Positions 1-64,000 of a stretch of 64,000 nt of DNA are shown here, in pieces; positions within the stretch are counted from its first letter, which is position 1; each line of letters begins with the position of its first letter. The stretch comes from Rathayibacter caricis DSM 15933 (GTDB lineage Bacteria; Actinomycetota; Actinomycetes; Actinomycetales; Microbacteriaceae). The notes under the pieces were generated by a model. The model saw nothing but the letters and a program-made list of their open reading frames with translations, ran no database searches and was not told the origin of the DNA. The stretch is taken from contig NZ_PZPL01000001.1 in assembly GCF_003044275.1 (NCBI RefSeq), positions 124,001 to 188,000 on the forward strand, written 5' to 3'. A program made the position numbers and the translations under genes.

Positions 1-1581
1 TCGTAAGCGCTGGCGCCTCCGTTGTCGCGCTGAACCGAGATCTCCAGCCCCGCGGGCGATTCGCCCGGAGCGAGCTTCGCCCAGACCGAGACGCCGACGG
101 CCGTTCCCACGGGCAGGCCCTCGGTGACGTCGAGCGTCGCGCCGTGCCACGGCTGCGTGCGGTTCGTGACGAGCAGCGCACCGGATCCGGTCCGCGCGTC
201 GGTGCTCGCCGCGACCTGCACGCCGTCGCCGCGGGCCGCCCAGCCGTCGAGGCCGCCCTCGAAGTCGGAGGAGACGCCCGGCTGCACGGCGGCCGTCGCA
301 CCGCCCTGGGGCAGCACGAACTCCCAGCCCTCGGCGGCCTTCTCGGTGACCACGGTCGTGACCGCCTTCACCGTGCTGCTGCGGTCGCCTCCGCCGTCGT
401 GGGCGAGGACGATCGCACCCGGAGTGAAGGCGGCGCGGAGGTTCGCGGTCAGCGTCGCCTCGCTGAGGTCGTTGCCGTCCCAGTCCGAGATGGTCGAGCC
501 CAGCCCGAGCGGCTGCATCCCGAGCGCCGCGGCCACCGCGCCGGTGGCGCCCCAGCTGCCGTTGGGAGCGCGGAAGTACGGCACGGCGAGCGCCGGGTCG
601 CCCACGGCCTCGCGGATGATGCGGAGGTTGGCCTTGAGGTCGGTCTCGACCTGCGCCTGCGTCCACGAGCCCATGTCGGCGTAGGAGGTGCCGTGGTTGC
701 AGAGGGTGTGGCCCTCGGCGACGATCCGCCGCAGCAGCTCCGCTCCGCCCGCCTGCTGGACGTTCTGCCCGATGATGCAGAAGGTGGCGCGGATGCCCTG
801 CGCCTTCAGCAGGTCGAGGATCGCGGTGGTCTCGCCCGGGTTGGGGCCGTCGTCGAAGGTGAGCGCCACCCGGTTCCCGGTGCCGCGCGCGGCGGTGACC
901 GGCGTCGTGGTGGCGGCGGTCGCTCCTCCGGGCACGAACGAGGCGTCGGGGGTGGGCTGCCAGGTGACGGGCGCGGGAGCCGCGGTGCCGGTGATCACGA
1001 TGTCGTCCAGGAGGTAGTCGTAGGGCCCTGTGAGCGCGCTGGTGCCGAGGTAGGCGCGGAGCGTCGCGGGGTCGGCACCGGCCGGAGCCGAGAAGGTGCC
1101 GCTCACGGTGGTCCACGCGTCGGCGGTCACGGTCGTGTTCCCCACCCAGGAGTAGGTGGGTTCGACGACGAAGCGCGCGGAGGCCGTGGTGCCGGCAGGA
1201 GCGGCGAGCCGCACCTGGGCCGACATCGTGTAGGAGCCGCCGGGCTGCAGCAGGTTCGCCGGCGTCTTCACTCCGTCGTAGTCGTTCGCGCGGCCCTGCA
1301 CGAGCAGCGCGCGGTCGCCGCCCTCGGCGACCACCGACAGCGTCGGTCCGCCGTTCTGCACGAGCGGGTCGTAGGCGCCGTCCTCGAAGTCCTCCTGCAG
1401 GAGGACTGCGGGCGCGGTCTCGGCCGCCTGGGCCGACGGCAGGACGAGGGCGCCGGTGAGCAGGCCGAACGCGGTGGCGCCGGCGAGCAGGCCGCGGCGG
1501 TGCCGGGCGGTGGGGGCCGCGATGAGGCGGCAGGGGGTGACCGGAGTGATCCGGTCGTCGTCCCGGATGGGATCGTTCTTC
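1..1581 (-). CDS. Secreted polysaccharide deacetylase with carbohydrate-binding domains, 3' end outside window
   Basis: The first 527 residues are visible; the gene continues past base 1. A twin-Arg-containing basic start and a hydrophobic stretch (about 31-50) form a signal peptide ending near AQA/AE (53). Residues about 62-200 look like a CBM4/9 jelly-roll. A NodB/CE4 deacetylase domain follows, with TFDDGPN at 242-248. Its second metal motif reads NHGTSYADM (296-304): the first His is there, but the usual second His appears to be Tyr. A second CBM4/9-like domain begins near residue 440 and runs off the window. This order is known from actinobacterial xylanases that carry a CE4 domain, so a GH10 domain may lie beyond the edge (inference). 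The role would be extracellular xylan or chitin-type degradation. LacI-type operators lie just upstream. Confidence 0.85.
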
Positions 1582-1596
1582 ATCGAACAGCACCTC

Positions 1597-1609
1597 TCGA
1601 AAGTTTCGA
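1597..1609. promoter_or_regulatory. LacI-type operator, downstream site
   Basis: TCGAAAGTTTCGA is a perfect 13-base palindrome in the 5' leader of the deacetylase gene. The same half-site TCGAAA recurs at 1618-1623. CGAA/TTCG inverted repeats are known operators for LacI-family xylan and xyloside repressors of actinomycetes, which fits the LacI gene that follows at 1732-2742. Confidence 0.6.
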
Positions 1610-1638
1610 CCTCAGTGTCGAAATCTGTTGGTGACTGG

Positions 1639-1668
1639 ACGGTAACCGACCCCCTTCGGAGGGGTCAA
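1639..1668 (-). promoter_or_regulatory. Promoter of the deacetylase gene
   Basis: On the minus strand a -35 box TTGACC (1663-1668) and a -10 box TACCGT (1639-1644) are 18 bp apart. The spacer holds a GC-rich inverted repeat (CCCC...GGGG). The promoter lies between two TTTCGA-type palindromes, a layout suited to repression by looping or blocking. Confidence 0.5.
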
Positions 1669-1672
1669 TTGT

Positions 1673-1680
1673 TTTCGAAA
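1673..1680. promoter_or_regulatory. LacI-type operator, upstream site
   Basis: TTTCGAAA is a perfect palindrome directly upstream of the -35 box. It shares its half-site with the palindrome at 1597-1609, about 72 bp away. It also lies within 60 bp of the LacI gene's stop codon, so it probably belongs to the deacetylase gene alone. Confidence 0.5.
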
Positions 1681-1731
1681 CAGTTTGTTGCTCGTCACAA
1701 CGAACGGCGGCGGTCGCCGAGGAGTCGCGGG

Positions 1732-2742
1732 TCAGATCCGCGCAGTGGAGCCGCGCACGACGAGCGTCGTCGCCAGGTCCATCCGCAGCTGCGCCGCATC
1801 GCCGTCGCGCAGACGCACGACGAGTCGGGTCGCCTCCTCGCCCATCAGGCGCAGCGGCTGGTGCACCGTCGTGAGCGGCGGCGAGGTCCACTCCGCGATC
1901 GGCAGGTCGTCGTACCCCACCAGGGAGAGGTCCTCCGGCACGCGGAGCCCCCGCATCCGGGCCGCCTCGAGGACACCGAGGGCCTGCAGATCGGAGCCGG
2001 CGAACAGGGCCGTGGGCGGGGTCGGGCCCGACAGGAGCTCGAGCGCGTGGTCGCGCCCCCCGGGCACGTGGAAATCGCCGAAGCGGAGGAGCGACTCGTC
2101 GACCTCGACCCCCGCGGAGCCCATCGCGGACCGGAACCCGTCGAGCCGCGCGCGGGAGCACATCATGTCCGGCGGACCGGTGATCACTCCGATCCGCGTG
2201 TGCCCGAGGTCGAGCAGGTGCCGCGTCGCGAGCACTCCGCCCATCCAGTTCGCCGACCCGACCGACGGCACGTCGGGGGCGGGGTCGCCGGAGGGATCGA
2301 TGATGGCGAACGGGATGCCGGCGGCGCGCAGACGCCGCTTCTGCTCCTCCGGCAGCCCTGACAGGACGAGCACAACGCCCGCCGGCCGCCGCGCGAGGAC
2401 GCCGGTCACCCACTCCGGACCCGGCGAGCGGTGGTCGCCGCTCAGCGTCAGCACCACGCTCATGCCGTGCTCGCGGGCGACCGCCTCGACCCCCTGGATG
2501 ATCTGCGTCGACCACGCGCTCTCGATCTCGTGGAAGACGAGCTCGAGGTACGTCGACCGCGAGCCCTCGCCGCGGCGTCGGTAGTCGTGCGCGTCCAGGA
2601 GCGCCTCGACCCTGCTGCGGGTGCCCGGCGCGACGTCGGCCCGGCCGTTCAGCACCTTCGAGACCGTCGAGATCGACACTCCCGCCTCGTCGGCGACCCG
2701 GGCGAGCCGCGCGCGCGACGGGGCGACGGGTGTCTCCTCCAC
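1732..2742 (-). CDS. LacI/GalR-family transcriptional regulator
   Basis: The 336-residue protein has an N-terminal helix-turn-helix (ARVADEAGVSISTVSKVLNG, near residues 13-32) followed by a periplasmic-binding-protein-like effector domain to the end (VGYDDLPIAEW near 270). The GTG start is chosen because GAGAGG lies 6 nt upstream and the helix-turn-helix then begins at the usual place; a longer in-frame reading adds only low-complexity arginine-rich sequence. It lies directly upstream of and reads toward the deacetylase gene, whose promoter carries LacI-type palindromes. It is therefore the likely local repressor, released by a xylan- or oligosaccharide-derived sugar. The ligand is unknown. 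Confidence 0.9.
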   Translation of the reverse strand: MEETPVAPSRARLARVADEAGVSISTVSKVLNGRADVAPGTRSRVEALLDAHDYRRRGEGSRSTYLELVFHEIESAWSTQIIQGVEAVAREHGMSVVLTLSGDHRSPGPEWVTGVLARRPAGVVLVLSGLPEEQKRRLRAAGIPFAIIDPSGDPAPDVPSVGSANWMGGVLATRHLLDLGHTRIGVITGPPDMMCSRARLDGFRSAMGSAGVEVDESLLRFGDFHVPGGRDHALELLSGPTPPTALFAGSDLQALGVLEAARMRGLRVPEDLSLVGYDDLPIAEWTSPPLTTVHQPLRLMGEEATRLVVRLRDGDAAQLRMDLATTLVVRGSTARI

Positions 2743-3109
2743 GGTGCACCTCTCGTCCGGGGGCCGCTGGTCGGGGGACGACGTGCGGCCGGAGGGACGT
2801 GCGGCGCGCGCGTCCTCCCCGATCCTACGAGCGGGACCGCGGTCAGCCGACCGCCGCTGCGCCTGGCTCGCGGACGCAGCCCCGCTCCCCCGGGAGTCCG
2901 TTTCGTGCCCACTCGCCAGGACTCCCAGCGCCCGTTCGACACCAAACGGGGTCGCCGAGCTCCTCAGCCCCCGGATCGAGTCCACTCGTCGCGGGCTGAG
3001 GATCCGAGACGACGCCAACCGGGCCTTCACGTCTCCGCAGGCCCCGATCAGCACCCGTTCGCCGGAGGACGGAGCCGAAGCCTGACACCGCTCGTCCCGG
3101 AGGGACAGG
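2743..3109. other. Intergenic region without recognised gene
   Basis: About 370 bases lie between the LacI start and the acetyltransferase stop. Open frames here have arginine/proline-rich translations without a ribosome site or family resemblance. It presumably holds the LacI promoter. I see no RNA gene or repeat. Confidence 0.5.
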
Positions 3110-3601
3110 TCAGCGGGCCCCTCCCCGGGCGAACGCCTCGAGGGCGTCGCCGGCGAGGCGGTAGCCGAGCCACTCCGTCTTGGGCGTCGCGCCGATGCCG
3201 TCGTAGACGCGGATCGCGGGGGTGTTCCACCGCAGCACGCTCCACTCGAACCGGCCGCAGTCGTTCTCGAGGGCGAGGTTGGCGAGGCGCCGGAGGATCG
3301 CCGTGCCGGCGCCGGCGCCCCGGTGCTCGGGAGAGACGTAGAGGTCCTCCAGGTAGAGGCCGTTGCGGCCCTGCCAGGTGGAGTAGTTGAAGAAGTAGAC
3401 GGCGAAGCCGATCGGGAGGCCGTCGGCGAGGCAGATGAGGGCGTGCGCGGTCGACGAGTCGCCGAAGAGGGTCGCCTCGATCGACTGCTCGGTCGCGACG
3501 ACCTCGCTCTCGGACTCCTCGAACACGGCGAGCTCGCGGACGAACCGGAGGATCGTGGCGGCGTCGGACCTCTGCGCGGGTCGGATCTCGAGGTCGGGCA
3601 C
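3110..3601 (-). CDS. GNAT-family N-acetyltransferase, diamine/spermidine acetyltransferase-like
   Basis: The 163-residue protein has a complete GNAT fold: DLEIRPAQRSDAATI at the N-terminus, the central strand YLEDLYVSPEHRGAGAG (about residues 83-99) with the RGAGAG acetyl-CoA loop, and a C-terminal NTPAIRVYDGIGA helix. This arrangement resembles small polyamine or thialysine acetyltransferases of the SSAT type (family knowledge); the substrate is not proven. The GTG start has AGGAG 7 nt upstream; longer in-frame starts add low-complexity sequence only. Confidence 0.85.
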   Translation of the reverse strand: MPDLEIRPAQRSDAATILRFVRELAVFEESESEVVATEQSIEATLFGDSSTAHALICLADGLPIGFAVYFFNYSTWQGRNGLYLEDLYVSPEHRGAGAGTAILRRLANLALENDCGRFEWSVLRWNTPAIRVYDGIGATPKTEWLGYRLAGDALEAFARGGAR

Positions 3602-3692
3602 GTCGGGGCTCCTCTCGGGCGGGGCGCTGGGGCGCTCGCGATCCTCGGACCCTAGCGGACGGCCGCGGGGGTCGACGTGCTGCAGCCCCGGC

Positions 3693-3905
3693 TCACTCCC
3701 CGAACCGCGTCTCCTTGTACGGCGCACCCGAGCGGTCGTACGTCGTCCACACTCCGAGCTGCCGCCCGTGGTCGAGCGTGCCGCTGCGCAGCAGCGTGCC
3801 GTCGAGCCGGAACCACTCCCAGAACCCGTGCATCTCCCCGTCGAGCATGCCGCCGCGGCCGCGGAGGCTGCCGTCGCGGTGCAGGATCTCCGTCGTCTCG
3901 CTCAC
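3693..3905 (-). CDS. Small MORN-repeat-like protein
   Basis: This 70-residue protein has the repeating pattern 'HRDGSLRGRGGMLDGEMHGFWEWFRLDG...', i.e. G-x-W-x-x-(Y/F)-x-x-(D/S)-G blocks as in MORN/toxin-immunity-like small proteins. Its GTG start overlaps the stop codon of the acyltransferase gene (GTGA), so the two are translationally coupled. No signal peptide or membrane segment is visible. The function is unknown; MORN blocks usually mediate protein or membrane contacts. The tight coupling to a sugar-type acyltransferase suggests a shared complex or pathway (inference). Confidence 0.7.
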   Translation of the reverse strand: MSETTEILHRDGSLRGRGGMLDGEMHGFWEWFRLDGTLLRSGTLDHGRQLGVWTTYDRSGAPYKETRFGE

Positions 3906-5623
3906 GCGCTCGCCTCCGATCCCGATCGCGCCACCGGAGGGAGGACCACCAGCGGATCGGGCCGGTGCACCCCGCGCATGCGGTAGCCGAGCGCGTCCGA
4001 CGCCTGCAGCAGGTCGGCCAGCAGCCAGACGATCCCGAGCCACATCTCGGTCCCCTGCAGCCCGGGCACGCCGTCCGCGCCGTCGGACCGCGGCGCGAAC
4101 GCGATCCCCTCGCCGGGGACCCACTGGCCGAGCGCCTGCTCGAGCGCCCCGCGCGCCCACTCCGCGATCTCGGCGCGGCGGTGCGGAGTCTGCTGCGCGG
4201 CGAGCCGGAGCGGATGCGCGATGTCGAGCACGTTGCACGCCGTCCAGCCCGCGGGGGTCGAGAGGTACGGGTCGGCGGCGTGCAGCAGCACGGTGTCGAT
4301 CGTTGCGACCGGATACGGCAGCGGCACTCCGAACTGCGCGAACAGTCCGCGGGTCAGCCGGTAGAAGCCGTTCACCGCCTGCAGCCGCGGCGACTCGGAG
4401 TCGGGCAGCACCGTCCCCCACAGACCCGTCGCGGGGTCCGCGCGGGCGACCGCCCAGCCGAGCAGGGTGGCGAGGGGCCCGGCTCCCCCGTCGTCGAAGG
4501 CGTCGGAGTGGTCCAGCACGTTCACGGCGCACGCCGTCGCGAGCGCGTCGACCGCGGCACCGGATCCCCAGGCGCCGGCGGCCCAGTCACGGGCGTCGAG
4601 GGCCGCGGTCAGGTCGGCCCCCGCGAGTTCGTGGACGGCGCGGATCGGGTGAGGCGTCCGCCCGCCGAGCAGCCGCACCGCGTAGCCGACGCTGAGGACG
4701 TGGTAGCTCGCCGGCCCGTCGAACGCCGAGAGCGGCTCCTCAGAGAGCGGCTCCGACGAGGTCCGCGCCCGCTCGAGACCGGCGTCCGAGAGGTCGCCGT
4801 CGGCGACCAGCCCCGTCGCCGGATCCTGCCTCGCCGTCAGCCGTCGGATCAGGTCCGCGGCGTCGAACCCGGGCGGCGGCGCGTCGAGCAGCAGATCGGC
4901 GAGCTCGACGGCGTCGGCCCACGGGCGGACGGTCGGCGCAGCGGCCGTGCCGGGCCGGTCGACGAAGCGGCCGTCCTCGAAGCAGCGCGCGAGCACCGCG
5001 GGGATCTCGGCCCGAGCCGTGTCCCCGAAGCGCCGGAGCGCCTCCCGCAGCTCGGCGTCGCGAGCCGGCGCCCGCCGGTCGCGGAGGACGCGGGCCGGAT
5101 TCCCCGCCACCACCGCGTGGTCCGGGACGCTCTTCGTCACCACCGAGCCGGCGCCGATCACGACGTGGTCGCCGATGACCACTCCGTCGAGGATCGTCGC
5201 CTGCGAGCCGATCCAGACGTCGTCGCCGAGCACGATCCCCCTGCTCGAGAGGCCCTGGGTGAAGACCGGGGCGTCCGGCTCCATCAGGTGGTTGAAGCCC
5301 AGGATCGAGGTGTGCGCACCGATCCGGACGCCGTCGCCCATCCGCACGTCGCCGCGGACCACGGCGAACGGATTGACGGAGCAGTCGGCTCCGCTCGTCA
5401 CGTCGCCGGTGACGTACGCGTGCGCGGCGATGTAGCTGCGGTCGCCGATCGACAGCCGGTCGCAGAAGACGGCGGCACTCGCCGCGACGAACACCCGGTC
5501 GCCGATCACGGCTCCCCCCGAGGCCAGCTCCCCCAGCCGCTCGGCCTGCGCTGCCCCGTCGGCGGAGTCGGGGTCGTACTCCCACGGGAGGAAGTCGACT
5601 CGGCGGACTCCGTCGGCACTCAT
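3902..5623 (-). CDS. Left-handed beta-helix acyltransferase fused to an alpha-helical C-terminal domain
   Basis: The 573-residue protein starts at an ATG. Residues about 30-185 are hexapeptide repeats of a left-handed beta-helix acyltransferase (IGDRVFVAAS, IGDRSYIAAH, GVRIGAHTSILGFNHL, DDVWIGSQATILDGVVIGDHVVIGAGSVV, VVAGNPARV), the maltose/galactoside acetyltransferase type. The remaining 380 residues are helical and hold repeated 'DPATGLW'-like turns (DPATGLVADG, DPATGLWGTV) and Trp/Ala-rich helices. They resemble alpha/alpha-toroid (terpenoid-cyclase/prenyltransferase-like) folds, but I do not recognise a family. It could O-acetylate a sugar or glycan. It is coupled to the downstream MORN-like gene. 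Confidence 0.8.
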   Translation of the reverse strand: MSADGVRRVDFLPWEYDPDSADGAAQAERLGELASGGAVIGDRVFVAASAAVFCDRLSIGDRSYIAAHAYVTGDVTSGADCSVNPFAVVRGDVRMGDGVRIGAHTSILGFNHLMEPDAPVFTQGLSSRGIVLGDDVWIGSQATILDGVVIGDHVVIGAGSVVTKSVPDHAVVAGNPARVLRDRRAPARDAELREALRRFGDTARAEIPAVLARCFEDGRFVDRPGTAAAPTVRPWADAVELADLLLDAPPPGFDAADLIRRLTARQDPATGLVADGDLSDAGLERARTSSEPLSEEPLSAFDGPASYHVLSVGYAVRLLGGRTPHPIRAVHELAGADLTAALDARDWAAGAWGSGAAVDALATACAVNVLDHSDAFDDGGAGPLATLLGWAVARADPATGLWGTVLPDSESPRLQAVNGFYRLTRGLFAQFGVPLPYPVATIDTVLLHAADPYLSTPAGWTACNVLDIAHPLRLAAQQTPHRRAEIAEWARGALEQALGQWVPGEGIAFAPRSDGADGVPGLQGTEMWLGIVWLLADLLQASDALGYRMRGVHRPDPLVVLPPVARSGSEASA

Positions 5624-5656
5624 GCACCCACCCTTCCACGGAACCCGACGGGGCAC

Positions 5657-5722
5657 GAGGGAACCCCGGACCGTCGAGACGTCCCGGTGCAACGGGCTGT
5701 CTCGACGGTCCGGGGTTCCCTC
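5657..5722 (-). terminator. Long perfect hairpin, probable terminator of the giant repeat-protein gene
   Basis: A perfect 24-bp inverted repeat (5657-5680 with 5699-5722) with an 18-nt loop lies 22 nt past the stop of the 2423-residue gene and 34 nt before the acyltransferase start. There is no T-run after the stem, so it may act as a Rho-independent block, an mRNA-end protector or a repeat element. The arms contain GTCTCGACGGTCCGG, which recalls the palindromic repeats elsewhere in the window. Confidence 0.65.
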
Positions 5723-5743
5723 ACCGGCGGACGACGGAGCGCC

Positions 5744-8700
5744 CTACTTCAGGGTGCGCTTCACGATGTTGTTCCCCGGAGTCGGGTCCGACACCACGGA
5801 CCACGCCTTGGCCTCGACGGTGGTCGACGCCGGGCGGCTCGCGAGCGCGACCGTGTAGACGATGCTCTTCCCGGTCGTCACGCTCGGGGTCTTCCAGGTG
5901 AGCACCGTGGTGCCCGCGACCGACCCGGCAGTCTTGACGGCGCCCGGAGCGGACGTCACCGTCCCGGTCACGACGACGCGAGTCGTGGTCGCCGCCGCAT
6001 CACGCGTGCCGACGTTCTTCACGGTGACCTTCACCGACAGCGGAGCCGTCGCCGACAGCCCCGACGCCGGAGCGACCGCCACCGTCAGATCCGCTCGCGT
6101 GAACAGCTTCATCTGCAGCGTCTGCTTCACCGCGGGCGCCGCCGACCAGACGGAGTCCCCGGCCTGCGCGGCCGTGACCGTGCAGGAGGACGTCCCCGTC
6201 AGCGTCACCGTCGCGGTGCCCGGCCCGGTCGACGCCAGCGTGCAGCTGCCCGAGGCCGTGAGCGCCACCGGCAGACCGGAGGAAGCGGTCGCCGCCACCG
6301 GGTACGCGATGCCCCGATCGGGCGAGGTCGGCATCGTGGTCGTGAACGCGATCGTCTGCGCCTTCCTCACGACCTTCACCGGCGCCGCGACCACGACCGA
6401 CTGCGTCGCGCGCGGCGCAGCCTCGTAGGACGCGTCCCCGGCCTGGGATGCCGTGATCTTGCAGGTACCGGCCTTCAGGAACTTCACCGTCCCGTTCGTC
6501 ACGGAGCAGACCGTCGGGGTCGTCGTCCCCAGCACCACCGGGGCACTGGATCCGGCCGCGGCCACCGTCGGCACGTACGCGGCGCCTCCGGCCGTCGCCG
6601 CCGGAGCGGTCGACGTGAAGGCCAGAGTCTGCGTCTGCCTCCCCGCGACCTCGAACGTGCGCACCGCCTGGGCGGCACCGTGGCGGGCATCGCCCGCCTG
6701 GTCCACCGTCAGGGTGCAGGTGCCCGCGGAGTCGTACGACACGACTCCGGACGCCGTCGAGCACGCGCCCGATGCGGTCAGCACCGGGTCCGTGCTCGAG
6801 GGTCCCCGCACGATCACGGGGGTGGACGAGCCGCCCACCCGCGCGTCCGCGGGAGCCGTGCCTCCGAAGGACACGGTGCCCGCCGTCAGACCGACCGCGA
6901 TGGTCTGCGACACCCGAGGAGCGGGCTCGCGGGTGTCGTCACCGGCCTGATCGGCGGTCACCGTGCAGGCGCCGGACCCGGAGAACGTCACGACACCGTC
7001 CTCGATCGAGCAGGAGCCATCGGTGCCGAACGCCACGGGCTCGCTCGAGGATCCACCGGTCGCCGCCGGCGTGTAGGTGCCGCCCGCGACCGCCGCAGCG
7101 GGGGCCTCGGACGTGAAGGCCACGGTCTGAACGGCCTTCCCGACCTCGAACGCCCGCACGACCTGGTCCGCGGGGCCGTGCTCCGCGTCACCCGGCTGAT
7201 CGAGGGTCAGCGTGCAGGTGCCCACCGCGTCGTAGGACACGACGCCCGAGTCGACCGAGCACGCACCCGCTGCGGCGAGGACCGGCGCAACGCTGGAGGG
7301 TCCGCGCACGATCACCGGAGTGAACGACCCGCCGAAGCGGGCATCCGTCGGAGCGACGCCGCCGAAGGCGACCGTCCCTTCCGAGACGCCGATCTCGACG
7401 GTCTGCGAGACCTGCGAAGCGGCCGCGTAGCGCGCGTCGCCCGCCTGGTCCGCGGTGATCGTGCAGCTGCCCGACCCGGTGAAGGTGACGACTCCGTCGG
7501 CGATCGCGCACGACCCGGTCACTCCGAGCACCACGGGCGCGCTCGACGCGCCACCCGCGGAGGTCGGCCGATACGTGCCGCCCACGAGGGGCGACTCCGG
7601 AGCGTCGGACGTGAACGTCACCGTCTGCGCCAGAGCGGCGATCTCGAACGTGCGGGTCGCTTCAGGGGCCGCCGCGTGCACCGCGTCGCCCGCCTGGTTC
7701 AGCGTCAGCGCACAGGTGCCCGCGGTGTCGTAGGAGACGACTCCCGCCGATACCGAGCACGCGCCCGACGCCGTGAGTACCGGACGGGCACTCGACGGCC
7801 CGGCCACGATCCTCGGAGTGCTGGAGCCGCCGACCCTGGCGCCCACGGGAGCGGTGCCGCCGAACGCGACCGTGCCCGCCGTGAGCCCCACCGCGATCGT
7901 CTGCGACACCTGAGGCGCCGCCGAGTAGCCGACTCCACCGGCCTGATCCGCGGTCACGGTGCACGTGCCGGACCCGGTGAAGGTCACGACTCCGCTCGCG
8001 ATCGAGCAGGCTCCGGTCGCACCGAGCTGCACCGGCCGACCGGAAGCGCCACCCGTCGCCGTGGGGCGGTAGGTGCCGCCCGCGAGCGCCGAGGCCGGCG
8101 CCTGCGAGGTGAACGCCACGACCTGGGCGGTCGTCGTGATCTCGAACGACCGGACGACCTCCGGAGCCGCGCCGTGGCGCGCGTCGCCCGCCTGGTTCAG
8201 CGTGAGCGTGCAGGTGCCCGCCGCGTCGTAGGACACGAGTCGGAAGGGTCCGACCGAGCAGGCACCGGACGCCGTCAGCACCGGAGGGGCGCTGGACGGC
8301 CCGGCGACGACCGCGACGGTCGTCGATCCGCCGACCCGGGCCTCCGCCGGAGCGTCGCCGCCGAACGCGACGGTGCCCGCCACGAGACCGACTGCGACGC
8401 GCTGCGACACCTGCGGAGCCGCCGAGTACCGGTCGTCCCCCGCCTGGTCCGCCGTGATCGTGCAGGTCCCCGCGCCGGTGAAGGTCACGAGCCCGTCCGC
8501 GATCGCGCACGACCCGGTCGCTCCGATCACGACGGCACTGCCGGAGGCGCGGCCGTCAGCGGTCGGCCGGTAGGTCGCGTCGACGAGCGCCGTGGCCGGA
8601 GCGGTCGACGTGAACGCGACGATCTGCGGGAGCTTCGTGATCTCGAAGGTCTGCACGGCCCGCGCGGTTCCGTAGGTGTCGTCGCGGTAGTGGGTGGCGA

Positions 8701-11700
8701 CGACGGTGCAGGTGCCCGCGGAGTCGTACGACACCACGCCGTTCTCGCCCAGCGAGCAGGCGCCCGATGCCGCGAGCAGCGCCGGCCCGGTGGACGGGCC
8801 CCGGACGAGCACCGGCGTGACGGATCCTCCGACCGCCGCCCCCGTGGGGACGGGACTCGAGATCCCGACCGAGCCCGGCGCGTAGCCGACCTCGATCGAC
8901 TGGGTGTCGGGTCGCGCGTTCTCGTACTGCTCGGTGCCGTTCTGGTAGGCGGCGACCAGGCAGATCCCCTTCTTCGAGAACGTGACGACGCCGTCCTTCA
9001 CCGAGCACTCGACGCTGGTGATGATCCACGGGGTCGTGCCGGAGGCGCCCGCAGTGATGGCGGGCGTGTAGGTGCCTCCGACCGCCGCGTTCACCGGCGG
9101 CGTCGTGGTGATCCGCACGGTCTGCTCGAGCTTCACGACGGAGATGTCCGCCTCGGCACGGCGCGCGGGCCAGTACCCGTCACCGGGCTGGTCGAGTGCC
9201 ATCCGGCAGAGCCCCGCCTTGTCGTTGCGGACGGTCGTCCCGTCGGCCATCAGCGAGCACGCACCGCTCGCGGACAGCACGGGCACTCCCGACGACGGAC
9301 CGGGAACGATCACCGGGGTGTACGTCTCGAGCACCTTCGCGATGCGCGGCGGCTCGCCGCCGAACCGGAGGTTGCCCTCCGGCGTCCCGACGGTGATGAC
9401 CTGACGCGCCTGCGGAGCAGCGCTGTGCCGCTCGTCGCCGCGCTGATCCACCTTCACCGTGCAGTACCCGTCGCCGAAGAACGTCACTGTCGAGTACTCG
9501 ATCGTGCAGGTGCCGTTCTCGATGATCGAGATCTCGAGCGGGTTGCCCGATCCTCCGCCGGTCGCCTGCACGGTGTAGGTGTCGTCGGTGAAGACGCGGG
9601 AAGGAGGGGTCGAGGTGAACGTGATCGCCTGCGGGATCCGGTCGAGCAGGATGAAGCGCACCAGAGAGTCCGGGGCCTCGTGGACGTCGTCGCCCGCGAC
9701 ATCGAACTGCACTGCGCAGGTGTTGCCCTCGGTGTAGGTCAGGATCTGCCGGCCCTGCCCGTCGGGTGCGACCGTGCAGCCGAAGAAGGTGCTGATCGCC
9801 ACCGGCAGTCCCGAGCTCGCCGTTGCGGACACGACGTCCGTGGTGCCGAGCACTCCCCGGGCGGGGAGGACGGGGGTGATGGTCTGCGTCGCCTTGGCCA
9901 CGGTGAGGTCGAAGGACTCAGCGCCCGAGGCGTAGAACGCGTTCCCCGCCTGCTCCGCCGTCACCGTGCACAGCCCGGACCGGGTGAAGGTCACGACGCC
10001 GTCGGCGGCCGAGCAGGCACCGGTCGCTCCGACCACCACGGGGAGCCCGGAGGCGCCGCCCGTCGTGGACGGCGTGTAGCTGCCGAGCGCGACCGGCCTC
10101 GCGGGGCGCGGCGAGGTGAACGCGACGATCTGCTCGATCTTCTTCACGGTGACGGTGAAGGCGGCCGTTCCCGTGTTGCCCACGGCATCGACGGAGGAGC
10201 AGGTCACCGTGGTGTCGCCGATGGGGAACACGGTTCCGGAGGCGGGCGCGCACGTCGCGTCGACGGGGCCGTCGACCGCGTCGCGCGCCGGGGCGGCGTA
10301 GGTGACGACGGCACCGGAGACGCTCGTCGGCTCGGCGACGACGGTCGCCGGCACGGCGACCACCGGGCCGCTCCGGTCCTCGAGGAGGAAGGTGCCGGGC
10401 ACCGACGTGATGCTGTAGTTCGAGCCCGCATCGCCTCCGGCGCACGTGGTGGCGTAGCTGCCGACGGGCGTCGTGGCGTCGATCACGACCACGCCGTCCT
10501 CGTTCGAGAAGCGGCCTCTCGGCTCGGTGAGGAAGCGGTCGGAGCCGAGGAACCCGGTGGTGGTGCAGGTGATCGCCGGAGCCGTCGCGACGCCGTGCGC
10601 CCCGGTCGGAGGGCTCGACGCGGTGACCGTGAGCACGGCCGGAGTCACCGTGAGGGTGCCGTCGACGTAGGCGATGGGGCCGGTCGGGTTCGTGAGACCG
10701 GAGCAGTGCGTCGTGTAGCGCCCGGCCGGAGTCGTGCTCGAGAGGGCGAGGGGCGAGGTGAAGGCCGTGTCGGTCGTCGCGTACGCGCTGCACGAGAGAG
10801 TGCCGACGAGGCCGGCGCCGACGGCGGCCGTGATCTCGGGAGCAGCGGAGCCGTACGAGACGGTCGGCGACGCCGCGGTGACCTTCACCGGGACGGGCAG
10901 CGGGGCGACGATGCGCAACGCGCCGTCCTTGTACCCGGCGATCGTGTAGTTGGCGTCGACGGCCCCTCCGTAGCACCGGGTGGTGAAGTACGAGTAGGTG
11001 CCCGTCAGGCTCGCCCAGTTCGGAGTCGGCCGGTAGATGATGTCCGTCGCGGTGACGATCTGGCGGTACACGCCGTGCGTGGGCGGAGTGACCCAGGTGT
11101 CGGACCCGAGGAAGGGCGCCGTGCAGCCGAAGGCCGGTGCCGGCGAATTGCGCGGATGGTCGAAGGACTTCGCGGTCACGGTGAGGGCCTTGGGCTTCGC
11201 GGTGAAGCTCTGCAGCGCTTCGGCGGGGTACCCGTTGGGCGTCATCGGATCGACCTTCGCCCCGATCGTGCAGAGCCCGGCCGCGGTCACGGTGACGGTC
11301 GAGCCGCTCACCGTGCACGACTCGGCCGTCTTGCTGCTGAAGACGATCGAGCGCGCGGGCTGGGTGACCGCCTGCGCGTAGCCGCTGATGTCGAAGGTGT
11401 CTCCGTACGTCTTCGGCGGCAGCGTCGACAGATCGAAGTGGGCTCCCATCACCGTCACCGTCACCTGGTTGCTGATCGTCCGACCGCCGCAGGTGGTGGC
11501 CGTGACGCGGTACAGGACCGTCTCGGGCCGGGTGTGCGGCGGGACGACCAGCTGGGTCGAGGCGCTCCCGACAGTCGCCTCACCCTCGGCGACCTGCCAG
11601 GTCGCTCCGCCGTCGCGGGAGGACTCCCACGACATCACGGGGATGCTGCCGTAGACCGACGACGTGACCCACCAGGCGTCGAGGGTGTGCTGCCGGCCGG

Positions 11701-13015
11701 TCACGATCACGTCGTCGATGGGCTGCTGCCGGAAGACCGGTGCCGGGGCGCACGCGCGGACCTCGTGCCGCAGCACGGGCTCTCCCGACGAGCTCCCGCG
11801 GGTCGCCATCTCCCAGCTGAAGGCGGCGGGATAGGTCGCCCGGACGTCGTTCCACCCCTGCGGCAGGTTCCCGGTGCGCAGCACGGCCTCGCCGTTCGCG
11901 CCGACCGGCACCTTCGTGACGCCGGCACCCGTCGAGAACTCGACGGTTCCCCCGGCCGGCACGGGTCGGCCCAGACTCGGCACGGTGACCCGGGCGGTGA
12001 TGACGACCTCTTGGCCCGCGGTCGACCACGTCGGCGTCGTCGTGACGGTGGTCGCGGTGTCGTACACCGGCGCGATCACGGGGTCGGGGTACGTCGGGCC
12101 GACGCTCTGCGCGACCTTGGTGACACTCGGGTGCACGTAGCTCGACCCGCCGCCGCCGGCTCCCGGATGGTTGGCCGGATCGAGTCCGTCACCCGCCGTA
12201 TAGGACGAGCCCCCGCCGCCGCCGTACCACCAGCCGCCGCCTCCGCCGCCGCCGCTGAGATTGTAGGCGCCGCAGTTGTAGGCGCCGTCGCCGATGACCC
12301 TGCCGACATCGCCGCCCTTCCCGTCGTTCAGGAAGACGCCCCACTGGCCGGCGTTCCCCCTGCTGCAGGTGTTGAACGTGGCGTATCCGGCCGCACCCGG
12401 GTTGCCGCCCGAGTTCGCACCGCCGCCGCCACCGCCACCACCGTCGACCTCGCGGTTCGTGCCGCCGTTCGCGCCGGGCTTGGCACCGCTGCCGGCGTCG
12501 GCGTCACCGCCCCGCGCGGTGGACCCTCCGCCACCGCCGCCGGCGCCGGCGACGGCGAGACCGTGCTGGCAGCCGTCGGACCCGACGGTCGAGAGGTACT
12601 GCGCGTCGCCGCCGATGCCGCCGCGACCCTGCAGGCTGGTCGCCGACCATCCGGCCGCCCCCGCCGGGGCTCCCTTCAGGCGCCCGATCTGCAGGACCTG
12701 TCCCGGAGTGACGGCCACGTCCACGACGAGCGTCGAGCCGCTCCCACCCTTCGATCCCTCCCCCGCGAGGCGGATGCCGCTCATCGAGGTCGGCGCGGAG
12801 CCGCCGCCTTTCTGACCGCTCAGGATCGCGCGCACCGTGGTCACGCCGGCCGGCACCGTGTAGTCGAGAGCCTTCTCGACCTTCGGCGAGGTGAAGCACG
12901 CCGTGGTGAAGACCTGAGCGGCCGACGAGGTCGGCGCGACCACGACGCTCAGCCCGATACCGGCGACGAGGACCGCCCCGGCGACGAGGGACGAGAGGAA
13001 GGACTGACGACGCAT
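5744..13015 (-). CDS. Giant secreted multi-repeat protein with glycine-rich domain, 2423 residues
   Basis: A signal peptide (MRRQSF plus a hydrophobic core) ends near SSAA/Q at residue 33. Then come a glycine-rich domain (about 40-310, many GGGGG runs), an Ig-like domain (about 330-430), regions of MBG type with 'YGS' and 'PTGP' turns (about 540-830), and a HYR-like domain (about 840-930). Next come about 16 tandem repeats of 80-86 residues, alternating two subtypes (A: 'VAFTS.AP', B: 'VAFGG.AP'). Each carries a Cys pair ('G(A/S)CS' and 'GTCT') and most end in 'DQAGD'. A CARDB/DUF11-like domain forms the C-terminus (about 2300-2423). No LPxTG, transmembrane anchor or GPI-like tail is seen, so it is released or held non-covalently. 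The ATG has AGGAG 9 nt upstream. Adhesion, sheath or matrix function is inference. Confidence 0.9.
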   Translation of the reverse strand: MRRQSFLSSLVAGAVLVAGIGLSVVVAPTSSAAQVFTTACFTSPKVEKALDYTVPAGVTTVRAILSGQKGGGSAPTSMSGIRLAGEGSKGGSGSTLVVDVAVTPGQVLQIGRLKGAPAGAAGWSATSLQGRGGIGGDAQYLSTVGSDGCQHGLAVAGAGGGGGGSTARGGDADAGSGAKPGANGGTNREVDGGGGGGGGANSGGNPGAAGYATFNTCSRGNAGQWGVFLNDGKGGDVGRVIGDGAYNCGAYNLSGGGGGGGWWYGGGGGSSYTAGDGLDPANHPGAGGGGSSYVHPSVTKVAQSVGPTYPDPVIAPVYDTATTVTTTPTWSTAGQEVVITARVTVPSLGRPVPAGGTVEFSTGAGVTKVPVGANGEAVLRTGNLPQGWNDVRATYPAAFSWEMATRGSSSGEPVLRHEVRACAPAPVFRQQPIDDVIVTGRQHTLDAWWVTSSVYGSIPVMSWESSRDGGATWQVAEGEATVGSASTQLVVPPHTRPETVLYRVTATTCGGRTISNQVTVTVMGAHFDLSTLPPKTYGDTFDISGYAQAVTQPARSIVFSSKTAESCTVSGSTVTVTAAGLCTIGAKVDPMTPNGYPAEALQSFTAKPKALTVTAKSFDHPRNSPAPAFGCTAPFLGSDTWVTPPTHGVYRQIVTATDIIYRPTPNWASLTGTYSYFTTRCYGGAVDANYTIAGYKDGALRIVAPLPVPVKVTAASPTVSYGSAAPEITAAVGAGLVGTLSCSAYATTDTAFTSPLALSSTTPAGRYTTHCSGLTNPTGPIAYVDGTLTVTPAVLTVTASSPPTGAHGVATAPAITCTTTGFLGSDRFLTEPRGRFSNEDGVVVIDATTPVGSYATTCAGGDAGSNYSITSVPGTFLLEDRSGPVVAVPATVVAEPTSVSGAVVTYAAPARDAVDGPVDATCAPASGTVFPIGDTTVTCSSVDAVGNTGTAAFTVTVKKIEQIVAFTSPRPARPVALGSYTPSTTGGASGLPVVVGATGACSAADGVVTFTRSGLCTVTAEQAGNAFYASGAESFDLTVAKATQTITPVLPARGVLGTTDVVSATASSGLPVAISTFFGCTVAPDGQGRQILTYTEGNTCAVQFDVAGDDVHEAPDSLVRFILLDRIPQAITFTSTPPSRVFTDDTYTVQATGGGSGNPLEISIIENGTCTIEYSTVTFFGDGYCTVKVDQRGDERHSAAPQARQVITVGTPEGNLRFGGEPPRIAKVLETYTPVIVPGPSSGVPVLSASGACSLMADGTTVRNDKAGLCRMALDQPGDGYWPARRAEADISVVKLEQTVRITTTPPVNAAVGGTYTPAITAGASGTTPWIITSVECSVKDGVVTFSKKGICLVAAYQNGTEQYENARPDTQSIEVGYAPGSVGISSPVPTGAAVGGSVTPVLVRGPSTGPALLAASGACSLGENGVVSYDSAGTCTVVATHYRDDTYGTARAVQTFEITKLPQIVAFTSTAPATALVDATYRPTADGRASGSAVVIGATGSCAIADGLVTFTGAGTCTITADQAGDDRYSAAPQVSQRVAVGLVAGTVAFGGDAPAEARVGGSTTVAVVAGPSSAPPVLTASGACSVGPFRLVSYDAAGTCTLTLNQAGDARHGAAPEVVRSFEITTTAQVVAFTSQAPASALAGGTYRPTATGGASGRPVQLGATGACSIASGVVTFTGSGTCTVTADQAGGVGYSAAPQVSQTIAVGLTAGTVAFGGTAPVGARVGGSSTPRIVAGPSSARPVLTASGACSVSAGVVSYDTAGTCALTLNQAGDAVHAAAPEATRTFEIAALAQTVTFTSDAPESPLVGGTYRPTSAGGASSAPVVLGVTGSCAIADGVVTFTGSGSCTITADQAGDARYAAASQVSQTVEIGVSEGTVAFGGVAPTDARFGGSFTPVIVRGPSSVAPVLAAAGACSVDSGVVSYDAVGTCTLTLDQPGDAEHGPADQVVRAFEVGKAVQTVAFTSEAPAAAVAGGTYTPAATGGSSSEPVAFGTDGSCSIEDGVVTFSGSGACTVTADQAGDDTREPAPRVSQTIAVGLTAGTVSFGGTAPADARVGGSSTPVIVRGPSSTDPVLTASGACSTASGVVSYDSAGTCTLTVDQAGDARHGAAQAVRTFEVAGRQTQTLAFTSTAPAATAGGAAYVPTVAAAGSSAPVVLGTTTPTVCSVTNGTVKFLKAGTCKITASQAGDASYEAAPRATQSVVVAAPVKVVRKAQTIAFTTTMPTSPDRGIAYPVAATASSGLPVALTASGSCTLASTGPGTATVTLTGTSSCTVTAAQAGDSVWSAAPAVKQTLQMKLFTRADLTVAVAPASGLSATAPLSVKVTVKNVGTRDAAATTTRVVVTGTVTSAPGAVKTAGSVAGTTVLTWKTPSVTTGKSIVYTVALASRPASTTVEAKAWSVVSDPTPGNNIVKRTLK

Positions 13016-13257
13016 GCGCTGCTACTCCTGGCGGCTGCTGCCGGGAGCCGATGCCCGCGGTCGCCTCACAGTAGGAGTGCAACCGCATCACGGGAACGCG
13101 AAATCTACACGCTCGCCCTTGTCGGGGGGTACGGATTCCCGTTCTCCGAGCCTCCTCCCAGAGAGTTCTCCTCCGCCGGAGCGCCGATCGGCGCAGTGCC
13201 GGAGTCGTGCTGATCGTCGCCCTCCCTCCCGTCCCGGCGGCCACGGCGGCGCCCCGG

Positions 13258-13263
13258 TAGATT
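13258..13263 (+). promoter_or_regulatory. -10 box before the kinase gene
   Basis: TAGATT lies 9 nt before the ATG of the histidine kinase gene, so the mRNA would have a leader of only about 2-3 nt or be leaderless. The 257-bp region between this gene and the giant gene (13016-13272) must also hold the giant gene's promoter. Confidence 0.45.
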
Positions 13264-13272
13264 GGCCGCGAG

Positions 13273-14541
13273 ATGACAGCCGATCCCGATTCACGCCAGT
13301 GGCGGAGGCCGTCGGTGACGGCCGATCAGCGCCGGGCCGACGCCGCGACCGCCGCCGCCCTGTTCGGCGCCTCGATCCTCTCGCTGGTCCTCGGGCGCGC
13401 GATCGGGATGTACCCGGACGGCGCCGAGCCGGCGCTGAGCATCGGCCTCCTCGCCCTCGTGATCCTGCCGCTCGCCTTCCGCCGCAGTGCCCCGGTGCCC
13501 GTCCTCGCCGTCACCTCGGTGGCGTTCCTGCTGGTCGGCGAGCTGCGCGTGCCCGAGCTCACCATCAGCAACATCGCCCTCTTCATGGCGATGTACAGCG
13601 TCGGGGCCTGGGAGCCGAGGCGGGCGCGGGCCGACTGGACCCGCGGCGTGCTGGTGATCGTCATGGCCGTGTGGCTGCTCGTGACGTTCTTCCGCGCGAG
13701 CACGCAGGACCTCGAGTTCGAGGGCGCGGGCATCGGTGCGCTCACCCCGGTCGCCGCGTACCTGCTCCAGCAGATCCTGATCAACATCCTCTACTTCGCG
13801 GGAGCCTGGTGGTTCGGGAACCACGCCTGGGCCTCGGCGCGCCAGCGGGCCCTGACCGACCTCCGCACCCGCCAGCTCGAGGACGAGCAGGCGAAGGTCG
13901 CGCGGCAGGCCATCACGATCGAGCGGCTCCGCATCGCCCGGGAGCTGCACGACGCGGTGGCCCACCACGTCTCGCTGATGGGCGTCCAGGCGGCGGCGGC
14001 GCGGACCCTGCTCGACTCGGATCCCGGTCGGGCCCGCGGCCAGCTCGAGGCCCTCGAGGGCACGTCGCGCGCGGCCGTCGGCGAGCTGTACCAGTTGCTC
14101 GGCACGCTCCGCGACGAGGAGTCGGTGCTCGACCCGGTCACCGCGTCGCTCGGCCTCGACTCCCTCCCAGCGCTGATCGCCGACGCCGAGGCGGCCGGGC
14201 TGCGGGTGACGCTCGAGCAGGTCGGCGAGCCGTTCGCCGTGCCGCCGCTGGTCGGGCTGAACCTCTACCGCATCGCCCAGGAGTCGCTGACGAACGTGCT
14301 CAAGCACGCCGGGCCGGGCACGCGCGCGCGGGTGCACGTGCGCTACGGCGGGTCCGCCGTCGAGCTCGAGGTCGCCGACGACGGGCTCGGCCGCCCCGGC
14401 CCCCGGCAGCGCAACGGAGGTCTGGGCCTCGTCGGCATGCGCGAGCGCGCGGCCACGCTGGACGGCGTGCTCGAGGCGGGGCCGCGCGCCGGCTCCGGCT
14501 GGGTCGTCCGCGTCGCCGTCCCCCTCGGGGTCGCGGCATGA
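13273..14541 (+). CDS. Sensor histidine kinase, NarL/DesK-type (HisKA_3)
   Basis: The 422-residue kinase has four to five membrane segments in residues 25-180 with no large extracellular sensor. The dimerisation box ELHDAVAHHVSLMG has the phospho-acceptor His at about 226. A HATPase domain follows, with N-box 'NLYRIAQESLTNVLKHA' and G-box 'GGLGLVGMRERA'. This is the intramembrane-sensing class typical of kinases that respond to envelope stress or membrane-active compounds. Its stop overlaps the regulator gene start (ATGA). The ABC transporter genes that follow are the likely target, as in bacitracin/LiaS-like modules (inference). Confidence 0.92.
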   Translation: MTADPDSRQWRRPSVTADQRRADAATAAALFGASILSLVLGRAIGMYPDGAEPALSIGLLALVILPLAFRRSAPVPVLAVTSVAFLLVGELRVPELTISNIALFMAMYSVGAWEPRRARADWTRGVLVIVMAVWLLVTFFRASTQDLEFEGAGIGALTPVAAYLLQQILINILYFAGAWWFGNHAWASARQRALTDLRTRQLEDEQAKVARQAITIERLRIARELHDAVAHHVSLMGVQAAAARTLLDSDPGRARGQLEALEGTSRAAVGELYQLLGTLRDEESVLDPVTASLGLDSLPALIADAEAAGLRVTLEQVGEPFAVPPLVGLNLYRIAQESLTNVLKHAGPGTRARVHVRYGGSAVELEVADDGLGRPGPRQRNGGLGLVGMRERAATLDGVLEAGPRAGSGWVVRVAVPLGVAA

Positions 14542-15200
14542 GCGACGTCCGCGTCGTCCTCGTCGACGATCACGCCCTGATGCGCCAGGGCATCAGCACG
14601 ATCCTCTCGGTGCAGCCCGGCATCGACATCGTCGGTGAGGCCTCCAGCGGCGAGGAGGCCCTGGAGCTCGTCGCGAGGACACGCCCCGACGTGGTGTGCA
14701 TGGACGTCGAGATGCCGGGCATCGGCGGGATCGAGGCGACCAGACGCCTGCTCGCCGATCCGGAGTCGCCGGTGCGCGTACTCATGCTGACCACCTTCGA
14801 CCGCGAGGACTACCTGCTCGAGGCGCTCGACGCCGGCGCGAGCGGGTTCCTGCTGAAGAACTCCCCTCCGGAGCACCTGGTCTACGGGGTGCGGGCGATC
14901 GCGGCCGGGGAGGCGCTGCTCGCGCCCGAGCTGACCCGCGCGGTCATCGAGCGCGCGGTGGCCGCCGACCGGGTGCGGACCCCTGCGCCGAGCGGCACAG
15001 AGCCCGACCAGCTGACCCCGCGCGAGGTCGAGGTGCTGCGGCTGATGGCGCAGGGGCTCTCGAACGACGAGATCGCCGACCTGCTCGGAGTCGGCCGCGC
15101 GACCGTGAAGACCCACGTGTCGAACGTGCTGATGAAGCTGGCGCTGCGCGACCGGGTGCAGGCCGTCGTCTACGCCTACCGGTCCGGCCTCGTCGGCTGA
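14538..15200 (+). CDS. NarL/LuxR-family response regulator
   Basis: The 220-residue protein has a receiver domain (VVLVDDHALMRQG at 6-18, phospho-acceptor Asp about 56 in CMDVEMPGIGG, Lys in GFLLKNSPP) and a C-terminal LuxR helix-turn-helix (LTPREVEVLRLMAQGLSN, then DEIADLLGVGRATVKTHV). It overlaps the kinase stop by ATGA and is the cognate partner. It probably binds upstream of the ABC genes at 15308, where a TAGCGT -10-like hexamer is visible near 15273. Confidence 0.93.
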   Translation: MSDVRVVLVDDHALMRQGISTILSVQPGIDIVGEASSGEEALELVARTRPDVVCMDVEMPGIGGIEATRRLLADPESPVRVLMLTTFDREDYLLEALDAGASGFLLKNSPPEHLVYGVRAIAAGEALLAPELTRAVIERAVAADRVRTPAPSGTEPDQLTPREVEVLRLMAQGLSNDEIADLLGVGRATVKTHVSNVLMKLALRDRVQAVVYAYRSGLVG

Positions 15201-15307
15201 CCCCTTCCTCCGTCTCGAGGCGGAGACACCGGTTCACCCCCGGGCCGGAAGCGCTCGACGCGGCCCGCTCCTAGCGTGGAGGTGTCAACGGATCCCGGGG
15301 AGGTCGC

Positions 15308-16225
15308 ATGCTCAGCGTGCAGAACATCAGTCGCAGTTTCGGCGAGCGCCGCGTCGTCGACGACGTCAGCTTCGACGTCGCCCGAGGGCGCCTCACCGGC
15401 TTCGTCGGCGGCAACGGCGCCGGCAAGACCACGACCATGCGCATGATTCTCGGGGTCCTCCGCCCCGACTCCGGCACCGTGACGCTCGACGGCTCGCCCG
15501 TGGGCCAGGCCGCCCTGCACGGCTTCGGCTACATGCCGGAGGAGCGCGGCCTCTATCCCAAGATGGAGATCGGCGAGCAGCTGGCCTACCTCGCGCGGCT
15601 GCACGGCATCGACAAGGCGACCGCGGTGCAGCGCGGCGACGACCTGCTCGAGCGGCTCGGACTCATCGAGCGCCGGCGGGACAAGCTCGAGGCGCTGTCG
15701 CTCGGCAACCAGCAGCGCGTCCAGGTCGCCGCGGCGCTCGTGCACGACCCGGACGTGCTCATCATGGACGAGCCGTTCTCGGGGCTCGATCCGCTGGCCG
15801 TCGACGAGGTCGTCGCCGTGATCGCCGAGCACGCGGCGCGCGGAGTGCCGGTGCTGTTCTCCTCCCACCAGCTCGACGTGGTCGAGCGCCTCTGCGACGA
15901 CCTGGTCATCATCGCGGGCGGCAGGGTGCAGGCGGCCGGCGAGCGCGAGGCCCTGCGCGACCAGCACTCCGGCGACCGCTGGTCGCTCGAGATGAGCGGC
16001 GACGTCGGCTGGATCCGCGGCCTGCCCGGCGTCGAGGTGGCCGAGCTCGCCGGGACGTCGGCGCTCTTCCACGCCGACGCGGCCGCCGCCGACGCCGTCC
16101 TGCGCGCCGCGGTCGAGCGGGGCACCGTGACGGCCTTCCGGCCCGTGAGGCCGACCCTCGGAGAGATCTTCCGGGACATCGTGGTCAGCGCACCCTCGGG
16201 TGCCGACGAGAGAGCAGCAGCCTGA
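15308..16225 (+). CDS. ABC transporter ATP-binding protein, NatA/YhaQ-like
   Basis: The 305-residue ATPase has Walker A (GGNGAGKTTTMR, about 35-46), a Q-loop region (GYMPEERGLYPKM), a diverged signature 'LSLGNQQRV' in place of LSGGQ, and Walker B (VLIMDEPFSGLD). PEERGLYPKM is typical of the NatA/YhaQ group that pairs with NatB-type permeases to export Na+ or toxic compounds (family knowledge). GGGGAGG lies upstream of the ATG. The stop overlaps the permease start (TGATG). It is likely controlled by the two-component pair just upstream. Confidence 0.93.
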   Translation: MLSVQNISRSFGERRVVDDVSFDVARGRLTGFVGGNGAGKTTTMRMILGVLRPDSGTVTLDGSPVGQAALHGFGYMPEERGLYPKMEIGEQLAYLARLHGIDKATAVQRGDDLLERLGLIERRRDKLEALSLGNQQRVQVAAALVHDPDVLIMDEPFSGLDPLAVDEVVAVIAEHAARGVPVLFSSHQLDVVERLCDDLVIIAGGRVQAAGEREALRDQHSGDRWSLEMSGDVGWIRGLPGVEVAELAGTSALFHADAAAADAVLRAAVERGTVTAFRPVRPTLGEIFRDIVVSAPSGADERAAA

Positions 16226-17382
16226 TGAGCACCAGCACGAGCACCAGCACCGGCTCCCCCGCGACCAGCAGCGCCCCTCACCCGGACGCACCCCGCGACG
16301 CGCGACTCGGCACCTGGGGCGCGACGCTCCTCGTCGCCGAGCGCGAGATCCTCTCGCAGGTGCGCTCGAAGGCGTTCCTCGTCTCGACCGTGATCACCCT
16401 CGTCCTGGTGATCGGCGGCATCGTCCTCTCGAGCGTGCTGGGGAACCGCACCGCCGAGGCGACCCCGGTCGCGGTCGTCGGATCCGTGCCCTCCGCCGTC
16501 ACCGACTCCGGCACCCTCGAGATCACCGAGGTCGCCACGCAGGCCGACGCGGAGGACCTCGTGCGCGACGGGACCGTCGACGCGGCCCTCGTCCCCGACG
16601 ACTCCGCTCTCGGCTTCTCGATCGTCGCCCTCGACGAGGCCCCCGAGGGCCTGATCTCGGCCCTCTCCGTCAGCCCCGAAGTCGCCCTGCTCGAGCCCTC
16701 CGAGACCCCGTCGGGTCTGCGCACCCTCATCGGGCTCGCGTTCGGCCTGGTCTTCATGCTCGCCGTCCTCGGCTCGGGAGCGACGATCATGCAGAACACG
16801 GTCCAGGAGAAGCAGTCGCGCATCGTCGAGATCCTGCTCGCCGCCGTGCCCGCCCGGGCGCTGCTCGCCGGCAAGATCCTCGGCAACTCGGTGATCGGAG
16901 TCGGCACGGCGGCCGCCATCGCCGCCGCGTCCGCCCTCGGGCTGGCGATCACCGGCCAGACCGAGCTGCTCGATCTGCTCTCGGCTCCGCTGATCTGGTT
17001 CGTCGTCTTCTTCGTCTTCGGATTCGTCCTGGTCGCGAGCGTCTTCGCCGCCGGAGCGGCACTGGTCTCGCGCCAGGAGGACACGGGCTCGGTGATGACC
17101 CCGGCGATGATGCTCGTGATGGTCCCGTACTTCGGCGTCGTGCTCTTCGGCGACAACGCGCTCGTCATGACGATCCTGTCGTACGTCCCGTTCAGCGCTC
17201 CCGTGGCGATGCCCGTGCGCCTGTTCTTCGGCGAGGCCGACTGGTGGGAGCCGCTGGTCTCGCTCGCCCTCCTCATCGTCGCGACGACCGCCGTGATGGC
17301 GGTGGCGAGCACGATCTACACGAACTCGCTGCTCCGGATGGGCTCGCGGGTGAAGCTCCGCGAGGCGCTGAAGTCGAGCTGA
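16225..17382 (+). CDS. ABC transporter permease, NatB-like
   Basis: The 385-residue membrane protein has one N-terminal helix (about 50-75), a large extracytoplasmic loop (about 76-175) and five C-terminal helices (170-375). The motif 'NTVQEKQSRIVEILLAAVPARALLAGKILGN' is characteristic of ABC2_membrane_3/NatB permeases. It starts within the ATPase stop codon, so both are made in one operon. The N-terminal 30 residues are Ser/Thr/Pro-rich. The substrate is unknown; sodium or antimicrobial export are the usual options. Confidence 0.9.
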   Translation: MSTSTSTSTGSPATSSAPHPDAPRDARLGTWGATLLVAEREILSQVRSKAFLVSTVITLVLVIGGIVLSSVLGNRTAEATPVAVVGSVPSAVTDSGTLEITEVATQADAEDLVRDGTVDAALVPDDSALGFSIVALDEAPEGLISALSVSPEVALLEPSETPSGLRTLIGLAFGLVFMLAVLGSGATIMQNTVQEKQSRIVEILLAAVPARALLAGKILGNSVIGVGTAAAIAAASALGLAITGQTELLDLLSAPLIWFVVFFVFGFVLVASVFAAGAALVSRQEDTGSVMTPAMMLVMVPYFGVVLFGDNALVMTILSYVPFSAPVAMPVRLFFGEADWWEPLVSLALLIVATTAVMAVASTIYTNSLLRMGSRVKLREALKSS

Positions 17383-17383
17383 C

Positions 17384-17563
17384 ACGGGCCGGTGCGGTCG
17401 GCTCGATCGTCCCCGCCACGACGAGCGCGGCGCCGACCAGCGCGAGACCCGGCAGCCGCTCGCCGGCGAGGCGGCCGACGACCCCGCCCCGGACCGGTTC
17501 CGCGGCGGAGGGCGTGCTGAACACGAGATCGCCGTCGCGAGCACGCGAGATCGTGTTCACCAC
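17384..17563 (-). pseudogene. Relic of an EamA/DMT-family transporter C-terminus
   Basis: The minus-strand translation of this stretch between the permease stop and the PNPOx-like stop reads like the last two helices of an EamA transporter: 'FSTPSAAEPVRGGVVGRLAGERLPGLALVGAALVVAGTIEP' gives the typical AEP...G...GERL...GAALVVAG pattern (split here for length: residues 15-55). The rest of the transporter is absent, and the frame runs without a stop into the permease gene. I read it as a decayed remnant; chance antisense resemblance is possible. Confidence 0.45.
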
Positions 17564-17567
17564 GCCA

Positions 17568-18071
17568 CTAGTCCGCGGTCCGCAGGCTGGTCGGGCCGGG
17601 GCGACGAGCCCGATGCAGGCGGAGGGCGCGGCGGAGGCGGTAGACGGGCCAGCGGAAGAAGGACCGGCCGGTGATCGAGACGACGTCGATGCGGACGAAG
17701 TTGTTCTTGTCGTCGTCGTGGAACGCCTCGAGCTGCTGGATCCCCGAGTTCTCGATGTCGATGTCGGAGTTCAGCCGGTGAGCGTCGCCGTGGACGACGA
17801 CGCTCCAGAAGCGCCGGCCGCGGTGCCCGTCGAACTCGAACGCGACGCGCGGGTGCTGGGTGATGTCCATCATCTTGCTGCCCGGGCCGCTGCGGAAGAA
17901 GATCGCTCCGTCGTGGACGAGGAAGTTGACGGGCACGATCGTGGCGCTCGGGCCGCGAGTGGACGGAGTGTGATCGATGACCGCGAGGCGGCCGATGTCC
18001 GTCGAGCGCGCCAGACGCCAGCACTCCTCAGTGGTCAGCTCGACGAGGGTGGTGTTCGATCGGGTGCTCAT
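17568..18071 (-). CDS. Pyridoxamine 5'-phosphate oxidase (PNPOx)-family protein
   Basis: The 167-residue protein has the FMN/F420-binding split-barrel pattern: 'GRLAVIDHTPSTRGPSATIVPVNFLVHDGAIFFRSGPGSK' and 'VAFEFDGH...WSVVVHG'. Such proteins (Rv3129-like) occur in DosR regulons of mycobacteria, where many bind F420 or heme. The start at 18071 is chosen because AGGAG lies 6 nt before ATG; an upstream in-frame ATG at 18101 would overlap the Usp stop (ATGA) and is the alternative. It is co-transcribed with the Usp gene. The reaction is unknown. Confidence 0.85.
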   Translation of the reverse strand: MSTRSNTTLVELTTEECWRLARSTDIGRLAVIDHTPSTRGPSATIVPVNFLVHDGAIFFRSGPGSKMMDITQHPRVAFEFDGHRGRRFWSVVVHGDAHRLNSDIDIENSGIQQLEAFHDDDKNNFVRIDVVSITGRSFFRWPVYRLRRALRLHRARRPGPTSLRTAD

Positions 18072-18097
18072 GGGCGTCTCCTGGTCTCGGTCGAGTG

Positions 18098-18961
18098 TCA
18101 TCCGGAGACCGCCGGGTCGGGGACGACGATCACGGGCCGGGAGGCGCCGCGCAGCGTGTCGTACGCGACAGAGCCGAGCAGGAGACGCTGGAGGCCGTGA
18201 CGGGAGGTGGCGCCGACGACGATCTCGAGGGCGTCCTTCCCGAGACGGGTGAGCACGGTCGCGGGGTCCCCGGTCTCGGATCTGCTGTGCACGCCGAGGT
18301 CCGGGAACTGCGCGTGAACGGCGGCGACTTCGAGGGCGAGCAGGTCGAGGCTGGCGGTCCGGAGCAGGTCGTAGAAGCCCTGGTCGGGGACGAAGCCGGG
18401 GACCCAGGCCTGCAGCGGTGTCCACACGTGGACGACGGTGAGCTGCTCGTCGAGCTCGGCCGCGTCCCTCGCGGCGAAGAGCACGGCGGCGCGTGCGGCC
18501 GGCGATCCGTCGATGCCGACGAGGATGCCGCCGTGATGTCCTGACTGCGGGGTCGGGATGACGGCGACCGGGGCTGTCGAGCGCGCGGCGAGGTCCACGG
18601 CGGGCGAGTGCCGGGTGCCGGGCTCCGCCCCGTTCCGGTCGTCGTGGGTTCCGACGACGATCATCCGGGCGCCTCGGGCGTCCTCGGTCAGCTCGTCGAC
18701 GGGGCGGCCGCGGCGCAGCGCGGTGGTGACGGAGATGTCGGGGGCCTTGGACGCTGCTCCGAAGGCGTCGCGGGCGAGGACGACCTCGCCGTGGGCCGCC
18801 TGGAGGCTCGCCGCGCCGGGATGCCCTGCGGCGGCATCGGTGTCGGAGACGAAGACGGCCAGGACCGGGGTGCCGGTGCGCTCCGCACGGCGCAGAGCCC
18901 AGTCGAGGGCGGCCCTGCTGTGGGAGGAGTCGGAGAGCCCGACGACGATGGGCGCGGTCAT
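18098..18961 (-). CDS. Universal stress protein, two Usp domains
   Basis: The 287-residue protein has two tandem Usp domains: residues 1-140 (IVVGLSDSSHSRAALDWALRR at the start) and 145-287 (ILVGIDGSPAARAAVLFAA; 'VVGATSRHGLQRLLLGSVAYD' ATP-binding G-2x-G-9x-G(S/T)-like loop; 'PVIVVP' end). Such tandem Usps bind ATP and accompany dormancy in actinobacteria. The gene is divergent from the BON gene; the 242-bp gap holds a DosR-like box at 19086-19100 about 125 bp from this start. It is followed by the PNPOx-like gene. Confidence 0.92.
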   Translation of the reverse strand: MTAPIVVGLSDSSHSRAALDWALRRAERTGTPVLAVFVSDTDAAAGHPGAASLQAAHGEVVLARDAFGAASKAPDISVTTALRRGRPVDELTEDARGARMIVVGTHDDRNGAEPGTRHSPAVDLAARSTAPVAVIPTPQSGHHGGILVGIDGSPAARAAVLFAARDAAELDEQLTVVHVWTPLQAWVPGFVPDQGFYDLLRTASLDLLALEVAAVHAQFPDLGVHSRSETGDPATVLTRLGKDALEIVVGATSRHGLQRLLLGSVAYDTLRGASRPVIVVPDPAVSG

Positions 18962-19085
18962 GACGCTCGATTCCACCCCGGTGCCGCGCGGTGCGGCGGT
19001 GAGGTCTTCTCTCGAGCGTGGGCGGAGGGAGGGCGGAGAGGTAGAGGCGAACGTCCCGGCTTCTGATCCGTGCCCGGGCGGTTCC

Positions 19086-19128
19086 GGGACCTTCGGCACT
19101 ACGGCCGCGACTGCGCGGTGCCTAGCGT
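19086..19128 (+). promoter_or_regulatory. DosR-like box and -10 hexamer (BON promoter)
   Basis: GGGACCTTCGGCACT (19086-19100) matches the imperfect palindrome seen at four other sites in the window. A TAGCGT -10 hexamer follows at 19123-19128, 38 nt from the C preceding the box. The next 60 nt to 19185 match the Asp23 leader at 21142-21242 base for base without gaps in most positions. The box may also serve the divergent Usp gene. Confidence 0.65.
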
Positions 19129-19203
19129 CGGTAGCAGGAGCGGCGGCACCAGCGCACACGCACGGTCGCGAGCCGTCTCCGCGATCACGGAGCAGGACGC
19201 ATC

Positions 19204-19875
19204 ATGACCCTCGCAGCCCCCGCACGCACCGATCACCAGATCCAGCTCGCCGTGCAGGACGAGTTGAACTGGACTCCGGACGTCGACGCCGCCACGATCG
19301 GAGTCGCCGTCGACCACGGCGCGGTCACGCTCTCGGGCGAGACCCCCACCTACCTCGAGCGCCTCCACGCCTGCACCGCGGCCCTCCGCGTGCACGGCGT
19401 GCGCACCCTCGTCGACGAGCTGACCGTCCACTCCGCCCGCTCCGCGTCGATCAGCGACGGCGACTTCGCCGAGAGCGTGCAGACCGCGCTCACGAGCGGA
19501 CGCTTCATCCCCGAGACCGTGACCGCCGAGATCCACGGACGCTCCGTCGTCCTCGCCGGAGAAGTGCACTGGGACTTCGAGCGCCAGAGCGCCCGCGACG
19601 CGCTCGCCCACGTCCCCGGCATCAAGGACGTCCTGTCGATGATCACCCTGCGCGCACGACCCAGCGCGGCGGACGCCCTGGTCCGGATCAGCGACGCGCT
19701 CGTGCGCGACGCGACGGTCGACGCCGGACGCATCAAGGCGCACCTCGACGGCACCCGGCTCGTTCTCAGCGGCACCGTCAGCAGCTGGCCCGAGCGTCGC
19801 GCCGCCGAGCGCGCCGCCTGGTCCTCGCCCAGCATCACGCACCTGCAGAACGACATCGTCGTCTCCTCCTACTGA
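19204..19875 (+). CDS. BON-domain protein, three tandem BON domains
   Basis: The 223-residue protein is three BON (phospholipid-binding) repeats: about 10-78 (IQLAVQDELNWTPDVDAATIG...), 83-150 (ESVQTALTSGRFIPETVTAEI..., ending in the LAGEVHWDFERQSARDALAHVPGIKDV match) and 155-223 (RISDALVRDATVDAGRIKAHL, VLSGTVSSWPERRAAERAAW). The G-x-V-x-L-x-G-x-V signature appears in each. No signal peptide is visible, so it is probably cytoplasmic or at the membrane face. BON proteins occur in bacterial osmotic and stress regulons. Its promoter carries the DosR-like box. Confidence 0.9.
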   Translation: MTLAAPARTDHQIQLAVQDELNWTPDVDAATIGVAVDHGAVTLSGETPTYLERLHACTAALRVHGVRTLVDELTVHSARSASISDGDFAESVQTALTSGRFIPETVTAEIHGRSVVLAGEVHWDFERQSARDALAHVPGIKDVLSMITLRARPSAADALVRISDALVRDATVDAGRIKAHLDGTRLVLSGTVSSWPERRAAERAAWSSPSITHLQNDIVVSSY

Positions 19876-19923
19876 AGCGGGACCCTCCCCCTCCTTCCCT
19901 CCCGACACGTGAATCGAGACCTC

Positions 19924-21009
19924 ATGAGAGCCGCACGCTTCCACGGCCCGCACGACATCCGCATCGACGACGTCCCCGAGCCGGAGCTCCGCCCCGGGGC
20001 CGTGGCGATCGACGTCGCCTGGTGCGGCATCTGCGGGACCGACCTGCACGAGTACCTGGAGGGTCCGATCTTCATCCCGCCCGCCGGGCACCCCCACCCG
20101 CTGACGCACGAGCAGGTGCCGGTCACGATGGGGCACGAGTTCAGCGGCACCATCACCGCCCTCGGCGACGGGGTGACCGACCTCGAGGTCGGCGCGAACG
20201 TCGTCGTCGAGCCGTACTCCGTCTGCGGGCACTGCGCTCCGTGCCTCGCCGGGCACTACAACCTCTGCACGAGCATGGGCTTCATCGGACTCGCGGGAGG
20301 CGGGGGCGGACTCAGCGAGAAGGTCGTCGTCGACCGGCGCTGGGTGCAGCCGATCGGCGGCATCCCGCTCGATCAGGCGGCACTGATCGAGCCCCTCGCG
20401 GTCGGGCACCACGCGTTCACCCGCAGCGGGGCCCAGCGCGGCGACACGGCGCTCATCGGCGGAGCGGGGCCGATCGGCCTCCTGCTCGCCGCGGTGCTCA
20501 CAGCGGAAGGCGTTCGAGTGATCATGTCCGAGCCCGGTGCCGCCCGGCAGGCGATGGCCCGCGAGACAGGAGTGGCCGATGTCGTCATCGACCCGACGAC
20601 CGAGGACCTCCTGGCCCGCGTGCACGAGCTCACCGACGGGATCGGCGTGGACGTCGCGTTCGAGTGCACGAGCGTCAACGCCGTCCTCGATCAGCTCATC
20701 GACGCCGTGAAGCCTGCGGGCGTGATCGTCAACGTCTCCATCTGGGGCAGCCGGGCGAGCATCGACATGCAGAAGCTGGTGCTGAAGGAGATCGATCTCC
20801 GCGGCACCATCGCCTACGTCGACGACCACCCCGCGACCATCGCCCTCGTCCAGTCCGGGAAGGTCGACCTCGCCCCCTTCATCACCGCGCGCATCCCGCT
20901 GGAACGCCTGATCGACGGCGGCTTCGACACCCTCATCGACCGCAAGGAGACCGCGGTGAAGATCCTGGTGGGCCCGCACCTGAGCGACCCGCTCCGAAGA
21001 ACCTCCTGA
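19924..21009 (+). CDS. Zinc-dependent alcohol dehydrogenase, 2,3-butanediol dehydrogenase-like
   Basis: The 361-residue MDR enzyme has the catalytic zinc Cys in WCGICGTDLHEYLEGP (about 37), GHEFSGTI (about 67), structural-zinc cysteines C-x2-C-x2-C-x7-C in CGHCAPCLAGHYNLC, and a Rossmann GGAGPIGLLLAA. The 'TDLHEYLEGPIFIP' motif is typical of 2,3-butanediol/acetoin dehydrogenases. It would re-oxidise NADH under low oxygen. The ATG at 19924 fits the family start; a GTG at 19909 is possible. It follows BON by 48 bp, probably co-transcribed from the DosR-like promoter. Confidence 0.9.
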   Translation: MRAARFHGPHDIRIDDVPEPELRPGAVAIDVAWCGICGTDLHEYLEGPIFIPPAGHPHPLTHEQVPVTMGHEFSGTITALGDGVTDLEVGANVVVEPYSVCGHCAPCLAGHYNLCTSMGFIGLAGGGGGLSEKVVVDRRWVQPIGGIPLDQAALIEPLAVGHHAFTRSGAQRGDTALIGGAGPIGLLLAAVLTAEGVRVIMSEPGAARQAMARETGVADVVIDPTTEDLLARVHELTDGIGVDVAFECTSVNAVLDQLIDAVKPAGVIVNVSIWGSRASIDMQKLVLKEIDLRGTIAYVDDHPATIALVQSGKVDLAPFITARIPLERLIDGGFDTLIDRKETAVKILVGPHLSDPLRRTS

Positions 21010-21019
21010 GGAGATCACC

Positions 21020-21124
21020 ATGACCGTCGAACACGCCGCCGCCTTCTCCGTCGACCCGGGCGGGACGGTGCTCATCCTGGGCGCCGACGCGCCCGCCGCG
21101 GATCCGGGTGACCTCGACCCCTGA
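21020..21124 (+). CDS. Small hypothetical protein, 34 residues
   Basis: A 34-codon frame begins ATG ACC GTC GAA with a strong ribosome site (GAGGAG, 6 nt before ATG) 10 bases after the dehydrogenase stop. It ends at TGA 21122-21124, before the Asp23 promoter box. The peptide is Ala/Asp-rich with no hydrophobic helix. It may be a real microprotein of the operon or a decayed gene start; no family is recognised. Confidence 0.45.
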   Translation: MTVEHAAAFSVDPGGTVLILGADAPAADPGDLDP

Positions 21125-21142
21125 TCCGCGCTCACCCGGCCC

Positions 21143-21185
21143 GGGACCTTCGGCCCTACGACCGCGGGAGCCCGCCCCGTAGCGT
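21143..21185 (+). promoter_or_regulatory. DosR-like box and -10 hexamer (Asp23 promoter)
   Basis: GGGACCTTCGGCCCT (21143-21157) is followed at the same distance as in the BON promoter by TAGCGT (21180-21185). The 101 nt from 21142 to 21242 align without gaps to 19085-19185, including the block GAGCCGTCTCCGCGAT. The box centre is about 32 nt upstream of the -10, as expected for a NarL/DosR-type activator site. Confidence 0.7.
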
Positions 21186-21271
21186 CGATCGCAGGAACGG
21201 CGGCACGATCGCAGACACGCGATCGTGAGCCGTCTCCGCGATGCCCGGTGACGGGCGGAGAAGGAGCCGTC

Positions 21272-21694
21272 ATGGCCGCCACACCCACGACCGCGGACCC
21301 GATCGTCTCGACCACCGCCACCGGCGGCGAGCTCGGGACCACGACCATCGACCAGGACGTCGTCGCGACCGTCGCCGGTCTCGCCGCGTCGGAGGTCACC
21401 GGCGTGCACGAGCTGGGCGGTGCCGCTACCCGCGTCCTCGGTGCCGTGCGCGGGGCACTCAACACCGTCAATCATCACCAGGGCGTCACCGTCGCCGTGA
21501 CCGAGCAGACGGTCGGCATCGACGTCACCTTCACGGCCGAGTACCCGATGAGCCTGCAGAAGGTCGCGTCCGACGTCCGTTCCGCGATCATCCTCGCGGT
21601 CGAGACCATCGTCGGCCTCGAGGTCACTGCGGTGAACGTGCGGATCAACGACATCGTCCTCCCCCGCGAGGAGACGACCGAGACCGCCGTCTGA
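21272..21694 (+). CDS. Asp23/Gls24 family envelope stress response protein
   Basis: The 140-residue protein has the Asp23 core: 'TTIDQDVVATVAGLAASEVTGVHELGG' then 'VTVAVTEQTVGIDVTFTAEYPMSLQKVASDVRSAI' and 'VGLEVTAVNVRINDIVLP' (quoted in parts). Asp23 proteins form membrane-associated filaments in Gram-positives and rise on envelope or alkaline stress. AAGGAG lies 5 nt before the ATG; an upstream frame start at 21248 lacks a site. It is the only gene behind the DosR-like box at 21143. Confidence 0.9.
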   Translation: MAATPTTADPIVSTTATGGELGTTTIDQDVVATVAGLAASEVTGVHELGGAATRVLGAVRGALNTVNHHQGVTVAVTEQTVGIDVTFTAEYPMSLQKVASDVRSAIILAVETIVGLEVTAVNVRINDIVLPREETTETAV

Positions 21695-21732
21695 CCCGAA
21701 TCGAACGGCGCACCACTGCACCCTCCCAGGCC

Positions 21733-22374
21733 CTACCGCGGACTGGGAGGGCGCAGCTCTGTCTGCAGGACGGCTGCCTGGGTGCGCCGCTCGAGGCCGA
21801 GCTTGCTCAGGACGCTGGAGACGTAGTTCTTGATCGTCTTCTCGGCGAGGGAGAGCTCGACGCCGATCTGCCGGTTGGTCATGCCGTCGGCGATCAGCGC
21901 GAGGATCCGCCGCTCGCGCTCGGTGAGCCCGGCGAGGCGCGGGTCGACCCCGTGCTCCCCGCGAAGGCGGGCGGCGACCGCGGCGACGATCGCCGGATCG
22001 AGGAGGATGTCGCCGGCTGCGGCCGCGCGGACGACGTCGACGAGGCCCTTGCCACGGATGTCCTTGAGCACGTATCCGGCGGCACCGGCGATGACGGCCG
22101 CGGAGAGGGCCTCGTCGTCGTCGTACGCGGTGAGGATCAGGCAGCGGATGCCCGGATCGCGGGAGCGCACGTCCCGGCACACGTCGATCCCGCTGCCGTC
22201 GGGGAGGCGCACGTCGAGCACGGCGACGTCGGGGCGCAGTGCGAGGATCTCGCGGAGCCCCGCTGCGGCGGTGCCGGCCTGACCGACGATCTCGAGGTCG
22301 GGCTCGGACCCGAGCAGCTCCGCGAGACCCCGCCGGACGATCTCGTGGTCGTCGAGGAGGAAGACGCGGGTCAT
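21733..22374 (-). CDS. devR: DevR/DosR-like response regulator
   Basis: The 213-residue NarL-family regulator has the receiver FLLDDHEIVRRGLAELLG, phospho-Asp 54 in VAVLDVRLPDGSGID, and LILTAYDDDEAL and YVLKDIRGKGL. The LuxR-type DNA-binding domain contains AEKTIKNYVSSVLSKLGLE plus RRTQAAV. Compared from memory with mycobacterial DevR (DosR), the receiver and helix-turn-helix, including the C-terminal RRTQAAV, are very close. It overlaps the kinase stop by ATGA. It is expected to bind the GGGACNNNCGGCCCT boxes around it. Orthology to DosR is strong but inferred without a search. Confidence 0.88.
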   Translation of the reverse strand: MTRVFLLDDHEIVRRGLAELLGSEPDLEIVGQAGTAAAGLREILALRPDVAVLDVRLPDGSGIDVCRDVRSRDPGIRCLILTAYDDDEALSAAVIAGAAGYVLKDIRGKGLVDVVRAAAAGDILLDPAIVAAVAARLRGEHGVDPRLAGLTERERRILALIADGMTNRQIGVELSLAEKTIKNYVSSVLSKLGLERRTQAAVLQTELRPPSPR

Positions 22375-24041
22375 GACTGCTCCGAGGGGATCGTCGGGAG
22401 GAACGGGACGCTCCAGCGCACGCGGGTGTCGCCGGGGACGCTGGTGATCGTGAACGAGCCTCCTCGAGCCCGAGCGCGCTGCTCGAGGTTCGCCAGACCG
22501 CTGCGCCGGCCGCCCTCCCTGAATCCGCCACCGTCATCGCTGAGCTCGAGGACGACGACGCCGTCGGCGACGGTCAGGTGCAGAGTGACGACGGTCGCCT
22601 CCGCATGACGGGCGATGTTGGTGAGGGCCTCGCGGGCGACCGCGAGGACGTCATCTGCGAGGTCGTCGACGACGAGGAGATCGACGGCGCCGGCGAAGCT
22701 GATGTTCGGGGTGCGCACGAGAACAGGCGCGAGCTCGTTGGCGAGGTCGAGGATCCGGTGACGGACGGTCCCGCTGCCGTCGTGGTTCGCGGTCAGGGCG
22801 AACACGACCGTCCGGATGTGGGAGATGCTCTCGTCCAGACTCGCGACCGCGCGCTCGATCCTCGTCGCGGCCCGTCCCGGCGGCAGCGCCCCGGCGGCCT
22901 GATGCAGGTCGAGGCCTGTGGCGAACAGCTCCTGGATGACGTGGTCGTGCAGGTCGCGCGCGATGCGCCCGCGGTCCTCGAGCAGCGCCATCCGCTGCTG
23001 ATCGGCTCGCGCGGCCGAGAGCTCCATCGCGACGCTGACGTAGGCCGCGAAATCGGACGCCATCTCGACGTCCGCGGTGGTGAAGAGCGGACGCCCGGGC
23101 CGGCGCGTCACGACGAGCACACCCAGCGCCCGGGAGGCGGCGATCAGGGGGACGGCGAGGACCGGGCCGCCGGACGTGGGCGTGCCGCCGTTCGTCGCCG
23201 TCATGATCCGATCGAGCACCCGTGGTTGGCCGCCGGCGAGGACGCTCCCCGAGATCGAGTCGCGCGCGTCGATCATCCGGCCCTCGAACGCCTCGGCCCC
23301 CACCCCCCGGGCGACACCGATGCGCAGCTGCTCGGGGTCCTCGGTCGGGAAGACGACGCCGACGAGATCCGCGCCCGCGAGATCGAGGATGCGCGTGGCG
23401 ACGAGGCCGATGACGTCGTCGTCGTCAGGGGCGAGGATCGCCGAGGTCATCTCGGCCGCTGCTTGCGCCCACCGTTGGCGGAGGCGCGTCTCGGCGTAGA
23501 GGCGGGCGTTGTCGATGGCGACGCCCGCGGTCGCCGCGAGCGCGATGACGAGGTGCTCGTCGTTCGAGGTGAAGGCGCCCGCGCGGGAATCAGTGAGATA
23601 GAGGTTGCCGAACACCTGATCGCGCACGCGGATCGGGACGCCGAGGAACGACTTCATCGGCGGGTGCCGGGCGGGGAAGCCGACGGCTCGGGAGTCGACG
23701 GTCAGGTCGGGGACGCGGATCGGGTGCGGATCGCCGATGAGCGCGCCGAGCAGGCCGTGGCCCTCCGGGAGGTGACCGATCGAGGCGACCAGGTCGGGCT
23801 CCATCCCGACGTGGAGGAACTCCTCCAGTGACCCGTCGCTCCCGATCACGCCGATGGCGCCGTACCGGGCGTCGACGAGTTCGACGGCGGCATCGACGAT
23901 GCGGCGCAGCACGGCCGGGAGGTCGATGTCCTCGACGACGGCGCGATTGGCGCGCAGGAGCGCTCGCAGGCGGCCTTGCACGCCGTCCTGGAGGGGACCG
24001 TCGACGCGACCCTCGCCTGACGACGGGTCGAGATGGGGCAT
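22371..24041 (-). CDS. devS: DevS/DosT-like sensor histidine kinase, two GAF domains
   Basis: The 556-residue protein has GAF-A at about 35-180 (GHLPEGHGLLGALIGDPHPIR... in parts, FPARHPPMKSFLGVP), GAF-B at about 205-345, a dimerisation box ARDLHDHVIQELFATG (phospho-His about 365), and a HATPase N-box AREALTNIARHAE with DDGGGFREGGRRSGL. The His at about 126 (HPPM) aligns, by memory, with the heme-ligating His149 of mycobacterial DevS, so it may sense O2, NO or CO. GGAG lies before the ATG at 24041. It is coupled to devR downstream. The membrane anchor is absent, as in DevS. Confidence 0.9.
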   Translation of the reverse strand: MPHLDPSSGEGRVDGPLQDGVQGRLRALLRANRAVVEDIDLPAVLRRIVDAAVELVDARYGAIGVIGSDGSLEEFLHVGMEPDLVASIGHLPEGHGLLGALIGDPHPIRVPDLTVDSRAVGFPARHPPMKSFLGVPIRVRDQVFGNLYLTDSRAGAFTSNDEHLVIALAATAGVAIDNARLYAETRLRQRWAQAAAEMTSAILAPDDDDVIGLVATRILDLAGADLVGVVFPTEDPEQLRIGVARGVGAEAFEGRMIDARDSISGSVLAGGQPRVLDRIMTATNGGTPTSGGPVLAVPLIAASRALGVLVVTRRPGRPLFTTADVEMASDFAAYVSVAMELSAARADQQRMALLEDRGRIARDLHDHVIQELFATGLDLHQAAGALPPGRAATRIERAVASLDESISHIRTVVFALTANHDGSGTVRHRILDLANELAPVLVRTPNISFAGAVDLLVVDDLADDVLAVAREALTNIARHAEATVVTLHLTVADGVVVLELSDDGGGFREGGRRSGLANLEQRARARGGSFTITSVPGDTRVRWSVPFLPTIPSEQS

Positions 24042-24177
24042 GCGTGCTCCGCTCCGCCGTCGGTCGGCTGACCCAGCACTCCATGATCGCGTGCGCCCCC
24101 TCACCGGGGGAACCGTTTCCCGGGAAGTGACCACCTCGTTCGCGGTATCGGGGTCGACGAGGGCTCCTCCGGGTATC

Positions 24178-24220
24178 GGGACGTTCGGCCCTGGGGACGG
24201 GCCCACGCCTCGATCAGGCT
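24178..24220 (+). promoter_or_regulatory. DosR-like box and -10-like hexamer (Usp promoter)
   Basis: GGGACGTTCGGCCCT (24178-24192) stands 38 nt (from the preceding C at 24177) before CAGGCT (24215-24220). It is the sole visible promoter element for the Usp gene at 24240; the divergent devS gene starts at 24041, about 137 bp on the other side. Confidence 0.6.
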
Positions 24221-24239
24221 CGGGTGAGGAGGTGACGTG

Positions 24240-25034
24240 ATGCCTGATCCGGTCGTGGTCGGAGTCGACGGCTCGGGTCCCAGCGACGCGGCGACGCGCT
24301 GGGCGATCGAGCGAGCCGCGCGTCTCAACCTCGATCTCGCGTTCCTGCACGCATCGGGTCGCGACGGTGATGGCGACGACGCCTCCCGCTCCGTCCTCGA
24401 CCGTGCCGTCATGAGCGCTCGCTCGCAGGCGGGCATCGGGCGGGTGCGCGGGCTGATGGTCCTCGGCGACGCGATGGAGCAGCTGATCACCGCGTCCGCC
24501 GAGGCGGCGATCGTCGTCGTCGGCAGCCACAAGACCGGATTCCTCCGCGGCCGTGTGTTCGGCTCGCGGAGCCTGCGACTCGTGGCAGGCGCGCTCTGCC
24601 CGGTGGCGATCATCCCGGAGGCCTCCGGCCGGACGCGGCGCGGCGTCGCCGTCGGTGTCGCCGACAGCTCGGCGGGGTCTCGCGCTGTGCGGTTCGCCGC
24701 GACGGAGGCCGCCGCCCTCGGGGAGGAGCTGACCCTGATCCACGGTGACATCAGCATTCCCCTCGGCAGCGCCGACCGCGACGTCGACACGGTCAGCGCA
24801 TCCGATCGCCTTCTCGCGGCCGCGCGCCGGCTGGCGATCGAGACAGCGCCGGGGCTGGCCGTCCATGTGCGGGGACTCCGACGCCCCGCGGCCGTCGCTC
24901 TCGCGGACGCCGCCCCCACCAGTCTCCTGCTCGTCCTCGCAGCGTCGAGCGGGCGGAGCGGAGCAGCCGTGGGACGGACGACTCACGACGTCCTGATGAA
25001 CCTGGCCGGCCCCGCAGTGGTCGTCCCGGCCTGA
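24240..25034 (+). CDS. Universal stress protein, two Usp domains
   Basis: The 264-residue protein starts MPDPVVVGVDGSGPSDAATRW and has two Usp domains (about 1-137 and 140-264). The first carries the loop VVVGSHKTGFLRGRVFGS, with PVAIIP at its end; the second is shorter and diverged (RRGVAVGVADSSAGSRA, PAVVVP). The ATG at 24240 is preceded by AGGAGG at 7 nt; a GTG three bases upstream is less well spaced. It is driven by the DosR-like box at 24178 and ends at a bidirectional terminator. Confidence 0.92.
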   Translation: MPDPVVVGVDGSGPSDAATRWAIERAARLNLDLAFLHASGRDGDGDDASRSVLDRAVMSARSQAGIGRVRGLMVLGDAMEQLITASAEAAIVVVGSHKTGFLRGRVFGSRSLRLVAGALCPVAIIPEASGRTRRGVAVGVADSSAGSRAVRFAATEAAALGEELTLIHGDISIPLGSADRDVDTVSASDRLLAAARRLAIETAPGLAVHVRGLRRPAAVALADAAPTSLLLVLAASSGRSGAAVGRTTHDVLMNLAGPAVVVPA

Positions 25035-25049
25035 GGGTCGGGGATCGAG

Positions 25050-25080
25050 GAAGGGCCGGGCGATGACCGCCCGGCCCTTC
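25050..25080. terminator. Bidirectional hairpin terminator
   Basis: A perfect 13-bp stem (GAAGGGCCGGGCG with its complement) and a 5-nt loop ATGAC lie between the convergent Usp and phosphoketolase genes. The plus side is followed by CCCCCC and the minus side by GGATCC-type sequence rather than a T-run; it serves both genes. Confidence 0.7.
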
Positions 25081-25093
25081 CCCCCTGCGCGAC

Positions 25094-27607
25094 CTACTGG
25101 AGCGCGGCAGCCCGCTCAGCCGCCTCGTGACCGTGCGGGTGGACATCGGCGCGGTGATAGGTCGCGCCCTGCGGGCCGCTCCCTGTCCAACTCCATTCGG
25201 CGACGGCCGGGATGTCGACGCCGTGCTCACGCGTGTACGCCCGGGCCTCGAGTCGCGCGTCCTGCATCCGCTGCCGGACGCCCGCCTCGCGGGCCGCTAA
25301 CCCGGGTACCCGGTCGAGCACGTCGAGGACGAGCCGGTACCGGTCGAGGTCGTTCAGCATCACCATGTCGAACGGAGTGGTCGTGGTCCCTTCCTCGATG
25401 AAGCCCCGCACGTGCAGGTTCGCGTGCCCGTGCCGGCGGTAGGTGAGCCGGTGGATCAGCCACGGATAGCCGTGGTACGCGAAGATCACGGGCTTGTCGG
25501 TGGTGAAGACGGCGTCGTAGTCCGCGTCGCTGAGCCCGTGCGGATGCTCACCCTCGCTCTGCAGGCGCATCAGGTCGACGACGTTGACGACCCGCACCTT
25601 CAGCGTCGGCACCTCGGCGCGCAGCAGGGCCGCGGCGGCGAGGACCTCGAGGGTGGGGACGTCGCCGGCGCAGGCGAGGACCACGTCGGGCTCCTCCCCC
25701 GCGATCTCCGACCCGGCCCAGCCGAAGACGCCGATGCCGCGGGTGCAGTGCTCGATCGCCTGCGGCATCGACAGCCAGTTCGCCTCCTGCTGCTTCCCGG
25801 CGACCACCACGTTGATGTAGTCGACGGAACGGAGGCAGTGGTCGTAGGTCGAGAGCAGGGTGTTCGCGTCGAACGGCAGGTAGACCCGCACGATGTCGGC
25901 CTTCTTGTTCATCACGTGGTCGATGAAGCCGGGGTCCTGGTGCGAGGTGCCGTTGTGGTCCTGCCGCCAGACGTGGGAGCTGAGCAGGTAGTTCAGCGAC
26001 GAGACGGGCCGGCGCCAGGCGATCTCGCGAGACGATTTCAGCCACTTGGCGTGCTGGTTGACCATCGAGTCGACGATGTGCACGAACGCCTCGTAGGAGT
26101 TGATCAGCCCGTGCCGGCCGGTGAGCAGGTAGCCCTCGAGCCAGCCCTGGCACTGGTGCTCGCTGAGCATCTCGACGACGCGGCCGGAGCGCGCGAGGTG
26201 GTTGTCCCTGTCGGCGACGCGGACCTGGGCGTCCCACTGCTTGTCGGTGACCTCGAACACGGCCTGCAGCCGGTTCGACGCGGTCTCGTCCGGTCCGAAG
26301 ATGCGGAAGTCGTGCGGGTTCGCGGCGATGACGTCGCGCAGCCAGGTGCCGAGCACCGTCGTCGCCGAGCTGGTCGTCGCTCCGGGCGAGGGCACGTCGA
26401 GGGCGTAGTCGCGGAAGTCGGGCAGGTGCAGCGGCCTCCGCAGCAGCCCGCCGTTCGCGATGGGATTCGCGCTCATCCGGCGCGCCCCCTCCGGGGCGAG
26501 TGCGGTGACGAGCGGCACGGGTGCGCCGGCCTCGTCGAACAGCTCGTCGGGCCGGTAGGAGCGCATCCACCGCTCGAGCACCGCGATGTGCTCGGGGTTG
26601 TCGCGGACGTTCGCGAGCGGCACCTGGTGCGAGCGCCAGCTGTTCTCGGCGGGCAGGCCGTCGATGAAGGCGGGGCAGGTCCAGCCCTTCGGGGTGCGGA
26701 GGATGATCATCGGCCACGCGGGCCGCCCGTCGAGTCGCCCCGACAGCGCATCGGCCTTGATCTCGGCGATCTGGTTCAACGCCAGGTCCATCACCGTTGC
26801 GAGGCGGCGGTGCACATCGCGCGGATCCTCGCCGTCGAAGCCGCCCGAGACGAGGTACGGGGTGTGCCCGTAGCCGCGCATCAGCTGCTCGAGCTCGCGT
26901 TCGGGGATGCGGGCGAGGACGGTCGGGTTCGCGATCTTGTAACCGTTGAGGTGCAGGATCGGCAGGACGACGCCGTCGTGCAGCGGGTCGACGAACTTGT
27001 TCCCGTGCCAGCTCGTCGCCAGCGGACCGGTCTCGGCCTCGCCGTCGCCGACGACAGCCGCGACGAGCAGGTCCGGGTTGTCGAAGACGGCGCCGTAGGC
27101 GTGCGAGAGCGAGTAGCCGAGCTCGCCGCCCTCGTGGATCGACCCGGGCGTCTCCGGAGCGACGTGGCTGGGGATGCCGCCGGGGAACGAGAACTGCCGG
27201 AACAGCTTGCGCATCCCGTCGGTACTGCGGTCGATGTCGTCGTAGACCTCGCTGTAGGTGCCGTCGAGATAGGTGTTCGCGACCATCCCCGGGCCGCCGT
27301 GGCCCGGGCCGGTGACGAAGATCGCGTTCAGATCGCGGTCGCGGATGACGCGATTGAGGTGCGCGTAGACGAAGTTCAGCCCCGGAGTCGTCCCCCAGTG
27401 CCCGAGCAGGCGCGCCTTGATGTGAGCGGCGGCGAGAGGTTCGCGCAGGAGCGGGTTGTCGAGGAGGTGGATCTGCCCGATCGACAGATAGTTCGCGGCG
27501 CGCCACCAGGCGTCCAGCTCGTCGAGGGACCGCTCCGAGAGGACCTGCGGTGCCCGTGACTGCCATCGGGCCGGTGGGGCGGTCTCGAGGAGATCGAGGA
27601 TGCTCAT
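25094..27607 (-). CDS. xfp: Phosphoketolase (xylulose 5-phosphate/fructose 6-phosphate)
   Basis: The 837-residue enzyme is of normal length for the XFP family. It has [15 protein letters not shown] near 40, [38 protein letters not shown] (TPP site), [20 protein letters not shown], and C-terminal [16 protein letters not shown] '[19 protein letters not shown]'. It cleaves xylulose 5-P or fructose 6-P to acetyl-P plus a triose or tetrose phosphate, giving acetyl-P (and ATP via acetate kinase) without oxygen. It begins inside the stop of the 4xUsp gene (ATGA), so it shares that DosR-like promoter. This ties fermentation to the low-oxygen island. Confidence 0.95.
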
Positions 27608-29397
27608 GCGGAGACCACCTCGTGCTGATCGCGCGTGGCGGCATCGAGAGGTCGCGCATCCGGGGGGCCGACCACGATGAGGGGCGTGTCGAGGTTGAGG
27701 ATCAGATCGCGGCTCACGGAACCGAGCACCAGTCGGCGCCAGCCCGAGAGTCCGCGGGTGCCGATGACGATCGTCGCCGCCTTCGGCGACAGATGGGCGA
27801 GGGCGTGCGCCGGATCGCCCCCGACCAGGTGCGTCTCGATGCGCACGTCGAAACCGCTCGCCCGAGCGACTCGCTCCGCAGCGTCGAGGATCGAGCGGTG
27901 GTCGGCCTCGAGCGAGCGGATGAACTCGCCGTCGAGGAGGAAGGTGCTGTCGTAGAGGGCAGGCTCGGTCCACGCGTGCACCAGGTGCAGCGTCTGCCCG
28001 CGTCGCGCCGCCTCTGCCGCGGCGACGACGATCGCCGCGTTCGACGCCGCCGAGCCGTCGACGCCGACCGCGACGCCGGTCAGCGCCGGGTCCAGGGTCT
28101 GCGGCACGATCGCGAACGGCCCGTGAGCCAGCGCGGGCAGATGAGCGCCGACCGAGAGCCCGAATCGCAACCGCGGGCCCTCGCGATCCTCCGTCCCCAC
28201 GACCAGGAGGGTGTCGGGTCGTGTCAGCGCGGCAAGGGTGTGCAGAACGAAGCCGCGGACGACCCGGCCGTGCAGGGCGACATCGGGAGCGGCGGCGCTG
28301 ACCTGCTCGAGCATCCGCGAGAGCTCCCGATCGTCCAGCGCGACCGCCTCGGCGGCGGCGATCGAATCGGGGACGCTCGCGGACTCGTCGGCGATCATGA
28401 CCACCTCGACGCTCCCGGACGTCTCACGGATCAGAGCCCACTCGACCGCGGATCGGGAGGGGGCGTCACCGCCCCAGGCGACGACGGTGCGGGTCGGTGC
28501 CTGACGCCGGGCGGGCGCTTCGACGATCGGCTTCGGCTTCGGCTTCGGCTTCGGAGCGGGGCTGCGCCGGCCGACGATGACGGTGGGAACGGCCAGGTTC
28601 ACGAGGACGTCGTGGCCGACGGAGCCGATCAGCATCCGCTCGAGACGGGAGACGCCTCCGTCACCGACCACGAGGAGCGCGCGACCGGAGGCCGCGTCGA
28701 GCAGAGATCGGGCCGCGACCCCGTCGACCTCGACGCCCTCGACGACCAGCCCGGGGTGCAGCCGGCGCGCCTCGGCGACGGCGTCCGCGAGGACCTCGGC
28801 GTGCTGAGCCGTGATGTCCCCGAGGAGCGTCTCGGGCGGGACGCCGTCGTTCCAGAGGAACGGCGTGCGCCAGGCGTGCAGGACGTGCAGCGTCTGCTGC
28901 GTGCGCGCCGCCCAGGAGGCGGCGAACGCGAGCGCGGCGCGGGCGTCGTCGGAGTCGTCGATCCCGACGAGCACCCCGGATCCGTCGCCCGCCGTGTCCT
29001 CGGTGATGATCGCGACGGGGCCGGCGGCTCTCCCGGCGAGTCGGGCGCCGATGCTCCAGCCGCCGCGGAGTGGGAGGAGAGTGCGTCGGCGGTCGCCGAC
29101 GACGAGCAGGGTGCCGGGGCCGGAGAGGCGGGCGAGCTGCTCGACCGGATGACCGATCAGCACTCGGGAGTGCACCACGGCGCCGGGGTTCGCTCGCTCC
29201 GCGTCGGCGGCCGCGGTCTCGACCGAGACGGCTCCGCCCGCGCGCGGATCGGCGCTGAGATCGTTGCCGCTGTACCGGTCGAGACCGTCGACGACCGCGA
29301 CGAGGAGGATCGACTCGGCCTTCTGCGCCAGTGCCCACTCGAGTGCGCGTCGCGCCGAAGCGGACCCGTCCCATCCGACGACGAGCTGTGCATTCAT
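27604..29397 (-). CDS. Universal stress protein with four Usp domains
   Basis: The 597-residue protein is two tandem-Usp units: domain 1 (1-133, [18 protein letters not shown]), domain 2 (139-278, [37 protein letters not shown]), then a linker with PKPKPKPK (around residue 285-293), domain 3 (about 307-440, diverged, [18 protein letters not shown]), and domain 4 (446-585, [44 protein letters not shown]). Domains 2 and 4 keep the ATP-binding loop; 1 and 3 are weaker. Common Usps have one or two domains. The gene heads a two-gene operon with xfp and sits behind a DosR-like box at 29464-29478. Confidence 0.92.
28531..28554. repeat. Hexanucleotide repeat encoding the Pro-Lys linker
   Basis: CTTCGG is repeated four times in tandem; on the coding strand it reads CCGAAG, giving (Pro-Lys)4 between the two Usp pairs of the 597-residue protein. 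The repeat number could change by slippage without shifting the frame, altering linker length. Confidence 0.8.
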
Positions 29398-29463
29398 CAG
29401 GCATCCCTTGCTGGCAGCCGGGTCCGGCTCCCTTCAGGCTCGCCCGAGCCGGACCGTGCGGAC

Positions 29464-29478
29464 AGGGCCGAACGTCCC
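29464..29478 (-). promoter_or_regulatory. DosR-like box (4xUsp-xfp promoter)
   Basis: On the minus strand the sequence is GGGACGTTCGGCCCT, identical to the box at 24178. GAGCCT stands 38 nt further on (minus direction), in the position of the -10 seen at the BON and Asp23 promoters. The start codon follows about 67 nt from the box. Confidence 0.65.
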
Positions 29479-29596
29479 GGGCTCCGCGACAGGAGACGCG
29501 GGCGCTCTCCTCATCGCTCGTTCCTGCACACGATCCACCTCGGGACAGTCGTCCTCCGGCTCGTCCTGCTGTTCCTCGTCCTCGGCGCCTGGCCGG

Positions 29597-30037
29597 TCAC
29601 AGCACCGCCGGGAGCGCCCGCTCGTCGAGGCGACGCAGGATCCCCCGCATCTCCTCCAGCAGCAGCGCCTGCTCGCGGTTGATCTCGAGCAGCACCTCGA
29701 TGTCGGCTCTCGCAGTCACGTCGGTCTCGAAATCGTGCTGGGAGAGCGCCGCGGCGATGCCGTCCTGACGCTTCGCCGCGATCAGCAGGATCGCCCCCTG
29801 CAGGCCCGCGAGCATGCTCAGGAACAGGTTCAGGAGGATGAACGGGTACTCGTCCCACCCCGCCGCGAACGAGTTCACGATCGCCCACACGAGCATGAAC
29901 GCGACGAAGCCGAAGACGAACCGCCAGCTGCCCATCGAGTTGCGCAGCACATCCGCCGCCCGTTCGCCGAAGGTCAGCGACCGACTGTGCTTCTGGTGCC
30001 AGGTGAAGGGGAGGGGCGTGCGATGCGGGCTCGTCAT
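29597..30037 (-). CDS. DUF1003 membrane protein
   Basis: The 146-residue protein is of the DUF1003 type: HSRSLTFGERAADVLRNSMGSWRFVFGF, two membrane helices (about 38-57 and 68-93, with WDEYPFILLNLFLSMLAGLQGAI), then RQDGIAAALSQHDFETDVTARADIEVLLEI and a helical C-terminus (sequence quoted in parts). The ATG at 30037 begins the conserved part; a longer frame upstream is spurious. It is transcribed away from the truncated flavodoxin, and the gap carries a DosR-like box. The function is unknown; DUF1003 genes are often near stress genes. Confidence 0.9.
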   Translation of the reverse strand: MTSPHRTPLPFTWHQKHSRSLTFGERAADVLRNSMGSWRFVFGFVAFMLVWAIVNSFAAGWDEYPFILLNLFLSMLAGLQGAILLIAAKRQDGIAAALSQHDFETDVTARADIEVLLEINREQALLLEEMRGILRRLDERALPAVL

Positions 30038-30086
30038 CGGGCGAGCGTACGTCGCCGGGTCAGGATCGCGGAGCGTGCGGCGGAAG

Positions 30087-30101
30087 GGGACCAACGGCCC
30101 T
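30087..30101 (+). promoter_or_regulatory. DosR-like box (flavodoxin-Usp promoter)
   Basis: GGGACCAACGGCCCT has the same ends as the other boxes with ACCAA in place of the central CTTC. It lies 71 nt before the GTG of the truncated flavodoxin gene and 50 nt before the divergent DUF1003 start. CAGAGT (30125-30130) is a plausible -10 about 39 nt from the box start. Confidence 0.55.
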
Positions 30102-30171
30102 ACTCCCGCCCGCTGAACAGAGCGCAGAGTGGAGACGGAGGCCCTCGCCGCCACTCATCGGAAGGCACCCC

Positions 30172-30447
30172 GTGCGCGCGCTCGTCGTCGACGAATCCCA
30201 GTTCGGAACCACCCACCGCATCGCCGAAGCGATCGGCCGTGGCCTCGCCGAGACTCTCGACGTCGAGGTCGTCGACGTCAACGCCGCACTCCGCCTGGAG
30301 GGCGTCGACCTGCTCGTCGTCGGCGGCGCCGCACACGTCCGCGGACTCTCCTCACCCCGGGCTCCGCTCCATCACGGCTCCCCTGAGGGTCCTCGTCGAC
30401 GCGCTCGCAGCGACATGGCCCGCGAGCGGCCGAGGGCATCGTCATGA
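30172..30447 (+). CDS. Truncated flavodoxin-like protein
   Basis: The 91-residue product begins with a good flavodoxin start: RALVVDESQFGTTHRIAEAIGRGL (FMN phosphate loop S-x-F-G-T-T-x-x-I) and continues 'VEVVDVNAALRLEGVDLLVVGGAAH' through about residue 60. The rest, 'RGLSSPRAPLHHG...', is low complexity and the C-terminal half of the fold is missing, although flavodoxin domains are usually 140-170 residues. GGAAGG lies 6 nt before the GTG. The TGA overlaps the next start (ATGA), so the truncated length looks fixed. It may be a relic still translated for coupling. Confidence 0.65.
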   Translation: MRALVVDESQFGTTHRIAEAIGRGLAETLDVEVVDVNAALRLEGVDLLVVGGAAHVRGLSSPRAPLHHGSPEGPRRRARSDMARERPRASS

Positions 30448-31319
30448 CAACACTCGTCGCCTGGGCCGGCACCACCGCCGCCCTCACCGCACTCGACTGG
30501 GCGATCTCGCGCGAATACCTGCTCGATCGCCATGTCATCCTCTGCCACGTCACCGCCCCCTCCGAGAAGCGCCCGACCCCTCACTCGGCACTCGTCGACC
30601 TCGCCGCAACCCTGCAGCGCGACCGTACGGGGATCCGCTTCACAGCCGAGCTCCTGCACGGCGACCCCGCCGAGCAACTCGAGCGCCGTTGCCAGGACGG
30701 CACCGTCCTCGTCGTCGGTACCGACGCGCGCAACGAGCACCCTCGCCGCTTCGAGCGCTCGCTCGGAATGGTGCTGACGCGACGCGGGACGATCGCCGTC
30801 GTCATCGTGCCGATCGACTCCAGCCACGGCGCCCCGGGAATCGTCATCGGGTACAACGGGTCCGCCGCCGCAGTGGCCGCACTGGCCTTCGCCGCTGACG
30901 AAGCCGACCGTCGGTCCGAGCCCCTCCGCATCGTGCAGAGCTGGCGTTTGCGCCCGATCGAGGAGGACGCGGCCGACTGCCCCGCCCATCGCATCGAGGA
31001 GAAGATCGACAGCCTCCGTCTCGACATCGCGCAGGTCGTCGCGTCTGTGCGCACAGAGCACCCCGCACTCGCCGTAGACCTCCGGTTCGCGCACGGCGAG
31101 ACCGTCCAGAGCCTCCTCGCTGCGGCCGGCGGCACCAGCCTCCTCGTCCTCGGCTCCGACGACCCCTCCCGCACCAGCACCCGCGAGAGCATCGATCACG
31201 CTGTGGTGATGCGGATGCACACCGCACTCGCCGTCATCCCCGCCGGCTTCGCCGAGCTCGTCGCTCGCGGCGACGCGTCACCCGAAGCGACTCGCTCGCG
31301 GCGAGCGCCTCTGCCGTGA
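30444..31319 (+). CDS. Universal stress protein, two Usp domains
   Basis: The 291-residue protein has two Usp-like domains (1-130 starting MTTLVAWAGTTAALTALDWA; 132-272 starting IVIGYNGSAAAVAALAFAA, with 'LLVLGSDDPSRTSTRESIDHAVVMRMHTALAVIP'). Both are diverged in the ATP loop (ERSLGMVLTRRGTIAVVIVP in domain 1). It overlaps the truncated flavodoxin stop and shares its DosR-like promoter. The last 20 residues are Arg/Ala-rich and unlike the family. Confidence 0.88.
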   Translation: MTTLVAWAGTTAALTALDWAISREYLLDRHVILCHVTAPSEKRPTPHSALVDLAATLQRDRTGIRFTAELLHGDPAEQLERRCQDGTVLVVGTDARNEHPRRFERSLGMVLTRRGTIAVVIVPIDSSHGAPGIVIGYNGSAAAVAALAFAADEADRRSEPLRIVQSWRLRPIEEDAADCPAHRIEEKIDSLRLDIAQVVASVRTEHPALAVDLRFAHGETVQSLLAAAGGTSLLVLGSDDPSRTSTRESIDHAVVMRMHTALAVIPAGFAELVARGDASPEATRSRRAPLP

Positions 31320-31567
31320 TTCTCGTCGGCGCCCCCACCCCACCGTCACCGCGCGCTGACAGACGCCACCGCGGCGAGGGCACCGACCAGGCGACGGGCC
31401 GCTGCCCTCGGCGGCTCCTCTCTCGATGCCCAGGTGCACGGCGAGAGCATCGTGCTCGGTCGACGCGGACGCCGCTACCGGTCTGTCGCGCGCTGAGGCC
31501 TCCCGCCCCGGAGGAATCCGCGAGTTCCGCGCGCGGAACCCCGAGAGGCGGATGGTTCACTGGAGGG
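31320..31567. other. Intergenic region with a stop-terminated open frame fragment
   Basis: A short open stretch ends with ...GESIVLGRRGRRYRSVAR and a TGA near 31495, without a start codon that has a ribosome site. I do not recognise it. The rest of the region carries the peptidase promoter, with TTCACT followed by GGAGGG just before the ATG. Confidence 0.3.
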
Positions 31568-32854
31568 ATGATCGATCGTGACGCCCACCTCGCCGATTTC
31601 GCCGACTTCCTGACCGCGTCCCCCTCCTCCTTCCACGCCGCGGCCGAGACCGCCCGCCGCCTGGGCGACGCCGGCTTCATCGGCCTCGACGAGACGCAGG
31701 CGTGGCCCGACGCCCCCGGACGCTACTTCGTCGTCCGCGACGGCGCGGTCATCGCCTGGCACGTCCCCGACGCGGCGACCGCCGTCACGCCGTTCCGCAT
31801 CCTCGGCGCGCACACCGACTCCCCCGGCTTCACGCTCAAGCCGAACCCCACGATCGGCTCCGAGGGCTGGCTGCAGGCCGGCGTCGAGATCTACGGCGGA
31901 CCGCTGCTCAACTCCTGGCTCGACCGCGAGCTCGAGCTCGCCGGCCGTGTCGTGACCCGCGACGGGAGGGAGCTGCTGGTCCGCACGGGTCCGCTCCTGC
32001 GCATCCCGCAGCTCGCCATCCACCTCGACCGCGAGCAGAACGACGGACTCACCCTCGACCGGCAGAAGCACACCGTCCCCGTGTTCGGCCTCGGCGACGC
32101 GTCCGAGGTCGACCTGCTCGACCTCCTCGCCGCAGAGGCGGGACTCGCCGACGCGTCCGACATCGCCGGCTACGACCTGGTGACCGCCGACACGCAGGAG
32201 CCGCGCCGCTTCGGCCTCGACGGCACGCTCTTCGCGGCGGGGCGGATGGACGACCTCAGCTCGGTCCACGCCGGTCTCGTCGCCCTGCTCGCGGCGAGCG
32301 CCACCGCCGCACCGCCCGCTCGGATCACCGTCCTCGCCGCCTTCGACCACGAGGAGCTCGGCTCCGCGAGCCGCTCCGGAGCGAGCGGCCCGTTCCTCGA
32401 GGACGTGCTGACCCGCATCGGAGCCGCCCTCGGCGCCGGTGTCGACGAGCGCGTGCGGGCGATCGCCGCCTCCTGGTGCCTGTCGGCCGACGCCGGTCAC
32501 TCCGTGCACCCCAACCGCGCCGAGAAGCACGACCCGGTGAACCGCCCCGTCGCCGGCCGCGGCCCGCTGCTCAAGATCAACGCGTCGCAGCGCTACGCGA
32601 CGGATGCGCGCGGAACGGCGCTCTGGTCCCGCCTCTGCGCGGAGGCCGGAGTCGAGTACCAGGAGTTCGTCTCGAACAACTCCGTCCCGTGCGGCTCGAC
32701 CATCGGCCCCCTCACCGCGACGCGCCTCGGCATCTCGACCCTCGACGTGGGCGTTCCGCTGCTCTCGATGCACTCCGCCCGCGAGCTCGCGCACGTCGAC
32801 GACCTCGTCGCGCTCACCCGCGCCGTCGAGGCCTTCTTCACCTCGGAGGAGTGA
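31568..32854 (+). CDS. apeB: M18 family aminopeptidase (aspartyl aminopeptidase type)
   Basis: The 428-residue protein has M18 zinc motifs: GAHTDSPGFTLKPNP (about 80-94, first His/Asp ligands), GRMDDLSSVHAGLVALL (Asp ligand), FDHEELGSASRSGA (Glu general base/ligand) and NNSVPCGSTIGP with 'SMHSARELAHVDD' (His ligand) near the C-terminus. Such peptidases release N-terminal acidic residues from peptides in the cytoplasm. It lies alone between the Usp gene and a hydrolase. Confidence 0.95.
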   Translation: MIDRDAHLADFADFLTASPSSFHAAAETARRLGDAGFIGLDETQAWPDAPGRYFVVRDGAVIAWHVPDAATAVTPFRILGAHTDSPGFTLKPNPTIGSEGWLQAGVEIYGGPLLNSWLDRELELAGRVVTRDGRELLVRTGPLLRIPQLAIHLDREQNDGLTLDRQKHTVPVFGLGDASEVDLLDLLAAEAGLADASDIAGYDLVTADTQEPRRFGLDGTLFAAGRMDDLSSVHAGLVALLAASATAAPPARITVLAAFDHEELGSASRSGASGPFLEDVLTRIGAALGAGVDERVRAIAASWCLSADAGHSVHPNRAEKHDPVNRPVAGRGPLLKINASQRYATDARGTALWSRLCAEAGVEYQEFVSNNSVPCGSTIGPLTATRLGISTLDVGVPLLSMHSARELAHVDDLVALTRAVEAFFTSEE

Positions 32855-32903
32855 CCGCCGCGTCACCGGGAATCCCGCTGCGCGCCGCGCGGTTGTCCCC
32901 CGC

Positions 32904-33467
32904 ATGTCCTCGCACCTGCTCATCGTCCACGGCTACCGCGCCTCGGTCCGCGCCCACTGGTTCCCGTGGCTCGAGCGCGAGGCCGAGTCGCTCGGCGCGA
33001 CGGTGACGCGCGTCGTCCTGCCCGACGCGATGGCTCCGGATGCGGCCGCCTGGCGCTCAAGCGTCGCGGAGGCACTGGGAGCCGCCCGCGGGCCGGGCCG
33101 CCTGGTCGTGGTCGCGCACAGCCTCGGCTGCGTGACCGCCCTGCGCGCCATCGCCGCCACCGGGACTCGCGTCGACGCCGCGGTACTGGTGTCGGGCTTC
33201 GTCGAGCCTCTGCCCGCCCTGCCCGCACTGGACGCGTTCCTCGGTGAGGACCCCGGAGCCGTGATCGCCGAGGCGGGCCCGCATCTCGGCGCCGTGCACG
33301 TCGTCCGCTCCGACGACGACCCGTTCGTCCCGGCCACCGCGACGGACGCCCTGGCGTCGGCACTCGGCGCCCCGGTCGACGTCGTCCCCGGCGGCCGCCA
33401 CTTCCTCGCGTCCGAGGGCTTCACCGAGCTGCCGGTCGTCGGCCGCCTCGTGCGCTCCCTCCTCTGA
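32904..33467 (+). CDS. RBBP9/YdeN-family alpha/beta hydrolase
   Basis: The 187-residue protein has LLIVHGYRASVRAHWFPW near the N-terminus, a nucleophile elbow VVAHSLGCVTALRA (Ser about 74), VVRSDDDPFVP (Asp) and GGRHFLASEGF (His), as in small serine hydrolases of the RBBP9/YdeN family (about 180-200 residues). The start lies 49 bp after the peptidase stop, so it is probably in one transcript. The substrate is unknown. Confidence 0.9.
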   Translation: MSSHLLIVHGYRASVRAHWFPWLEREAESLGATVTRVVLPDAMAPDAAAWRSSVAEALGAARGPGRLVVVAHSLGCVTALRAIAATGTRVDAAVLVSGFVEPLPALPALDAFLGEDPGAVIAEAGPHLGAVHVVRSDDDPFVPATATDALASALGAPVDVVPGGRHFLASEGFTELPVVGRLVRSLL

Positions 33468-33477
33468 CGCCCCCCTT

Positions 33478-33890
33478 GCTGGTCGAGTAGCCCCGCAGGG
33501 GCGTATCGAGACCCACCCACTCCGTACATCGCCGATCTCGATACGCGCGCTCCGCGCGCTACTCGATCAGCAAGCACAGCGCACCCGCCTCACCTGCTGC
33601 TGGTCGAGTAGCCCCGCAGGGGCGTATCGAGACCCACCCACTCCAGACATCGCGGATCTCGATACGCGCGCTCCGCGCGCTACTCGATCAGCAAGCACAG
33701 CGCACCCGCCTCACCTGCTGCTGGTCGAGTAGCCCCGCAGGGGCGTATCGAGACCCACCTACTCCAGACACCGCCGATCTCGATACGCGCGCTCCGCGCG
33801 CTACTCGATCAGCAAGCACAGCGCACCCGCCTCACCTGCTGCTGGTCGAGTAGCCCCGCAGGGGCGTATCGAGACCCACGTCACCAGCAG
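33478..33890. repeat. Tandem array of 121-bp palindromic repeat units
   Basis: Three full copies start at 33478, 33599 and 33720, and a fourth truncated copy starts at 33841; the period is exactly 121 bp. Each unit begins GCTGGTCGAGTAGCCCCGC (then GGGGCGTATCGAGAC) and ends TCTCGATACG...GCTACTCGATCAGC, so each is a long imperfect hairpin. Units differ by only a few bases in the middle. It occupies the otherwise empty gap between convergent genes. Such arms are common in Microbacteriaceae intergenic regions. Confidence 0.85.
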
Positions 33891-33910
33891 CCCCGACAGC
33901 GCACGCCCCC

Positions 33911-34786
33911 TCAGAACCGCGCCGCCACCTCGTACAGCACCTCGTCGTCGCCCGCGTACAGCCCGTCGGCCCGGGGCCAGTGCGAGATCACGTCCGTGAA
34001 TCCGAGCTCCCCCGCCCGCCCGGCCATCTCCTCGAAGAGGTCGACGCTCGACAGCGAGTAGTGCGGCCCGGAGTCGAGTGACAGGTGCCGCTCGATCGAC
34101 CGCGGATCGCGCCCCGCCGCGTCCAGCGCGTCGTCGAGCCGCCCGCTCAGCGCGGCCACCGCCGACCACCACTCCTCGCTCGTCGTGCTCTCGGGCCCGG
34201 TGGTCACCCAGCCCTGCCCGCGCTCCGCGACGAGCGCGAGACCCTTCGGGCCGTTGGCCGCGAGCACGAAGGGCACGCGCGGACGCTGCGCCGGCTCGCC
34301 GACCATCCGGGCCCCGCGGGCCGTGAACCAGTCGCCCTCGATGTCGATCCCGCCCGAGCCCGGCTCCTCGTGCCGGAGCAGCACGTCCAGCGCCGTCACG
34401 AACTCCACGTAGCGCTCGTGCCGCTGCCGGGCCGCGTAAGCGGGCTGCCCGAGCACCGACGCGTCGAAGCCCGTCCCTCCCGAGCCCACGCCCAGCACGA
34501 AGCGCCCGCCGGCGATGTCGTCGACCGTCGCGACGTCCTTCGCGAACGGCACCGGATGCCGGAAGTTCGGCGACGCGACGAAGGTGCCGAGCCGGATCGT
34601 CTCGGTGACGAGCGCCGCCGCGGTGAGCGTGGGGATCGTCGCGTGCCACACCTGGTCGGCGAGCGAGCGCCACGACAGGTGGTCGTAGGTCCAGGCGTGA
34701 TCGAAGCCGAGCCCCTCCGCCGACTGCCACTTGCGGCGGGCGGTGGTCCAGGTCTCCTGCGGGAGGATGACGATGCCGTGGCGCAT
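33911..34786 (-). CDS. LLM-class flavin- or F420-dependent oxidoreductase
   Basis: The 291-residue protein has a luciferase-like TIM barrel: HGIVILPQETWTTARRKWQ, AWTYDHLSWRSLAD, ETIRLGTFVASPNFRHP, AKDVATVDDIAGGRFVLGVGSGG (a strongly conserved LLM motif) and VTTGPESTTSEEWWS. Residues resemble F420-using actinobacterial members, but the cofactor is inferred. A TACGCT -10 box lies 6 nt before its ATG, so it is probably leaderless. The C-terminal end faces the repeat array. Confidence 0.92.
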   Translation of the reverse strand: MRHGIVILPQETWTTARRKWQSAEGLGFDHAWTYDHLSWRSLADQVWHATIPTLTAAALVTETIRLGTFVASPNFRHPVPFAKDVATVDDIAGGRFVLGVGSGGTGFDASVLGQPAYAARQRHERYVEFVTALDVLLRHEEPGSGGIDIEGDWFTARGARMVGEPAQRPRVPFVLAANGPKGLALVAERGQGWVTTGPESTTSEEWWSAVAALSGRLDDALDAAGRDPRSIERHLSLDSGPHYSLSSVDLFEEMAGRAGELGFTDVISHWPRADGLYAGDDEVLYEVAARF

Positions 34787-34792
34787 CGTCCC

Positions 34793-34798
34793 AGCGTA
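34793..34798 (-). promoter_or_regulatory. -10 box of a leaderless transcript (LLM gene)
   Basis: The minus strand reads TACGCT, then GGGACG (6 nt), then the ATG. No ribosome site intervenes, as expected for leaderless mRNA. Confidence 0.65.
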
Positions 34799-34801
34799 GG
34801 G

Positions 34802-35248
34802 TCAGGCCCCCGCCTGCGTCGCCAGGATGTCGTCCCACTCCTCCGCGCGCTCCCAGCGGAAGCCGTGGCGCTCGTAGAGCCGCCGGGCGGGGCTGAGCTT
34901 CAGCACGTCGATCCGGAACGGCAGCCCCGCCCGGGCCTCCTCCGTCATCACGTGCCGCAGCACAGCGGAGCCGGTGCCCCGGCCCTGCGCGGACGTCGCG
35001 AGGTAGAAGTGCTCGATCCAGACCGCGTCGTCCTCGACGCGCGAGGCGATGCAGCCGACGTCGACGCCGTCGACCACGATCACCCGGGTGCGCTCGGGCA
35101 CGAATCCGTCGAGGAACCGGTGCCGCACGCGGTGCTCGTCGTAGCGGTCGAGCCGCTCGAGGTCGGGCCGCATCACGACGGCGCGGAGCTCCGCGATCCA
35201 CTCCGCGTCGTCGGCGGTCGCCGCCCGCAGACTCCAGTCAGCGGCCAC
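34802..35248 (-). CDS. GNAT-family N-acetyltransferase
   Basis: The 148-residue protein starts MAADWSLRAATADDAEWI, has the acetyl-CoA loop HFYLATSAQGRGTGSAV, and ends with LYERHGFRWERAEEWD. It overlaps the LysR-effector-like gene's 3' end by 11 nt and is probably translated from the same transcript. The substrate is unknown. Confidence 0.9.
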   Translation of the reverse strand: MAADWSLRAATADDAEWIAELRAVVMRPDLERLDRYDEHRVRHRFLDGFVPERTRVIVVDGVDVGCIASRVEDDAVWIEHFYLATSAQGRGTGSAVLRHVMTEEARAGLPFRIDVLKLSPARRLYERHGFRWERAEEWDDILATQAGA

Positions 35249-36170
35249 GGGGCTTCCGCGTGCGCCGCACGACGGCCTTCGCCGGGCCCGGACGTGCGGG
35301 CTTCTTCTTCCCGCCGCCCGCCTTCTCCGCCTTCTCGCGCGCCTCGCGGGCCTTGGCCTTCGCCGCCTTCGCGCGCGACTCGACCTTCGGCGTCGCGGCC
35401 GTGCCGCGCGTCGTGTTCGAGCTGCGGCCGCGGACCACGCCGATGAAGTCCTCGACGTCGTCCGTCTTCTCCTCCGTGACCCAGGCCAGGCGCACCGCGG
35501 TCGGCGCGACTCCTGAGACCGGCACCGCCCGCACGTCCTTGCGGCTGTGCACGCGGGCGACGGCCTGCGGCACGATCAGCACGCCCACGCCCGCGGCGAC
35601 CTGCTCGACGGCGTCGTCGAGTCCGGACATCCTCGGCAGCGGTCGCCGCGAGCCGTCGGCGATCTCCACCGCGACGGCCGCCCACTCCGGCACCGCCGAC
35701 GGCTCCTGCAGCAGGTGCTCGTCGGCCAGGTCGGCGACGTCGACCGACTCCGCGTCGGCGAAGGCGTGCTCGCGGCCGAGCACCACGACCGGCTGCTCGT
35801 CGTAGAGGTGGATGGCGCTGAGGAGGGAGGAGTCGACGTCGCCGCGGACGAACGCCACCTGCGCGCGGCCGTCGAGCAGCGCGCGCGGCGTCTCGTCCTC
35901 GTCGAGCGCCAGCACGCGAAGCGGCAGGTCCGCGCGGCGGTCGCCCCAGATGCGCGTCCACTTCGTCGGGGTGACCCCGGGCGCGAGGGCGACCGAGAAG
36001 ACCGGGCCGGCCGGCTCGTCCGCGTCCGCAGCGTCCGTCGCAGCCGTGTCGGTCTCAGCGGCGTCCGCCTCAGCAGCGTCCGTCTCGTCCCCCTCGACCG
36101 CAGCCTCGTCCAGGCGCTCCGTCCCGACGACGTCGGCGTCCTGCTGCGGGGTGTCCGGCTCGTCGCTCAT
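35238..36170 (-). CDS. LysR-type substrate-binding-domain protein without helix-turn-helix
   Basis: The 310-residue protein lacks the N-terminal DNA-binding domain of LysR regulators. Residues 1-55 are an acidic Asp/Glu/Ala-rich tail; residues about 58-255 form a LysR effector-binding domain (FSVALAPGVTPTKW, LPLRVLALDEDETPRALLDGRAQVAFVR, MSGLDDAVEQVAAGVGVLIVPQAV in parts); the C-terminal 50 residues are very basic (KAKAREAREKAEKAGGGKKK). The basic tail might contact nucleic acid. It is divergent from the DUF5997 gene, and this pair is often conserved together in actinobacteria (family knowledge). The function is unknown. Confidence 0.85.
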   Translation of the reverse strand: MSDEPDTPQQDADVVGTERLDEAAVEGDETDAAEADAAETDTAATDAADADEPAGPVFSVALAPGVTPTKWTRIWGDRRADLPLRVLALDEDETPRALLDGRAQVAFVRGDVDSSLLSAIHLYDEQPVVVLGREHAFADAESVDVADLADEHLLQEPSAVPEWAAVAVEIADGSRRPLPRMSGLDDAVEQVAAGVGVLIVPQAVARVHSRKDVRAVPVSGVAPTAVRLAWVTEEKTDDVEDFIGVVRGRSSNTTRGTAATPKVESRAKAAKAKAREAREKAEKAGGGKKKPARPGPAKAVVRRTRKPRGR

Positions 36171-36176
36171 CCGTCC

Positions 36177-36182
36177 AGGGTA
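36177..36182 (-). promoter_or_regulatory. -10 box of a leaderless transcript (LysR-effector-like gene)
   Basis: The minus strand reads TACCCT, GGACGG (6 nt) and ATG. It faces the promoter of the DUF5997 gene with only 20 bp between the two -10 boxes. Confidence 0.65.
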
Positions 36183-36201
36183 GGCGCTGTGCGCGCGACG
36201 G

Positions 36202-36207
36202 TAGGGT
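36202..36207 (+). promoter_or_regulatory. -10 box of a leaderless transcript (DUF5997 gene)
   Basis: TAGGGT is followed by TGCCGC (6 nt) and the ATG at 36214. Together with the site at 36177 it forms a back-to-back leaderless promoter pair. Confidence 0.65.
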
Positions 36208-36213
36208 TGCCGC

Positions 36214-36594
36214 ATGGCCAAGGCGACACAGACGATGAAGGCTGCGACCGCGGCGAAGAAGCTCCAGATCTTCCTGCCCGCGACTCCGGAGGAGTTCCAG
36301 GAGTCGGCGATCACGCGCGAGCAGTACGACGAGCTCGTCGCGAACCCGCCCGCGTGGCTCGTGGAGCTGCGCGAGAACGGCCCGCACCCCCGTCCCGTCA
36401 TCGCCTCGCGGCTGAACGTCTCGATCTCGGGGCTCGCCCGCGGCGGCCTCACCGAGGCGCTCACGACCGACGAGATCCAGGCCCTCCTCGACGAGGTGCC
36501 CGAGTGGCTCCGCGTCGAGCAGAACCGCTACGCCGAGGTGCGCCGCGAGCAGGCCCGCCTGAAGTCCGAGCGCGCCGCCAAGGCCGCCGAGTAG
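36214..36594 (+). CDS. DUF5997 family protein
   Basis: The 126-residue protein has a basic N-terminus (KATQTMKAATAAKKLQIFLPAT) and 'REQYDELVANPPAWLVELRENGPHPRPVIASRLNVSISGLARGG', typical of DUF5997, with a helical C-terminus rich in Arg/Glu. No signal peptide or known motif is seen. It is leaderless and divergent from the LysR-effector-like gene. The PVIASRLNVSISGLARGG part looks like a small DNA-recognition segment, but this is a guess. Confidence 0.85.
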   Translation: MAKATQTMKAATAAKKLQIFLPATPEEFQESAITREQYDELVANPPAWLVELRENGPHPRPVIASRLNVSISGLARGGLTEALTTDEIQALLDEVPEWLRVEQNRYAEVRREQARLKSERAAKAAE

Positions 36595-36618
36595 CCTCCC
36601 CGACCCCGGTCCGTCCCT

Positions 36619-37644
36619 CTACTGGTTCGAGAACGCCGCGTCGAACGATGCCGTCGGCGTCTTCCAGAGCAGCGAGCGGATGAACCCCACGGCCTCCGCC
36701 GCCCCGTGCAGTCGGTCCATCCCCGCGTCCTCCCACTCGATCGAGATCGGGCCGGAGTAGCCGATCGCCTCGAGCGCCCGGAACGCGTCCTCCCACGGCA
36801 CGTCCCCGTGTCCGGTCGAGACGAAGTCCCAGCCGCGCCGCGGGTCGCCCCACGGCAGGTGCGAGCCGAGCACGCCCGCGCGGCCGTTCTGCGGACGCAT
36901 CCGCGTGTCCTTGCAGTCGACGTGGTGGATCCGGTCCTTGAAGTCCCAGAGGAACCCGACCGGGTCGATGTTCTGCCACATCATGTGCGACGGGTCCCAG
37001 TTGAAGCCGAACGACTTCCGGTGGTCGATCGCCTCGAGCGTCCGCACGCTCGACCAGTAGTCGTAGGCGATCTCGGACGGGTGCACCTCGTGGGCGAACA
37101 CGACGCCCTGGGCGTCGAACTCGTCCAGGATCGGGTTCCAGCGCGTCGCGAAGTCCTGGTACCCCTCCTCGATGACCGAGGCCGGCACCGGCGGGAACTG
37201 CGCCACGTACGGCCAGATCTTCGACCCCGTGAAGCCGACGACCACGTCCACCCCGAGCTTGCGGGCGACGCGGGCCGAGCGCTTCATGTCCTCGGCCGCC
37301 CGCTGCCGCACGCCCTCAGGGTCGCCGTCGCCCCAGGTGTAGTCCCGGACGAGGGCCTTGTGGCGGAAGTCGATCGGGTCGTCGCAGACGGCCTGGCCGG
37401 TGAGGTGGTTCGAGATCGCGAAGACCTCGAGTCCGTGGCGGTCCAGGATCTCGCGCCGCGACGCGACGTACGAGTCGTCCTCGTCGGCGCGCCGGAGGTC
37501 GAGGTGGTCGCCCGACGCCGCGATCTCGAGGCCGTCGTAGCCCCACTCGGAGGCCAGGCGCGCCACCTCCTCGAAGGGCAGATCCGCCCACTGGCCCGTG
37601 AACAGGGTCACCGGGTGCGTGGCGGCGTAGGTCTTCTCGCTCAT
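36619..37644 (-). CDS. Sugar phosphate isomerase/epimerase, xylose-isomerase-like TIM barrel
   Basis: The 341-residue protein is an AP-endonuclease-2/IolE-like barrel: [62 protein letters not shown] (metal Glu/His), [28 protein letters not shown] (metal His/Asp) and '[15 protein letters not shown]' (metal Glu), quoted in parts. It is the last gene of a four-gene minus operon with two Gfo/Idh/MocA dehydrogenases and another isomerase, so it likely isomerises a keto-sugar from an unknown sugar or cyclitol. Confidence 0.9.
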
Positions 37645-37685
37645 GGCGCTGTCTCCTTCGACAGGGGTGTCAGACGACAGGGGTG

Positions 37686-38774
37686 TCAGAGCGCGCCGGG
37701 CACGGTGACCCAGGCGCCGGAGTCGGCCGCGTCGAGCACGGCCTGGGTGATGCGGGCGGCGCGGAGTCCGTCGTCGAACGTCGGCAGACCCTCGACCTCG
37801 GCTCCGGCGATCGCAGCGTAGGTGTCGCGGGCGAACGCGGCGAACGCGTCCTGATAGCCCATCGGATGCCCGCTGGGCACGATCGAGAGGCGGGCCGCGT
37901 CGGGAGCGAGGATCGCGCCGTCGCGCGGCACGAGCACCGCGCTGTCGCGGCGCCCGACCCAGAGTGTCTCGGGCAGCTCCTGCTCGAAGCGCAGCGACTC
38001 CTCGAGTCCCGACACCTCCAGCACGAGCTCGTTCCGGTGCCCGGCGGTGACCTGCGAGACGAGCAGGGTGCCGACGGCGCCACCCGCCAGACGGACGATC
38101 GCCCCGGCCACGTCCTCGGTCTCGACCGCGCGGCCGCCCCGCTCGGCGTGGATCGTGCTCGTGATCGCCGCGAGAGCCTCGATCCGCTCGCCCGTCACGA
38201 ACTCGAGCAGGTCGACCAGGTGCGAGCCGATGTCGCCGAAGGCGCGCGAGCGCCCGCCGGCGGCCGGATCCACGCGCCAATTGTCCTCGGACGCGCCCAG
38301 CAGCCAGTCCTGCAGGTAGCTGCCGCGCACCGTGACCAGTCGACCGGTCTCTCCTGCAACGACCCGGGCGCGCGCCTCGCGCACCATCGGGTGGAACCGG
38401 TAGGCGAACGGCACCGTCGCGACGATCCCCGCGGCGGACGCGGCGCTGGCGAGCGACTCCGCCTCGGCCACCGTCGCGGCCAGCGGCTTCTCGCAGACCA
38501 CGTGCTTCCCCGCTGCGATCGCAGCCAGGGCGAGCTCGGCGTGCGACGCGTTGGGCGTGCAGACGTGGATCACGTCGATGTCGTCGTCCTCGATCAGCGC
38601 CCGCGCGTCGGCGTAAGCGCGCTCGAAGCCGAGCTCGCCCGCCGCCTTCTCGCCCTTCTCCGGGCTGGAGGAGGCGACGCCGGCCAGGACCGCGCCGGCG
38701 CTCCGGGCCGCCCGGCTGTGCACGGCGGCCATGAACCCGCCGCCGAGCACGCCGACGCGCAGGGCTCCGCCCAT
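37686..38774 (-). CDS. Gfo/Idh/MocA-family oxidoreductase
   Basis: The 362-residue NAD(P)-dependent enzyme has a Rossmann start [15 protein letters not shown], then [19 protein letters not shown] and [20 protein letters not shown], the Lys motif CEKP common to the family. The C-terminal domain holds [15 protein letters not shown]. It starts within the stop codon of the next upstream dehydrogenase gene (TGATG) and belongs to the sugar operon. The substrate is a sugar or inositol (family role). Confidence 0.92.
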
Positions 38775-39883
38775 CAGACCAGGGTCGCTTCGCTCGGGTC
38801 CCAGTCCTCGGGGACCGCCGGGCGCGGCGCGACGGTGCTCTCGACGAGCACCTTCTCGCCCGTCTCGGCCGCCTCGAGGAGCGACAGCATCACGTCGGTG
38901 ACGTGGTACGCGAGGTCGCCGGACGCCGCCTCGGGCCGATCGGCCCGGATCGCCCGGGCGAGCTCGAGCACCCCGGTGCCGCGCGAGAACGTCGAGCCGG
39001 TGGCCGTGATGACCTCCGGCTCCTTCTCGCCGCGGCGGTACAGGGTGACCTCGCCGTCGTGCATGTTGGGGTCCGGCAGCACGAGCGTGCCCTCGGAGCC
39101 GTTGATCTCGACGAAGCCCATCCGCTGCATGCTCGACTCGAAGCTCCAGACGCCCTGCGCCGAGGCGCCGGACTCGAAGCGGAGCAGTCCGCCGATGTGC
39201 GTCGGGATCGTGACCGGGAACTCGGTCCCCTCGCGCGGGCCGGAGCCGACGACGCGGGTGGTGCGCGCCTGCGAGGACACCGCGGTGACGCTCTCGACCG
39301 GGCCGAGGTTCTGCACGAGGGTCGTGATGTAGTACGGCCCCATGTCCAGCAGCGGGCCGCCGCCGGGCGCGAAGAAGAACTCGGGGTTCGGGTGCCAGCC
39401 CTCGGGGCCGGGGCCCTGGAACAACGTGATGGCCGAGAGGGGCGTGCCGATGGCTCCGCTCTCGATGACCCGCTGCGCGGTCTGCAGGCCCGCGCCGAGG
39501 AAGGTGTCCGGTGCCGTCGCGACGCGCAGCCCCTTCTCCTTCGCCAGCGCCAGCAGCTCGACGCCGCTGTCGCGGTCGAGCGAGAAGGGCTTCTCGGTCC
39601 AGACGTGCTTGCCGGCCTCGAGAGCCCGGCGCGCGACCTCGACGTGCGCGGCCGGGATCGTCAGATTGACGACGATCTCGATGCCGGGGTGCGCGAGCAG
39701 CTCCTCGACGGTGCCCGATCCCGGGACACCGAACGCCTCGGCCTGGGCCTTCGCGCGCTCGAGGTCGATGTCGGCCACGAAGAGCACCTCGAGGTCGGGG
39801 AAGACCGTGAGGTTGGTGAGGTACTGCGTGCTGATGTTCCCGGCGCCGATGACGCCGACGCCGACGCGTCCCGCGCCGCTCAT
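38774..39883 (-). CDS. Gfo/Idh/MocA-family oxidoreductase
   Basis: The 369-residue protein has [38 protein letters not shown] (TEKP motif) and [16 protein letters not shown] in the C-terminal catalytic domain. It differs clearly from its neighbour, so the two probably act on successive or opposite steps, such as oxidation then reduction. It is coupled to both neighbours (ATGA upstream, TGATG downstream). Confidence 0.92.
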
Positions 39884-40635
39884 GCGGAGAGCTCCGAGAC
39901 GTAGGAGAAGCCGGTGGTCAGGCCCTCGAAGATGTCGCCCGCGTAGGCGTCGAACTCGAGCACGGGGAGCGCCTGCGGGGCGGCGGCGAGGATCGACGGG
40001 ATGTCCATCGCGCCCTTCCCGGCCGGAAGCTGCTCCTGCGTGTCGCTCGAGACCGGGCCGTCCTTGATGTGGAGGAAGCGGACCTTGTCGCCGAGGCGGC
40101 CGAGCACCGCGGCGGGGTCGTCGCCGCCGACCGCGGCCCAGTAGGTGTCCAGCTCGAGCACGATCCGGTCGTCGAGCAGGCTCGCGAGGTGCTCGAAGGC
40201 GCTGAGGCCGTCCACGCGGTTCTCGAACTCGAACGCGTGGTTGTGGTAGCCGAGGGTGAGCCCGCGCGAGGCGGCGGAGTCGACGAGCGCGTTGAGCTCG
40301 TCGGCGATCGTCTTCACGTCGTCGGCGGTGGTCCAGCGGGTCGGGTCCACGTGCGGATCGATCACGGTCTGCACGCCGAGCGACGCGGCGATGTCGAGGA
40401 TCTCGTCGACGGAGGTGCCCTCCTGCGGTCCGAGGAGGCGCGCGTGGGCGCTGGGTGCCGTCAGGCCGCTGGCGGGCAGCGCCGAGCGGTAGCCCTCCGC
40501 GAGGTCGACGAACGAGAAGAGCTCGACCTTCGTGAAGCCGATGCCGGCGAGGCGGTCGAGGGTGGCGGGCAGGTCGGCGGCGAGCGGCTCGCGGACCGAG
40601 TAGAGCTGGACGGAGAGGTCTGTGGATGTGGCCAC
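39880..40635 (-). CDS. Sugar phosphate isomerase/epimerase, TIM-barrel
   Basis: The 251-residue protein starts VATSTDLSVQLYSVREPL at a GTG with AGGAG 8 nt upstream. It has FTKVELFSF, TVIDPHVDPTRW, LGYHNHAFEFENRVDG (metal Glu/His), LELDTYWAAVGG and FLHIKDGPVSSD (metal), typical of the smaller IolE/IolI-like barrel family. It is the first gene of the operon and has its own promoter just upstream. Confidence 0.92.
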   Translation of the reverse strand: MATSTDLSVQLYSVREPLAADLPATLDRLAGIGFTKVELFSFVDLAEGYRSALPASGLTAPSAHARLLGPQEGTSVDEILDIAASLGVQTVIDPHVDPTRWTTADDVKTIADELNALVDSAASRGLTLGYHNHAFEFENRVDGLSAFEHLASLLDDRIVLELDTYWAAVGGDDPAAVLGRLGDKVRFLHIKDGPVSSDTQEQLPAGKGAMDIPSILAAAPQALPVLEFDAYAGDIFEGLTTGFSYVSELSA

Positions 40636-40675
40636 CGGGGGTGCTCCTGATCGACGTCGAACGTGGGTGCTCCGA

Positions 40676-40704
40676 ACCCTACGCGGACTTTTGACCGGCA
40701 ACAA
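40676..40704 (-). promoter_or_regulatory. Promoter of the sugar-isomerase operon
   Basis: On the minus strand TTGTTG (40699-40704) and TAGGGT (40676-40681) are 17 bp apart. It stands in the gap shared with the ROK gene (40636-40780), where that gene's promoter and a repressor site must also lie. No clear palindrome is seen, which is unusual for a ROK-controlled operon. Confidence 0.55.
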
Positions 40705-40780
40705 GCAGAACTTCGCGACTCCGCAGGAGAAGTCGGTTGCGTCGCCAGCAGAAGGCCCGGTGCTGTGGTTGACTTCCGCC

Positions 40781-41928
40781 ATGCCGACCCGCCGCCGCTC
40801 CGCCACGAGCGCGCAGGGCGAGCTGCTCCTCCTCCTCTCCGACGGAGACGCCCGCACCCGCGCCGACGTGGTCGCCGAGACCGGGCTCCCCCGCGCGGCG
40901 GTCTCGGCCCAGCTCGACCTGCTGGCCGCCACCGGCCTCGTCGTCCGGCGCGACGACGCCCCCTCCTCCGGCGGCCGCCCCGCCGCCCGCATCGCCTTCG
41001 ACCCGAGCGCCCGCAGCCTGCTGGCGATCGACCTCGGGGCCGCGCACGCGACCATCGCCCTCACCGACCTCGACGGCGTCGTCCTGGCCGAGAGACGCGA
41101 GGCGATCGCGATCGCCGACGGACCGCTCGCCGTCCTGGGCCACGCACTCGACACCGCCGCCGCCCTGCTCGCCGGGGCCCCGCCGCGGGCCCGCTCGCCG
41201 GCGTCGGCGTCGGCGTCCCCGGGCCGGTCGAGCACGCCACCGGCCGCCCGGTGAAGCCGCCGATCATGCCCGGCTGGGACCGCTTCGACATCCCCGCCTT
41301 CGTCGCGCGCACCCTGCCCGTGCCCGTGCTCGTCGACAACGACGTGAACCTCCTGGCCCTGGGCGAGCACGCCGACCACTACGCCGGCGTCGACGACCTC
41401 CTCTACGTGAAGGTGTCCACCGGCATCGGCGCCGGCATCGTCAGCGGAGGCGCGCTGCAGCGCGGCGCCCTGGGCGCGGCCGGCGATCTCGGGCACGTGC
41501 AGGTGCCGGGCGATCACGGCGACGCCGACCTCGAGGCGATCGCGAGCGGCTCCGCGATCGCCCGCCGGCTGGGCGGCGACGTGAGCAGCACCTCCGACGT
41601 CGTGCGGCTGCTGAACGCGGGCGACCCGACGGCCGTCGAGCTGACCCGGGCCGCCGGCCGCGACATCGGCGAGGTGCTCGCCACCTGCGTGAACCTGCTC
41701 AACCCCTCGGTCATCGTCATCGGCGGCAGCATCGCGGAGGCGAGCCACGAGGTCCTCGCGGGCGTCCGGGAGGTCGTCTACCGCCGCTCCCTCCCCCTGG
41801 CCACCCGCTCCCTCGACATCGTGCAGGCCTCCGGCGACCGCGGCGGCGGCGTCCGCGGCGCCGCCCTGATGGTGCGTCGGCACCTCCTCTCCCCCGCGGT
41901 CGTCGACTCCTTCCTCGCGGCCTCCTGA
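40781..41928 (+). pseudogene. ROK-family transcriptional regulator with frameshift
   Basis: The first part (40781 to about 41190, ATG start) encodes a winged-helix domain (residues about 10-60: ELLLLLSDGDARTRADVV, AAVSAQLDLLAATGLVV) and the start of an ASKHA sugar-kinase-like domain. Reading then passes out of frame; the ROK domain continues one base back in phase from about 41195: GVGVGVPGPVEHATG, VLVDNDVNLLALGEHADHY, KVSTGIGAGIVSGG, NLLNPSVIVIGGSIAEAS, to a stop at 41928. The crossover is a G/C-run (GCGGGCCCGC near 41185-41195), so a one-base deletion or sequencing error is likely. It is divergent from the sugar operon it would repress. Confidence 0.75.
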
Positions 41929-42033
41929 CCTGCACCCGCAGTCCTCCGGATCCTGCGAGATCTCGCGCTCGGCGAACGCCGGAGCCCCGCGTGCCGATTC
42001 GGCAGCGCCTGGGAACGGGCGCAGAATGGATCG

Positions 42034-42681
42034 GTGCCCGATCTGCAGCTCACGTTCCCCTGGGAGACGCAGCCCGTCTTCCGGGAGGCCGAGCCGCCGC
42101 ACCTGAAGCGCGTCGTCGCCCACTCCGGTGATCGCGTCGCCTGGCTGCGCGCCCGCTCCCGGGGCATCACGGCGACGGATGTGGCCCGCCTCTCCTCGGC
42201 CGCCGCGATCGACCGCGTCGCGCTCGACAAGCTCTACGGCAGCGGCTTCGGCGGCAACGCGTTCACCGACCACGGCCGGGCCCGCGAGCCCGAGATCGCC
42301 GCATGGGTGCACCGCGAGCACGAGATCGAACCCAGCAGCACCCTCTTCCACGCGAGCCAGGAGCGACGCCACCTCGCCACCCCCGACGGCATCGGCCTGC
42401 GCGAGGACGGCCGGCTGGAGCTCTGCGAGATCAAGACCACGACCAAGCCCTGGCGCAGCATCCCGCGCCACTACCTCCGGCAGGTCTTCTGGCAGCAGTA
42501 CGTGCTCGGGGCCGAGCGCACGCTGGTCGTCTGGGAGCAGCACCGCGACTTCGTCCCGATCGACGCCGAGCCCGAGTTCCGCTGGGTCGACCGCGACGAG
42601 GACGAGATCCACGTCCTGGTCCGCCTCGCGGGCATGCTGATGGCCGAGCTGCACGAGAGAACCCGCGCGGGCGCGCGGTGA
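42034..42681 (+). CDS. YqaJ-family viral recombinase-like nuclease
   Basis: The 215-residue protein has an N-terminal strand and helix (WLRARSRGITATDVARLSSAAAIDR), GGNAFTDHGRAREPEIAAWV and the PD-(D/E)xK motif 'SQERRHLATPDGIGLREDGRLELCEIKTTTKPW' (Asp, E-x-K; quoted in parts), then YLRQVFWQQYVLGAERTLVV. This is the lambda-exonuclease fold of YqaJ. It is a single gene with no phage neighbours, so it is probably resident. The GTG start fits; CAGAAT 6 nt before it suggests a leaderless transcript. It overlaps the next gene by GTGA. Confidence 0.9.
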   Translation: MPDLQLTFPWETQPVFREAEPPHLKRVVAHSGDRVAWLRARSRGITATDVARLSSAAAIDRVALDKLYGSGFGGNAFTDHGRAREPEIAAWVHREHEIEPSSTLFHASQERRHLATPDGIGLREDGRLELCEIKTTTKPWRSIPRHYLRQVFWQQYVLGAERTLVVWEQHRDFVPIDAEPEFRWVDRDEDEIHVLVRLAGMLMAELHERTRAGAR

Positions 42682-43433
42682 CCGTCCTCCTCCTCCACGG
42701 CCTGGGCGGCGACCGCTCCCAGCCGCTGGGGCTGCTCCGTCCGGCGCTGCCCGCCGGAAGCGAGGTGATCGCGCCCGACGTCCGCGCGCACGGCGCCTCC
42801 GAGCTCCTGGGCTCGAGCGCCGACTTCTCGCTCGACTCCCTCGCCGACGAGGTCACCGAGCAGGTCGTCCGGGCCGGAGCCGCGCACAAGCCGCTCACGG
42901 TGCTCGGCATCTCGATGGGCGCGGCGATCGCCCTGCGCCTCGCCGCCCGGCGGTTCCTGCCGATCGACCGCGCCGTCTTCGTCCGTCCCGCGTTCACCTC
43001 GGAGCCCCTTCCCGAGAACCTCGCGGTGTTCCCCGTCCTCGCCCAGCTGCTGCACGACCACGGCGCCAAACGCGGCGAGCGGGTGTTCCGCGCGTCCGGG
43101 CTCTTCCACCGCGCTCAGGAGGAGTCGCCCGCGGGCGCCGAGGCGCTCGCGCAGCAGTTCCGCGCGCCGAAGGCCGAGGAGCGCGCCGTCCGCCTCGCCG
43201 AGATCCCGCGGAACGCGGCCTACCGCGACTCCACCGAGCTGGCGCAGGTCATCGCGCGGACGCTCGTGATCGCCGCCGAGCGCGATCCGGTGCACCCGGT
43301 CGCCGTCGCGGAGCAGTGGGCGAGAGGTCTTCCGGAGGCACGGCTCGAGCGGGTCCCGCCGCGGGACGACGGCCAGCAGCGGCAGACGGAGCTGCTGCGG
43401 GGACACGTCCGCGACTGGCTCGCGCAGAGCTGA
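42678..43433 (+). CDS. Alpha/beta-fold hydrolase
   Basis: The 251-residue protein starts VTVLLLHGLGGDRSQPLG (oxyanion HG) at a GTG that overlaps the previous stop. It has a nucleophile elbow VLGISMGAAIALRLA (Ser about 80), AERDPVHPVA (Asp) and a final segment 'RVPPRDDGQQRQTELLRGH'. A clear catalytic His is not obvious near the C-terminus. The last 185 nt are overlapped by the opposite-strand DUF998-like frame. Confidence 0.85.
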   Translation: MTVLLLHGLGGDRSQPLGLLRPALPAGSEVIAPDVRAHGASELLGSSADFSLDSLADEVTEQVVRAGAAHKPLTVLGISMGAAIALRLAARRFLPIDRAVFVRPAFTSEPLPENLAVFPVLAQLLHDHGAKRGERVFRASGLFHRAQEESPAGAEALAQQFRAPKAEERAVRLAEIPRNAAYRDSTELAQVIARTLVIAAERDPVHPVAVAEQWARGLPEARLERVPPRDDGQQRQTELLRGHVRDWLAQS

Positions 43434-44049
43434 GCTCCTCGCGCGCGAGCACCGCGCCCACGATCGCCAGCCACAGCAGGGCGATCCCGGTGGCGACGAA
43501 CTCCAGCGTACCGCCCAGGCGCATCCACACCCGGAGGAGCGAGAGGATCGCGCCCGCGCCGGCGACCACCGCGACCGCGATCCCGGCGATCAGCGAGAGG
43601 CGGGCGACCGCCGGCCGCTCCCGCGCCGTGGCGAGCTGCAGCATCGCGACGCACGCCGACGCGAAGCCGAGCACGGCGGCGCTCGTGTGGATCAGGTCCT
43701 GCCAGCTGAAGCTCGGCCCGACCGGCAGCGGGCAGCCGGCCGTGCAGGTCACTTGCGAGGCGAGGGCGAAGCACGCCGACGCCAGCAGGAGGGCCAGCGC
43801 GGGCGGGAGAGCCGGCAGCAGCCGCGTGCGCACCGCGCGGGCGCCGATCGCGACGGCGGTGCCTCCCGCGGCGACCAGGAGCAGAGCGGCCTGCACGACC
43901 CCGGCGGTCGGCATGTCGGGGGCGCCCATCTCGCTGACGTAGACCCAGCGGGTGAGGCTCAGGCGCGCGCCCAGCAGCAGCGCCAGGCCGGCCAGGACGA
44001 GCACGGAACCGGCGATCAGCAGGGGGCCCTCGACTCGTCCACGCTGCAT
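43249..44049 (-). CDS. DUF998-like membrane protein with an overlapping 3' end
   Basis: The 266-residue translation has an N-terminal helix and about five more membrane helices through residue 205 (GPLLIAGSVLVLAGLALLLG, SAAVLGFASACVAMLQLAT, ATGIALLWLAIVGAVLARE), with CTAGCPLPVGPSFSWQDLIH between them, as in DUF998. The last 60 residues are basic and Pro/Ala-rich and lie antisense to the hydrolase, so the true protein may end earlier in evolution or carry an acquired tail. Stop-codon loss is the simplest explanation. Confidence 0.65.
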   Translation of the reverse strand: MQRGRVEGPLLIAGSVLVLAGLALLLGARLSLTRWVYVSEMGAPDMPTAGVVQAALLLVAAGGTAVAIGARAVRTRLLPALPPALALLLASACFALASQVTCTAGCPLPVGPSFSWQDLIHTSAAVLGFASACVAMLQLATARERPAVARLSLIAGIAVAVVAGAGAILSLLRVWMRLGGTLEFVATGIALLWLAIVGAVLAREELSSARASRGRVPAAAPSAAAGRRPAAGPARAVPPEDLSPTAPRRRPGAPDRARRRSRASAR

Positions 44050-44263
44050 CCCCCCATGGTGCCAGACCGCGCCTCCGAGCCCGCCTCACCTCCCGTACGG
44101 GGGACCGAGAGCCAATCTTCTCGGGCGGGTGACACCGCCGTAACAGCCCGGACTCATTACCTCGATTGACTGAGCGCGGCGCTCGGAGACGGGGTCGGGG
44201 GACGCACGCCAGAGCGTCGCCCACCCCTGGAACCACCACCGGGGCCGGGACACAGGAAGGGCG
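44050..44263. other. Upstream region of the oxidoreductase gene
   Basis: No coding or RNA signature is recognised. TTGACT (44167-44172) could be a -35 for the plus strand gene, but a matching -10 is not clear. The mRNA leader would be about 90 nt long and could hold a structured region. Confidence 0.3.
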
Positions 44264-45295
44264 ATGATGCACAGCAGTGCGCTCGGACACGGCCTCACGA
44301 TCGGCGAGATCCCGGAGGAGGTGGTCCTGCCCGACACCATGACGGCGGCGGTCATCGACGCGCCGGGCGACGCCTCGGTGCTGCACCTCGCGACGGTGCC
44401 GACCCCCACGGCCATCAACGCCGAGTTCACGGTCAAGGTGATCGCGGCCGGAGTGAATCCCCTCGACGTGAAGACTCGCGCGGGCCGCGGAGTCGCGTCG
44501 CAGATCACCTCCTACCCCGCGGTCCTCGGCCACGACTTCTCCGGCGTCGTCGTCTCGAGCCCGTACCCGGCGCACCCGCTGCGCCCCGGTGACGAGGTCT
44601 ACGGCTTCGTGATGGTGCCCCGCTACTCGGGCTCCTACGCCCAGTACGTCAGCGTGCCCAGCGTCTCCGTCTCGCGGAAGCCCTCGACGCTGTCGCACGT
44701 CGAGGCGGCCGGCGTCCCGCTCGCCGCGCTCACCGCGTGGGGCATGGTCGTCGAGCTCGCCAAGGCGCACGAGGGCCAGCGGATCCTCATCCACGCCGGA
44801 TCGGGCGGAGTGGGCCACTTCGCGGTGCAGTTCGCCGCCTACTTCGGCGCCTCCGTCATCGCGACCGGATCCACGCGCAACCTGCAGTGGCTTCGCGAGC
44901 TCGGCGCCTCCCAGGTCGTCGACCACACCGCCGAGCGCTTCGACGAGGTGCTCGCCGACGTCGACGTCGTGATCGACCTCGTCGGCAACGTGCACGACGA
45001 CACCGGCTCCCGGTCGCTGAGCGTGCTGCGGCCCGGCGGACTGATCGTGAACGCGCCGACCGGCAGCTGGCCCGGGTTCTTCGAGGAGGCGGCCGCCGCG
45101 GGCGTGCGCGCCTCGACGTTCAAGGTCGCGCCCGACGGAGCGACGCTGGCCGTCGTCTCACGCCTGCTCGAGTCGGGCGACGTGCGCGTCTTCATCGACG
45201 GCGTCTTCCCGCTCGAGAAGGCGTCGGAGGCCCACGAGCAGCTCGAGACCGGCCACACGCGCGGCAAGATCGTCCTCACCGTCTGCGAGGGCTGA
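44264..45295 (+). CDS. NADP-dependent quinone oxidoreductase-like zinc-free MDR enzyme
   Basis: The 343-residue protein is an MDR dehydrogenase: TAAVIDAPGDASVLHLATVP, AAGVNPLDVKTRAGRG, VLGHDFSGVV, HAGSGGVGHFAVQFAAYFGASVIATGS (NADP Rossmann loop) and FPLEKASEAHEQLETGHTRGKIVL (classic C-terminal quinone oxidoreductase ending). It lacks the structural-zinc cysteine lobe. The start has AGGAAGG with two ATGs in tandem (44264 or 44267). The substrate is a quinone or enone (family role). Confidence 0.92.
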   Translation: MMHSSALGHGLTIGEIPEEVVLPDTMTAAVIDAPGDASVLHLATVPTPTAINAEFTVKVIAAGVNPLDVKTRAGRGVASQITSYPAVLGHDFSGVVVSSPYPAHPLRPGDEVYGFVMVPRYSGSYAQYVSVPSVSVSRKPSTLSHVEAAGVPLAALTAWGMVVELAKAHEGQRILIHAGSGGVGHFAVQFAAYFGASVIATGSTRNLQWLRELGASQVVDHTAERFDEVLADVDVVIDLVGNVHDDTGSRSLSVLRPGGLIVNAPTGSWPGFFEEAAAAGVRASTFKVAPDGATLAVVSRLLESGDVRVFIDGVFPLEKASEAHEQLETGHTRGKIVLTVCEG

Positions 45296-45318
45296 CCCTC
45301 CCGGATCCTCCGCGAGCA

Positions 45319-45882
45319 TCAGGGCAGCGGGCGCTCCAGCACGAAGTCGTCCTCATATCGGTCGCCGACGAGGAAGCGCTTCTCCCCCACCACCGCGAAG
45401 CCGTGCCGCGCGTAGAACCGCTGCGCGCGCTCGTTGAGCCGGTTCACTCCGAGCCACACCCCGGCGGCCCCGCTCCCCCGGGCGTCCTCGAGCGACTCCT
45501 CCATCAGCGCGGAGGCGACTCCGCTCCCGTGGCTGCCGGGCAGGACGTAGCACTTGCTCAGCTCGACGGTCGGTCGCAGGCGCACCGCGGCGGCCGCATC
45601 AGCGTCGCCCGGTTCGCCCCGCACGAGCATCGTGTAGCCGATCGCAGCCCCGGAGTCGTCCTCGGCGACGAACAGCGACCGGTCGGGATCCGCGAGGTAG
45701 CCCGCGAAGCGCTCCTCCGACAGCACCGTGCGAATGAACGCGGCCTTCGCCTCCTCGCTCGTGTGCGGCGGGCAGGCGAGCGGGAACGTCATCGCGGCCA
45801 CCCGGGCGAGCTCGCGGGCATCGGACGCGACCGCCCGACGGATCACGGCACCGTCCGTCAGGCCCCTCGAGTGCGGGCCCAC
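45319..45882 (-). CDS. GNAT-family N-acetyltransferase
   Basis: The 187-residue protein has 'RRAVASDARELARVAAMTFPLACPPH', 'LSKCYVLPGSHGSGVASALMEESL' (acetyl-CoA loop) and 'RLNERAQRFYARHGFAVVGEKRFLVGD'. Its resemblance is to ribosomal or small-molecule acetyltransferases. It lies directly beside the small membrane gene with no gap (45882/45883). Confidence 0.9.
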   Translation of the reverse strand: MGPHSRGLTDGAVIRRAVASDARELARVAAMTFPLACPPHTSEEAKAAFIRTVLSEERFAGYLADPDRSLFVAEDDSGAAIGYTMLVRGEPGDADAAAAVRLRPTVELSKCYVLPGSHGSGVASALMEESLEDARGSGAAGVWLGVNRLNERAQRFYARHGFAVVGEKRFLVGDRYEDDFVLERPLP

Positions 45883-46131
45883 TCAGCCCCCGAAGATCTG
45901 CTTGCCGAAGACGATCACGACGATGCCGGCCGCGACCGCCACGGCGGCGAGGCCGAAGCACAGCACCGCGACGGCCCGCCCCCGAGCGGGCCGCCCCTCG
46001 ACGGAACCGTCGGCGACGGCCGACGCGCGCACCCCCAGGGCGAACAGGGCGGGCAGCCCGGCGCCGAACAGCAGCCCGACGACGAGGACCTGCAGGACGG
46101 ATCCGCCGATGGCGGCGAGGTCGATGCTCAT
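45883..46131 (-). CDS. Small membrane protein coupled to the Pit transporter
   Basis: The 82-residue protein has two membrane helices (about 11-31 and 56-76). Its ATG overlaps the pit stop codon (ATGA), so it is translated with it. Such short proteins after pit are common in actinobacteria, but I know no function. It is plausible as an accessory subunit (inference). Confidence 0.8.
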   Translation of the reverse strand: MSIDLAAIGGSVLQVLVVGLLFGAGLPALFALGVRASAVADGSVEGRPARGRAVAVLCFGLAAVAVAAGIVVIVFGKQIFGG

Positions 46132-47312
46132 CGCGAGCCCTCCACGGTGACGGGGCGGACGGGTTCGGGAACCGGCACGGCGGCCTCCCAGTCCTCGGTG
46201 ACGTTGTCCGCGGTGATCGGAGAGCGGCGCGAGTGCAGCCACATCGCGGTCGCGGCGGCGACGAGAAGCACGAAGACGACCAGCACGCCGCCGAGTCCGC
46301 CCACCGTGTTCGCGAGCAGCCAGCAGAGCGCCCCCACGACGGCGGCGGCCGGGAGCGTGATGAACCAGGCGAGGACCATCCGGCCCGCCACCCGCCAGCG
46401 GACCGAGCCGCCGGGGAGCCCGAGGCCCGACCCCAGGATCGAGCCGGTCGCGACGTGCGTGGTCGACAGCGGCAGGCCGAGGTGGCTCGACGTCAGGATG
46501 ATGGCGGCCGAGGAGGTGTCGGCCGCGAGTCCCTGCGGAGCCGTGATGTCGACGAGACCCTTGCCGAGCGTCCGGATGATGCGCCAGCCGCCGAGGTAGG
46601 TGCCGAGCGCGATCGCGACGGCGCACGACGCCTTGACCCAGAACGGCACGTCGCTCTCGGGAGTCGCCGCTCCGTAGGCGATGAGGGCGAGGAAGATGAC
46701 GCCCATCGTCTTCTGCGCGTCGTTGGTGCCGTGCGCCAGTGAGATGAGCGAGGCGGAGCCGATCTGGCCGTAGCGGAACCGGCGCTCGGACGACTCGCGC
46801 GGCAGTGAGCGGGTGATCCGGGTGATGAGGCGCGTCCCCGTCGCCGCGACCAGCGAGGCGATCACCGGAGCGAGGAGCGCCGGTACGACGACCTTCGCCA
46901 GCACTCCGTCCCACTTCACGCCGTTCAGCCCAGCGACGAGACCCCAGACGAGCGCGGCGCCGATGAGGCCCCCGAAGAGAGCGTGCGAGGAGCTGGAGGG
47001 CAGGCCGAACAGCCACGTCGCGAGGTTCCAGATGATGCCGCCCACGAGTCCCGCGAAGACGATGAGCATCAGCTGCTCGCCCTGGGCGGCGCTGAGATCG
47101 ACCACGTCGCCGCCGACGGTCTTCGCGACCTCGATCGAGAGGAACGCGCCCCCCAGGTTGAGGACCGCCGAGAGGGCGACCGCGCGCTTGGGCTTCAGTG
47201 CCCCCGTCGCGATCGACGACGCCATCGCGTTGCCGGTGTCGTGGAACCCGTTCGTGAAGTCGAAGGCGAGTGCGGTGGTGATCACCAGGATCAGGACGAG
47301 CAGTTCGGGCAC
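46128..47312 (-). CDS. pit: Inorganic phosphate transporter, Pit family
   Basis: The 394-residue protein has the Pit repeats: ALAFDFTNGFHDTGNAMASSI at the N-terminus and QIGSASLISLAHGTNDAQKTMGVIFLAL in the middle (both GxxDxxN/GxxND-like signatures), with about ten membrane helices. It imports phosphate with H+ (family role). The GTG at 47312 gives the canonical short N-terminus PELLVLILVITT; a TTG at 47348 would add 12 residues. It is followed by the coupled small membrane gene. Confidence 0.93.
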   Translation of the reverse strand: MPELLVLILVITTALAFDFTNGFHDTGNAMASSIATGALKPKRAVALSAVLNLGGAFLSIEVAKTVGGDVVDLSAAQGEQLMLIVFAGLVGGIIWNLATWLFGLPSSSSHALFGGLIGAALVWGLVAGLNGVKWDGVLAKVVVPALLAPVIASLVAATGTRLITRITRSLPRESSERRFRYGQIGSASLISLAHGTNDAQKTMGVIFLALIAYGAATPESDVPFWVKASCAVAIALGTYLGGWRIIRTLGKGLVDITAPQGLAADTSSAAIILTSSHLGLPLSTTHVATGSILGSGLGLPGGSVRWRVAGRMVLAWFITLPAAAVVGALCWLLANTVGGLGGVLVVFVLLVAAATAMWLHSRRSPITADNVTEDWEAAVPVPEPVRPVTVEGSR

Positions 47313-47422
47313 GACGAACAGTGTGCGTCGCGCCCCGCGGCACGCCAAACGTCCGGGAGCCGCCGCGCCGTTCGTTCACCCGACGTTCACCTTCACGCGG
47401 TTGTCCCGGACATCGAGAACGA

Positions 47423-47454
47423 AGGAGGGGGCCCGCCGAAGCGGACCCCCTCCT
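47423..47454 (-). terminator. Terminator of rplK-rplA
   Basis: A 14-bp stem (AGGAGGGGGCCCGC with GCGGACCCCCTCCT, one mismatch) and loop CGAA lie 29 nt past the rplA stop. Confidence 0.7.
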
Positions 47455-47482
47455 GTCGGTGCTGCAGTGCAGCGACTCCGAC

Positions 47483-48175
47483 TTACGCGAGGACGTTGAC
47501 GTCCAGCGGGATGCCGGGGCCGAAGGTCGTCGAGACGGCGGCCTTCTGGATGTAGCGGCCCTTCGAGGAGGAGGGCTTGAGGCGGTTGATCTCGTCGAGA
47601 GCCGTCTTGAAGTTCTCCTGGAGCTGCTCCTCGGTGAACGCGGCCTTGCCGACGACGAGGTGCACGTTGGCGTGCTTGTCGACGCGGAACTCGATCTTTC
47701 CGCCCTTGATCTCGTTCACGGCCTTGGCCACGTCCGGGGTCACGGTGCCGGTCTTCGGGTTGGGCATGAGGCCGCGGGGGCCGAGCACCTTTCCGAGACG
47801 TCCGACCTGGCCCATGAGCTCCGGCGTCGAGACGGCGGAGTCGAACGCGACGTAACCGCCGGCGACCTTCTCGATGAGCTCGGCGCCGCCGACCTCGTCG
47901 GCGCCCGCGGCGATCGCAGCCTCAGCGGCCGGACCCGTCGCGAACACGATGACGCGGGCGGTCTTGCCCGTGCCGTGCGGCAGGATGACCGTGCCGCGGA
48001 CCATCTGGTCGGCCTTGCGCGGGTCGACGCCCAGCTTCAGCGCGACCTCGACGGTGCTGTTGAACTTCGCGGAGCCGGTCTCGCGAGCGAGCGCGACGGC
48101 CTCCTCGGCGGTGTAGTACTTGCCCTCTTCGAGCTTGGCCGCGGCGGCCCGGTAGGCCTTCGACTTCTGTGCCAT
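47483..48175 (-). CDS. rplA: 50S ribosomal protein L1
   Basis: The 230-residue protein has the L1 body: '[33 protein letters not shown]', '[20 protein letters not shown]' and '[18 protein letters not shown]', of normal length. It binds 23S rRNA at the L1 stalk and is usually an autogenous repressor of its own mRNA. It follows rplK by 82 nt. Confidence 0.98.
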
Positions 48176-48257
48176 GTTGTTTCTCCTTGAAACGAGAATG
48201 TGGTTCTAGAGCCTGGCGGGCTCTCCCACGGATGTTGAGTTCTGGAAGGGCGGAGGA

Positions 48258-48689
48258 CTAGCCCTCTACCGTGATGCCCATCGAGCGAGCAGTACCGGCG
48301 ATGATCTTCGCGGCGGCGTCGATGTCGTTGGCGTTCAGGTCGACCTGCTTCGCCTCGGCGATCTCGCGGACCTGCGCCTGGGTGAGCTTCGCGACCTTCA
48401 CGGTGTGCGGGGTCGAGGAGCCCTTGGCGACGCCGGCGGCCTTCTTGATGAGCTCCGCGGCGGGCGGGGTCTTCAGGATGAAGGTGAACGAGCGGTCCTC
48501 GTAGACGGTGATCTCGACGGGGATGACGTTGCCGCGCTGCGACTCGGTCTGCGCGTTGTACGCCTTGCAGAACTCCATGATGTTGACGCCGTGCTGACCG
48601 AGCGCCGGACCGATCGGGGGCGCGGGGTTCGCCGCGCCGGCCTTGATCTGGAGCTTGATCAGGCCGGTGACCTTCTTCTTGGGGGCCAT
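48258..48689 (-). CDS. rplK: 50S ribosomal protein L11
   Basis: The 143-residue protein has [34 protein letters not shown] (N-terminal L7/L12-contact region) and '[34 protein letters not shown]' (rRNA-binding C-domain), quoted in parts. It is of normal length. It forms the factor-binding site with the L7/L12 stalk and is the target of thiostrepton. Confidence 0.98.
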
Positions 48690-48824
48690 TCTGATTCCTT
48701 TTCTCAGGGTTCGAGTGGTCGGGGGTTCCCGGCCGCTCTCCCGCGCACCCGACGGAGTCGGATCGCGGTGGAGGAGGGTCGGCCGGCGCGCACGCGAACG
48801 GGCGCCGACACGAAAACCCGTACG

Positions 48825-48853
48825 AGCTTACACGGCTCCCGCCACTCCCGACA
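48825..48853 (-). promoter_or_regulatory. Promoter candidate of rplK-rplA
   Basis: On the minus strand TGTCGG (48848-48853) and TAAGCT (48825-48830) are 17 bp apart. The -35 is a weak match. Confidence 0.4.
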
Positions 48854-48888
48854 GGGCGGATCCACGGGCCCCGCATCTTCTGCAGGCA

Positions 48889-48934
48889 TGCGCACCATCT
48901 GCAGGCATCCGCACCGTCTGCAGGGGAATCGCGC
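48889..48934. repeat. 19-bp tandem repeats carrying CTGCAG
   Basis: Two 19-bp units, TCTGCAGGCATGCGCACCA and TCTGCAGGCATCCGCACCG, stand directly after each other and a third partial unit follows (TCTGCAGGGGAATC). Another CTGCAGAT is at 48980. They lie upstream of the rplK promoter. They could be a protein-binding array or a decayed repeat. Confidence 0.55.
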
Positions 48935-49031
48935 CCGCCCGCGCCTGCGAGGCGGAGGAAAGCGCTTCTTCGCCGGGATCCCCTGCAGATCGCACCGGCA
49001 CCCGCGCCGAGGAGCACCCCCGGAACGGCGA

Positions 49032-49061
49032 ACGCCCCCTCCGCGGCAGCGGAGAGGGCGT
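49032..49061 (-). terminator. Terminator after nusG
   Basis: A 13-bp stem with one mismatch (ACGCCCCCTCCGC / GCGGAGAGGGCGT) and loop GGCA lies 27 nt past the nusG stop, in the minus direction. Confidence 0.65.
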
Positions 49062-49087
49062 CGTCGCGACGTCGGGACGTCGGGACG

Positions 49088-50065
49088 TCAGAGCTTGGTG
49101 ACCTGGTCGAACGACAGCTCGACGGGGGTCTCGCGCTCGAACAGCGACACGAGCACCGTGAGCTTGCCGCTCTCGGGCTTGATCTCGCTGATGGAGCCGG
49201 GGAGCCCGGCGAACGAGCCCTCCTTAATGGTGATGGTCTCGCCGATCTCGAAGTCGACTTCGGCGGGCAGCACGCGCTGGGCCTGCTTCTGGCCCTTCGC
49301 GCCGGGCGCCTTCGAGGGGGCGACGTCCTTGATCTCGACGAGGCTCTTCAGCATCGTGAAGGCCTCCTCGAAGCGCAGCGGAGTCGGGTTGTGGGCGTTG
49401 CCCACGAAGCCGGTGACGCCCGGGGTGTGGCGGACGACCGACCACGAGTCCTCGTTCAGGTCCATGCGCACCAGCACGTAGCCGGGGATTCGCACGCGCG
49501 TGACCATCTTGCGCTGGCCGTTCTTGATCTCGACGACGTCCTCCATCGGGACCTGGACCTCGAAGATGTAGTCCTCGGCCTCGAGCGAGACCTTGCGGTT
49601 CTCGATGTTCGACTTCACGCGCTTCTCGAAGCCGGCGTAGGAGTGGATGACGTACCACTTGCCGGGCTTGCCGCGGAGCTCGGTGCGGAACGCCTCGTAG
49701 GGGTCGATGTCGGCGAGGTCCTCGCCGGCGGCCTCCGCGTCCTCGGCGGCGACCTCGGCCTCGTCCTCGACGGCCTCGAGGGCCGCTTCGGCCTCCTCGA
49801 CGGTGTCGATGTGCGCGGCCTCGTCGACGGCGCGGTCGGCATCGGGGTCGTCGACCGACCCGATGGCGTCGAGCGCGGCCTCGAGGTCGGACGCGAGGTC
49901 CTCCTCGGACTCGTTCTCGTCGATGACGCTCAGGGCGCCCTCCTCGGCGGGCTCGACGGAGTCCTCCGCCTGCGTGAGGGTGCCGCCCTCCTGCGTCTCC
50001 TCGACCTCCGACGACTGCTCGGCAGCCGTCGACCAGTCGACGTCGTCGCGGTTTCTGTCAGACAC
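49088..50065 (-). CDS. nusG: Transcription termination/antitermination factor NusG
   Basis: The 325-residue protein has the long acidic N-terminal extension (about 1-130, rich in Glu/Asp) usual in actinobacteria, then an NGN domain (GKWYVIHSYAGFEKRVKSNIENR; FVGNAHNPTPLRFEEAFTM) and a KOW domain (IKEGSFAGLPGSISEIKPESGKLTVLVS...) ending in LSFDQVTKL. It binds RNA polymerase, Rho and S10. It lies downstream of secE in the usual order, 97 bp apart. Confidence 0.98.
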   Translation of the reverse strand: MSDRNRDDVDWSTAAEQSSEVEETQEGGTLTQAEDSVEPAEEGALSVIDENESEEDLASDLEAALDAIGSVDDPDADRAVDEAAHIDTVEEAEAALEAVEDEAEVAAEDAEAAGEDLADIDPYEAFRTELRGKPGKWYVIHSYAGFEKRVKSNIENRKVSLEAEDYIFEVQVPMEDVVEIKNGQRKMVTRVRIPGYVLVRMDLNEDSWSVVRHTPGVTGFVGNAHNPTPLRFEEAFTMLKSLVEIKDVAPSKAPGAKGQKQAQRVLPAEVDFEIGETITIKEGSFAGLPGSISEIKPESGKLTVLVSLFERETPVELSFDQVTKL

Positions 50066-50162
50066 TCGTCACAACTCTCTCTCGATCGATGCGGTCGGCG
50101 CCCCGAGGGCGCGTCCCGCTGTGGCCGGCGTCCTCCGCTGAGCGGATCGGGACGCCGCCGGG

Positions 50163-50438
50163 TCAGGCGCCCGGTGTGCCGAAGACGTACGTGACGGCCA
50201 GCGCGAACACCCAGTCGAGGAACGACACCAGCGCCATCATGATGACGACGAAGATCAGGACCACCACGACGTAGTTGCCGAGTTCTTTCCTGGTCGGCGT
50301 CACGACCTTCTTCAGCTCGGCGATGACCTGCCGGATGAAGAGGGCGATCCGCGCGAACGGATTGCGCCGCGCCGCACGCTGCTGATTCGCGATCGCGACG
50401 ACGTCCTCGCTCGGCTCGTCGACTGCTTTCCCGGCCAC
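50163..50438 (-). CDS. secE: Preprotein translocase subunit SecE
   Basis: The 91-residue protein has the single SecE membrane helix in 'YVVVVLIFVVIMMALVSFLDWVF' preceded by the amphipathic region 'RIALFIRQVIAELKKVVTPTRKELGN' (family signature). It binds SecY in the membrane. A GTG at 50438 has AAGG 9 nt upstream; GTG 50444 is the alternative. It sits between tRNA-Trp and nusG as in most actinobacteria. Confidence 0.95.
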   Translation of the reverse strand: MAGKAVDEPSEDVVAIANQQRAARRNPFARIALFIRQVIAELKKVVTPTRKELGNYVVVVLIFVVIMMALVSFLDWVFALAVTYVFGTPGA

Positions 50439-50550
50439 CTGCACGCACCTTTCCCGCACCGGAACCTCCGGTGTGGCCGGCCGCCCATCGGGCGACCCTG
50501 GACCGATGTCCGCTGCATCGCGGGGACCGCGTGCGACGGGCATCGATGTG

Positions 50551-50623
50551 CAGGGCGGACAGGGCTCGAACCTGCAACCTGCGGTTTTGGAGACCGCTGC
50601 TCTACCAATTGAGCCACCGCCCT
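50551..50623 (-). tRNA. tRNA-Trp (CCA)
   Basis: The minus strand reads an acceptor stem AGGGCGG/CCGCCCT, D-arm GGCTCAATTGGTAGAGC, anticodon stem GCGGT/ACCGC with loop CTCCAAA giving anticodon CCA, and TpsiC arm GCAGGTTCGAGCCCTGT. Discriminator G is at 50551. CCA is not encoded. Confidence 0.97.
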
Positions 50624-50798
50624 ATGGATGCCGTTGCGGGCATCCGAGGAGGAACCGAACCCTCCAACACCCGTCGCAGCCCTGTCGGGCGCGGTGAAGA
50701 GTGGCAGAGTTCGACTACCTCGGAAGAGTGTACGTGGACCCGCCAGGAGTGTCCAGCCGGGCCCCGGCGCACGGATGCGGCCTCGCGCGCGCAGAGGA

Positions 50799-50804
50799 TA
50801 CGCT
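50799..50804 (+). promoter_or_regulatory. -10 box of a leaderless transcript (aminotransferase gene)
   Basis: TACGCT is followed by 7 nt and the GTG at 50812, with no ribosome site. This spacing puts the transcription start at the GTG. Confidence 0.65.
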
Positions 50805-50811
50805 GGCGCTC

Positions 50812-52038
50812 GTGTCTGCTCCCACGCGCGTCTCCGCCCGAATCTCCGCCATCGCCGAGTCCGCGACCCTCAAGGTCGACGCGAAGGCCAAGGCCCTCCA
50901 GGCGCAGGGCCGGCCCGTCATCTCGTACGCGGCGGGAGAGCCGGACTTCCTCACTCCCGAGCACATCGTCGAGGCCGCGTCGGCCGCCGTGCTCGACCCG
51001 AAGAACTACCGCTACACCCCGGCGGCGGGCCTGCCGGATCTCCGCGCCGCGATCGCCGAGAAGACGGCGCGCGACTCCGGATGGGCCGTCGAGGCGTCGC
51101 AGGTCGTCGTGACCAACGGCGGCAAGCAGGCCGTCTACCAGGCGTTCCAGACCCTCCTCGACGACGGCGACGAGGTCCTCGTGCCGACCCCCTACTGGAC
51201 CACCTACCCCGAGGCGATCAAGCTCGCCGGCGGCGTGCAGGTCGACGTCTTCGCCGGAGCCGACCAGGGCTACCTCGTCACGGTCGAGCAGCTCGAGGAG
51301 GCGCGCACCGAGCGCACCAAGGTCCTCCTGTTCGTCTCGCCGTCGAACCCCACCGGAGCGGTCTACTCGGCCGAGCAGACCCGCGCCATCGGCGAGTGGG
51401 CGCAGGAGCACGGCCTCTGGGTCATCGCGGACGAGATCTACCAGAACCTCGTCTACGCCGTCGACGGCCAGGACGACGCCGGTCCCCTCGAGCGGGCGAC
51501 CTCCATCGTCGAGGCCGTTCCGGAGCTGCGCGACCGCACGATCCTCGTCAACGGAGTCGCGAAGACCTACGCGATGACCGGTTGGCGCGTGGGATGGATG
51601 GTCGGCCCCGCCGACGCGATCTCGGGCGCCTCGAACCTGCAGTCGCACCTCTCGAGCAACGTCTCCAACGTCTCGCAGCGCGCCGCCATCGCGGCCCTGA
51701 CGGGCCCGCAGGAGCCGGCCGAGGAGATGCGTCTCGCCTTCGACCGCCGCCGCCGCACCATCGTCGCCGAGCTGAACGCGATCGACGGCGTCGACTGCCC
51801 CACCCCGGGCGGCGCGTTCTACGTCTACCCCGACGTCCGGGGCCTGCTGAACCGCGAGTGGGACGGCGTCACGCCGACCACCTCCCTCGAGCTGGCCGAC
51901 CTGATCCTCGAGAAGGCCGAGGTCGCCACCGTCCCCGGAGAGGCGTTCGGCCCGAGCGGATACCTGCGCCTCTCCTACGCGCTCGGCGACGACGCACTGC
52001 TCGAGGGCGTGCGGCGGTTGCAGAAGCTGTTCTCGTAA
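50812..52038 (+). CDS. aspC: Pyridoxal-phosphate aminotransferase, aspartate aminotransferase type (class I)
   Basis: The 408-residue enzyme has [39 protein letters not shown], the PLP region [35 protein letters not shown] (in parts), [23 protein letters not shown], the Lys Schiff-base stretch [20 protein letters not shown] (Lys about 240) and a C-terminal Arg in YLRLSYA. It is the bacterial class-I gamma/beta type used for aspartate formation. The leaderless GTG is preferred over an earlier in-frame start that adds no conserved sequence. Confidence 0.93.
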
Positions 52039-52149
52039 GCCTCTCTCCTCCTCCGTCGTCGATCGGCCGCGGTCGGCTCGCGAGGTGGTTGCGATCCGCA
52101 GAGCGTCCAGCGTCCGCCTACGGCGATCCGCTCGCACGCGGATCACCGG

Positions 52150-52177
52150 TCCGGCTCGGCCGTGCCGGCGAGCCGGA
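52150..52177 (+). terminator. Hairpin after the aminotransferase gene
   Basis: A 9-bp perfect stem (TCCGGCTCG / CGAGCCGGA) with a 10-nt loop lies in the 260-bp gap before the ABC pair. There is no T-run, so termination is a guess. Confidence 0.4.
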
Positions 52178-52298
52178 GGCCGCTCCTTCCGGTTTCGGGG
52201 CGCGTCGGCTCTGGGGGACGAGGGGGGAAATCGCAAGAGGGGGTGGCGAAAAGGGTGCAGAGCTGTCAATGGGGGCCGGGACAGGGCACGCTGGTGCG

Positions 52299-53189
52299 AT
52301 GAGCCCTGACGCAGCAGTCCGAGTCCGAGATCTGCGGAAGGACTACGGTGGCGCGCCCGCACTGACCGGCATCTCGTTCGACATCCACCGCGGAGAGACG
52401 TTCGCCCTCCTGGGGCCCAACGGCGCCGGCAAGTCGACGACGATCGAGATCCTCGAGGGCTACCGCGACCGCTCCGGCGGCGAGGCCTCGGTGCTCGGAG
52501 TCGACCCGCGCCACGGCGACCTCGCCTGGAAGTCCCGGCTCGGCATCGTGCTGCAGTCCAGCGGAGAGTCAGGCAACGCGACGGTCCGCGAGCAGATCGC
52601 GCACTTCGCCGGCCTCTACCCGCGGCCGCGCGACGTCGACGAGACCATCGAGGCCGTCGGACTCACGTCGAAGGCGCGCTCGCGCATCGGCAAGCTCTCG
52701 GGCGGTCAGCGCCGCAGGGTCGACGTCGCCCTGGGCATCATCGGGCGTCCCGAACTGGTGTTCCTCGACGAGCCCACCACGGGCTTCGACCCGGAGGCGC
52801 GGCACTCGTTCTGGGAGCTCGTCGCGCTCCTGAAGAGCGAGGGCACCACGATCCTCCTCACCACCCACTACCTCGACGAGGCCGCCCGTCTCGGCGATCG
52901 GGCCGCGGTCATCGCGGGCGGTCGGCTCCTGGCCATCGGCCCCATCGGCGAGATCGGCGGTGACGAGGCGCGGGTGCCCATCGTGCAGTGGGAGGAGGCC
53001 GGCGTGCTCCACCGGGTCCGAACGAGCGAGCCGACCCGCTTCGTCGCCGAGCTCTCGGCGCGGCTCGGCGAGCCGCCGGCTCTCGAGGTCCAGCGGCCCA
53101 GCCTCGAGGACATCTACCTCGACCTCATCCGGGACGACCGGGCGAGCGACGGCGGCATCGCCCTCGACATGATCGGAGAGCCGGCATGA
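52299..53189 (+). CDS. ABC transporter ATP-binding protein (drug/lipid exporter type)
   Basis: The 296-residue ATPase has Walker A LGPNGAGKSTTIE, signature KLSGGQRRRVDVALGI, Walker B LVFLDEPTTGFD and LTTHYLDEAARLGDRAAVI. The C-terminal extension (about 225-296) is like DrrA/CcmA-type exporters of actinobacteria. It is coupled to the permease (ATGA). A CACGCT box 6 nt before the ATG suggests a leaderless transcript. Confidence 0.93.
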   Translation: MSPDAAVRVRDLRKDYGGAPALTGISFDIHRGETFALLGPNGAGKSTTIEILEGYRDRSGGEASVLGVDPRHGDLAWKSRLGIVLQSSGESGNATVREQIAHFAGLYPRPRDVDETIEAVGLTSKARSRIGKLSGGQRRRVDVALGIIGRPELVFLDEPTTGFDPEARHSFWELVALLKSEGTTILLTTHYLDEAARLGDRAAVIAGGRLLAIGPIGEIGGDEARVPIVQWEEAGVLHRVRTSEPTRFVAELSARLGEPPALEVQRPSLEDIYLDLIRDDRASDGGIALDMIGEPA

Positions 53190-54046
53190 GCGCGATCACC
53201 CAGGCCCGCCCCCGCACCCGCCTGCGCACCGGACCGGGCCGCACCCTGCGCCTCGGCGCCGCCCGCGCCCGCTACGAGGTCCGCTCCTACTTCCGGGCGC
53301 CCGACCAGGTGTTCTTCACCTTCCTCTTCCCGGTGCTGCTGCTCACGATCTTCTCGGTCGCGTTCGGCGAGAACGCGATCATGCAGGCGGACCCGCAGGA
53401 TCCGGGCATCACCATGGCCGAGTACTACGTGCCCGGGCTGGTCGCCGCGGGCATCCTGCTCTCGGGCGTGCAGAACCTCGGCGTCGACATCGCGGTGGAG
53501 CGGAGCGACGGCACGCTGAAGCGCCTCGCCGGCGCTCCGCTGCCCGTACTGAGCTACTTCCTCGGCAAGTTCGGCCAGGTGCTGGTCACGAGCGTCGCGC
53601 AGACGGCGCTCCTGCTGGTCGTCGCCGCCACCGCCTTCTCGGTCGAGCTCCCGACCGACGGCGGGCGCTGGGCGACCTTCACGTGGATCTACCTCGCCGG
53701 AGTCGCGACCTCCGCGATCCTCGGCATCGCGGTCTCGGCGCTCCCCCGGTCCGGCAAGAGCGCGACCGCGGTGATCGTGCCGCCGCTGCTGGTCCTGCAG
53801 TTCATCTCGGGCTCGTACCTGTCGTTCACCACGCTGCCCGACTGGCTGCAGAACATCGCGAGCGTGTTCCCGCTGAAGTGGATCGCGCAGGGCATGCGCG
53901 CCGTGTTCCTCCCCGCCGACTTCGAGCAGCTCGAGGTCGACGGCGCCTGGGATCTCGGCGGCGTGGCGATCGTGCTCGGCGTCTGGCTCGTCCTCGGGCT
54001 CCTCGCGAGCCGCCTGACGTTCCGCTGGATCCGCCGCGACGCCTGA
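53186..54046 (+). CDS. ABC transporter permease, ABC-2 type
   Basis: The 286-residue protein has six membrane helices typical of ABC2_membrane: a helix around 50-70 (FFTFLFPVLLLTIFSVAFG), then the motif VERSDGTLKRLAGAPLPVLSYFLGK and helices at 138-160, 175-195, 203-222 and 250-275. It pairs with the preceding ATPase. The N-terminus is Arg/Thr-rich (about 25 residues). The substrate is unknown. Confidence 0.92.
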   Translation: MSAITQARPRTRLRTGPGRTLRLGAARARYEVRSYFRAPDQVFFTFLFPVLLLTIFSVAFGENAIMQADPQDPGITMAEYYVPGLVAAGILLSGVQNLGVDIAVERSDGTLKRLAGAPLPVLSYFLGKFGQVLVTSVAQTALLLVVAATAFSVELPTDGGRWATFTWIYLAGVATSAILGIAVSALPRSGKSATAVIVPPLLVLQFISGSYLSFTTLPDWLQNIASVFPLKWIAQGMRAVFLPADFEQLEVDGAWDLGGVAIVLGVWLVLGLLASRLTFRWIRRDA

Positions 54047-54055
54047 CCGGCCTCG

Positions 54056-54358
54056 CTGATCGAGTAGCGGCCGCAGGCCGCGTCTCGAGATCCACCCCAG
54101 CCGGACATCGCGGGTCTCGATACGCCGCTCCGCGGCTGCTCGACCAGCAGCAGCTCTCGCTGATCGAGTAGCGGCCGCAGGCCGCGTCTCGAGATCCACC
54201 CCCGCCGGACATCACGGGTCTCGATCCGCCGCTCCGCGGCTACTCGACCAGCAGCAGCTCTCGCTGATCGAGTAGCGGCCGGAGGCCGCGTCTCGAGATC
54301 CACCCCAGTCGGCCATCACGGGTCTCGATCCGCCGCTCCGCGGCTGCTCGACCAGCAG
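54056..54358. repeat. Tandem array of 104-bp palindromic repeat units
   Basis: Three units start at 54056, 54160 and 54264, 104 bp each. They begin CTGATCGAGTAGCGG(CCGCAGGCCGC) GTCTCGAGATCC and end GGTCTCGAT(A/C)CGCCGC...CTCGACCAGCAG. They share the arm pattern with the 121-bp array at 33478 but differ in length and loop, so they form a second subfamily. The array fills the gap between the convergent permease and murB genes and forms a set of hairpins. Confidence 0.85.
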
Positions 54359-54375
54359 GGGACGGCCGCGCCGCC

Positions 54376-55497
<1,122 letters not shown>

Positions 55498-55507
55498 CGG
55501 CACCGGG

Positions 55508-55975
55508 TCAGACGAGCCGGACGCGCGCCTGGGCCTTGCCCAGCACGGCCTGACCGGCGACCGAGACAACCAGATCGACCCGGACCCAGCCGGCCTCGGC
55601 GTCGATCGCTCCGACCTTGGCGACCACGTCGACATCGGCGCCCTCGCGGGGGTCGACGACGACGGGGCGGGTGAAGCGGACCTGGTAGTCGAGGATGCGG
55701 CCGGCATCGCCGACCCAGTCGACGACGACCTGGACCGCGGTGCCCATGGTGAGCATCCCGTGCGCGAGGACGCCGGGGAGCCCGACCTCGGCGGCGACGT
55801 CGTCGCGGTAGTGGATCGGGTTGAAGTCGCCCGACGCACCCGCGTAGCGCACGAGGGTGTCGCGCTCGAAGTGCAGACGGCGCTCGCCGAGGACCTGGCC
55901 CTGCTGGAGCTCGGCGAGGACGGGGAGCGGCGCGAGCGGCTCCCCGGTGGGCACGGCGGCGGACTCGGTGCTCAT
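55508..55975 (-). CDS. hadB: MaoC-family dehydratase, HadB-like
   Basis: The 155-residue hotdog-fold protein has the hydratase-2 motif YAGASGDFNPIHYRDDVAAEVGLPGVLAHGMLTMG (catalytic Asp/His, in parts) and a C-terminal DVVAKVGAIDAEAGWVRVDLVVSV. It is coupled to the HadA-like partner and murB. In mycobacteria HadAB/BC dehydratases serve fatty-acid elongation and lie near tRNA-Trp-secE-nusG, as here at a distance of 5 kb. Confidence 0.9.
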   Translation of the reverse strand: MSTESAAVPTGEPLAPLPVLAELQQGQVLGERRLHFERDTLVRYAGASGDFNPIHYRDDVAAEVGLPGVLAHGMLTMGTAVQVVVDWVGDAGRILDYQVRFTRPVVVDPREGADVDVVAKVGAIDAEAGWVRVDLVVSVAGQAVLGKAQARVRLV

Positions 55976-56418
55976 TCGTCTCCCCTGACGACGAGGGTGG
56001 ACACAGCGGTGACGACGTGCGCGCCGTCGCTGTCGGTGACGGCGGACTCCATCGTCACCATGGAGTGCGGACCGAGCTGCTTGACGCTCGAGACGCTCAG
56101 CACGGCCACGAGCTCGTCGCCGGCGACGATGGGGCGGGAGTGCACGAAGCGCTGGTCGCCGTGGACGACCCGGCTGAAGTCGATCCCGGAGTCGGGCTCG
56201 GCCAGCACCTGCGAGACGGTGAGCTCCTGCAGCACGACGGCGAAGGTCGGCGGCGCGATCACGTCGGCGTACCCGGCGCGGCGCGCGGCCTCGGGGTCGT
56301 GGTGGAGCGGAGAGGTGGCGAGCACGGCGCGCGCGAATTCGCGGACCTTCTCTCGACCCACCTGGTAGACGGCGGTGGGCGCGAAGGCGCGGCCGGTCAG
56401 TTCGGGGTTCACGGGCAC
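55972..56418 (-). CDS. hadA: MaoC-like dehydratase N-domain protein, HadA-like
   Basis: The 148-residue hotdog protein (FAS1-like dehydratase, no catalytic His-Asp) starts VPVNPELTGRAFAPTAVYQVG and has 'AVLATSPLHHDPEAARRAGYADVIAPPTFAVVLQELTVSQ' and 'GDQRFVHSRPIVAGDELVAVLSVSSVKQLG', the scaffold partner of HadB. It overlaps hadB by ATGA. A TACACT box 6 nt before the GTG at 56418 points to a leaderless transcript and fixes the start. Confidence 0.9.
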   Translation of the reverse strand: MPVNPELTGRAFAPTAVYQVGREKVREFARAVLATSPLHHDPEAARRAGYADVIAPPTFAVVLQELTVSQVLAEPDSGIDFSRVVHGDQRFVHSRPIVAGDELVAVLSVSSVKQLGPHSMVTMESAVTDSDGAHVVTAVSTLVVRGDE

Positions 56419-56424
56419 CCGGAC

Positions 56425-56430
56425 AGTGTA
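56425..56430 (-). promoter_or_regulatory. -10 box of a leaderless transcript (hadA operon)
   Basis: The minus strand reads TACACT, GTCCGG (6 nt), GTG. The operon hadA-hadB-murB begins here. Confidence 0.65.
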
Positions 56431-56500
56431 CGCGGTGCCCTTCTCGCGGCGGCGGTCTCCCCTCGCCCGGGTGGCACGCGCGTATGACCATCCGCAATTT

Positions 56501-56516
56501 CCCATGCACGTATGGG
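56501..56516. promoter_or_regulatory. Palindrome between hadA and the XRE gene
   Basis: CCCATGCACGTATGGG has 5-bp matching arms (CCCAT/ATGGG) around a GCACGT centre. It lies about 90 bp upstream of hadA and 36 bp before the XRE start, a place where the small regulator could act on both. The link is inference. Confidence 0.4.
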
Positions 56517-56551
56517 TGACCCGCGCGCGTTCTTCTCGGAAGCTGGCCAGC

Positions 56552-56839
56552 ATGTCGACACCCCTCCCCGAACGCGACTGGGCCGAGTACGCCCGCGAGC
56601 TCGGCACCAACCTCCACCGCGCGCGCATGGCCAAGAACGAGAGCCAGGAGCGCATCGCCCACGCCGCCGGACTCGCGGGCTACACCTACCAGAAGTTCGA
56701 GAAGGGGGAGTCGAAGCCCGGCTCCCCCGCGAATCCGCAGCTGAAGACCCTCTTCGCGCTCTGCGAGGCGCTGGACGTCGAGCTGGCGGACCTGCTCCCG
56801 CCGAATCCTCCCCGCGTCTCATCCCGCGACTCCTCGTAG
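56552..56839 (+). CDS. Small XRE-family helix-turn-helix regulator
   Basis: The 95-residue protein is one Cro/C1 helix-turn-helix: ELGTNLHRARMAKNESQERIAHAAGLAGYTYQKFEKGESKPG (residues about 15-56, in parts) with an insertion SPANPQLKTLFALCEALDVELADLLPP. No effector domain is present. The ATG at 56552 follows a weak ribosome site. It is divergent from hadA and overlaps the DUF6907 gene's end by 21 bp on the opposite strand. Confidence 0.88.
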   Translation: MSTPLPERDWAEYARELGTNLHRARMAKNESQERIAHAAGLAGYTYQKFEKGESKPGSPANPQLKTLFALCEALDVELADLLPPNPPRVSSRDSS

Positions 56840-57145
56840 CAGGAGCGCCCGCTCGACCGCCCGGACGAAGCGGGCCGCTCCGCTGAGATCGAGATCGAGC
56901 GCTCCGAGCGCGTCGGACTCGATCCGGAGCCGCTCCTCGCCGTCGTCCCCCGGGCGGCAGACCGAGACGTGCACGACGAGCGCCTCGGGCTCGTCGGCGG
57001 AGACCTCGGGCCGCCATCGCACGACCGGCACGCTGCGCGCCTCGGAGCGGTGCAGCCGCCGCGCCCGCCCTCCCACCTCGTCGTGCTCGCCCGCGCACCA
57101 CATCGGGCACCCGTGGTCGCGCCCGCCGTTCTGTCGTCCGTCCAT
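56819..57145 (-). CDS. DUF6907-like small protein
   Basis: The 108-residue protein has the Cys/His motif CPMWCAGEHDE near the N-terminus, 'RRLHRSEARSVPVVRWRPEVSADEPEALVVHVSVCRPGDDGEE' and a helical end 'LDLDLSGAARFVRAVERALLL', resembling DUF6907 proteins of Streptomyces and relatives. The function is unknown; a metal-binding CxxxC-x2-H is possible. Start 57145 is a guess; the frame opens to 57283. Confidence 0.65.
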   Translation of the reverse strand: MDGRQNGGRDHGCPMWCAGEHDEVGGRARRLHRSEARSVPVVRWRPEVSADEPEALVVHVSVCRPGDDGEERLRIESDALGALDLDLSGAARFVRAVERALLLRGVAG

Positions 57146-57319
57146 GTTCCGCACCAATCGCTCGAGGCGCACAGCACACCAGTCGGCACCGACATCGAGG
57201 AGGGCCCTCGACCGCGTTTCGTCGCGGGTGTGGACAGCCTCCGACCCCTCCCCCTCTGTGGAGGAGCGACGCCACTCTCCCATACTCAGATGGTTCCGCG
57301 CACGACGGCGCCGGGCGGG

Positions 57320-57955
57320 TCAGCGGTGCACGATCAGCCAGGTCGCGACGGCCGTCGACGCCCCGCGGTTCACCATGCGGTGCGGACGCTCGCAGGGGAA
57401 GGTGATCGCGTCGCCGGCCGCCAGCACGACGGTCTCATCCTCGAACTCCACCGTGAGCTCGCCGAGCGTCACCGTGCCGACCTCGAAGCCGTCGTGCCGC
57501 AGGAACTGGCGATGCGCGGTCGAGGTCGACCCCGGCGGGTAGGTCGACTCGAAGAAGTCGACCGCCTCGACCGGGCGGGGCGCGAGCCGACGGAACAGCA
57601 CGCCGCCGTCGAGGGTCACCGGAGCGACGTCGCCCGCGCGCACGACCGCCGTGGCGACCGACGGGGGCGCCGGCTCGTCGAAGACCGCCGACAGCGGCAC
57701 CCCGAGCGCGCCGACCACGGCGATCAGGCGGCCGACCGAGGGCTGCATCGAGCCGCGCTCGATCTGCGAGACCGCGCTCGCCGAGATCCCTAGCTCCCGG
57801 GCGAGGGCGCGCAGCGACATGCCGGAGGCGAGCCGCAGCTCGCGCAGGCGCGCACCGAGGCGCTCGCGGTCGACGCCTGCGGCGAGCGCCCCCGCGGCGA
57901 TCTCGACCGGGCTCTCGGGGGCACCGGCATCGGGAGTCGAGTCCTCGGTGAGCAT
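57320..57955 (-). CDS. XRE-cupin transcriptional regulator
   Basis: The 211-residue protein has an N-terminal helix-turn-helix (LGARLRELRLASGMSLRALARELGISASAVSQIERGSMQPS, about 33-72, in parts) and a C-terminal cupin (about 125-205, FLRHDGFEVGTVTLGELTVEF, VLAAGDAITFPCERPHRMVNRG). This class senses a metabolite of the neighbouring catabolic genes. It is divergent from the NCS1 permease, with two overlapping palindromes between them. It probably represses the nitrogen-compound uptake genes. Confidence 0.92.
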   Translation of the reverse strand: MLTEDSTPDAGAPESPVEIAAGALAAGVDRERLGARLRELRLASGMSLRALARELGISASAVSQIERGSMQPSVGRLIAVVGALGVPLSAVFDEPAPPSVATAVVRAGDVAPVTLDGGVLFRRLAPRPVEAVDFFESTYPPGSTSTAHRQFLRHDGFEVGTVTLGELTVEFEDETVVLAAGDAITFPCERPHRMVNRGASTAVATWLIVHR

Positions 57956-58030
57956 CGGGCGGCCCTCCTTCGGCGATCGTCACACACCCGTAACGGACCC
58001 GAAACGAGCCGGAGTGTGTCAAGCAATAGG

Positions 58031-58058
58031 TTCACATGCTGTGAAGCCACTGCTTCAC
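58031..58058. promoter_or_regulatory. Overlapping palindromic operators
   Basis: TTCACATGCTGTGAA (58031-58045) is a perfect palindrome with 6-bp arms. It shares its right half-site with GTGAAGCCACTGCTTCAC (58041-58058), another perfect palindrome with 7-bp arms. The three half-sites (GTGAA/TTCAC) are spaced about one helical turn apart. They stand 76 bp upstream of the XRE-cupin start and 135 bp upstream of the permease. Confidence 0.65.
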
Positions 58059-58192
58059 GGCACCGGACTCCACGAACAGCGCCTCACGCACTCCGCGGGG
58101 ACGGCCGACCGCCTCGGTCCGCCACCACGACCACCCTGACACATCCGATCCGAGCCGGGCCCGCGCCCGGCCGCCCGAGAGGTGGATCCTCC

Positions 58193-59770
58193 ATGACCGA
58201 CCGCGCCACAGCACCCCGCACCGACCTGCCCGCCGTCCCACCCGACGCCCCCGAGCTCCCGGCCGGCGCCGCGCTGATCAAGCCCGGCTACGACGACCGC
58301 CTGGCGAACGAGGACCTCGCTCCGCTGGTGAAGCAGCGCTGGTCGAGCTACAACATCTTCGCGTTCTGGATGTCGGACGTGCACAGCGTCGGCGGCTACG
58401 TCACCGCCGGATCCCTCTTCGCGCTCGGACTCGCCGGCTGGCAGGTGCTCGTCGCACTGGTCGTCGGCATCGTGATCGTGCAGATCTTCTGCAACCTCGT
58501 CGCCAAGCCGAGCCAGATCACCGGCGTGCCCTACCCCGTCATCAACCGGGCGATCTTCGGCATCCGCGGGGCGAACATCCCCGCGATCATCCGCGGCCTC
58601 ATCGCGATCGCCTGGTACGGCGTCCAGACCTACCTCGCGGCGCAGTCGCTGAACATCGTGTTCCTCAAGTTCTTCCCCGACCTCGCCGCCTGGAACACTC
58701 CGGAGGCGTCCTTCCTCGGGCTGTCCGCGCTGGGCTACCTCTCGTACGCGATCCTCTGGGTCGCCCAGGCCGCGCTGTTCTGGCGGGGCATGGAGTCGAT
58801 CCGCCGCTTCATCGACTGGGCCGGACCCGCCGTCTACGTGGTGATGCTGGTCCTGGCCGTCTACCTCGTGTCGCAGGCGGGCTGGGAGAACATCTCGCTG
58901 AACCTCGGCTCGGGCGAGGTCCTCGACTTCGCCGCCTCGCTGCCCGTCATGATCTCGGCCGTCGCGCTCGTCGTCTCCTACTTCTCGGGGCCGATGCTCA
59001 ACTTCGGCGACTTCTCGCGCTACGCCCGCAGCTACGGCGCGGTGAAGAAGGGGAACCTGCTCGGGTTGCCGATCAACTTCCTCTTCTTCTCCCTCCTCAC
59101 CGTCATCACCGCGTCCGCGACGGTGCCGGTCTTCGGCGAGCTCATCACCGATCCGATCGAGACGGTCGAGCGGATCGACACCTGGTTCGCGGTGCTGCTC
59201 GGCGGGCTGACCTTCGTCATCGCGACGATCGGCATCAACATCGTCGCCAACTTCATCTCGCCCGCGTTCGACTTCTCGAACGTCAACCCGAAGAAGATCA
59301 GCTGGCGGATGGGCGGCATGATCGCCGCCGTCGGCTCGGTGCTGCTGACCCCGTGGAACTGGTACTCGAACGACACCGCCATCCACTACACGCTCGGGAT
59401 CCTGGGCGCCCTCATCGGCCCGCTGTTCGGCGTGCTCATCGCCGGCTACTACCTGATCAGCCGCCAGCGAGTGTGGGTCGACGACCTCTACACGATGAGC
59501 GAGACGGGACGATACTGGTTCTCGAAGGGGTTCAACCCCAACGCGGTGTGGGCCACCGTCATCGGCGGAGTGCCGTCGGTCGCCTCGGTGCTCGTGCCCC
59601 GCTGGATCGCGGAGGCGGGCGGCCCCTCCTTCACCTGGCTCGGCGACTACAGCTGGTTCCTGGGCTGCGGTCTCGGCTTCGTCGCCATGGCCCTGCTCGA
59701 GCGCCGCGCACCGCGGATCGGCCGACTCGAGGAGGACCTCGAGAACGTCAGCGACGGCAGCGCCGCCTGA
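58193..59770 (+). CDS. NCS1-family permease (allantoin/hydantoin/purine-type)
   Basis: The 525-residue membrane protein has about 12 helices and the NCS1 core: WSSYNIFAFWMSDVHSVGGYVTAGSLFALGL (substrate and Na+ site, TM1), FGIRGANIPAIIRGLIAIAWYGVQTYL, PVMISAVALVVSYFSGPMLNFGDFSRYARSYG and WNWYSNDTAIHYTLGILG near the end. It is of the Mhp1/allantoin permease type. AGGTGG lies 7 nt before ATG. With the racemase it forms a hydantoin- or ureide-utilisation pair. Confidence 0.92.
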   Translation: MTDRATAPRTDLPAVPPDAPELPAGAALIKPGYDDRLANEDLAPLVKQRWSSYNIFAFWMSDVHSVGGYVTAGSLFALGLAGWQVLVALVVGIVIVQIFCNLVAKPSQITGVPYPVINRAIFGIRGANIPAIIRGLIAIAWYGVQTYLAAQSLNIVFLKFFPDLAAWNTPEASFLGLSALGYLSYAILWVAQAALFWRGMESIRRFIDWAGPAVYVVMLVLAVYLVSQAGWENISLNLGSGEVLDFAASLPVMISAVALVVSYFSGPMLNFGDFSRYARSYGAVKKGNLLGLPINFLFFSLLTVITASATVPVFGELITDPIETVERIDTWFAVLLGGLTFVIATIGINIVANFISPAFDFSNVNPKKISWRMGGMIAAVGSVLLTPWNWYSNDTAIHYTLGILGALIGPLFGVLIAGYYLISRQRVWVDDLYTMSETGRYWFSKGFNPNAVWATVIGGVPSVASVLVPRWIAEAGGPSFTWLGDYSWFLGCGLGFVAMALLERRAPRIGRLEEDLENVSDGSAA

Positions 59771-59838
59771 TCCGCCCGGGCGGCCGCTCGCTCCGGGCGG
59801 CCGCCCTCCCCGCACCCGCCACGTCCCCGAGGAACGCC

Positions 59839-60573
59839 ATGCGCATCACCGTCGTCAACCCGAACACCAGCGAGCGGATGACGGAGGCGATCGGCCGGGC
59901 CGCCCGCTCCGTCGCCTCGATCGGCACCGTGATCACTGCGGTGACGCCTCCGATGGGGCCCGCCTCGATCGAGAGCCACTACGACGAGGCACTGGCGGTG
60001 CCCGGGCTGCTGCACGAGATCGTCCGGGCTGACGCGGCGGGCAGCGACGGCTTCGTGGTGGCGTGCTTCGGGGATCCCGGAGTGGACGCCGCCCGCGAGA
60101 TCGCGCGCGGCCCGGTCGTCGGCATCGCCGAGGCCGCGATGCACACGGCCACCCTGGTGGGCCGCCGCTTCAGCGTGGTGACCACTCTGTCGCGGACCAG
60201 CGGTCGCGCGTGGGACATCGCGCGACGAGCGGGCTTCGGGGACGCCTGCGCCGGCGTGCACGCCTGCGACATCCCGGTGCTCGAGCTCGACGATCCGGAC
60301 TCGGACGCCCGCCGGGCGGTCCTGGAGGAGTGCGCCGCCGCCCTGGCCGCCGACGGCTCGGACGTGATCGTGCTGGGCTGTGCCGGCATGGCCGACTTCT
60401 GCCGCGAACTCTCGAGCGAGCTGGGGGTACCGGTGATCGACGGAGTCGCGGCAGCCGTCCGCCTCGTCGAAGGCCTCGTGGCGATGGGCGTCACGACCTC
60501 GCGGCGCGACGAGTTCGCCGCACCGCGCCCGAAAGCGATGTCGGGCCTGCTCGCTCCGTTCGCGCGGGTCTGA
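59839..60573 (+). CDS. Aspartate/glutamate racemase-like, hydantoin racemase family
   Basis: The 244-residue protein has the two-Cys catalytic fold: RITVVNPNTSERMTEAIGRAA, DGFVVACFGDPGV (first Cys about 76), 'VIVLGCAGMADFC' (second Cys about 180) and 'GVPVIDGVAAAVRL'. Hydantoin racemases and allantoin racemases have these marks. It starts 68 bp after the NCS1 stop and is probably in that operon. It would interconvert 5-substituted hydantoins or allantoin (inference). Confidence 0.9.
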   Translation: MRITVVNPNTSERMTEAIGRAARSVASIGTVITAVTPPMGPASIESHYDEALAVPGLLHEIVRADAAGSDGFVVACFGDPGVDAAREIARGPVVGIAEAAMHTATLVGRRFSVVTTLSRTSGRAWDIARRAGFGDACAGVHACDIPVLELDDPDSDARRAVLEECAAALAADGSDVIVLGCAGMADFCRELSSELGVPVIDGVAAAVRLVEGLVAMGVTTSRRDEFAAPRPKAMSGLLAPFARV

Positions 60574-60605
60574 CAGCGGTCGCACCGGGCTGCGAGGATC
60601 GGGGC

Positions 60606-61385
60606 ATGACGGTCCTGCGCGAACTCGCCCTCGGCGCCCGCCTCTTCCTCCGCGGCTTCGGCACCTGGGTGCGCTCGCCCCGCGCGATGCTGCTGGGGGC
60701 GATCCCTCCGCTGATCGTGGGCCTCGTGTTCCTCGGCCTGCTCGTGCTCGTCGTGACCCGCGTGGGCGACGTCGTCGCCGCGCTGACCCCGTTCGCCGAC
60801 GACTGGAGCGACACCTGGGCGTCGAACGCACGACTGGCGATCTCGATCGCGGCGGTCGGCGCCCTCGTCGCCCTCGGGGTCGTCGTGTTCGCGGCGGTCA
60901 CCCTGCTGGTGGGCGACCCGTTCTACGAGCGGATCTGGCGCGGTGTCGAGGACGAGCTCGGCGGCGTGCCGGACGAGCGGGAATCCGGGTTCTGGGCCGG
61001 GCTGGCCCGCTCGCTCCGAGACTCGGCCGTGCTCATCGCGACGTCGCTGGGCATCGGGATCGTGCTGGTGCTGCTGGGCGTGATCCCGATCGTCGGCCAG
61101 GTGATCGGCCTCGTGGCGGGAGCCCTCGTCGGCGGTCGCGCGCTCGCCCTCGAGCTGACGGGCTTCGCCGGCGACGCACGCGGCATGGCTCTCGGCGAAC
61201 GGCGACGGCTCCTCGGCGAGCGCCGGGCCGTGTCGCTCGGCTTCGGGATCGCCGTCTATCTCGCGTTCCTCGTCCCGGGCGGCGCGGTCATCGCCACCCC
61301 CGCTGCGACCGCGGGGGCGACGCTCCTCCTGCGCACGCTCCGGGGCGAGACGACCGAGCGCGTCGCCGCGTCCGGGACCCCCTGA
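60606..61385 (+). CDS. EI24 domain membrane protein (CysZ-like)
   Basis: The 259-residue protein has four to six membrane helices (about 29-52, 80-105, 150-185, 225-245) and the EI24 pattern LRELALGARLFLRGFGTWVRSPR, WRGVEDELGGVPDERESGFW and GVIPIVGQVIGLVAGALVGGRALALEL. The related CysZ imports sulfate, but actinobacterial members have no assigned role. GAGGAT lies 6 nt before the ATG, possibly a -10 of a leaderless transcript. Confidence 0.88.
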   Translation: MTVLRELALGARLFLRGFGTWVRSPRAMLLGAIPPLIVGLVFLGLLVLVVTRVGDVVAALTPFADDWSDTWASNARLAISIAAVGALVALGVVVFAAVTLLVGDPFYERIWRGVEDELGGVPDERESGFWAGLARSLRDSAVLIATSLGIGIVLVLLGVIPIVGQVIGLVAGALVGGRALALELTGFAGDARGMALGERRRLLGERRAVSLGFGIAVYLAFLVPGGAVIATPAATAGATLLLRTLRGETTERVAASGTP

Positions 61386-61390
61386 TCCGC

Positions 61391-61420
61391 TTGGCCGCCC
61401 GGCCGGGCGTCCCCTAGACT
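61391..61420 (+). promoter_or_regulatory. Promoter of the Trp leader
   Basis: TTGGCC (61391-61396) and TAGACT (61415-61420) are 18 bp apart. The GTG of the leader peptide begins 6 nt after the -10, so the leader itself is translated from a leaderless mRNA. Confidence 0.65.
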
Positions 61421-61426
61421 CCCCCC

Positions 61427-61468
61427 GTGCGCACGTCGACCCGAAGCCCCTGGTGGCCCGCCTCCTAG
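61427..61468 (+). CDS. trpL: Trp leader peptide
   Basis: GTG starts a 13-codon peptide MRTSTRSPWWPAS ending at TAG (61466-61468). The two tandem Trp codons are at 61451-61456. There is no ribosome site; the start is leaderless. It is the sensing element of transcription attenuation: a stalled ribosome at the Trp codons frees the antiterminator. Confidence 0.9.
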   Translation: MRTSTRSPWWPAS

Positions 61469-61520
61469 GCGGACCGACGCGCGAACCCCTCGCACACGAC
61501 CGCCTCATCCGGGCGGTCGT
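61458..61520 (+). promoter_or_regulatory. Trp attenuator: pause hairpin and terminator
   Basis: CCGCC (61458-61462) pairs with GGCGG (61468-61472), the pause hairpin, which spans the leader's stop codon. ACGACCGCC (61496-61504) pairs with GGCGGTCGT (61512-61520), the terminator, followed by TCTGC. GGCGG can instead pair with CCGCC (61500-61504) and block the terminator. A ribosome at the stop codon covers GGCGG and lets the terminator form; stalling at the Trp codons favours the antiterminator. Confidence 0.8.
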
Positions 61521-61568
61521 TCTGCATGTCAGGGCCCGGGTGAGGGACACCCCGAACCAAGGACCACG

Positions 61569-63443
61569 ATGACCTCGCTCCTCTCCCGCATCCTCTCCTC
61601 CGACGGATCGCTGCCGTTCGCCGTCGTGCTCCGGCAGGGCCGGTCCGAGGTGGACGTCTTCACCGGCGACGTCGTCGACGTCGAGGGGCTCGCCGACATC
61701 CCGCTGAACGGCGAGGACGTCCTCACCCTCGTCCCCTACCGCCAGGTGCGCGAGCGCGGGTTCGCCGCGAAGGACGACGGAGCGCCGCTGCGCAACCTGA
61801 TCGTCCGCGAGCGCGAGAGCGTGCCCCTGGACGACGTGCTCCGCCTGCTGCCCGAGCGCGAGATCCCCGTCGAGGAGCGCGGGTTCGACGTGCCCGACGA
61901 CGAGTACGCGGACATCGTGCGCCGCGTGATCGAGAACGAGATCGGCCGTGGGGAGGGCGCGAACTTCGTCATCAACCGCGCGTTCGTCGCCCACACCGAC
62001 GCTCCCCCGGTCGAGGCGGTGCTGGCCTGGTTCCGCCGGCTGCTGACCGACGAGTCGGGCGCCTACTGGACCTTCGCGATCCACACGCCCGGCGTCGACG
62101 GCGCCCAGACCGTGACCGCGGTCGGAGCGACCCCCGAGCGGCACGTCTCGGTGCGCGACGGCGTCGCGATGATGAACCCCATCAGCGGCACGTTCCGCCA
62201 CCCGGCCGCCGGGCCCACGGGCGAGGAGGTGCTCGCGTTCCTCGCCGACGTGAAGGAGAGCGAGGAGCTCTTCATGGTCGTGGACGAGGAGATGAAGATG
62301 ATGAGCGCGGTCTGCCCGAACGGCGGACGCATCCTGGGCCCCTTCCTCAAGCAGATGTCGCGGCTCAGCCACACCGAGTACCTCCTCGAGGGGCGCACCG
62401 ACCTCGACGTCCGCGAGGTGCTGCGCCTGACGATGTTCGCGCCCACCGTCACCGGCTCCCCGATGGAGAACGCCTGCGCCGTCATCGCCGAGTACGAGAA
62501 GGAGCCGCGCGGCTACTACTCCGGCGTCCTCGCCCTTTTCGAGCCCGAGGAGCACGGCTACACCGTCGACGCCCCGATCCTGATCCGCACCGCCTACCTC
62601 CGCCCCGACGGGCGCCTCACCGTGCCCGCGGGTGCGACCCTCGTGCGCCACTCCACCCCGGAGGGGGAGGTCGCCGAGACGCGCGCCAAGGCGTCCGGCG
62701 TGCTGTCGGCGCTCGGGCTCCTGCCGGGCCGGGCGGTCCCGCCGGCCGTCGACCTCAACGCGCAGCCCGGAGTCGCCGAGGCGCTCGAGGCGCGCAACGA
62801 GCGCCTCGCGTCGTTCTGGCTCCGGCCCCAGGCGCCCGAGCACATCGCCGGGCTCGACGGCCACACCGCACTGATCGTGGACAACGAGGACCAGTTCACG
62901 ACGATGCTCGCGCACCAGCTGCGGCACCTCGGCATGGATGCCCGGGTCGAGCGCTGGTCGAGCGTGGAGGACGTGCTCACGGACGACCTCGTGGTGTTCG
63001 GGCCCGGCCCCGGCGATCCGCGCGACGGGTCCGAGCCGCGCATCGCGCGACTCCGGGAGCTGATGACCGAGCGGCTCGAGTCGGAGCGGCCGATGCTCGC
63101 CGTCTGCCTCAGCCACCAGATGCTCTCGCTGCTCGCCGGACTGCCGGTCGAGCCTCTGCCCGCTCCGCGGCAGGGCGTGCGCCTCGCCGTCGACGTCTTC
63201 GGCGAGGAGGCGGCGATCGGCTTCTACAACACCTTCTCGTCGGTGGCGGGATCGGGTGTCGAGCGCACCCCGCTGCTCGATCTCGAGGTGTCGGGCGACC
63301 CGGTCAGCGGAGTGGTCGACGCGCTCCGCGGCGAGCACGTCGCGTCGGTGCAGGGCCACCTGGAGTCGGTGCTGTCCTCGGACGGGCTGCGCACGCTCGA
63401 GCGCCTCGTGCGCACCGCGACGGCGCAGCCGGCTCGCGCATGA
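61569..63443 (+). CDS. trpEG: PhzE-like fused anthranilate synthase (chorismate-binding plus glutamine amidotransferase)
   Basis: The 624-residue fusion has a chorismate-binding domain (about 100-400: NPISGTFRHPAAGPTGEEV, ELFMVVDEEMKMMSAVCPNGGRILGPFLKQMSRLSHTEYLLEG, SPMENACAVIAEYEKEPRGYYSG in parts) and a class-I amidotransferase (about 435-615: VVFGPGPGDPRDGSEP, AVCLSHQMLSLLAGLP with the catalytic Cys, SVQGHLESVLS with His-Glu). The MMxxCPxGGRxxGPxLKxM block is that of PhzE (2-amino-2-deoxyisochorismate synthase). It stands behind a Trp attenuator, so its product probably feeds tryptophan. It is the first gene after the attenuator; the downstream gene overlaps by ATGA. Confidence 0.93.
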   Translation: MTSLLSRILSSDGSLPFAVVLRQGRSEVDVFTGDVVDVEGLADIPLNGEDVLTLVPYRQVRERGFAAKDDGAPLRNLIVRERESVPLDDVLRLLPEREIPVEERGFDVPDDEYADIVRRVIENEIGRGEGANFVINRAFVAHTDAPPVEAVLAWFRRLLTDESGAYWTFAIHTPGVDGAQTVTAVGATPERHVSVRDGVAMMNPISGTFRHPAAGPTGEEVLAFLADVKESEELFMVVDEEMKMMSAVCPNGGRILGPFLKQMSRLSHTEYLLEGRTDLDVREVLRLTMFAPTVTGSPMENACAVIAEYEKEPRGYYSGVLALFEPEEHGYTVDAPILIRTAYLRPDGRLTVPAGATLVRHSTPEGEVAETRAKASGVLSALGLLPGRAVPPAVDLNAQPGVAEALEARNERLASFWLRPQAPEHIAGLDGHTALIVDNEDQFTTMLAHQLRHLGMDARVERWSSVEDVLTDDLVVFGPGPGDPRDGSEPRIARLRELMTERLESERPMLAVCLSHQMLSLLAGLPVEPLPAPRQGVRLAVDVFGEEAAIGFYNTFSSVAGSGVERTPLLDLEVSGDPVSGVVDALRGEHVASVQGHLESVLSSDGLRTLERLVRTATAQPARA

Positions 63444-64000
63444 GCGACGTGCGGCTGATCGCGTCGGACGCCTACTCCCTGGAGCTGCGCTACGCGATCG
63501 CCGACAGTGTGCGGGCGGCGGCGGAAGCGGCCAGGGCCTGGCACGGGCGCGGCGACAAGGAGGCGGCCGACGCCGCCGCCGTCGCGGCGATGCGCGAGGT
63601 GCTGGCCGACGCTCCGTTCGACGGAGTCGTGGTGATCGGTGAGGGCGAGAAGGACGAGGCGCCGATGCTCGCGAACGGCGAGCGCCTCGGCCGCGCGACC
63701 TCTCCCTCGTGCGACGTGGCGGTCGATCCGCTCGACGGCACCCGGCTGACCGCCGAGGGGCTGCCCGGATCGGTCTGCGTGATCGCGCTGGCGCCGCGGG
63801 GCACGCTCTTCGATCCGCGCGACGTCTTCTACATGGACAAGCTGGTCTGCTCGGCGGCGGGTGCGGGAGTGGTCTCGCTCGACCGCTCCCCCGGCGACAA
63901 CGCGCGGGCGCTGGCAGAGGCGCTGGGCAGGCCTGTGGAGGAGCTCGTGGTCGCGGTGCTCGACAAGCCGCGGCACGTCGCCCTGATCGCCGAGCTGCGC
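63440..64000 (+). CDS. glpX: Class II fructose-1,6-bisphosphatase, 3' end outside window
   Basis: The first 187 residues are visible. They include WHGRGDKEAADAAAVAAMREVL (about 34-55), the metal-binding GEGEKDEAPML (about 67-77), and the phosphatase motif VAVDPLDGTRLTAEGLPGSVCV (about 95-115), all typical of GlpX. It hydrolyses fructose 1,6-bisphosphate in gluconeogenesis. The ATG overlaps the stop of the trpEG gene (ATGA). The C-terminal half lies beyond the window. Confidence 0.93.
   Translation, partial: MSDVRLIASDAYSLELRYAIADSVRAAAEAARAWHGRGDKEAADAAAVAAMREVLADAPFDGVVVIGEGEKDEAPMLANGERLGRATSPSCDVAVDPLDGTRLTAEGLPGSVCVIALAPRGTLFDPRDVFYMDKLVCSAAGAGVVSLDRSPGDNARALAEALGRPVEELVVAVLDKPRHVALIAELR

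What the first reader, a model, noticed from the sequence alone, without database searches (positions are those of the whole stretch)
17568..31319. A compact DosR-like regulon surrounding its own devRS genes
Within 13.7 kb the DevR/DevS pair is flanked by four Usp genes (ten Usp domains), a PNPOx-like protein, BON and Asp23 proteins, an alcohol dehydrogenase and a phosphoketolase. Five imperfect palindromes with the form GGGAC-N3-CGGC(C/A)CT stand before these genes: 19086, 21143, 24178, 29464 (minus) and 30087. Mycobacterial DosR boxes have a related GGGAC...GNCCC core (established knowledge). Phosphoketolase, BON and Asp23 are not classical mycobacterial DosR members, so this may be a low-oxygen module specific to this family.
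Basis: partly seen in the sequence, partly recalled or inferred. Interest (0 to 1): 0.85.

Follow-up and report, generated by a model that had tools for sequence, protein, structure and literature searches.

The report
Self-contained low-oxygen regulon with phosphoketolase
A bacterium related to Rathayibacter carries, in one 14 kb block, a version of the oxygen-sensing dormancy switch known from tuberculosis bacteria together with most of the genes it appears to control, among them a sugar-splitting enzyme, phosphoketolase.

Summary
Five exact boxes precede genes; outside the cluster the count is at control level. GGGAC-N4-GNCCC is the published DosR/OsdR box, and DevR and DevS are DosR/DosT-type by sequence. 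In 40 relatives' devRS loci the N4 spacing occurs 92 times against 5-15 at eight other spacings, with a -10-like A...T at a fixed distance in 45 of 92, which would centre the box near -42.5. A profile from relatives ranks the five boxes 1-4 and 6 in the genome. Phosphoketolase is a recurrent target: a box promoter precedes xfp in 14 of 46 devS-bearing and 0 of 32 devS-lacking genomes examined. The cluster xfp is a second isozyme. asp23 and bon share a duplicated 102-nt promoter. The cluster lies elsewhere in one congener; two have no devS match. It is not family-specific: Streptomyces OsdR uses the same box and xfp lies near some OsdK genes. A new variant of a known regulon; DNA binding and oxygen control are inferred, not shown.

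The parts
17568..18071 (-). PNPOx-like protein (PF12900), behind usp2a
   Evidence: Pfam E 3.7e-18; 27 of 40 relatives' loci carry a homologue
18098..18961 (-). two-domain universal stress protein (usp2a)
   Evidence: Pfam Usp 4.2e-37, 2 stretches
   Evidence: Matrix without same-genus rows: fifth in the window with the -10 included, sixth for the box alone; identical 17-mer with an A...T at the same spacing in SD072, Leaf185 and VKM Ac-2754; not listed by profile R1
19015..19020 (-). -10-like CACGCT for usp2a
   Evidence: positions +37..+42 from box start
19086..19100 (+). DosR-type box before bon-adh
19123..19128 (+). -10-like TAGCGT
19204..19875 (+). three-BON-domain protein
   Evidence: Pfam 2.6e-30, 3 stretches
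19909..21009 (+). zinc-dependent medium-chain dehydrogenase
   Evidence: Pfam ADH_N, ADH_zinc_N; no NCBIfam cut-off reached
21141..21242 (+). duplicated promoter segment, 80% identical to 19084-19185
   Evidence: the repeat finder D2
21143..21157 (+). DosR-type box before asp23
21180..21185 (+). -10-like TAGCGT
21272..21694 (+). Asp23-family protein
   Evidence: Pfam PF03780 4.8e-22
21733..22374 (-). DevR/DosR-type response regulator
   Evidence: best PDB match 3c3w DevR E 1.4e-72; D54, K104, K179, K182, N183 at DosR numbering
22371..24041 (-). DevS/DosT-type GAF-GAF histidine kinase
   Evidence: GAF-A matches solved DevS chains and 2vzw (DosT, recalled) at E 1e-42 to 1e-47; H126=His149, Y148=Tyr171, G64 at Glu87 by alignment offset
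24178..24192 (+). DosR-type box before uspB, in the devS-uspB divergent region
   Evidence: best profile hit of the genome, 29.4 bits
24215..24220 (+). -10-like CAGGCT
24240..25034 (+). two-domain universal stress protein (uspB)
   Evidence: Pfam 4.2e-21, 2 stretches; 30 of 36 homologous places in relatives have a box promoter
25094..27607 (-). phosphoketolase (xfp), overlapping usp4 by 4 bp
   Evidence: Pfam XFP_N/XFP/XFP_C; second copy at G000:C1:2199062-2201476, 72% identical
27604..29397 (-). multi-domain universal stress protein (usp4, 597 aa)
   Evidence: Pfam Usp 7.8e-46, 3 stretches
29464..29478 (-). DosR-type box before usp4-xfp
29436..29441 (-). -10-like GAGCCT
30087..30101 (+). DosR-type box before flavodoxin-like remnant and uspC
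30125..30130 (+). -10-like CAGAGT, one base further than the others
30172..30447 (+). flavodoxin-like ORF, similar to relatives only over about its first 60-72 residues
   Evidence: Pfam Flavodoxin_5 below cut-off; tblastn
30444..31319 (+). universal stress protein (uspC)
   Evidence: Pfam 4.8e-11

Best explanation
This is a DosR/OsdR-type regulon in a Rathayibacter-related bacterium, packed largely around its own devRS genes. Inferred mechanism: DevS GAF-A holds a heme on His126; with O2 bound the kinase is off, and loss of O2 (or NO/CO binding) turns it on; DevR is phosphorylated at Asp54 and binds GGGAC-N4-GNCCC boxes centred near -42.5, overlapping -35, and so activates six transcription units: usp2a-pnpox, bon-adh, asp23, uspB, usp4-xfp and fld'-uspC. 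The output is several Usp proteins plus a dedicated second phosphoketolase, which would make acetyl phosphate (ATP through the genome's acetate kinase) when respiration fails. Shown by computation: boxes, spacing, -10-like register, residue conservation, gene content, xfp linkage. Inferred: operon limits, heme, gas response, DNA binding, induction, metabolic role.
For: DevR best PDB match is Mtb DevR (1.4e-72; next VraR 2.8e-39). D54, K104, K179, K182, N183 are kept in 40 of 40 relatives, heme His and distal Tyr in 40 of 40. Spacing-specific enrichment: N4 92 against 5-15 at N0-N3 and N5-N8; A...T starting at +38 in 45 of 92 against a mean of 1.71 elsewhere. The profile of 45 relatives' promoters (5 from the same genus) puts the window's five boxes at ranks 1-4 and 6 of the genome. 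Profile hits at E<=0.01 in 11 of 15 devS-bearing genomes whose loci were not in the model and in 1 of 15 devS-lacking ones. xfp promoters at score 15 or more: 14 of 46 devS-bearing against 0 of 32 devS-lacking genomes, Fisher p 2e-4 without correction for kinship. Acetate kinase gene in 4 of 4 Rathayibacter genomes tested. The box equals published OsdR sites (PMC5069765, Table 1).
Against: No binding, transcript or heme data. Four of 15 unseen devS-bearing genomes have no profile hit at E<=0.01 and one devS-lacking genome has one. 32 of 46 devS-bearing genomes lack a direct xfp box (here too xfp has none of its own and sits behind usp4). At the laxer score of 10 one devS-lacking xfp region and one reversed control also pass. 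devRS has no promoter-shaped box (score 5.5), unlike osdR. Some control spacings show a few A...T at the same place: N2 3 of 33 and N3 3 of 24 at +38 and 4 of 24 at +39, Streptomyces N5 9 of 84 at +39. Related genomes are not independent, so p values overstate.
Confidence: 0.85

Rival explanations
1. The boxes are read by DevR but the signal is not low oxygen: a redox, starvation or other stress input, with the Usp genes as general stress outputs.
For: S. coelicolor OsdR controls stress and development genes (PMC5069765, abstract). Usp, BON and Asp23 are stress or envelope families. No nitrate respiration or hspX gene was seen among the cluster genes.
Against: Heme ligand His149, distal Tyr171 and a Gly at the Glu87 position in 40 of 40 DevS; Glu87 to Gly gives DosS a stable oxy complex (PMC4082495, passages). 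Phosphoketolase fits energy supply without respiration.
Confidence: 0.2
2. The boxes belong to another NarL-type regulator and devRS is a neighbour by chance.
For: Another LuxR/NarL-type response regulator is encoded nearby (in ORF 13014-15200), and NarL-type regulators bind short palindromes (recalled).
Against: Profile-level boxes follow the presence of devS across genomes, and so do boxes before xfp; the sequence is that bound by OsdR (PMC5069765).
Confidence: 0.05
3. Box clustering reflects compositional bias or recent duplication rather than function.
For: One pair of promoters is a duplication (21141-21242 and 19084-19185, 80%), so the five boxes are not five independent events. Window GC is 72%. 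With two mismatches allowed the pattern is not enriched in the window (23 against 40 expected).
Against: Other spacings and reversed patterns lack the signal; boxes recur before the same kinds of genes in other genera; the A...T register is strong for N4 boxes and weak or absent for other spacings.
Confidence: 0.02

Closest known systems
OsdR/OsdK regulon of Streptomyces coelicolor
   Same: Same palindrome (CGGGACCTTCGGCCCT and AGGGACCTTCGGCCCC in its Table 1); Usp, dehydrogenase and PNPOx targets, many of them near the regulator genes (PMC5069765, section 7 read)
   Different: There sites before 27 predicted transcription units over the genome, with nitrate reductase and PPDK, and a box at osdR. 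Here six units in one block, no promoter-shaped box at devRS, and phosphoketolase, BON and Asp23 as members
DosR/DevR dormancy regulon of Mycobacterium tuberculosis
   Same: Regulator, heme-kinase residues, box consensus GGGHCNWWNGNCCC (as printed in PMC2947987), box overlapping -35 (PMC3029386, passages), Usp targets
   Different: About 48 genes there (PMC4973870, abstract in listing); here a small set around devRS with a phosphoketolase
Putative DosR boxes in Rhodococcus equi
   Same: DosR boxes reported and an Xfp noted in the same genome (PMC2947987, passages and section 16 read)
   Different: The passages seen do not link Xfp to DosR; its Table S6 was not seen

Membership tests
DosR/DevR response regulator | Closest solved relative and phosphorylation/DNA-contact residues (D54, K104, K179, K182, N183) | tested here: met
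   3c3w DevR E 1.4e-72; residues at the same numbers, 40 of 40 relatives. D54: PMC3029386 passage. K182: PMC5999986 abstract in listing. K179 and N183 recalled
DosS/DosT heme kinase | Proximal His149/147 and distal Tyr171/169 in GAF-A | tested here: met
   H126 and Y148 by alignment offset, 40 of 40; roles from PMC4082495 passages. Heme binding itself not testable here
DosT-like oxygen sensor rather than DosS-like redox sensor | Gly instead of Glu at position 87 (stable oxy complex) | tested here: met
   Gly in 40 of 40 relatives and 80 of 80 named loci; significance from PMC4082495 passages
DosR regulon | Box GGGHCNWWNGNCCC before target genes | tested here: met
   21143, 24178, 29464 and 30087 fit; 19086 and the sixth box deviate at one base each
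DosR regulon | Proximal box overlaps the -35 element | tested here: inconclusive
   Fixed -10-like register would put the centre near -42.5, but no transcription start is mapped
DosR regulon | Universal stress proteins among targets | tested here: met
   Four Usp genes behind boxes; in relatives uspB-like 30 of 36 places, usp2a-like 8 of 11, usp4-like 20 of 47, other ORFs 24 of 410
DosR/OsdR regulon | Regulator gene carries its own box | tested here: not met
   Best promoter-shaped score before devS 5.5; among the 40 relatives the best is 14.7 and the next 6.0. The uspB box lies about 150 bp upstream in the reverse sense
DosR regulon | Induction by hypoxia, NO or CO through DevR | not testable with these tools
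   needs experiments
DosR regulon | nitrate transport, hspX, nitroreductase members elsewhere in the genome | not tested
   not searched genome-wide

The most novel reading that the evidence does not exclude
Across much of this family the DosR-type switch has become the control of a fermentative energy module. It turns on a dedicated phosphoketolase whose product, acetyl phosphate, gives ATP through acetate kinase and may also phosphorylate DevR directly, closing a positive feedback loop from oxygen loss to sustained dormancy. The whole circuit moves as one block and gains members by copying its promoter in front of new genes, as with asp23.
Probability: 0.3. Interest if true: 0.72.

Novelty: new variant of a known kind. 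Interest (0 to 1): 0.52.

Why it matters
DosR-type dormancy control is studied mostly in mycobacteria. Here it appears as a compact block in a different actinobacterial family, with a regular promoter geometry that makes binding sites predictable. It nominates phosphoketolase as a conserved target, which would give the dormancy switch a direct role in non-respiratory energy supply. It also offers a traceable case of two regulon genes sharing a duplicated promoter.

Tried and rejected
The loose pattern GGGACNNNNGGCCC with one mismatch gave 622 genome hits and a control of 1016, so it cannot discriminate. My first regular expression put the A/C choice one base off; corrected. A first look at xfp upstream regions used the wrong orientation for minus-strand loci; corrected. 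A tRNA-borne island was considered: the only tRNA in the window is at 50550-50623, not at the cluster edge, and cluster GC (0.713) is close to the flanks (0.729, 0.722), so recent foreign origin is not shown. Streptomyces-type loci mostly lack a promoter-shaped box directly before xfp: of 13 loci one was too short, and of the other 12 the best scores were 15.7, 14.6 and 11.5, the rest below 0, so direct control there is not supported by my model, which was built on relatives of the window. The second xfp of this genome has only a weak half-site 26 bp before its aligned start (E 2.4; score 5.7). One devS-lacking Rathayibacter genome (G045) has a single profile hit; its context was only printed, not analysed. 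Tree building and structure prediction were not done. Literature: among the rows listed I saw no paper that links phosphoketolase to DosR, DevR or OsdR; PMC5435760 and PMC6456759 hold both words and were not opened, the listings show only 10-20 of many papers each, and the library holds open-licence papers only.
Full report
What was checked. The five boxes exist exactly as given. In the whole 4.12 Mb genome the same 15-letter pattern occurs nine times, five of them within 11 kb here; the reversed control pattern occurs nine times. Taking the density of nine per genome, five or more in 11 kb has a Poisson probability of 7e-11. A tighter 14-letter pattern with an A/T centre gives ten places, five here and five elsewhere, with five control matches. 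So the exact boxes are more than chance, and outside this cluster they are at control level. With two mismatches allowed the window shows no excess (23 matches, 40 expected).

Organism. The nearest named record is Rathayibacter sp. SD072 (DevS 99% identical), then Rathayibacter sp. Leaf185 and VKM Ac-2754 at 84%. A devS match at E<=1e-30 is found in 72 of 199 genomes and 44 of 85 genera (only the best few candidates of each genome are scored there).

Regulator and sensor. DevR matches Mtb DevR better than any other solved protein (1.4e-72; the next is VraR at 2.8e-39). Asp54, Lys104, Lys179, Lys182 and Asn183 stand at the same numbers as in DosR and are kept in 40 of 40 relatives. DevS GAF-A aligns with solved DevS chains and with 2vzw, which I recall as DosT. 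By alignment offset the proximal heme His149 is His126 here, Tyr171 is Tyr148, and Glu87 is Gly64. In DosS, changing Glu87 to Gly or Ala gives a stable oxy complex, and DosT has Gly there (PMC4082495, passages). All 40 relatives have Gly, His and Tyr, so a DosT-like direct oxygen sensor is predicted.

The box. Written as 14 letters it is GGGAC-N4-GGCCC. This fits GGGHCNWWNGNCCC, the DosR consensus printed in PMC2947987 (passages), and its core is letter for letter among the OsdR sites of Streptomyces coelicolor (PMC5069765, Table 1). I fetched 20 kb around devS from 40 relatives, 40 of the 72 genomes with a match. GGGAC-Nk-GKCMC occurs 92 times with k=4 and 5 to 15 times at k=0-3 and 5-8. Of the 92, 62 lie outside ORFs of a crude caller (coding fraction 0.79); for spacings 2, 3, 5 and 6 it is 14 of 35. 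A base pattern A...T starts at +38 from the box start in 45 of 92, at +37 in 7 and at +39 in 8, against a mean of 1.71 and a maximum of 4 at other offsets. Other spacings show it weakly or not: N2 3 of 33, N3 3 of 24 (and 4 at +39), N5 1 of 26, N6 0 of 23, N7 0 of 16 (with one letter choice misplaced). In the Streptomyces-type loci N4 is also commonest (165 against 31-84) and the A...T peak is at +39 (39 of 164), but N5 has 9 of 84 there too. If that A...T belongs to a -10 hexamer ending at -7, the box centre is at -42.5. In Mtb the proximal DevR site overlaps -35 (PMC3029386, passages). The window's boxes have TAGCGT, TAGCGT, CAGGCT and GAGCCT at this position, and CAGAGT one base later for 30087.

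A sixth box. A matrix built without same-genus rows ranks a minus-strand site at 19042-19058 fifth in the window when the -10 is included, above 30087, and sixth on the box alone. The profile R1 did not list it. With it, each transcription unit of the cluster as I draw them, except devRS and the DUF1003 gene, has a box.

Genome-wide profile. R1, built from 45 promoters of relatives (5 of them from the same genus), puts window boxes at ranks 1, 2, 3, 4 and 6 of the whole genome; the fourth scores 22.7 bits and the best outside hit 16.8, equal to 30087. Of 21 outside hits up to E 10, I inspected nine: eight lie in called ORFs and the ninth lacks an A...T at the expected place. The other 12 were not inspected, except that one lies just before the second xfp. 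Among 30 relatives not used for the model, 11 of 15 with devS and 1 of 15 without have a hit at E<=0.01.

Members. In the 40 loci, tblastn finds homologues of uspB in 33, PNPOx in 27, usp4-like in 20, xfp in 11, usp2a-like in 10, the dehydrogenase in 9, BON in 6, DUF1003 in 3, uspC in 1 and Asp23 in none. A promoter-shaped box (score 15 or more) precedes 30 of 36 uspB-like places, 20 of 47 usp4-like, 8 of 11 usp2a-like, 12 of 35 PNPOx, 4 of 7 BON, 4 of 8 dehydrogenase, 4 of 10 xfp, and 24 of 410 other ORFs. The matrix was trained on boxes from these same loci, chosen by sequence and not by gene.

Phosphoketolase. This genome has two: the cluster copy and one at C1:2199062-2201476, 72% identical. 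The two congeners without a devS match (G045, G171) have one each, 72% identical. Of 119 places listed, I examined the upstream region of 90; the other 29 were left out, three for fear of short contigs and the rest mostly with lower scores. At score 15, 14 of 46 devS-bearing genomes have a box promoter before xfp and 0 of 32 devS-lacking ones, Fisher p 2e-4 (by region 14 of 56 against 0 of 34, p 6e-4); reversed sequences give none. At score 10 it is 16 of 56 against 1 of 34 regions, with one reversed control. The 14 come from ten genera; in two of them the site is 535 and 595 bp away and may serve another gene; one (G130) was in the training set. Some are not beside devRS: profile hits sit just before xfp on another contig in G037 and 71 kb from devS in G078. 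So xfp is preceded by the box in some genomes where it is not a neighbour. In the window it has no box of its own and follows usp4 with a 4 bp overlap.

Evolution of the block. The 102 nt at 19084-19185 and 21141-21242 are 80% identical: the promoter before bon was copied before asp23, or the reverse. asp23 is present in the SD072 and VKM Ac-2854 loci and absent from the Leaf185 and VKM Ac-2754 loci. In G116 the genes that flank the window's cluster (ABC permease and M18 peptidase) lie 1.5 kb apart on contig C2, the peptidase inverted, while the devRS cluster is on C22. The block therefore stands at different places within the genus; whether it moved or was gained twice is not decided.

How it most likely works. 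Low oxygen frees the DevS heme, DevR is phosphorylated, and the six promoters fire from sites overlapping -35. The Usp proteins would slow or protect the cell; phosphoketolase would supply acetyl phosphate, and the genome has an acetate kinase gene. OsdR is phosphorylated by acetyl phosphate in vitro (PMC5069765, passages), so the enzyme's product could also feed back on DevR. That last step is a proposal only.

Novelty. The system is a member of the DosR/OsdR kind by regulator, sensor residues, box and Usp core. It differs in compactness, in lacking a promoter-shaped box at devRS, and in its members. Among the rows listed by searches of the held library I saw no paper that links phosphoketolase to DosR, DevR or OsdR; the passages of PMC2947987 mention both but separately, and two listed papers that hold both words were not opened.

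Noticed in passing
window 21020-21124 (+): A 34-aa ORF follows the dehydrogenase gene closely; no Pfam match. Its conservation was not tested.
   Followed up: no
window 30172-30447 (+): Flavodoxin-like ORF that resembles relatives only over about its first 60-72 residues, behind a DosR-type box; similar matches stand in 7 of 40 relatives' loci and 5 of 80 named loci. Looks like a decayed former member.
   Followed up: partly
G000:C1:2201502-2201537 (-): Weak half-box with -10 just before the second phosphoketolase gene (E 2.4).
   Followed up: partly
window 38932-38947: Perfect palindrome GGGCCGATCGGCCC, close to the S. coelicolor OsdR consensus, but inside a called ORF.
   Followed up: no
G045:C4:422350-422393: A promoter-like profile hit (E 0.005) in a Rathayibacter genome without a devS match.
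   Followed up: no
G116:C2 589129-593187: The genes flanking the window's cluster lie 1.5 kb apart here, with the peptidase gene inverted; the cluster is on another contig.
   Followed up: partly
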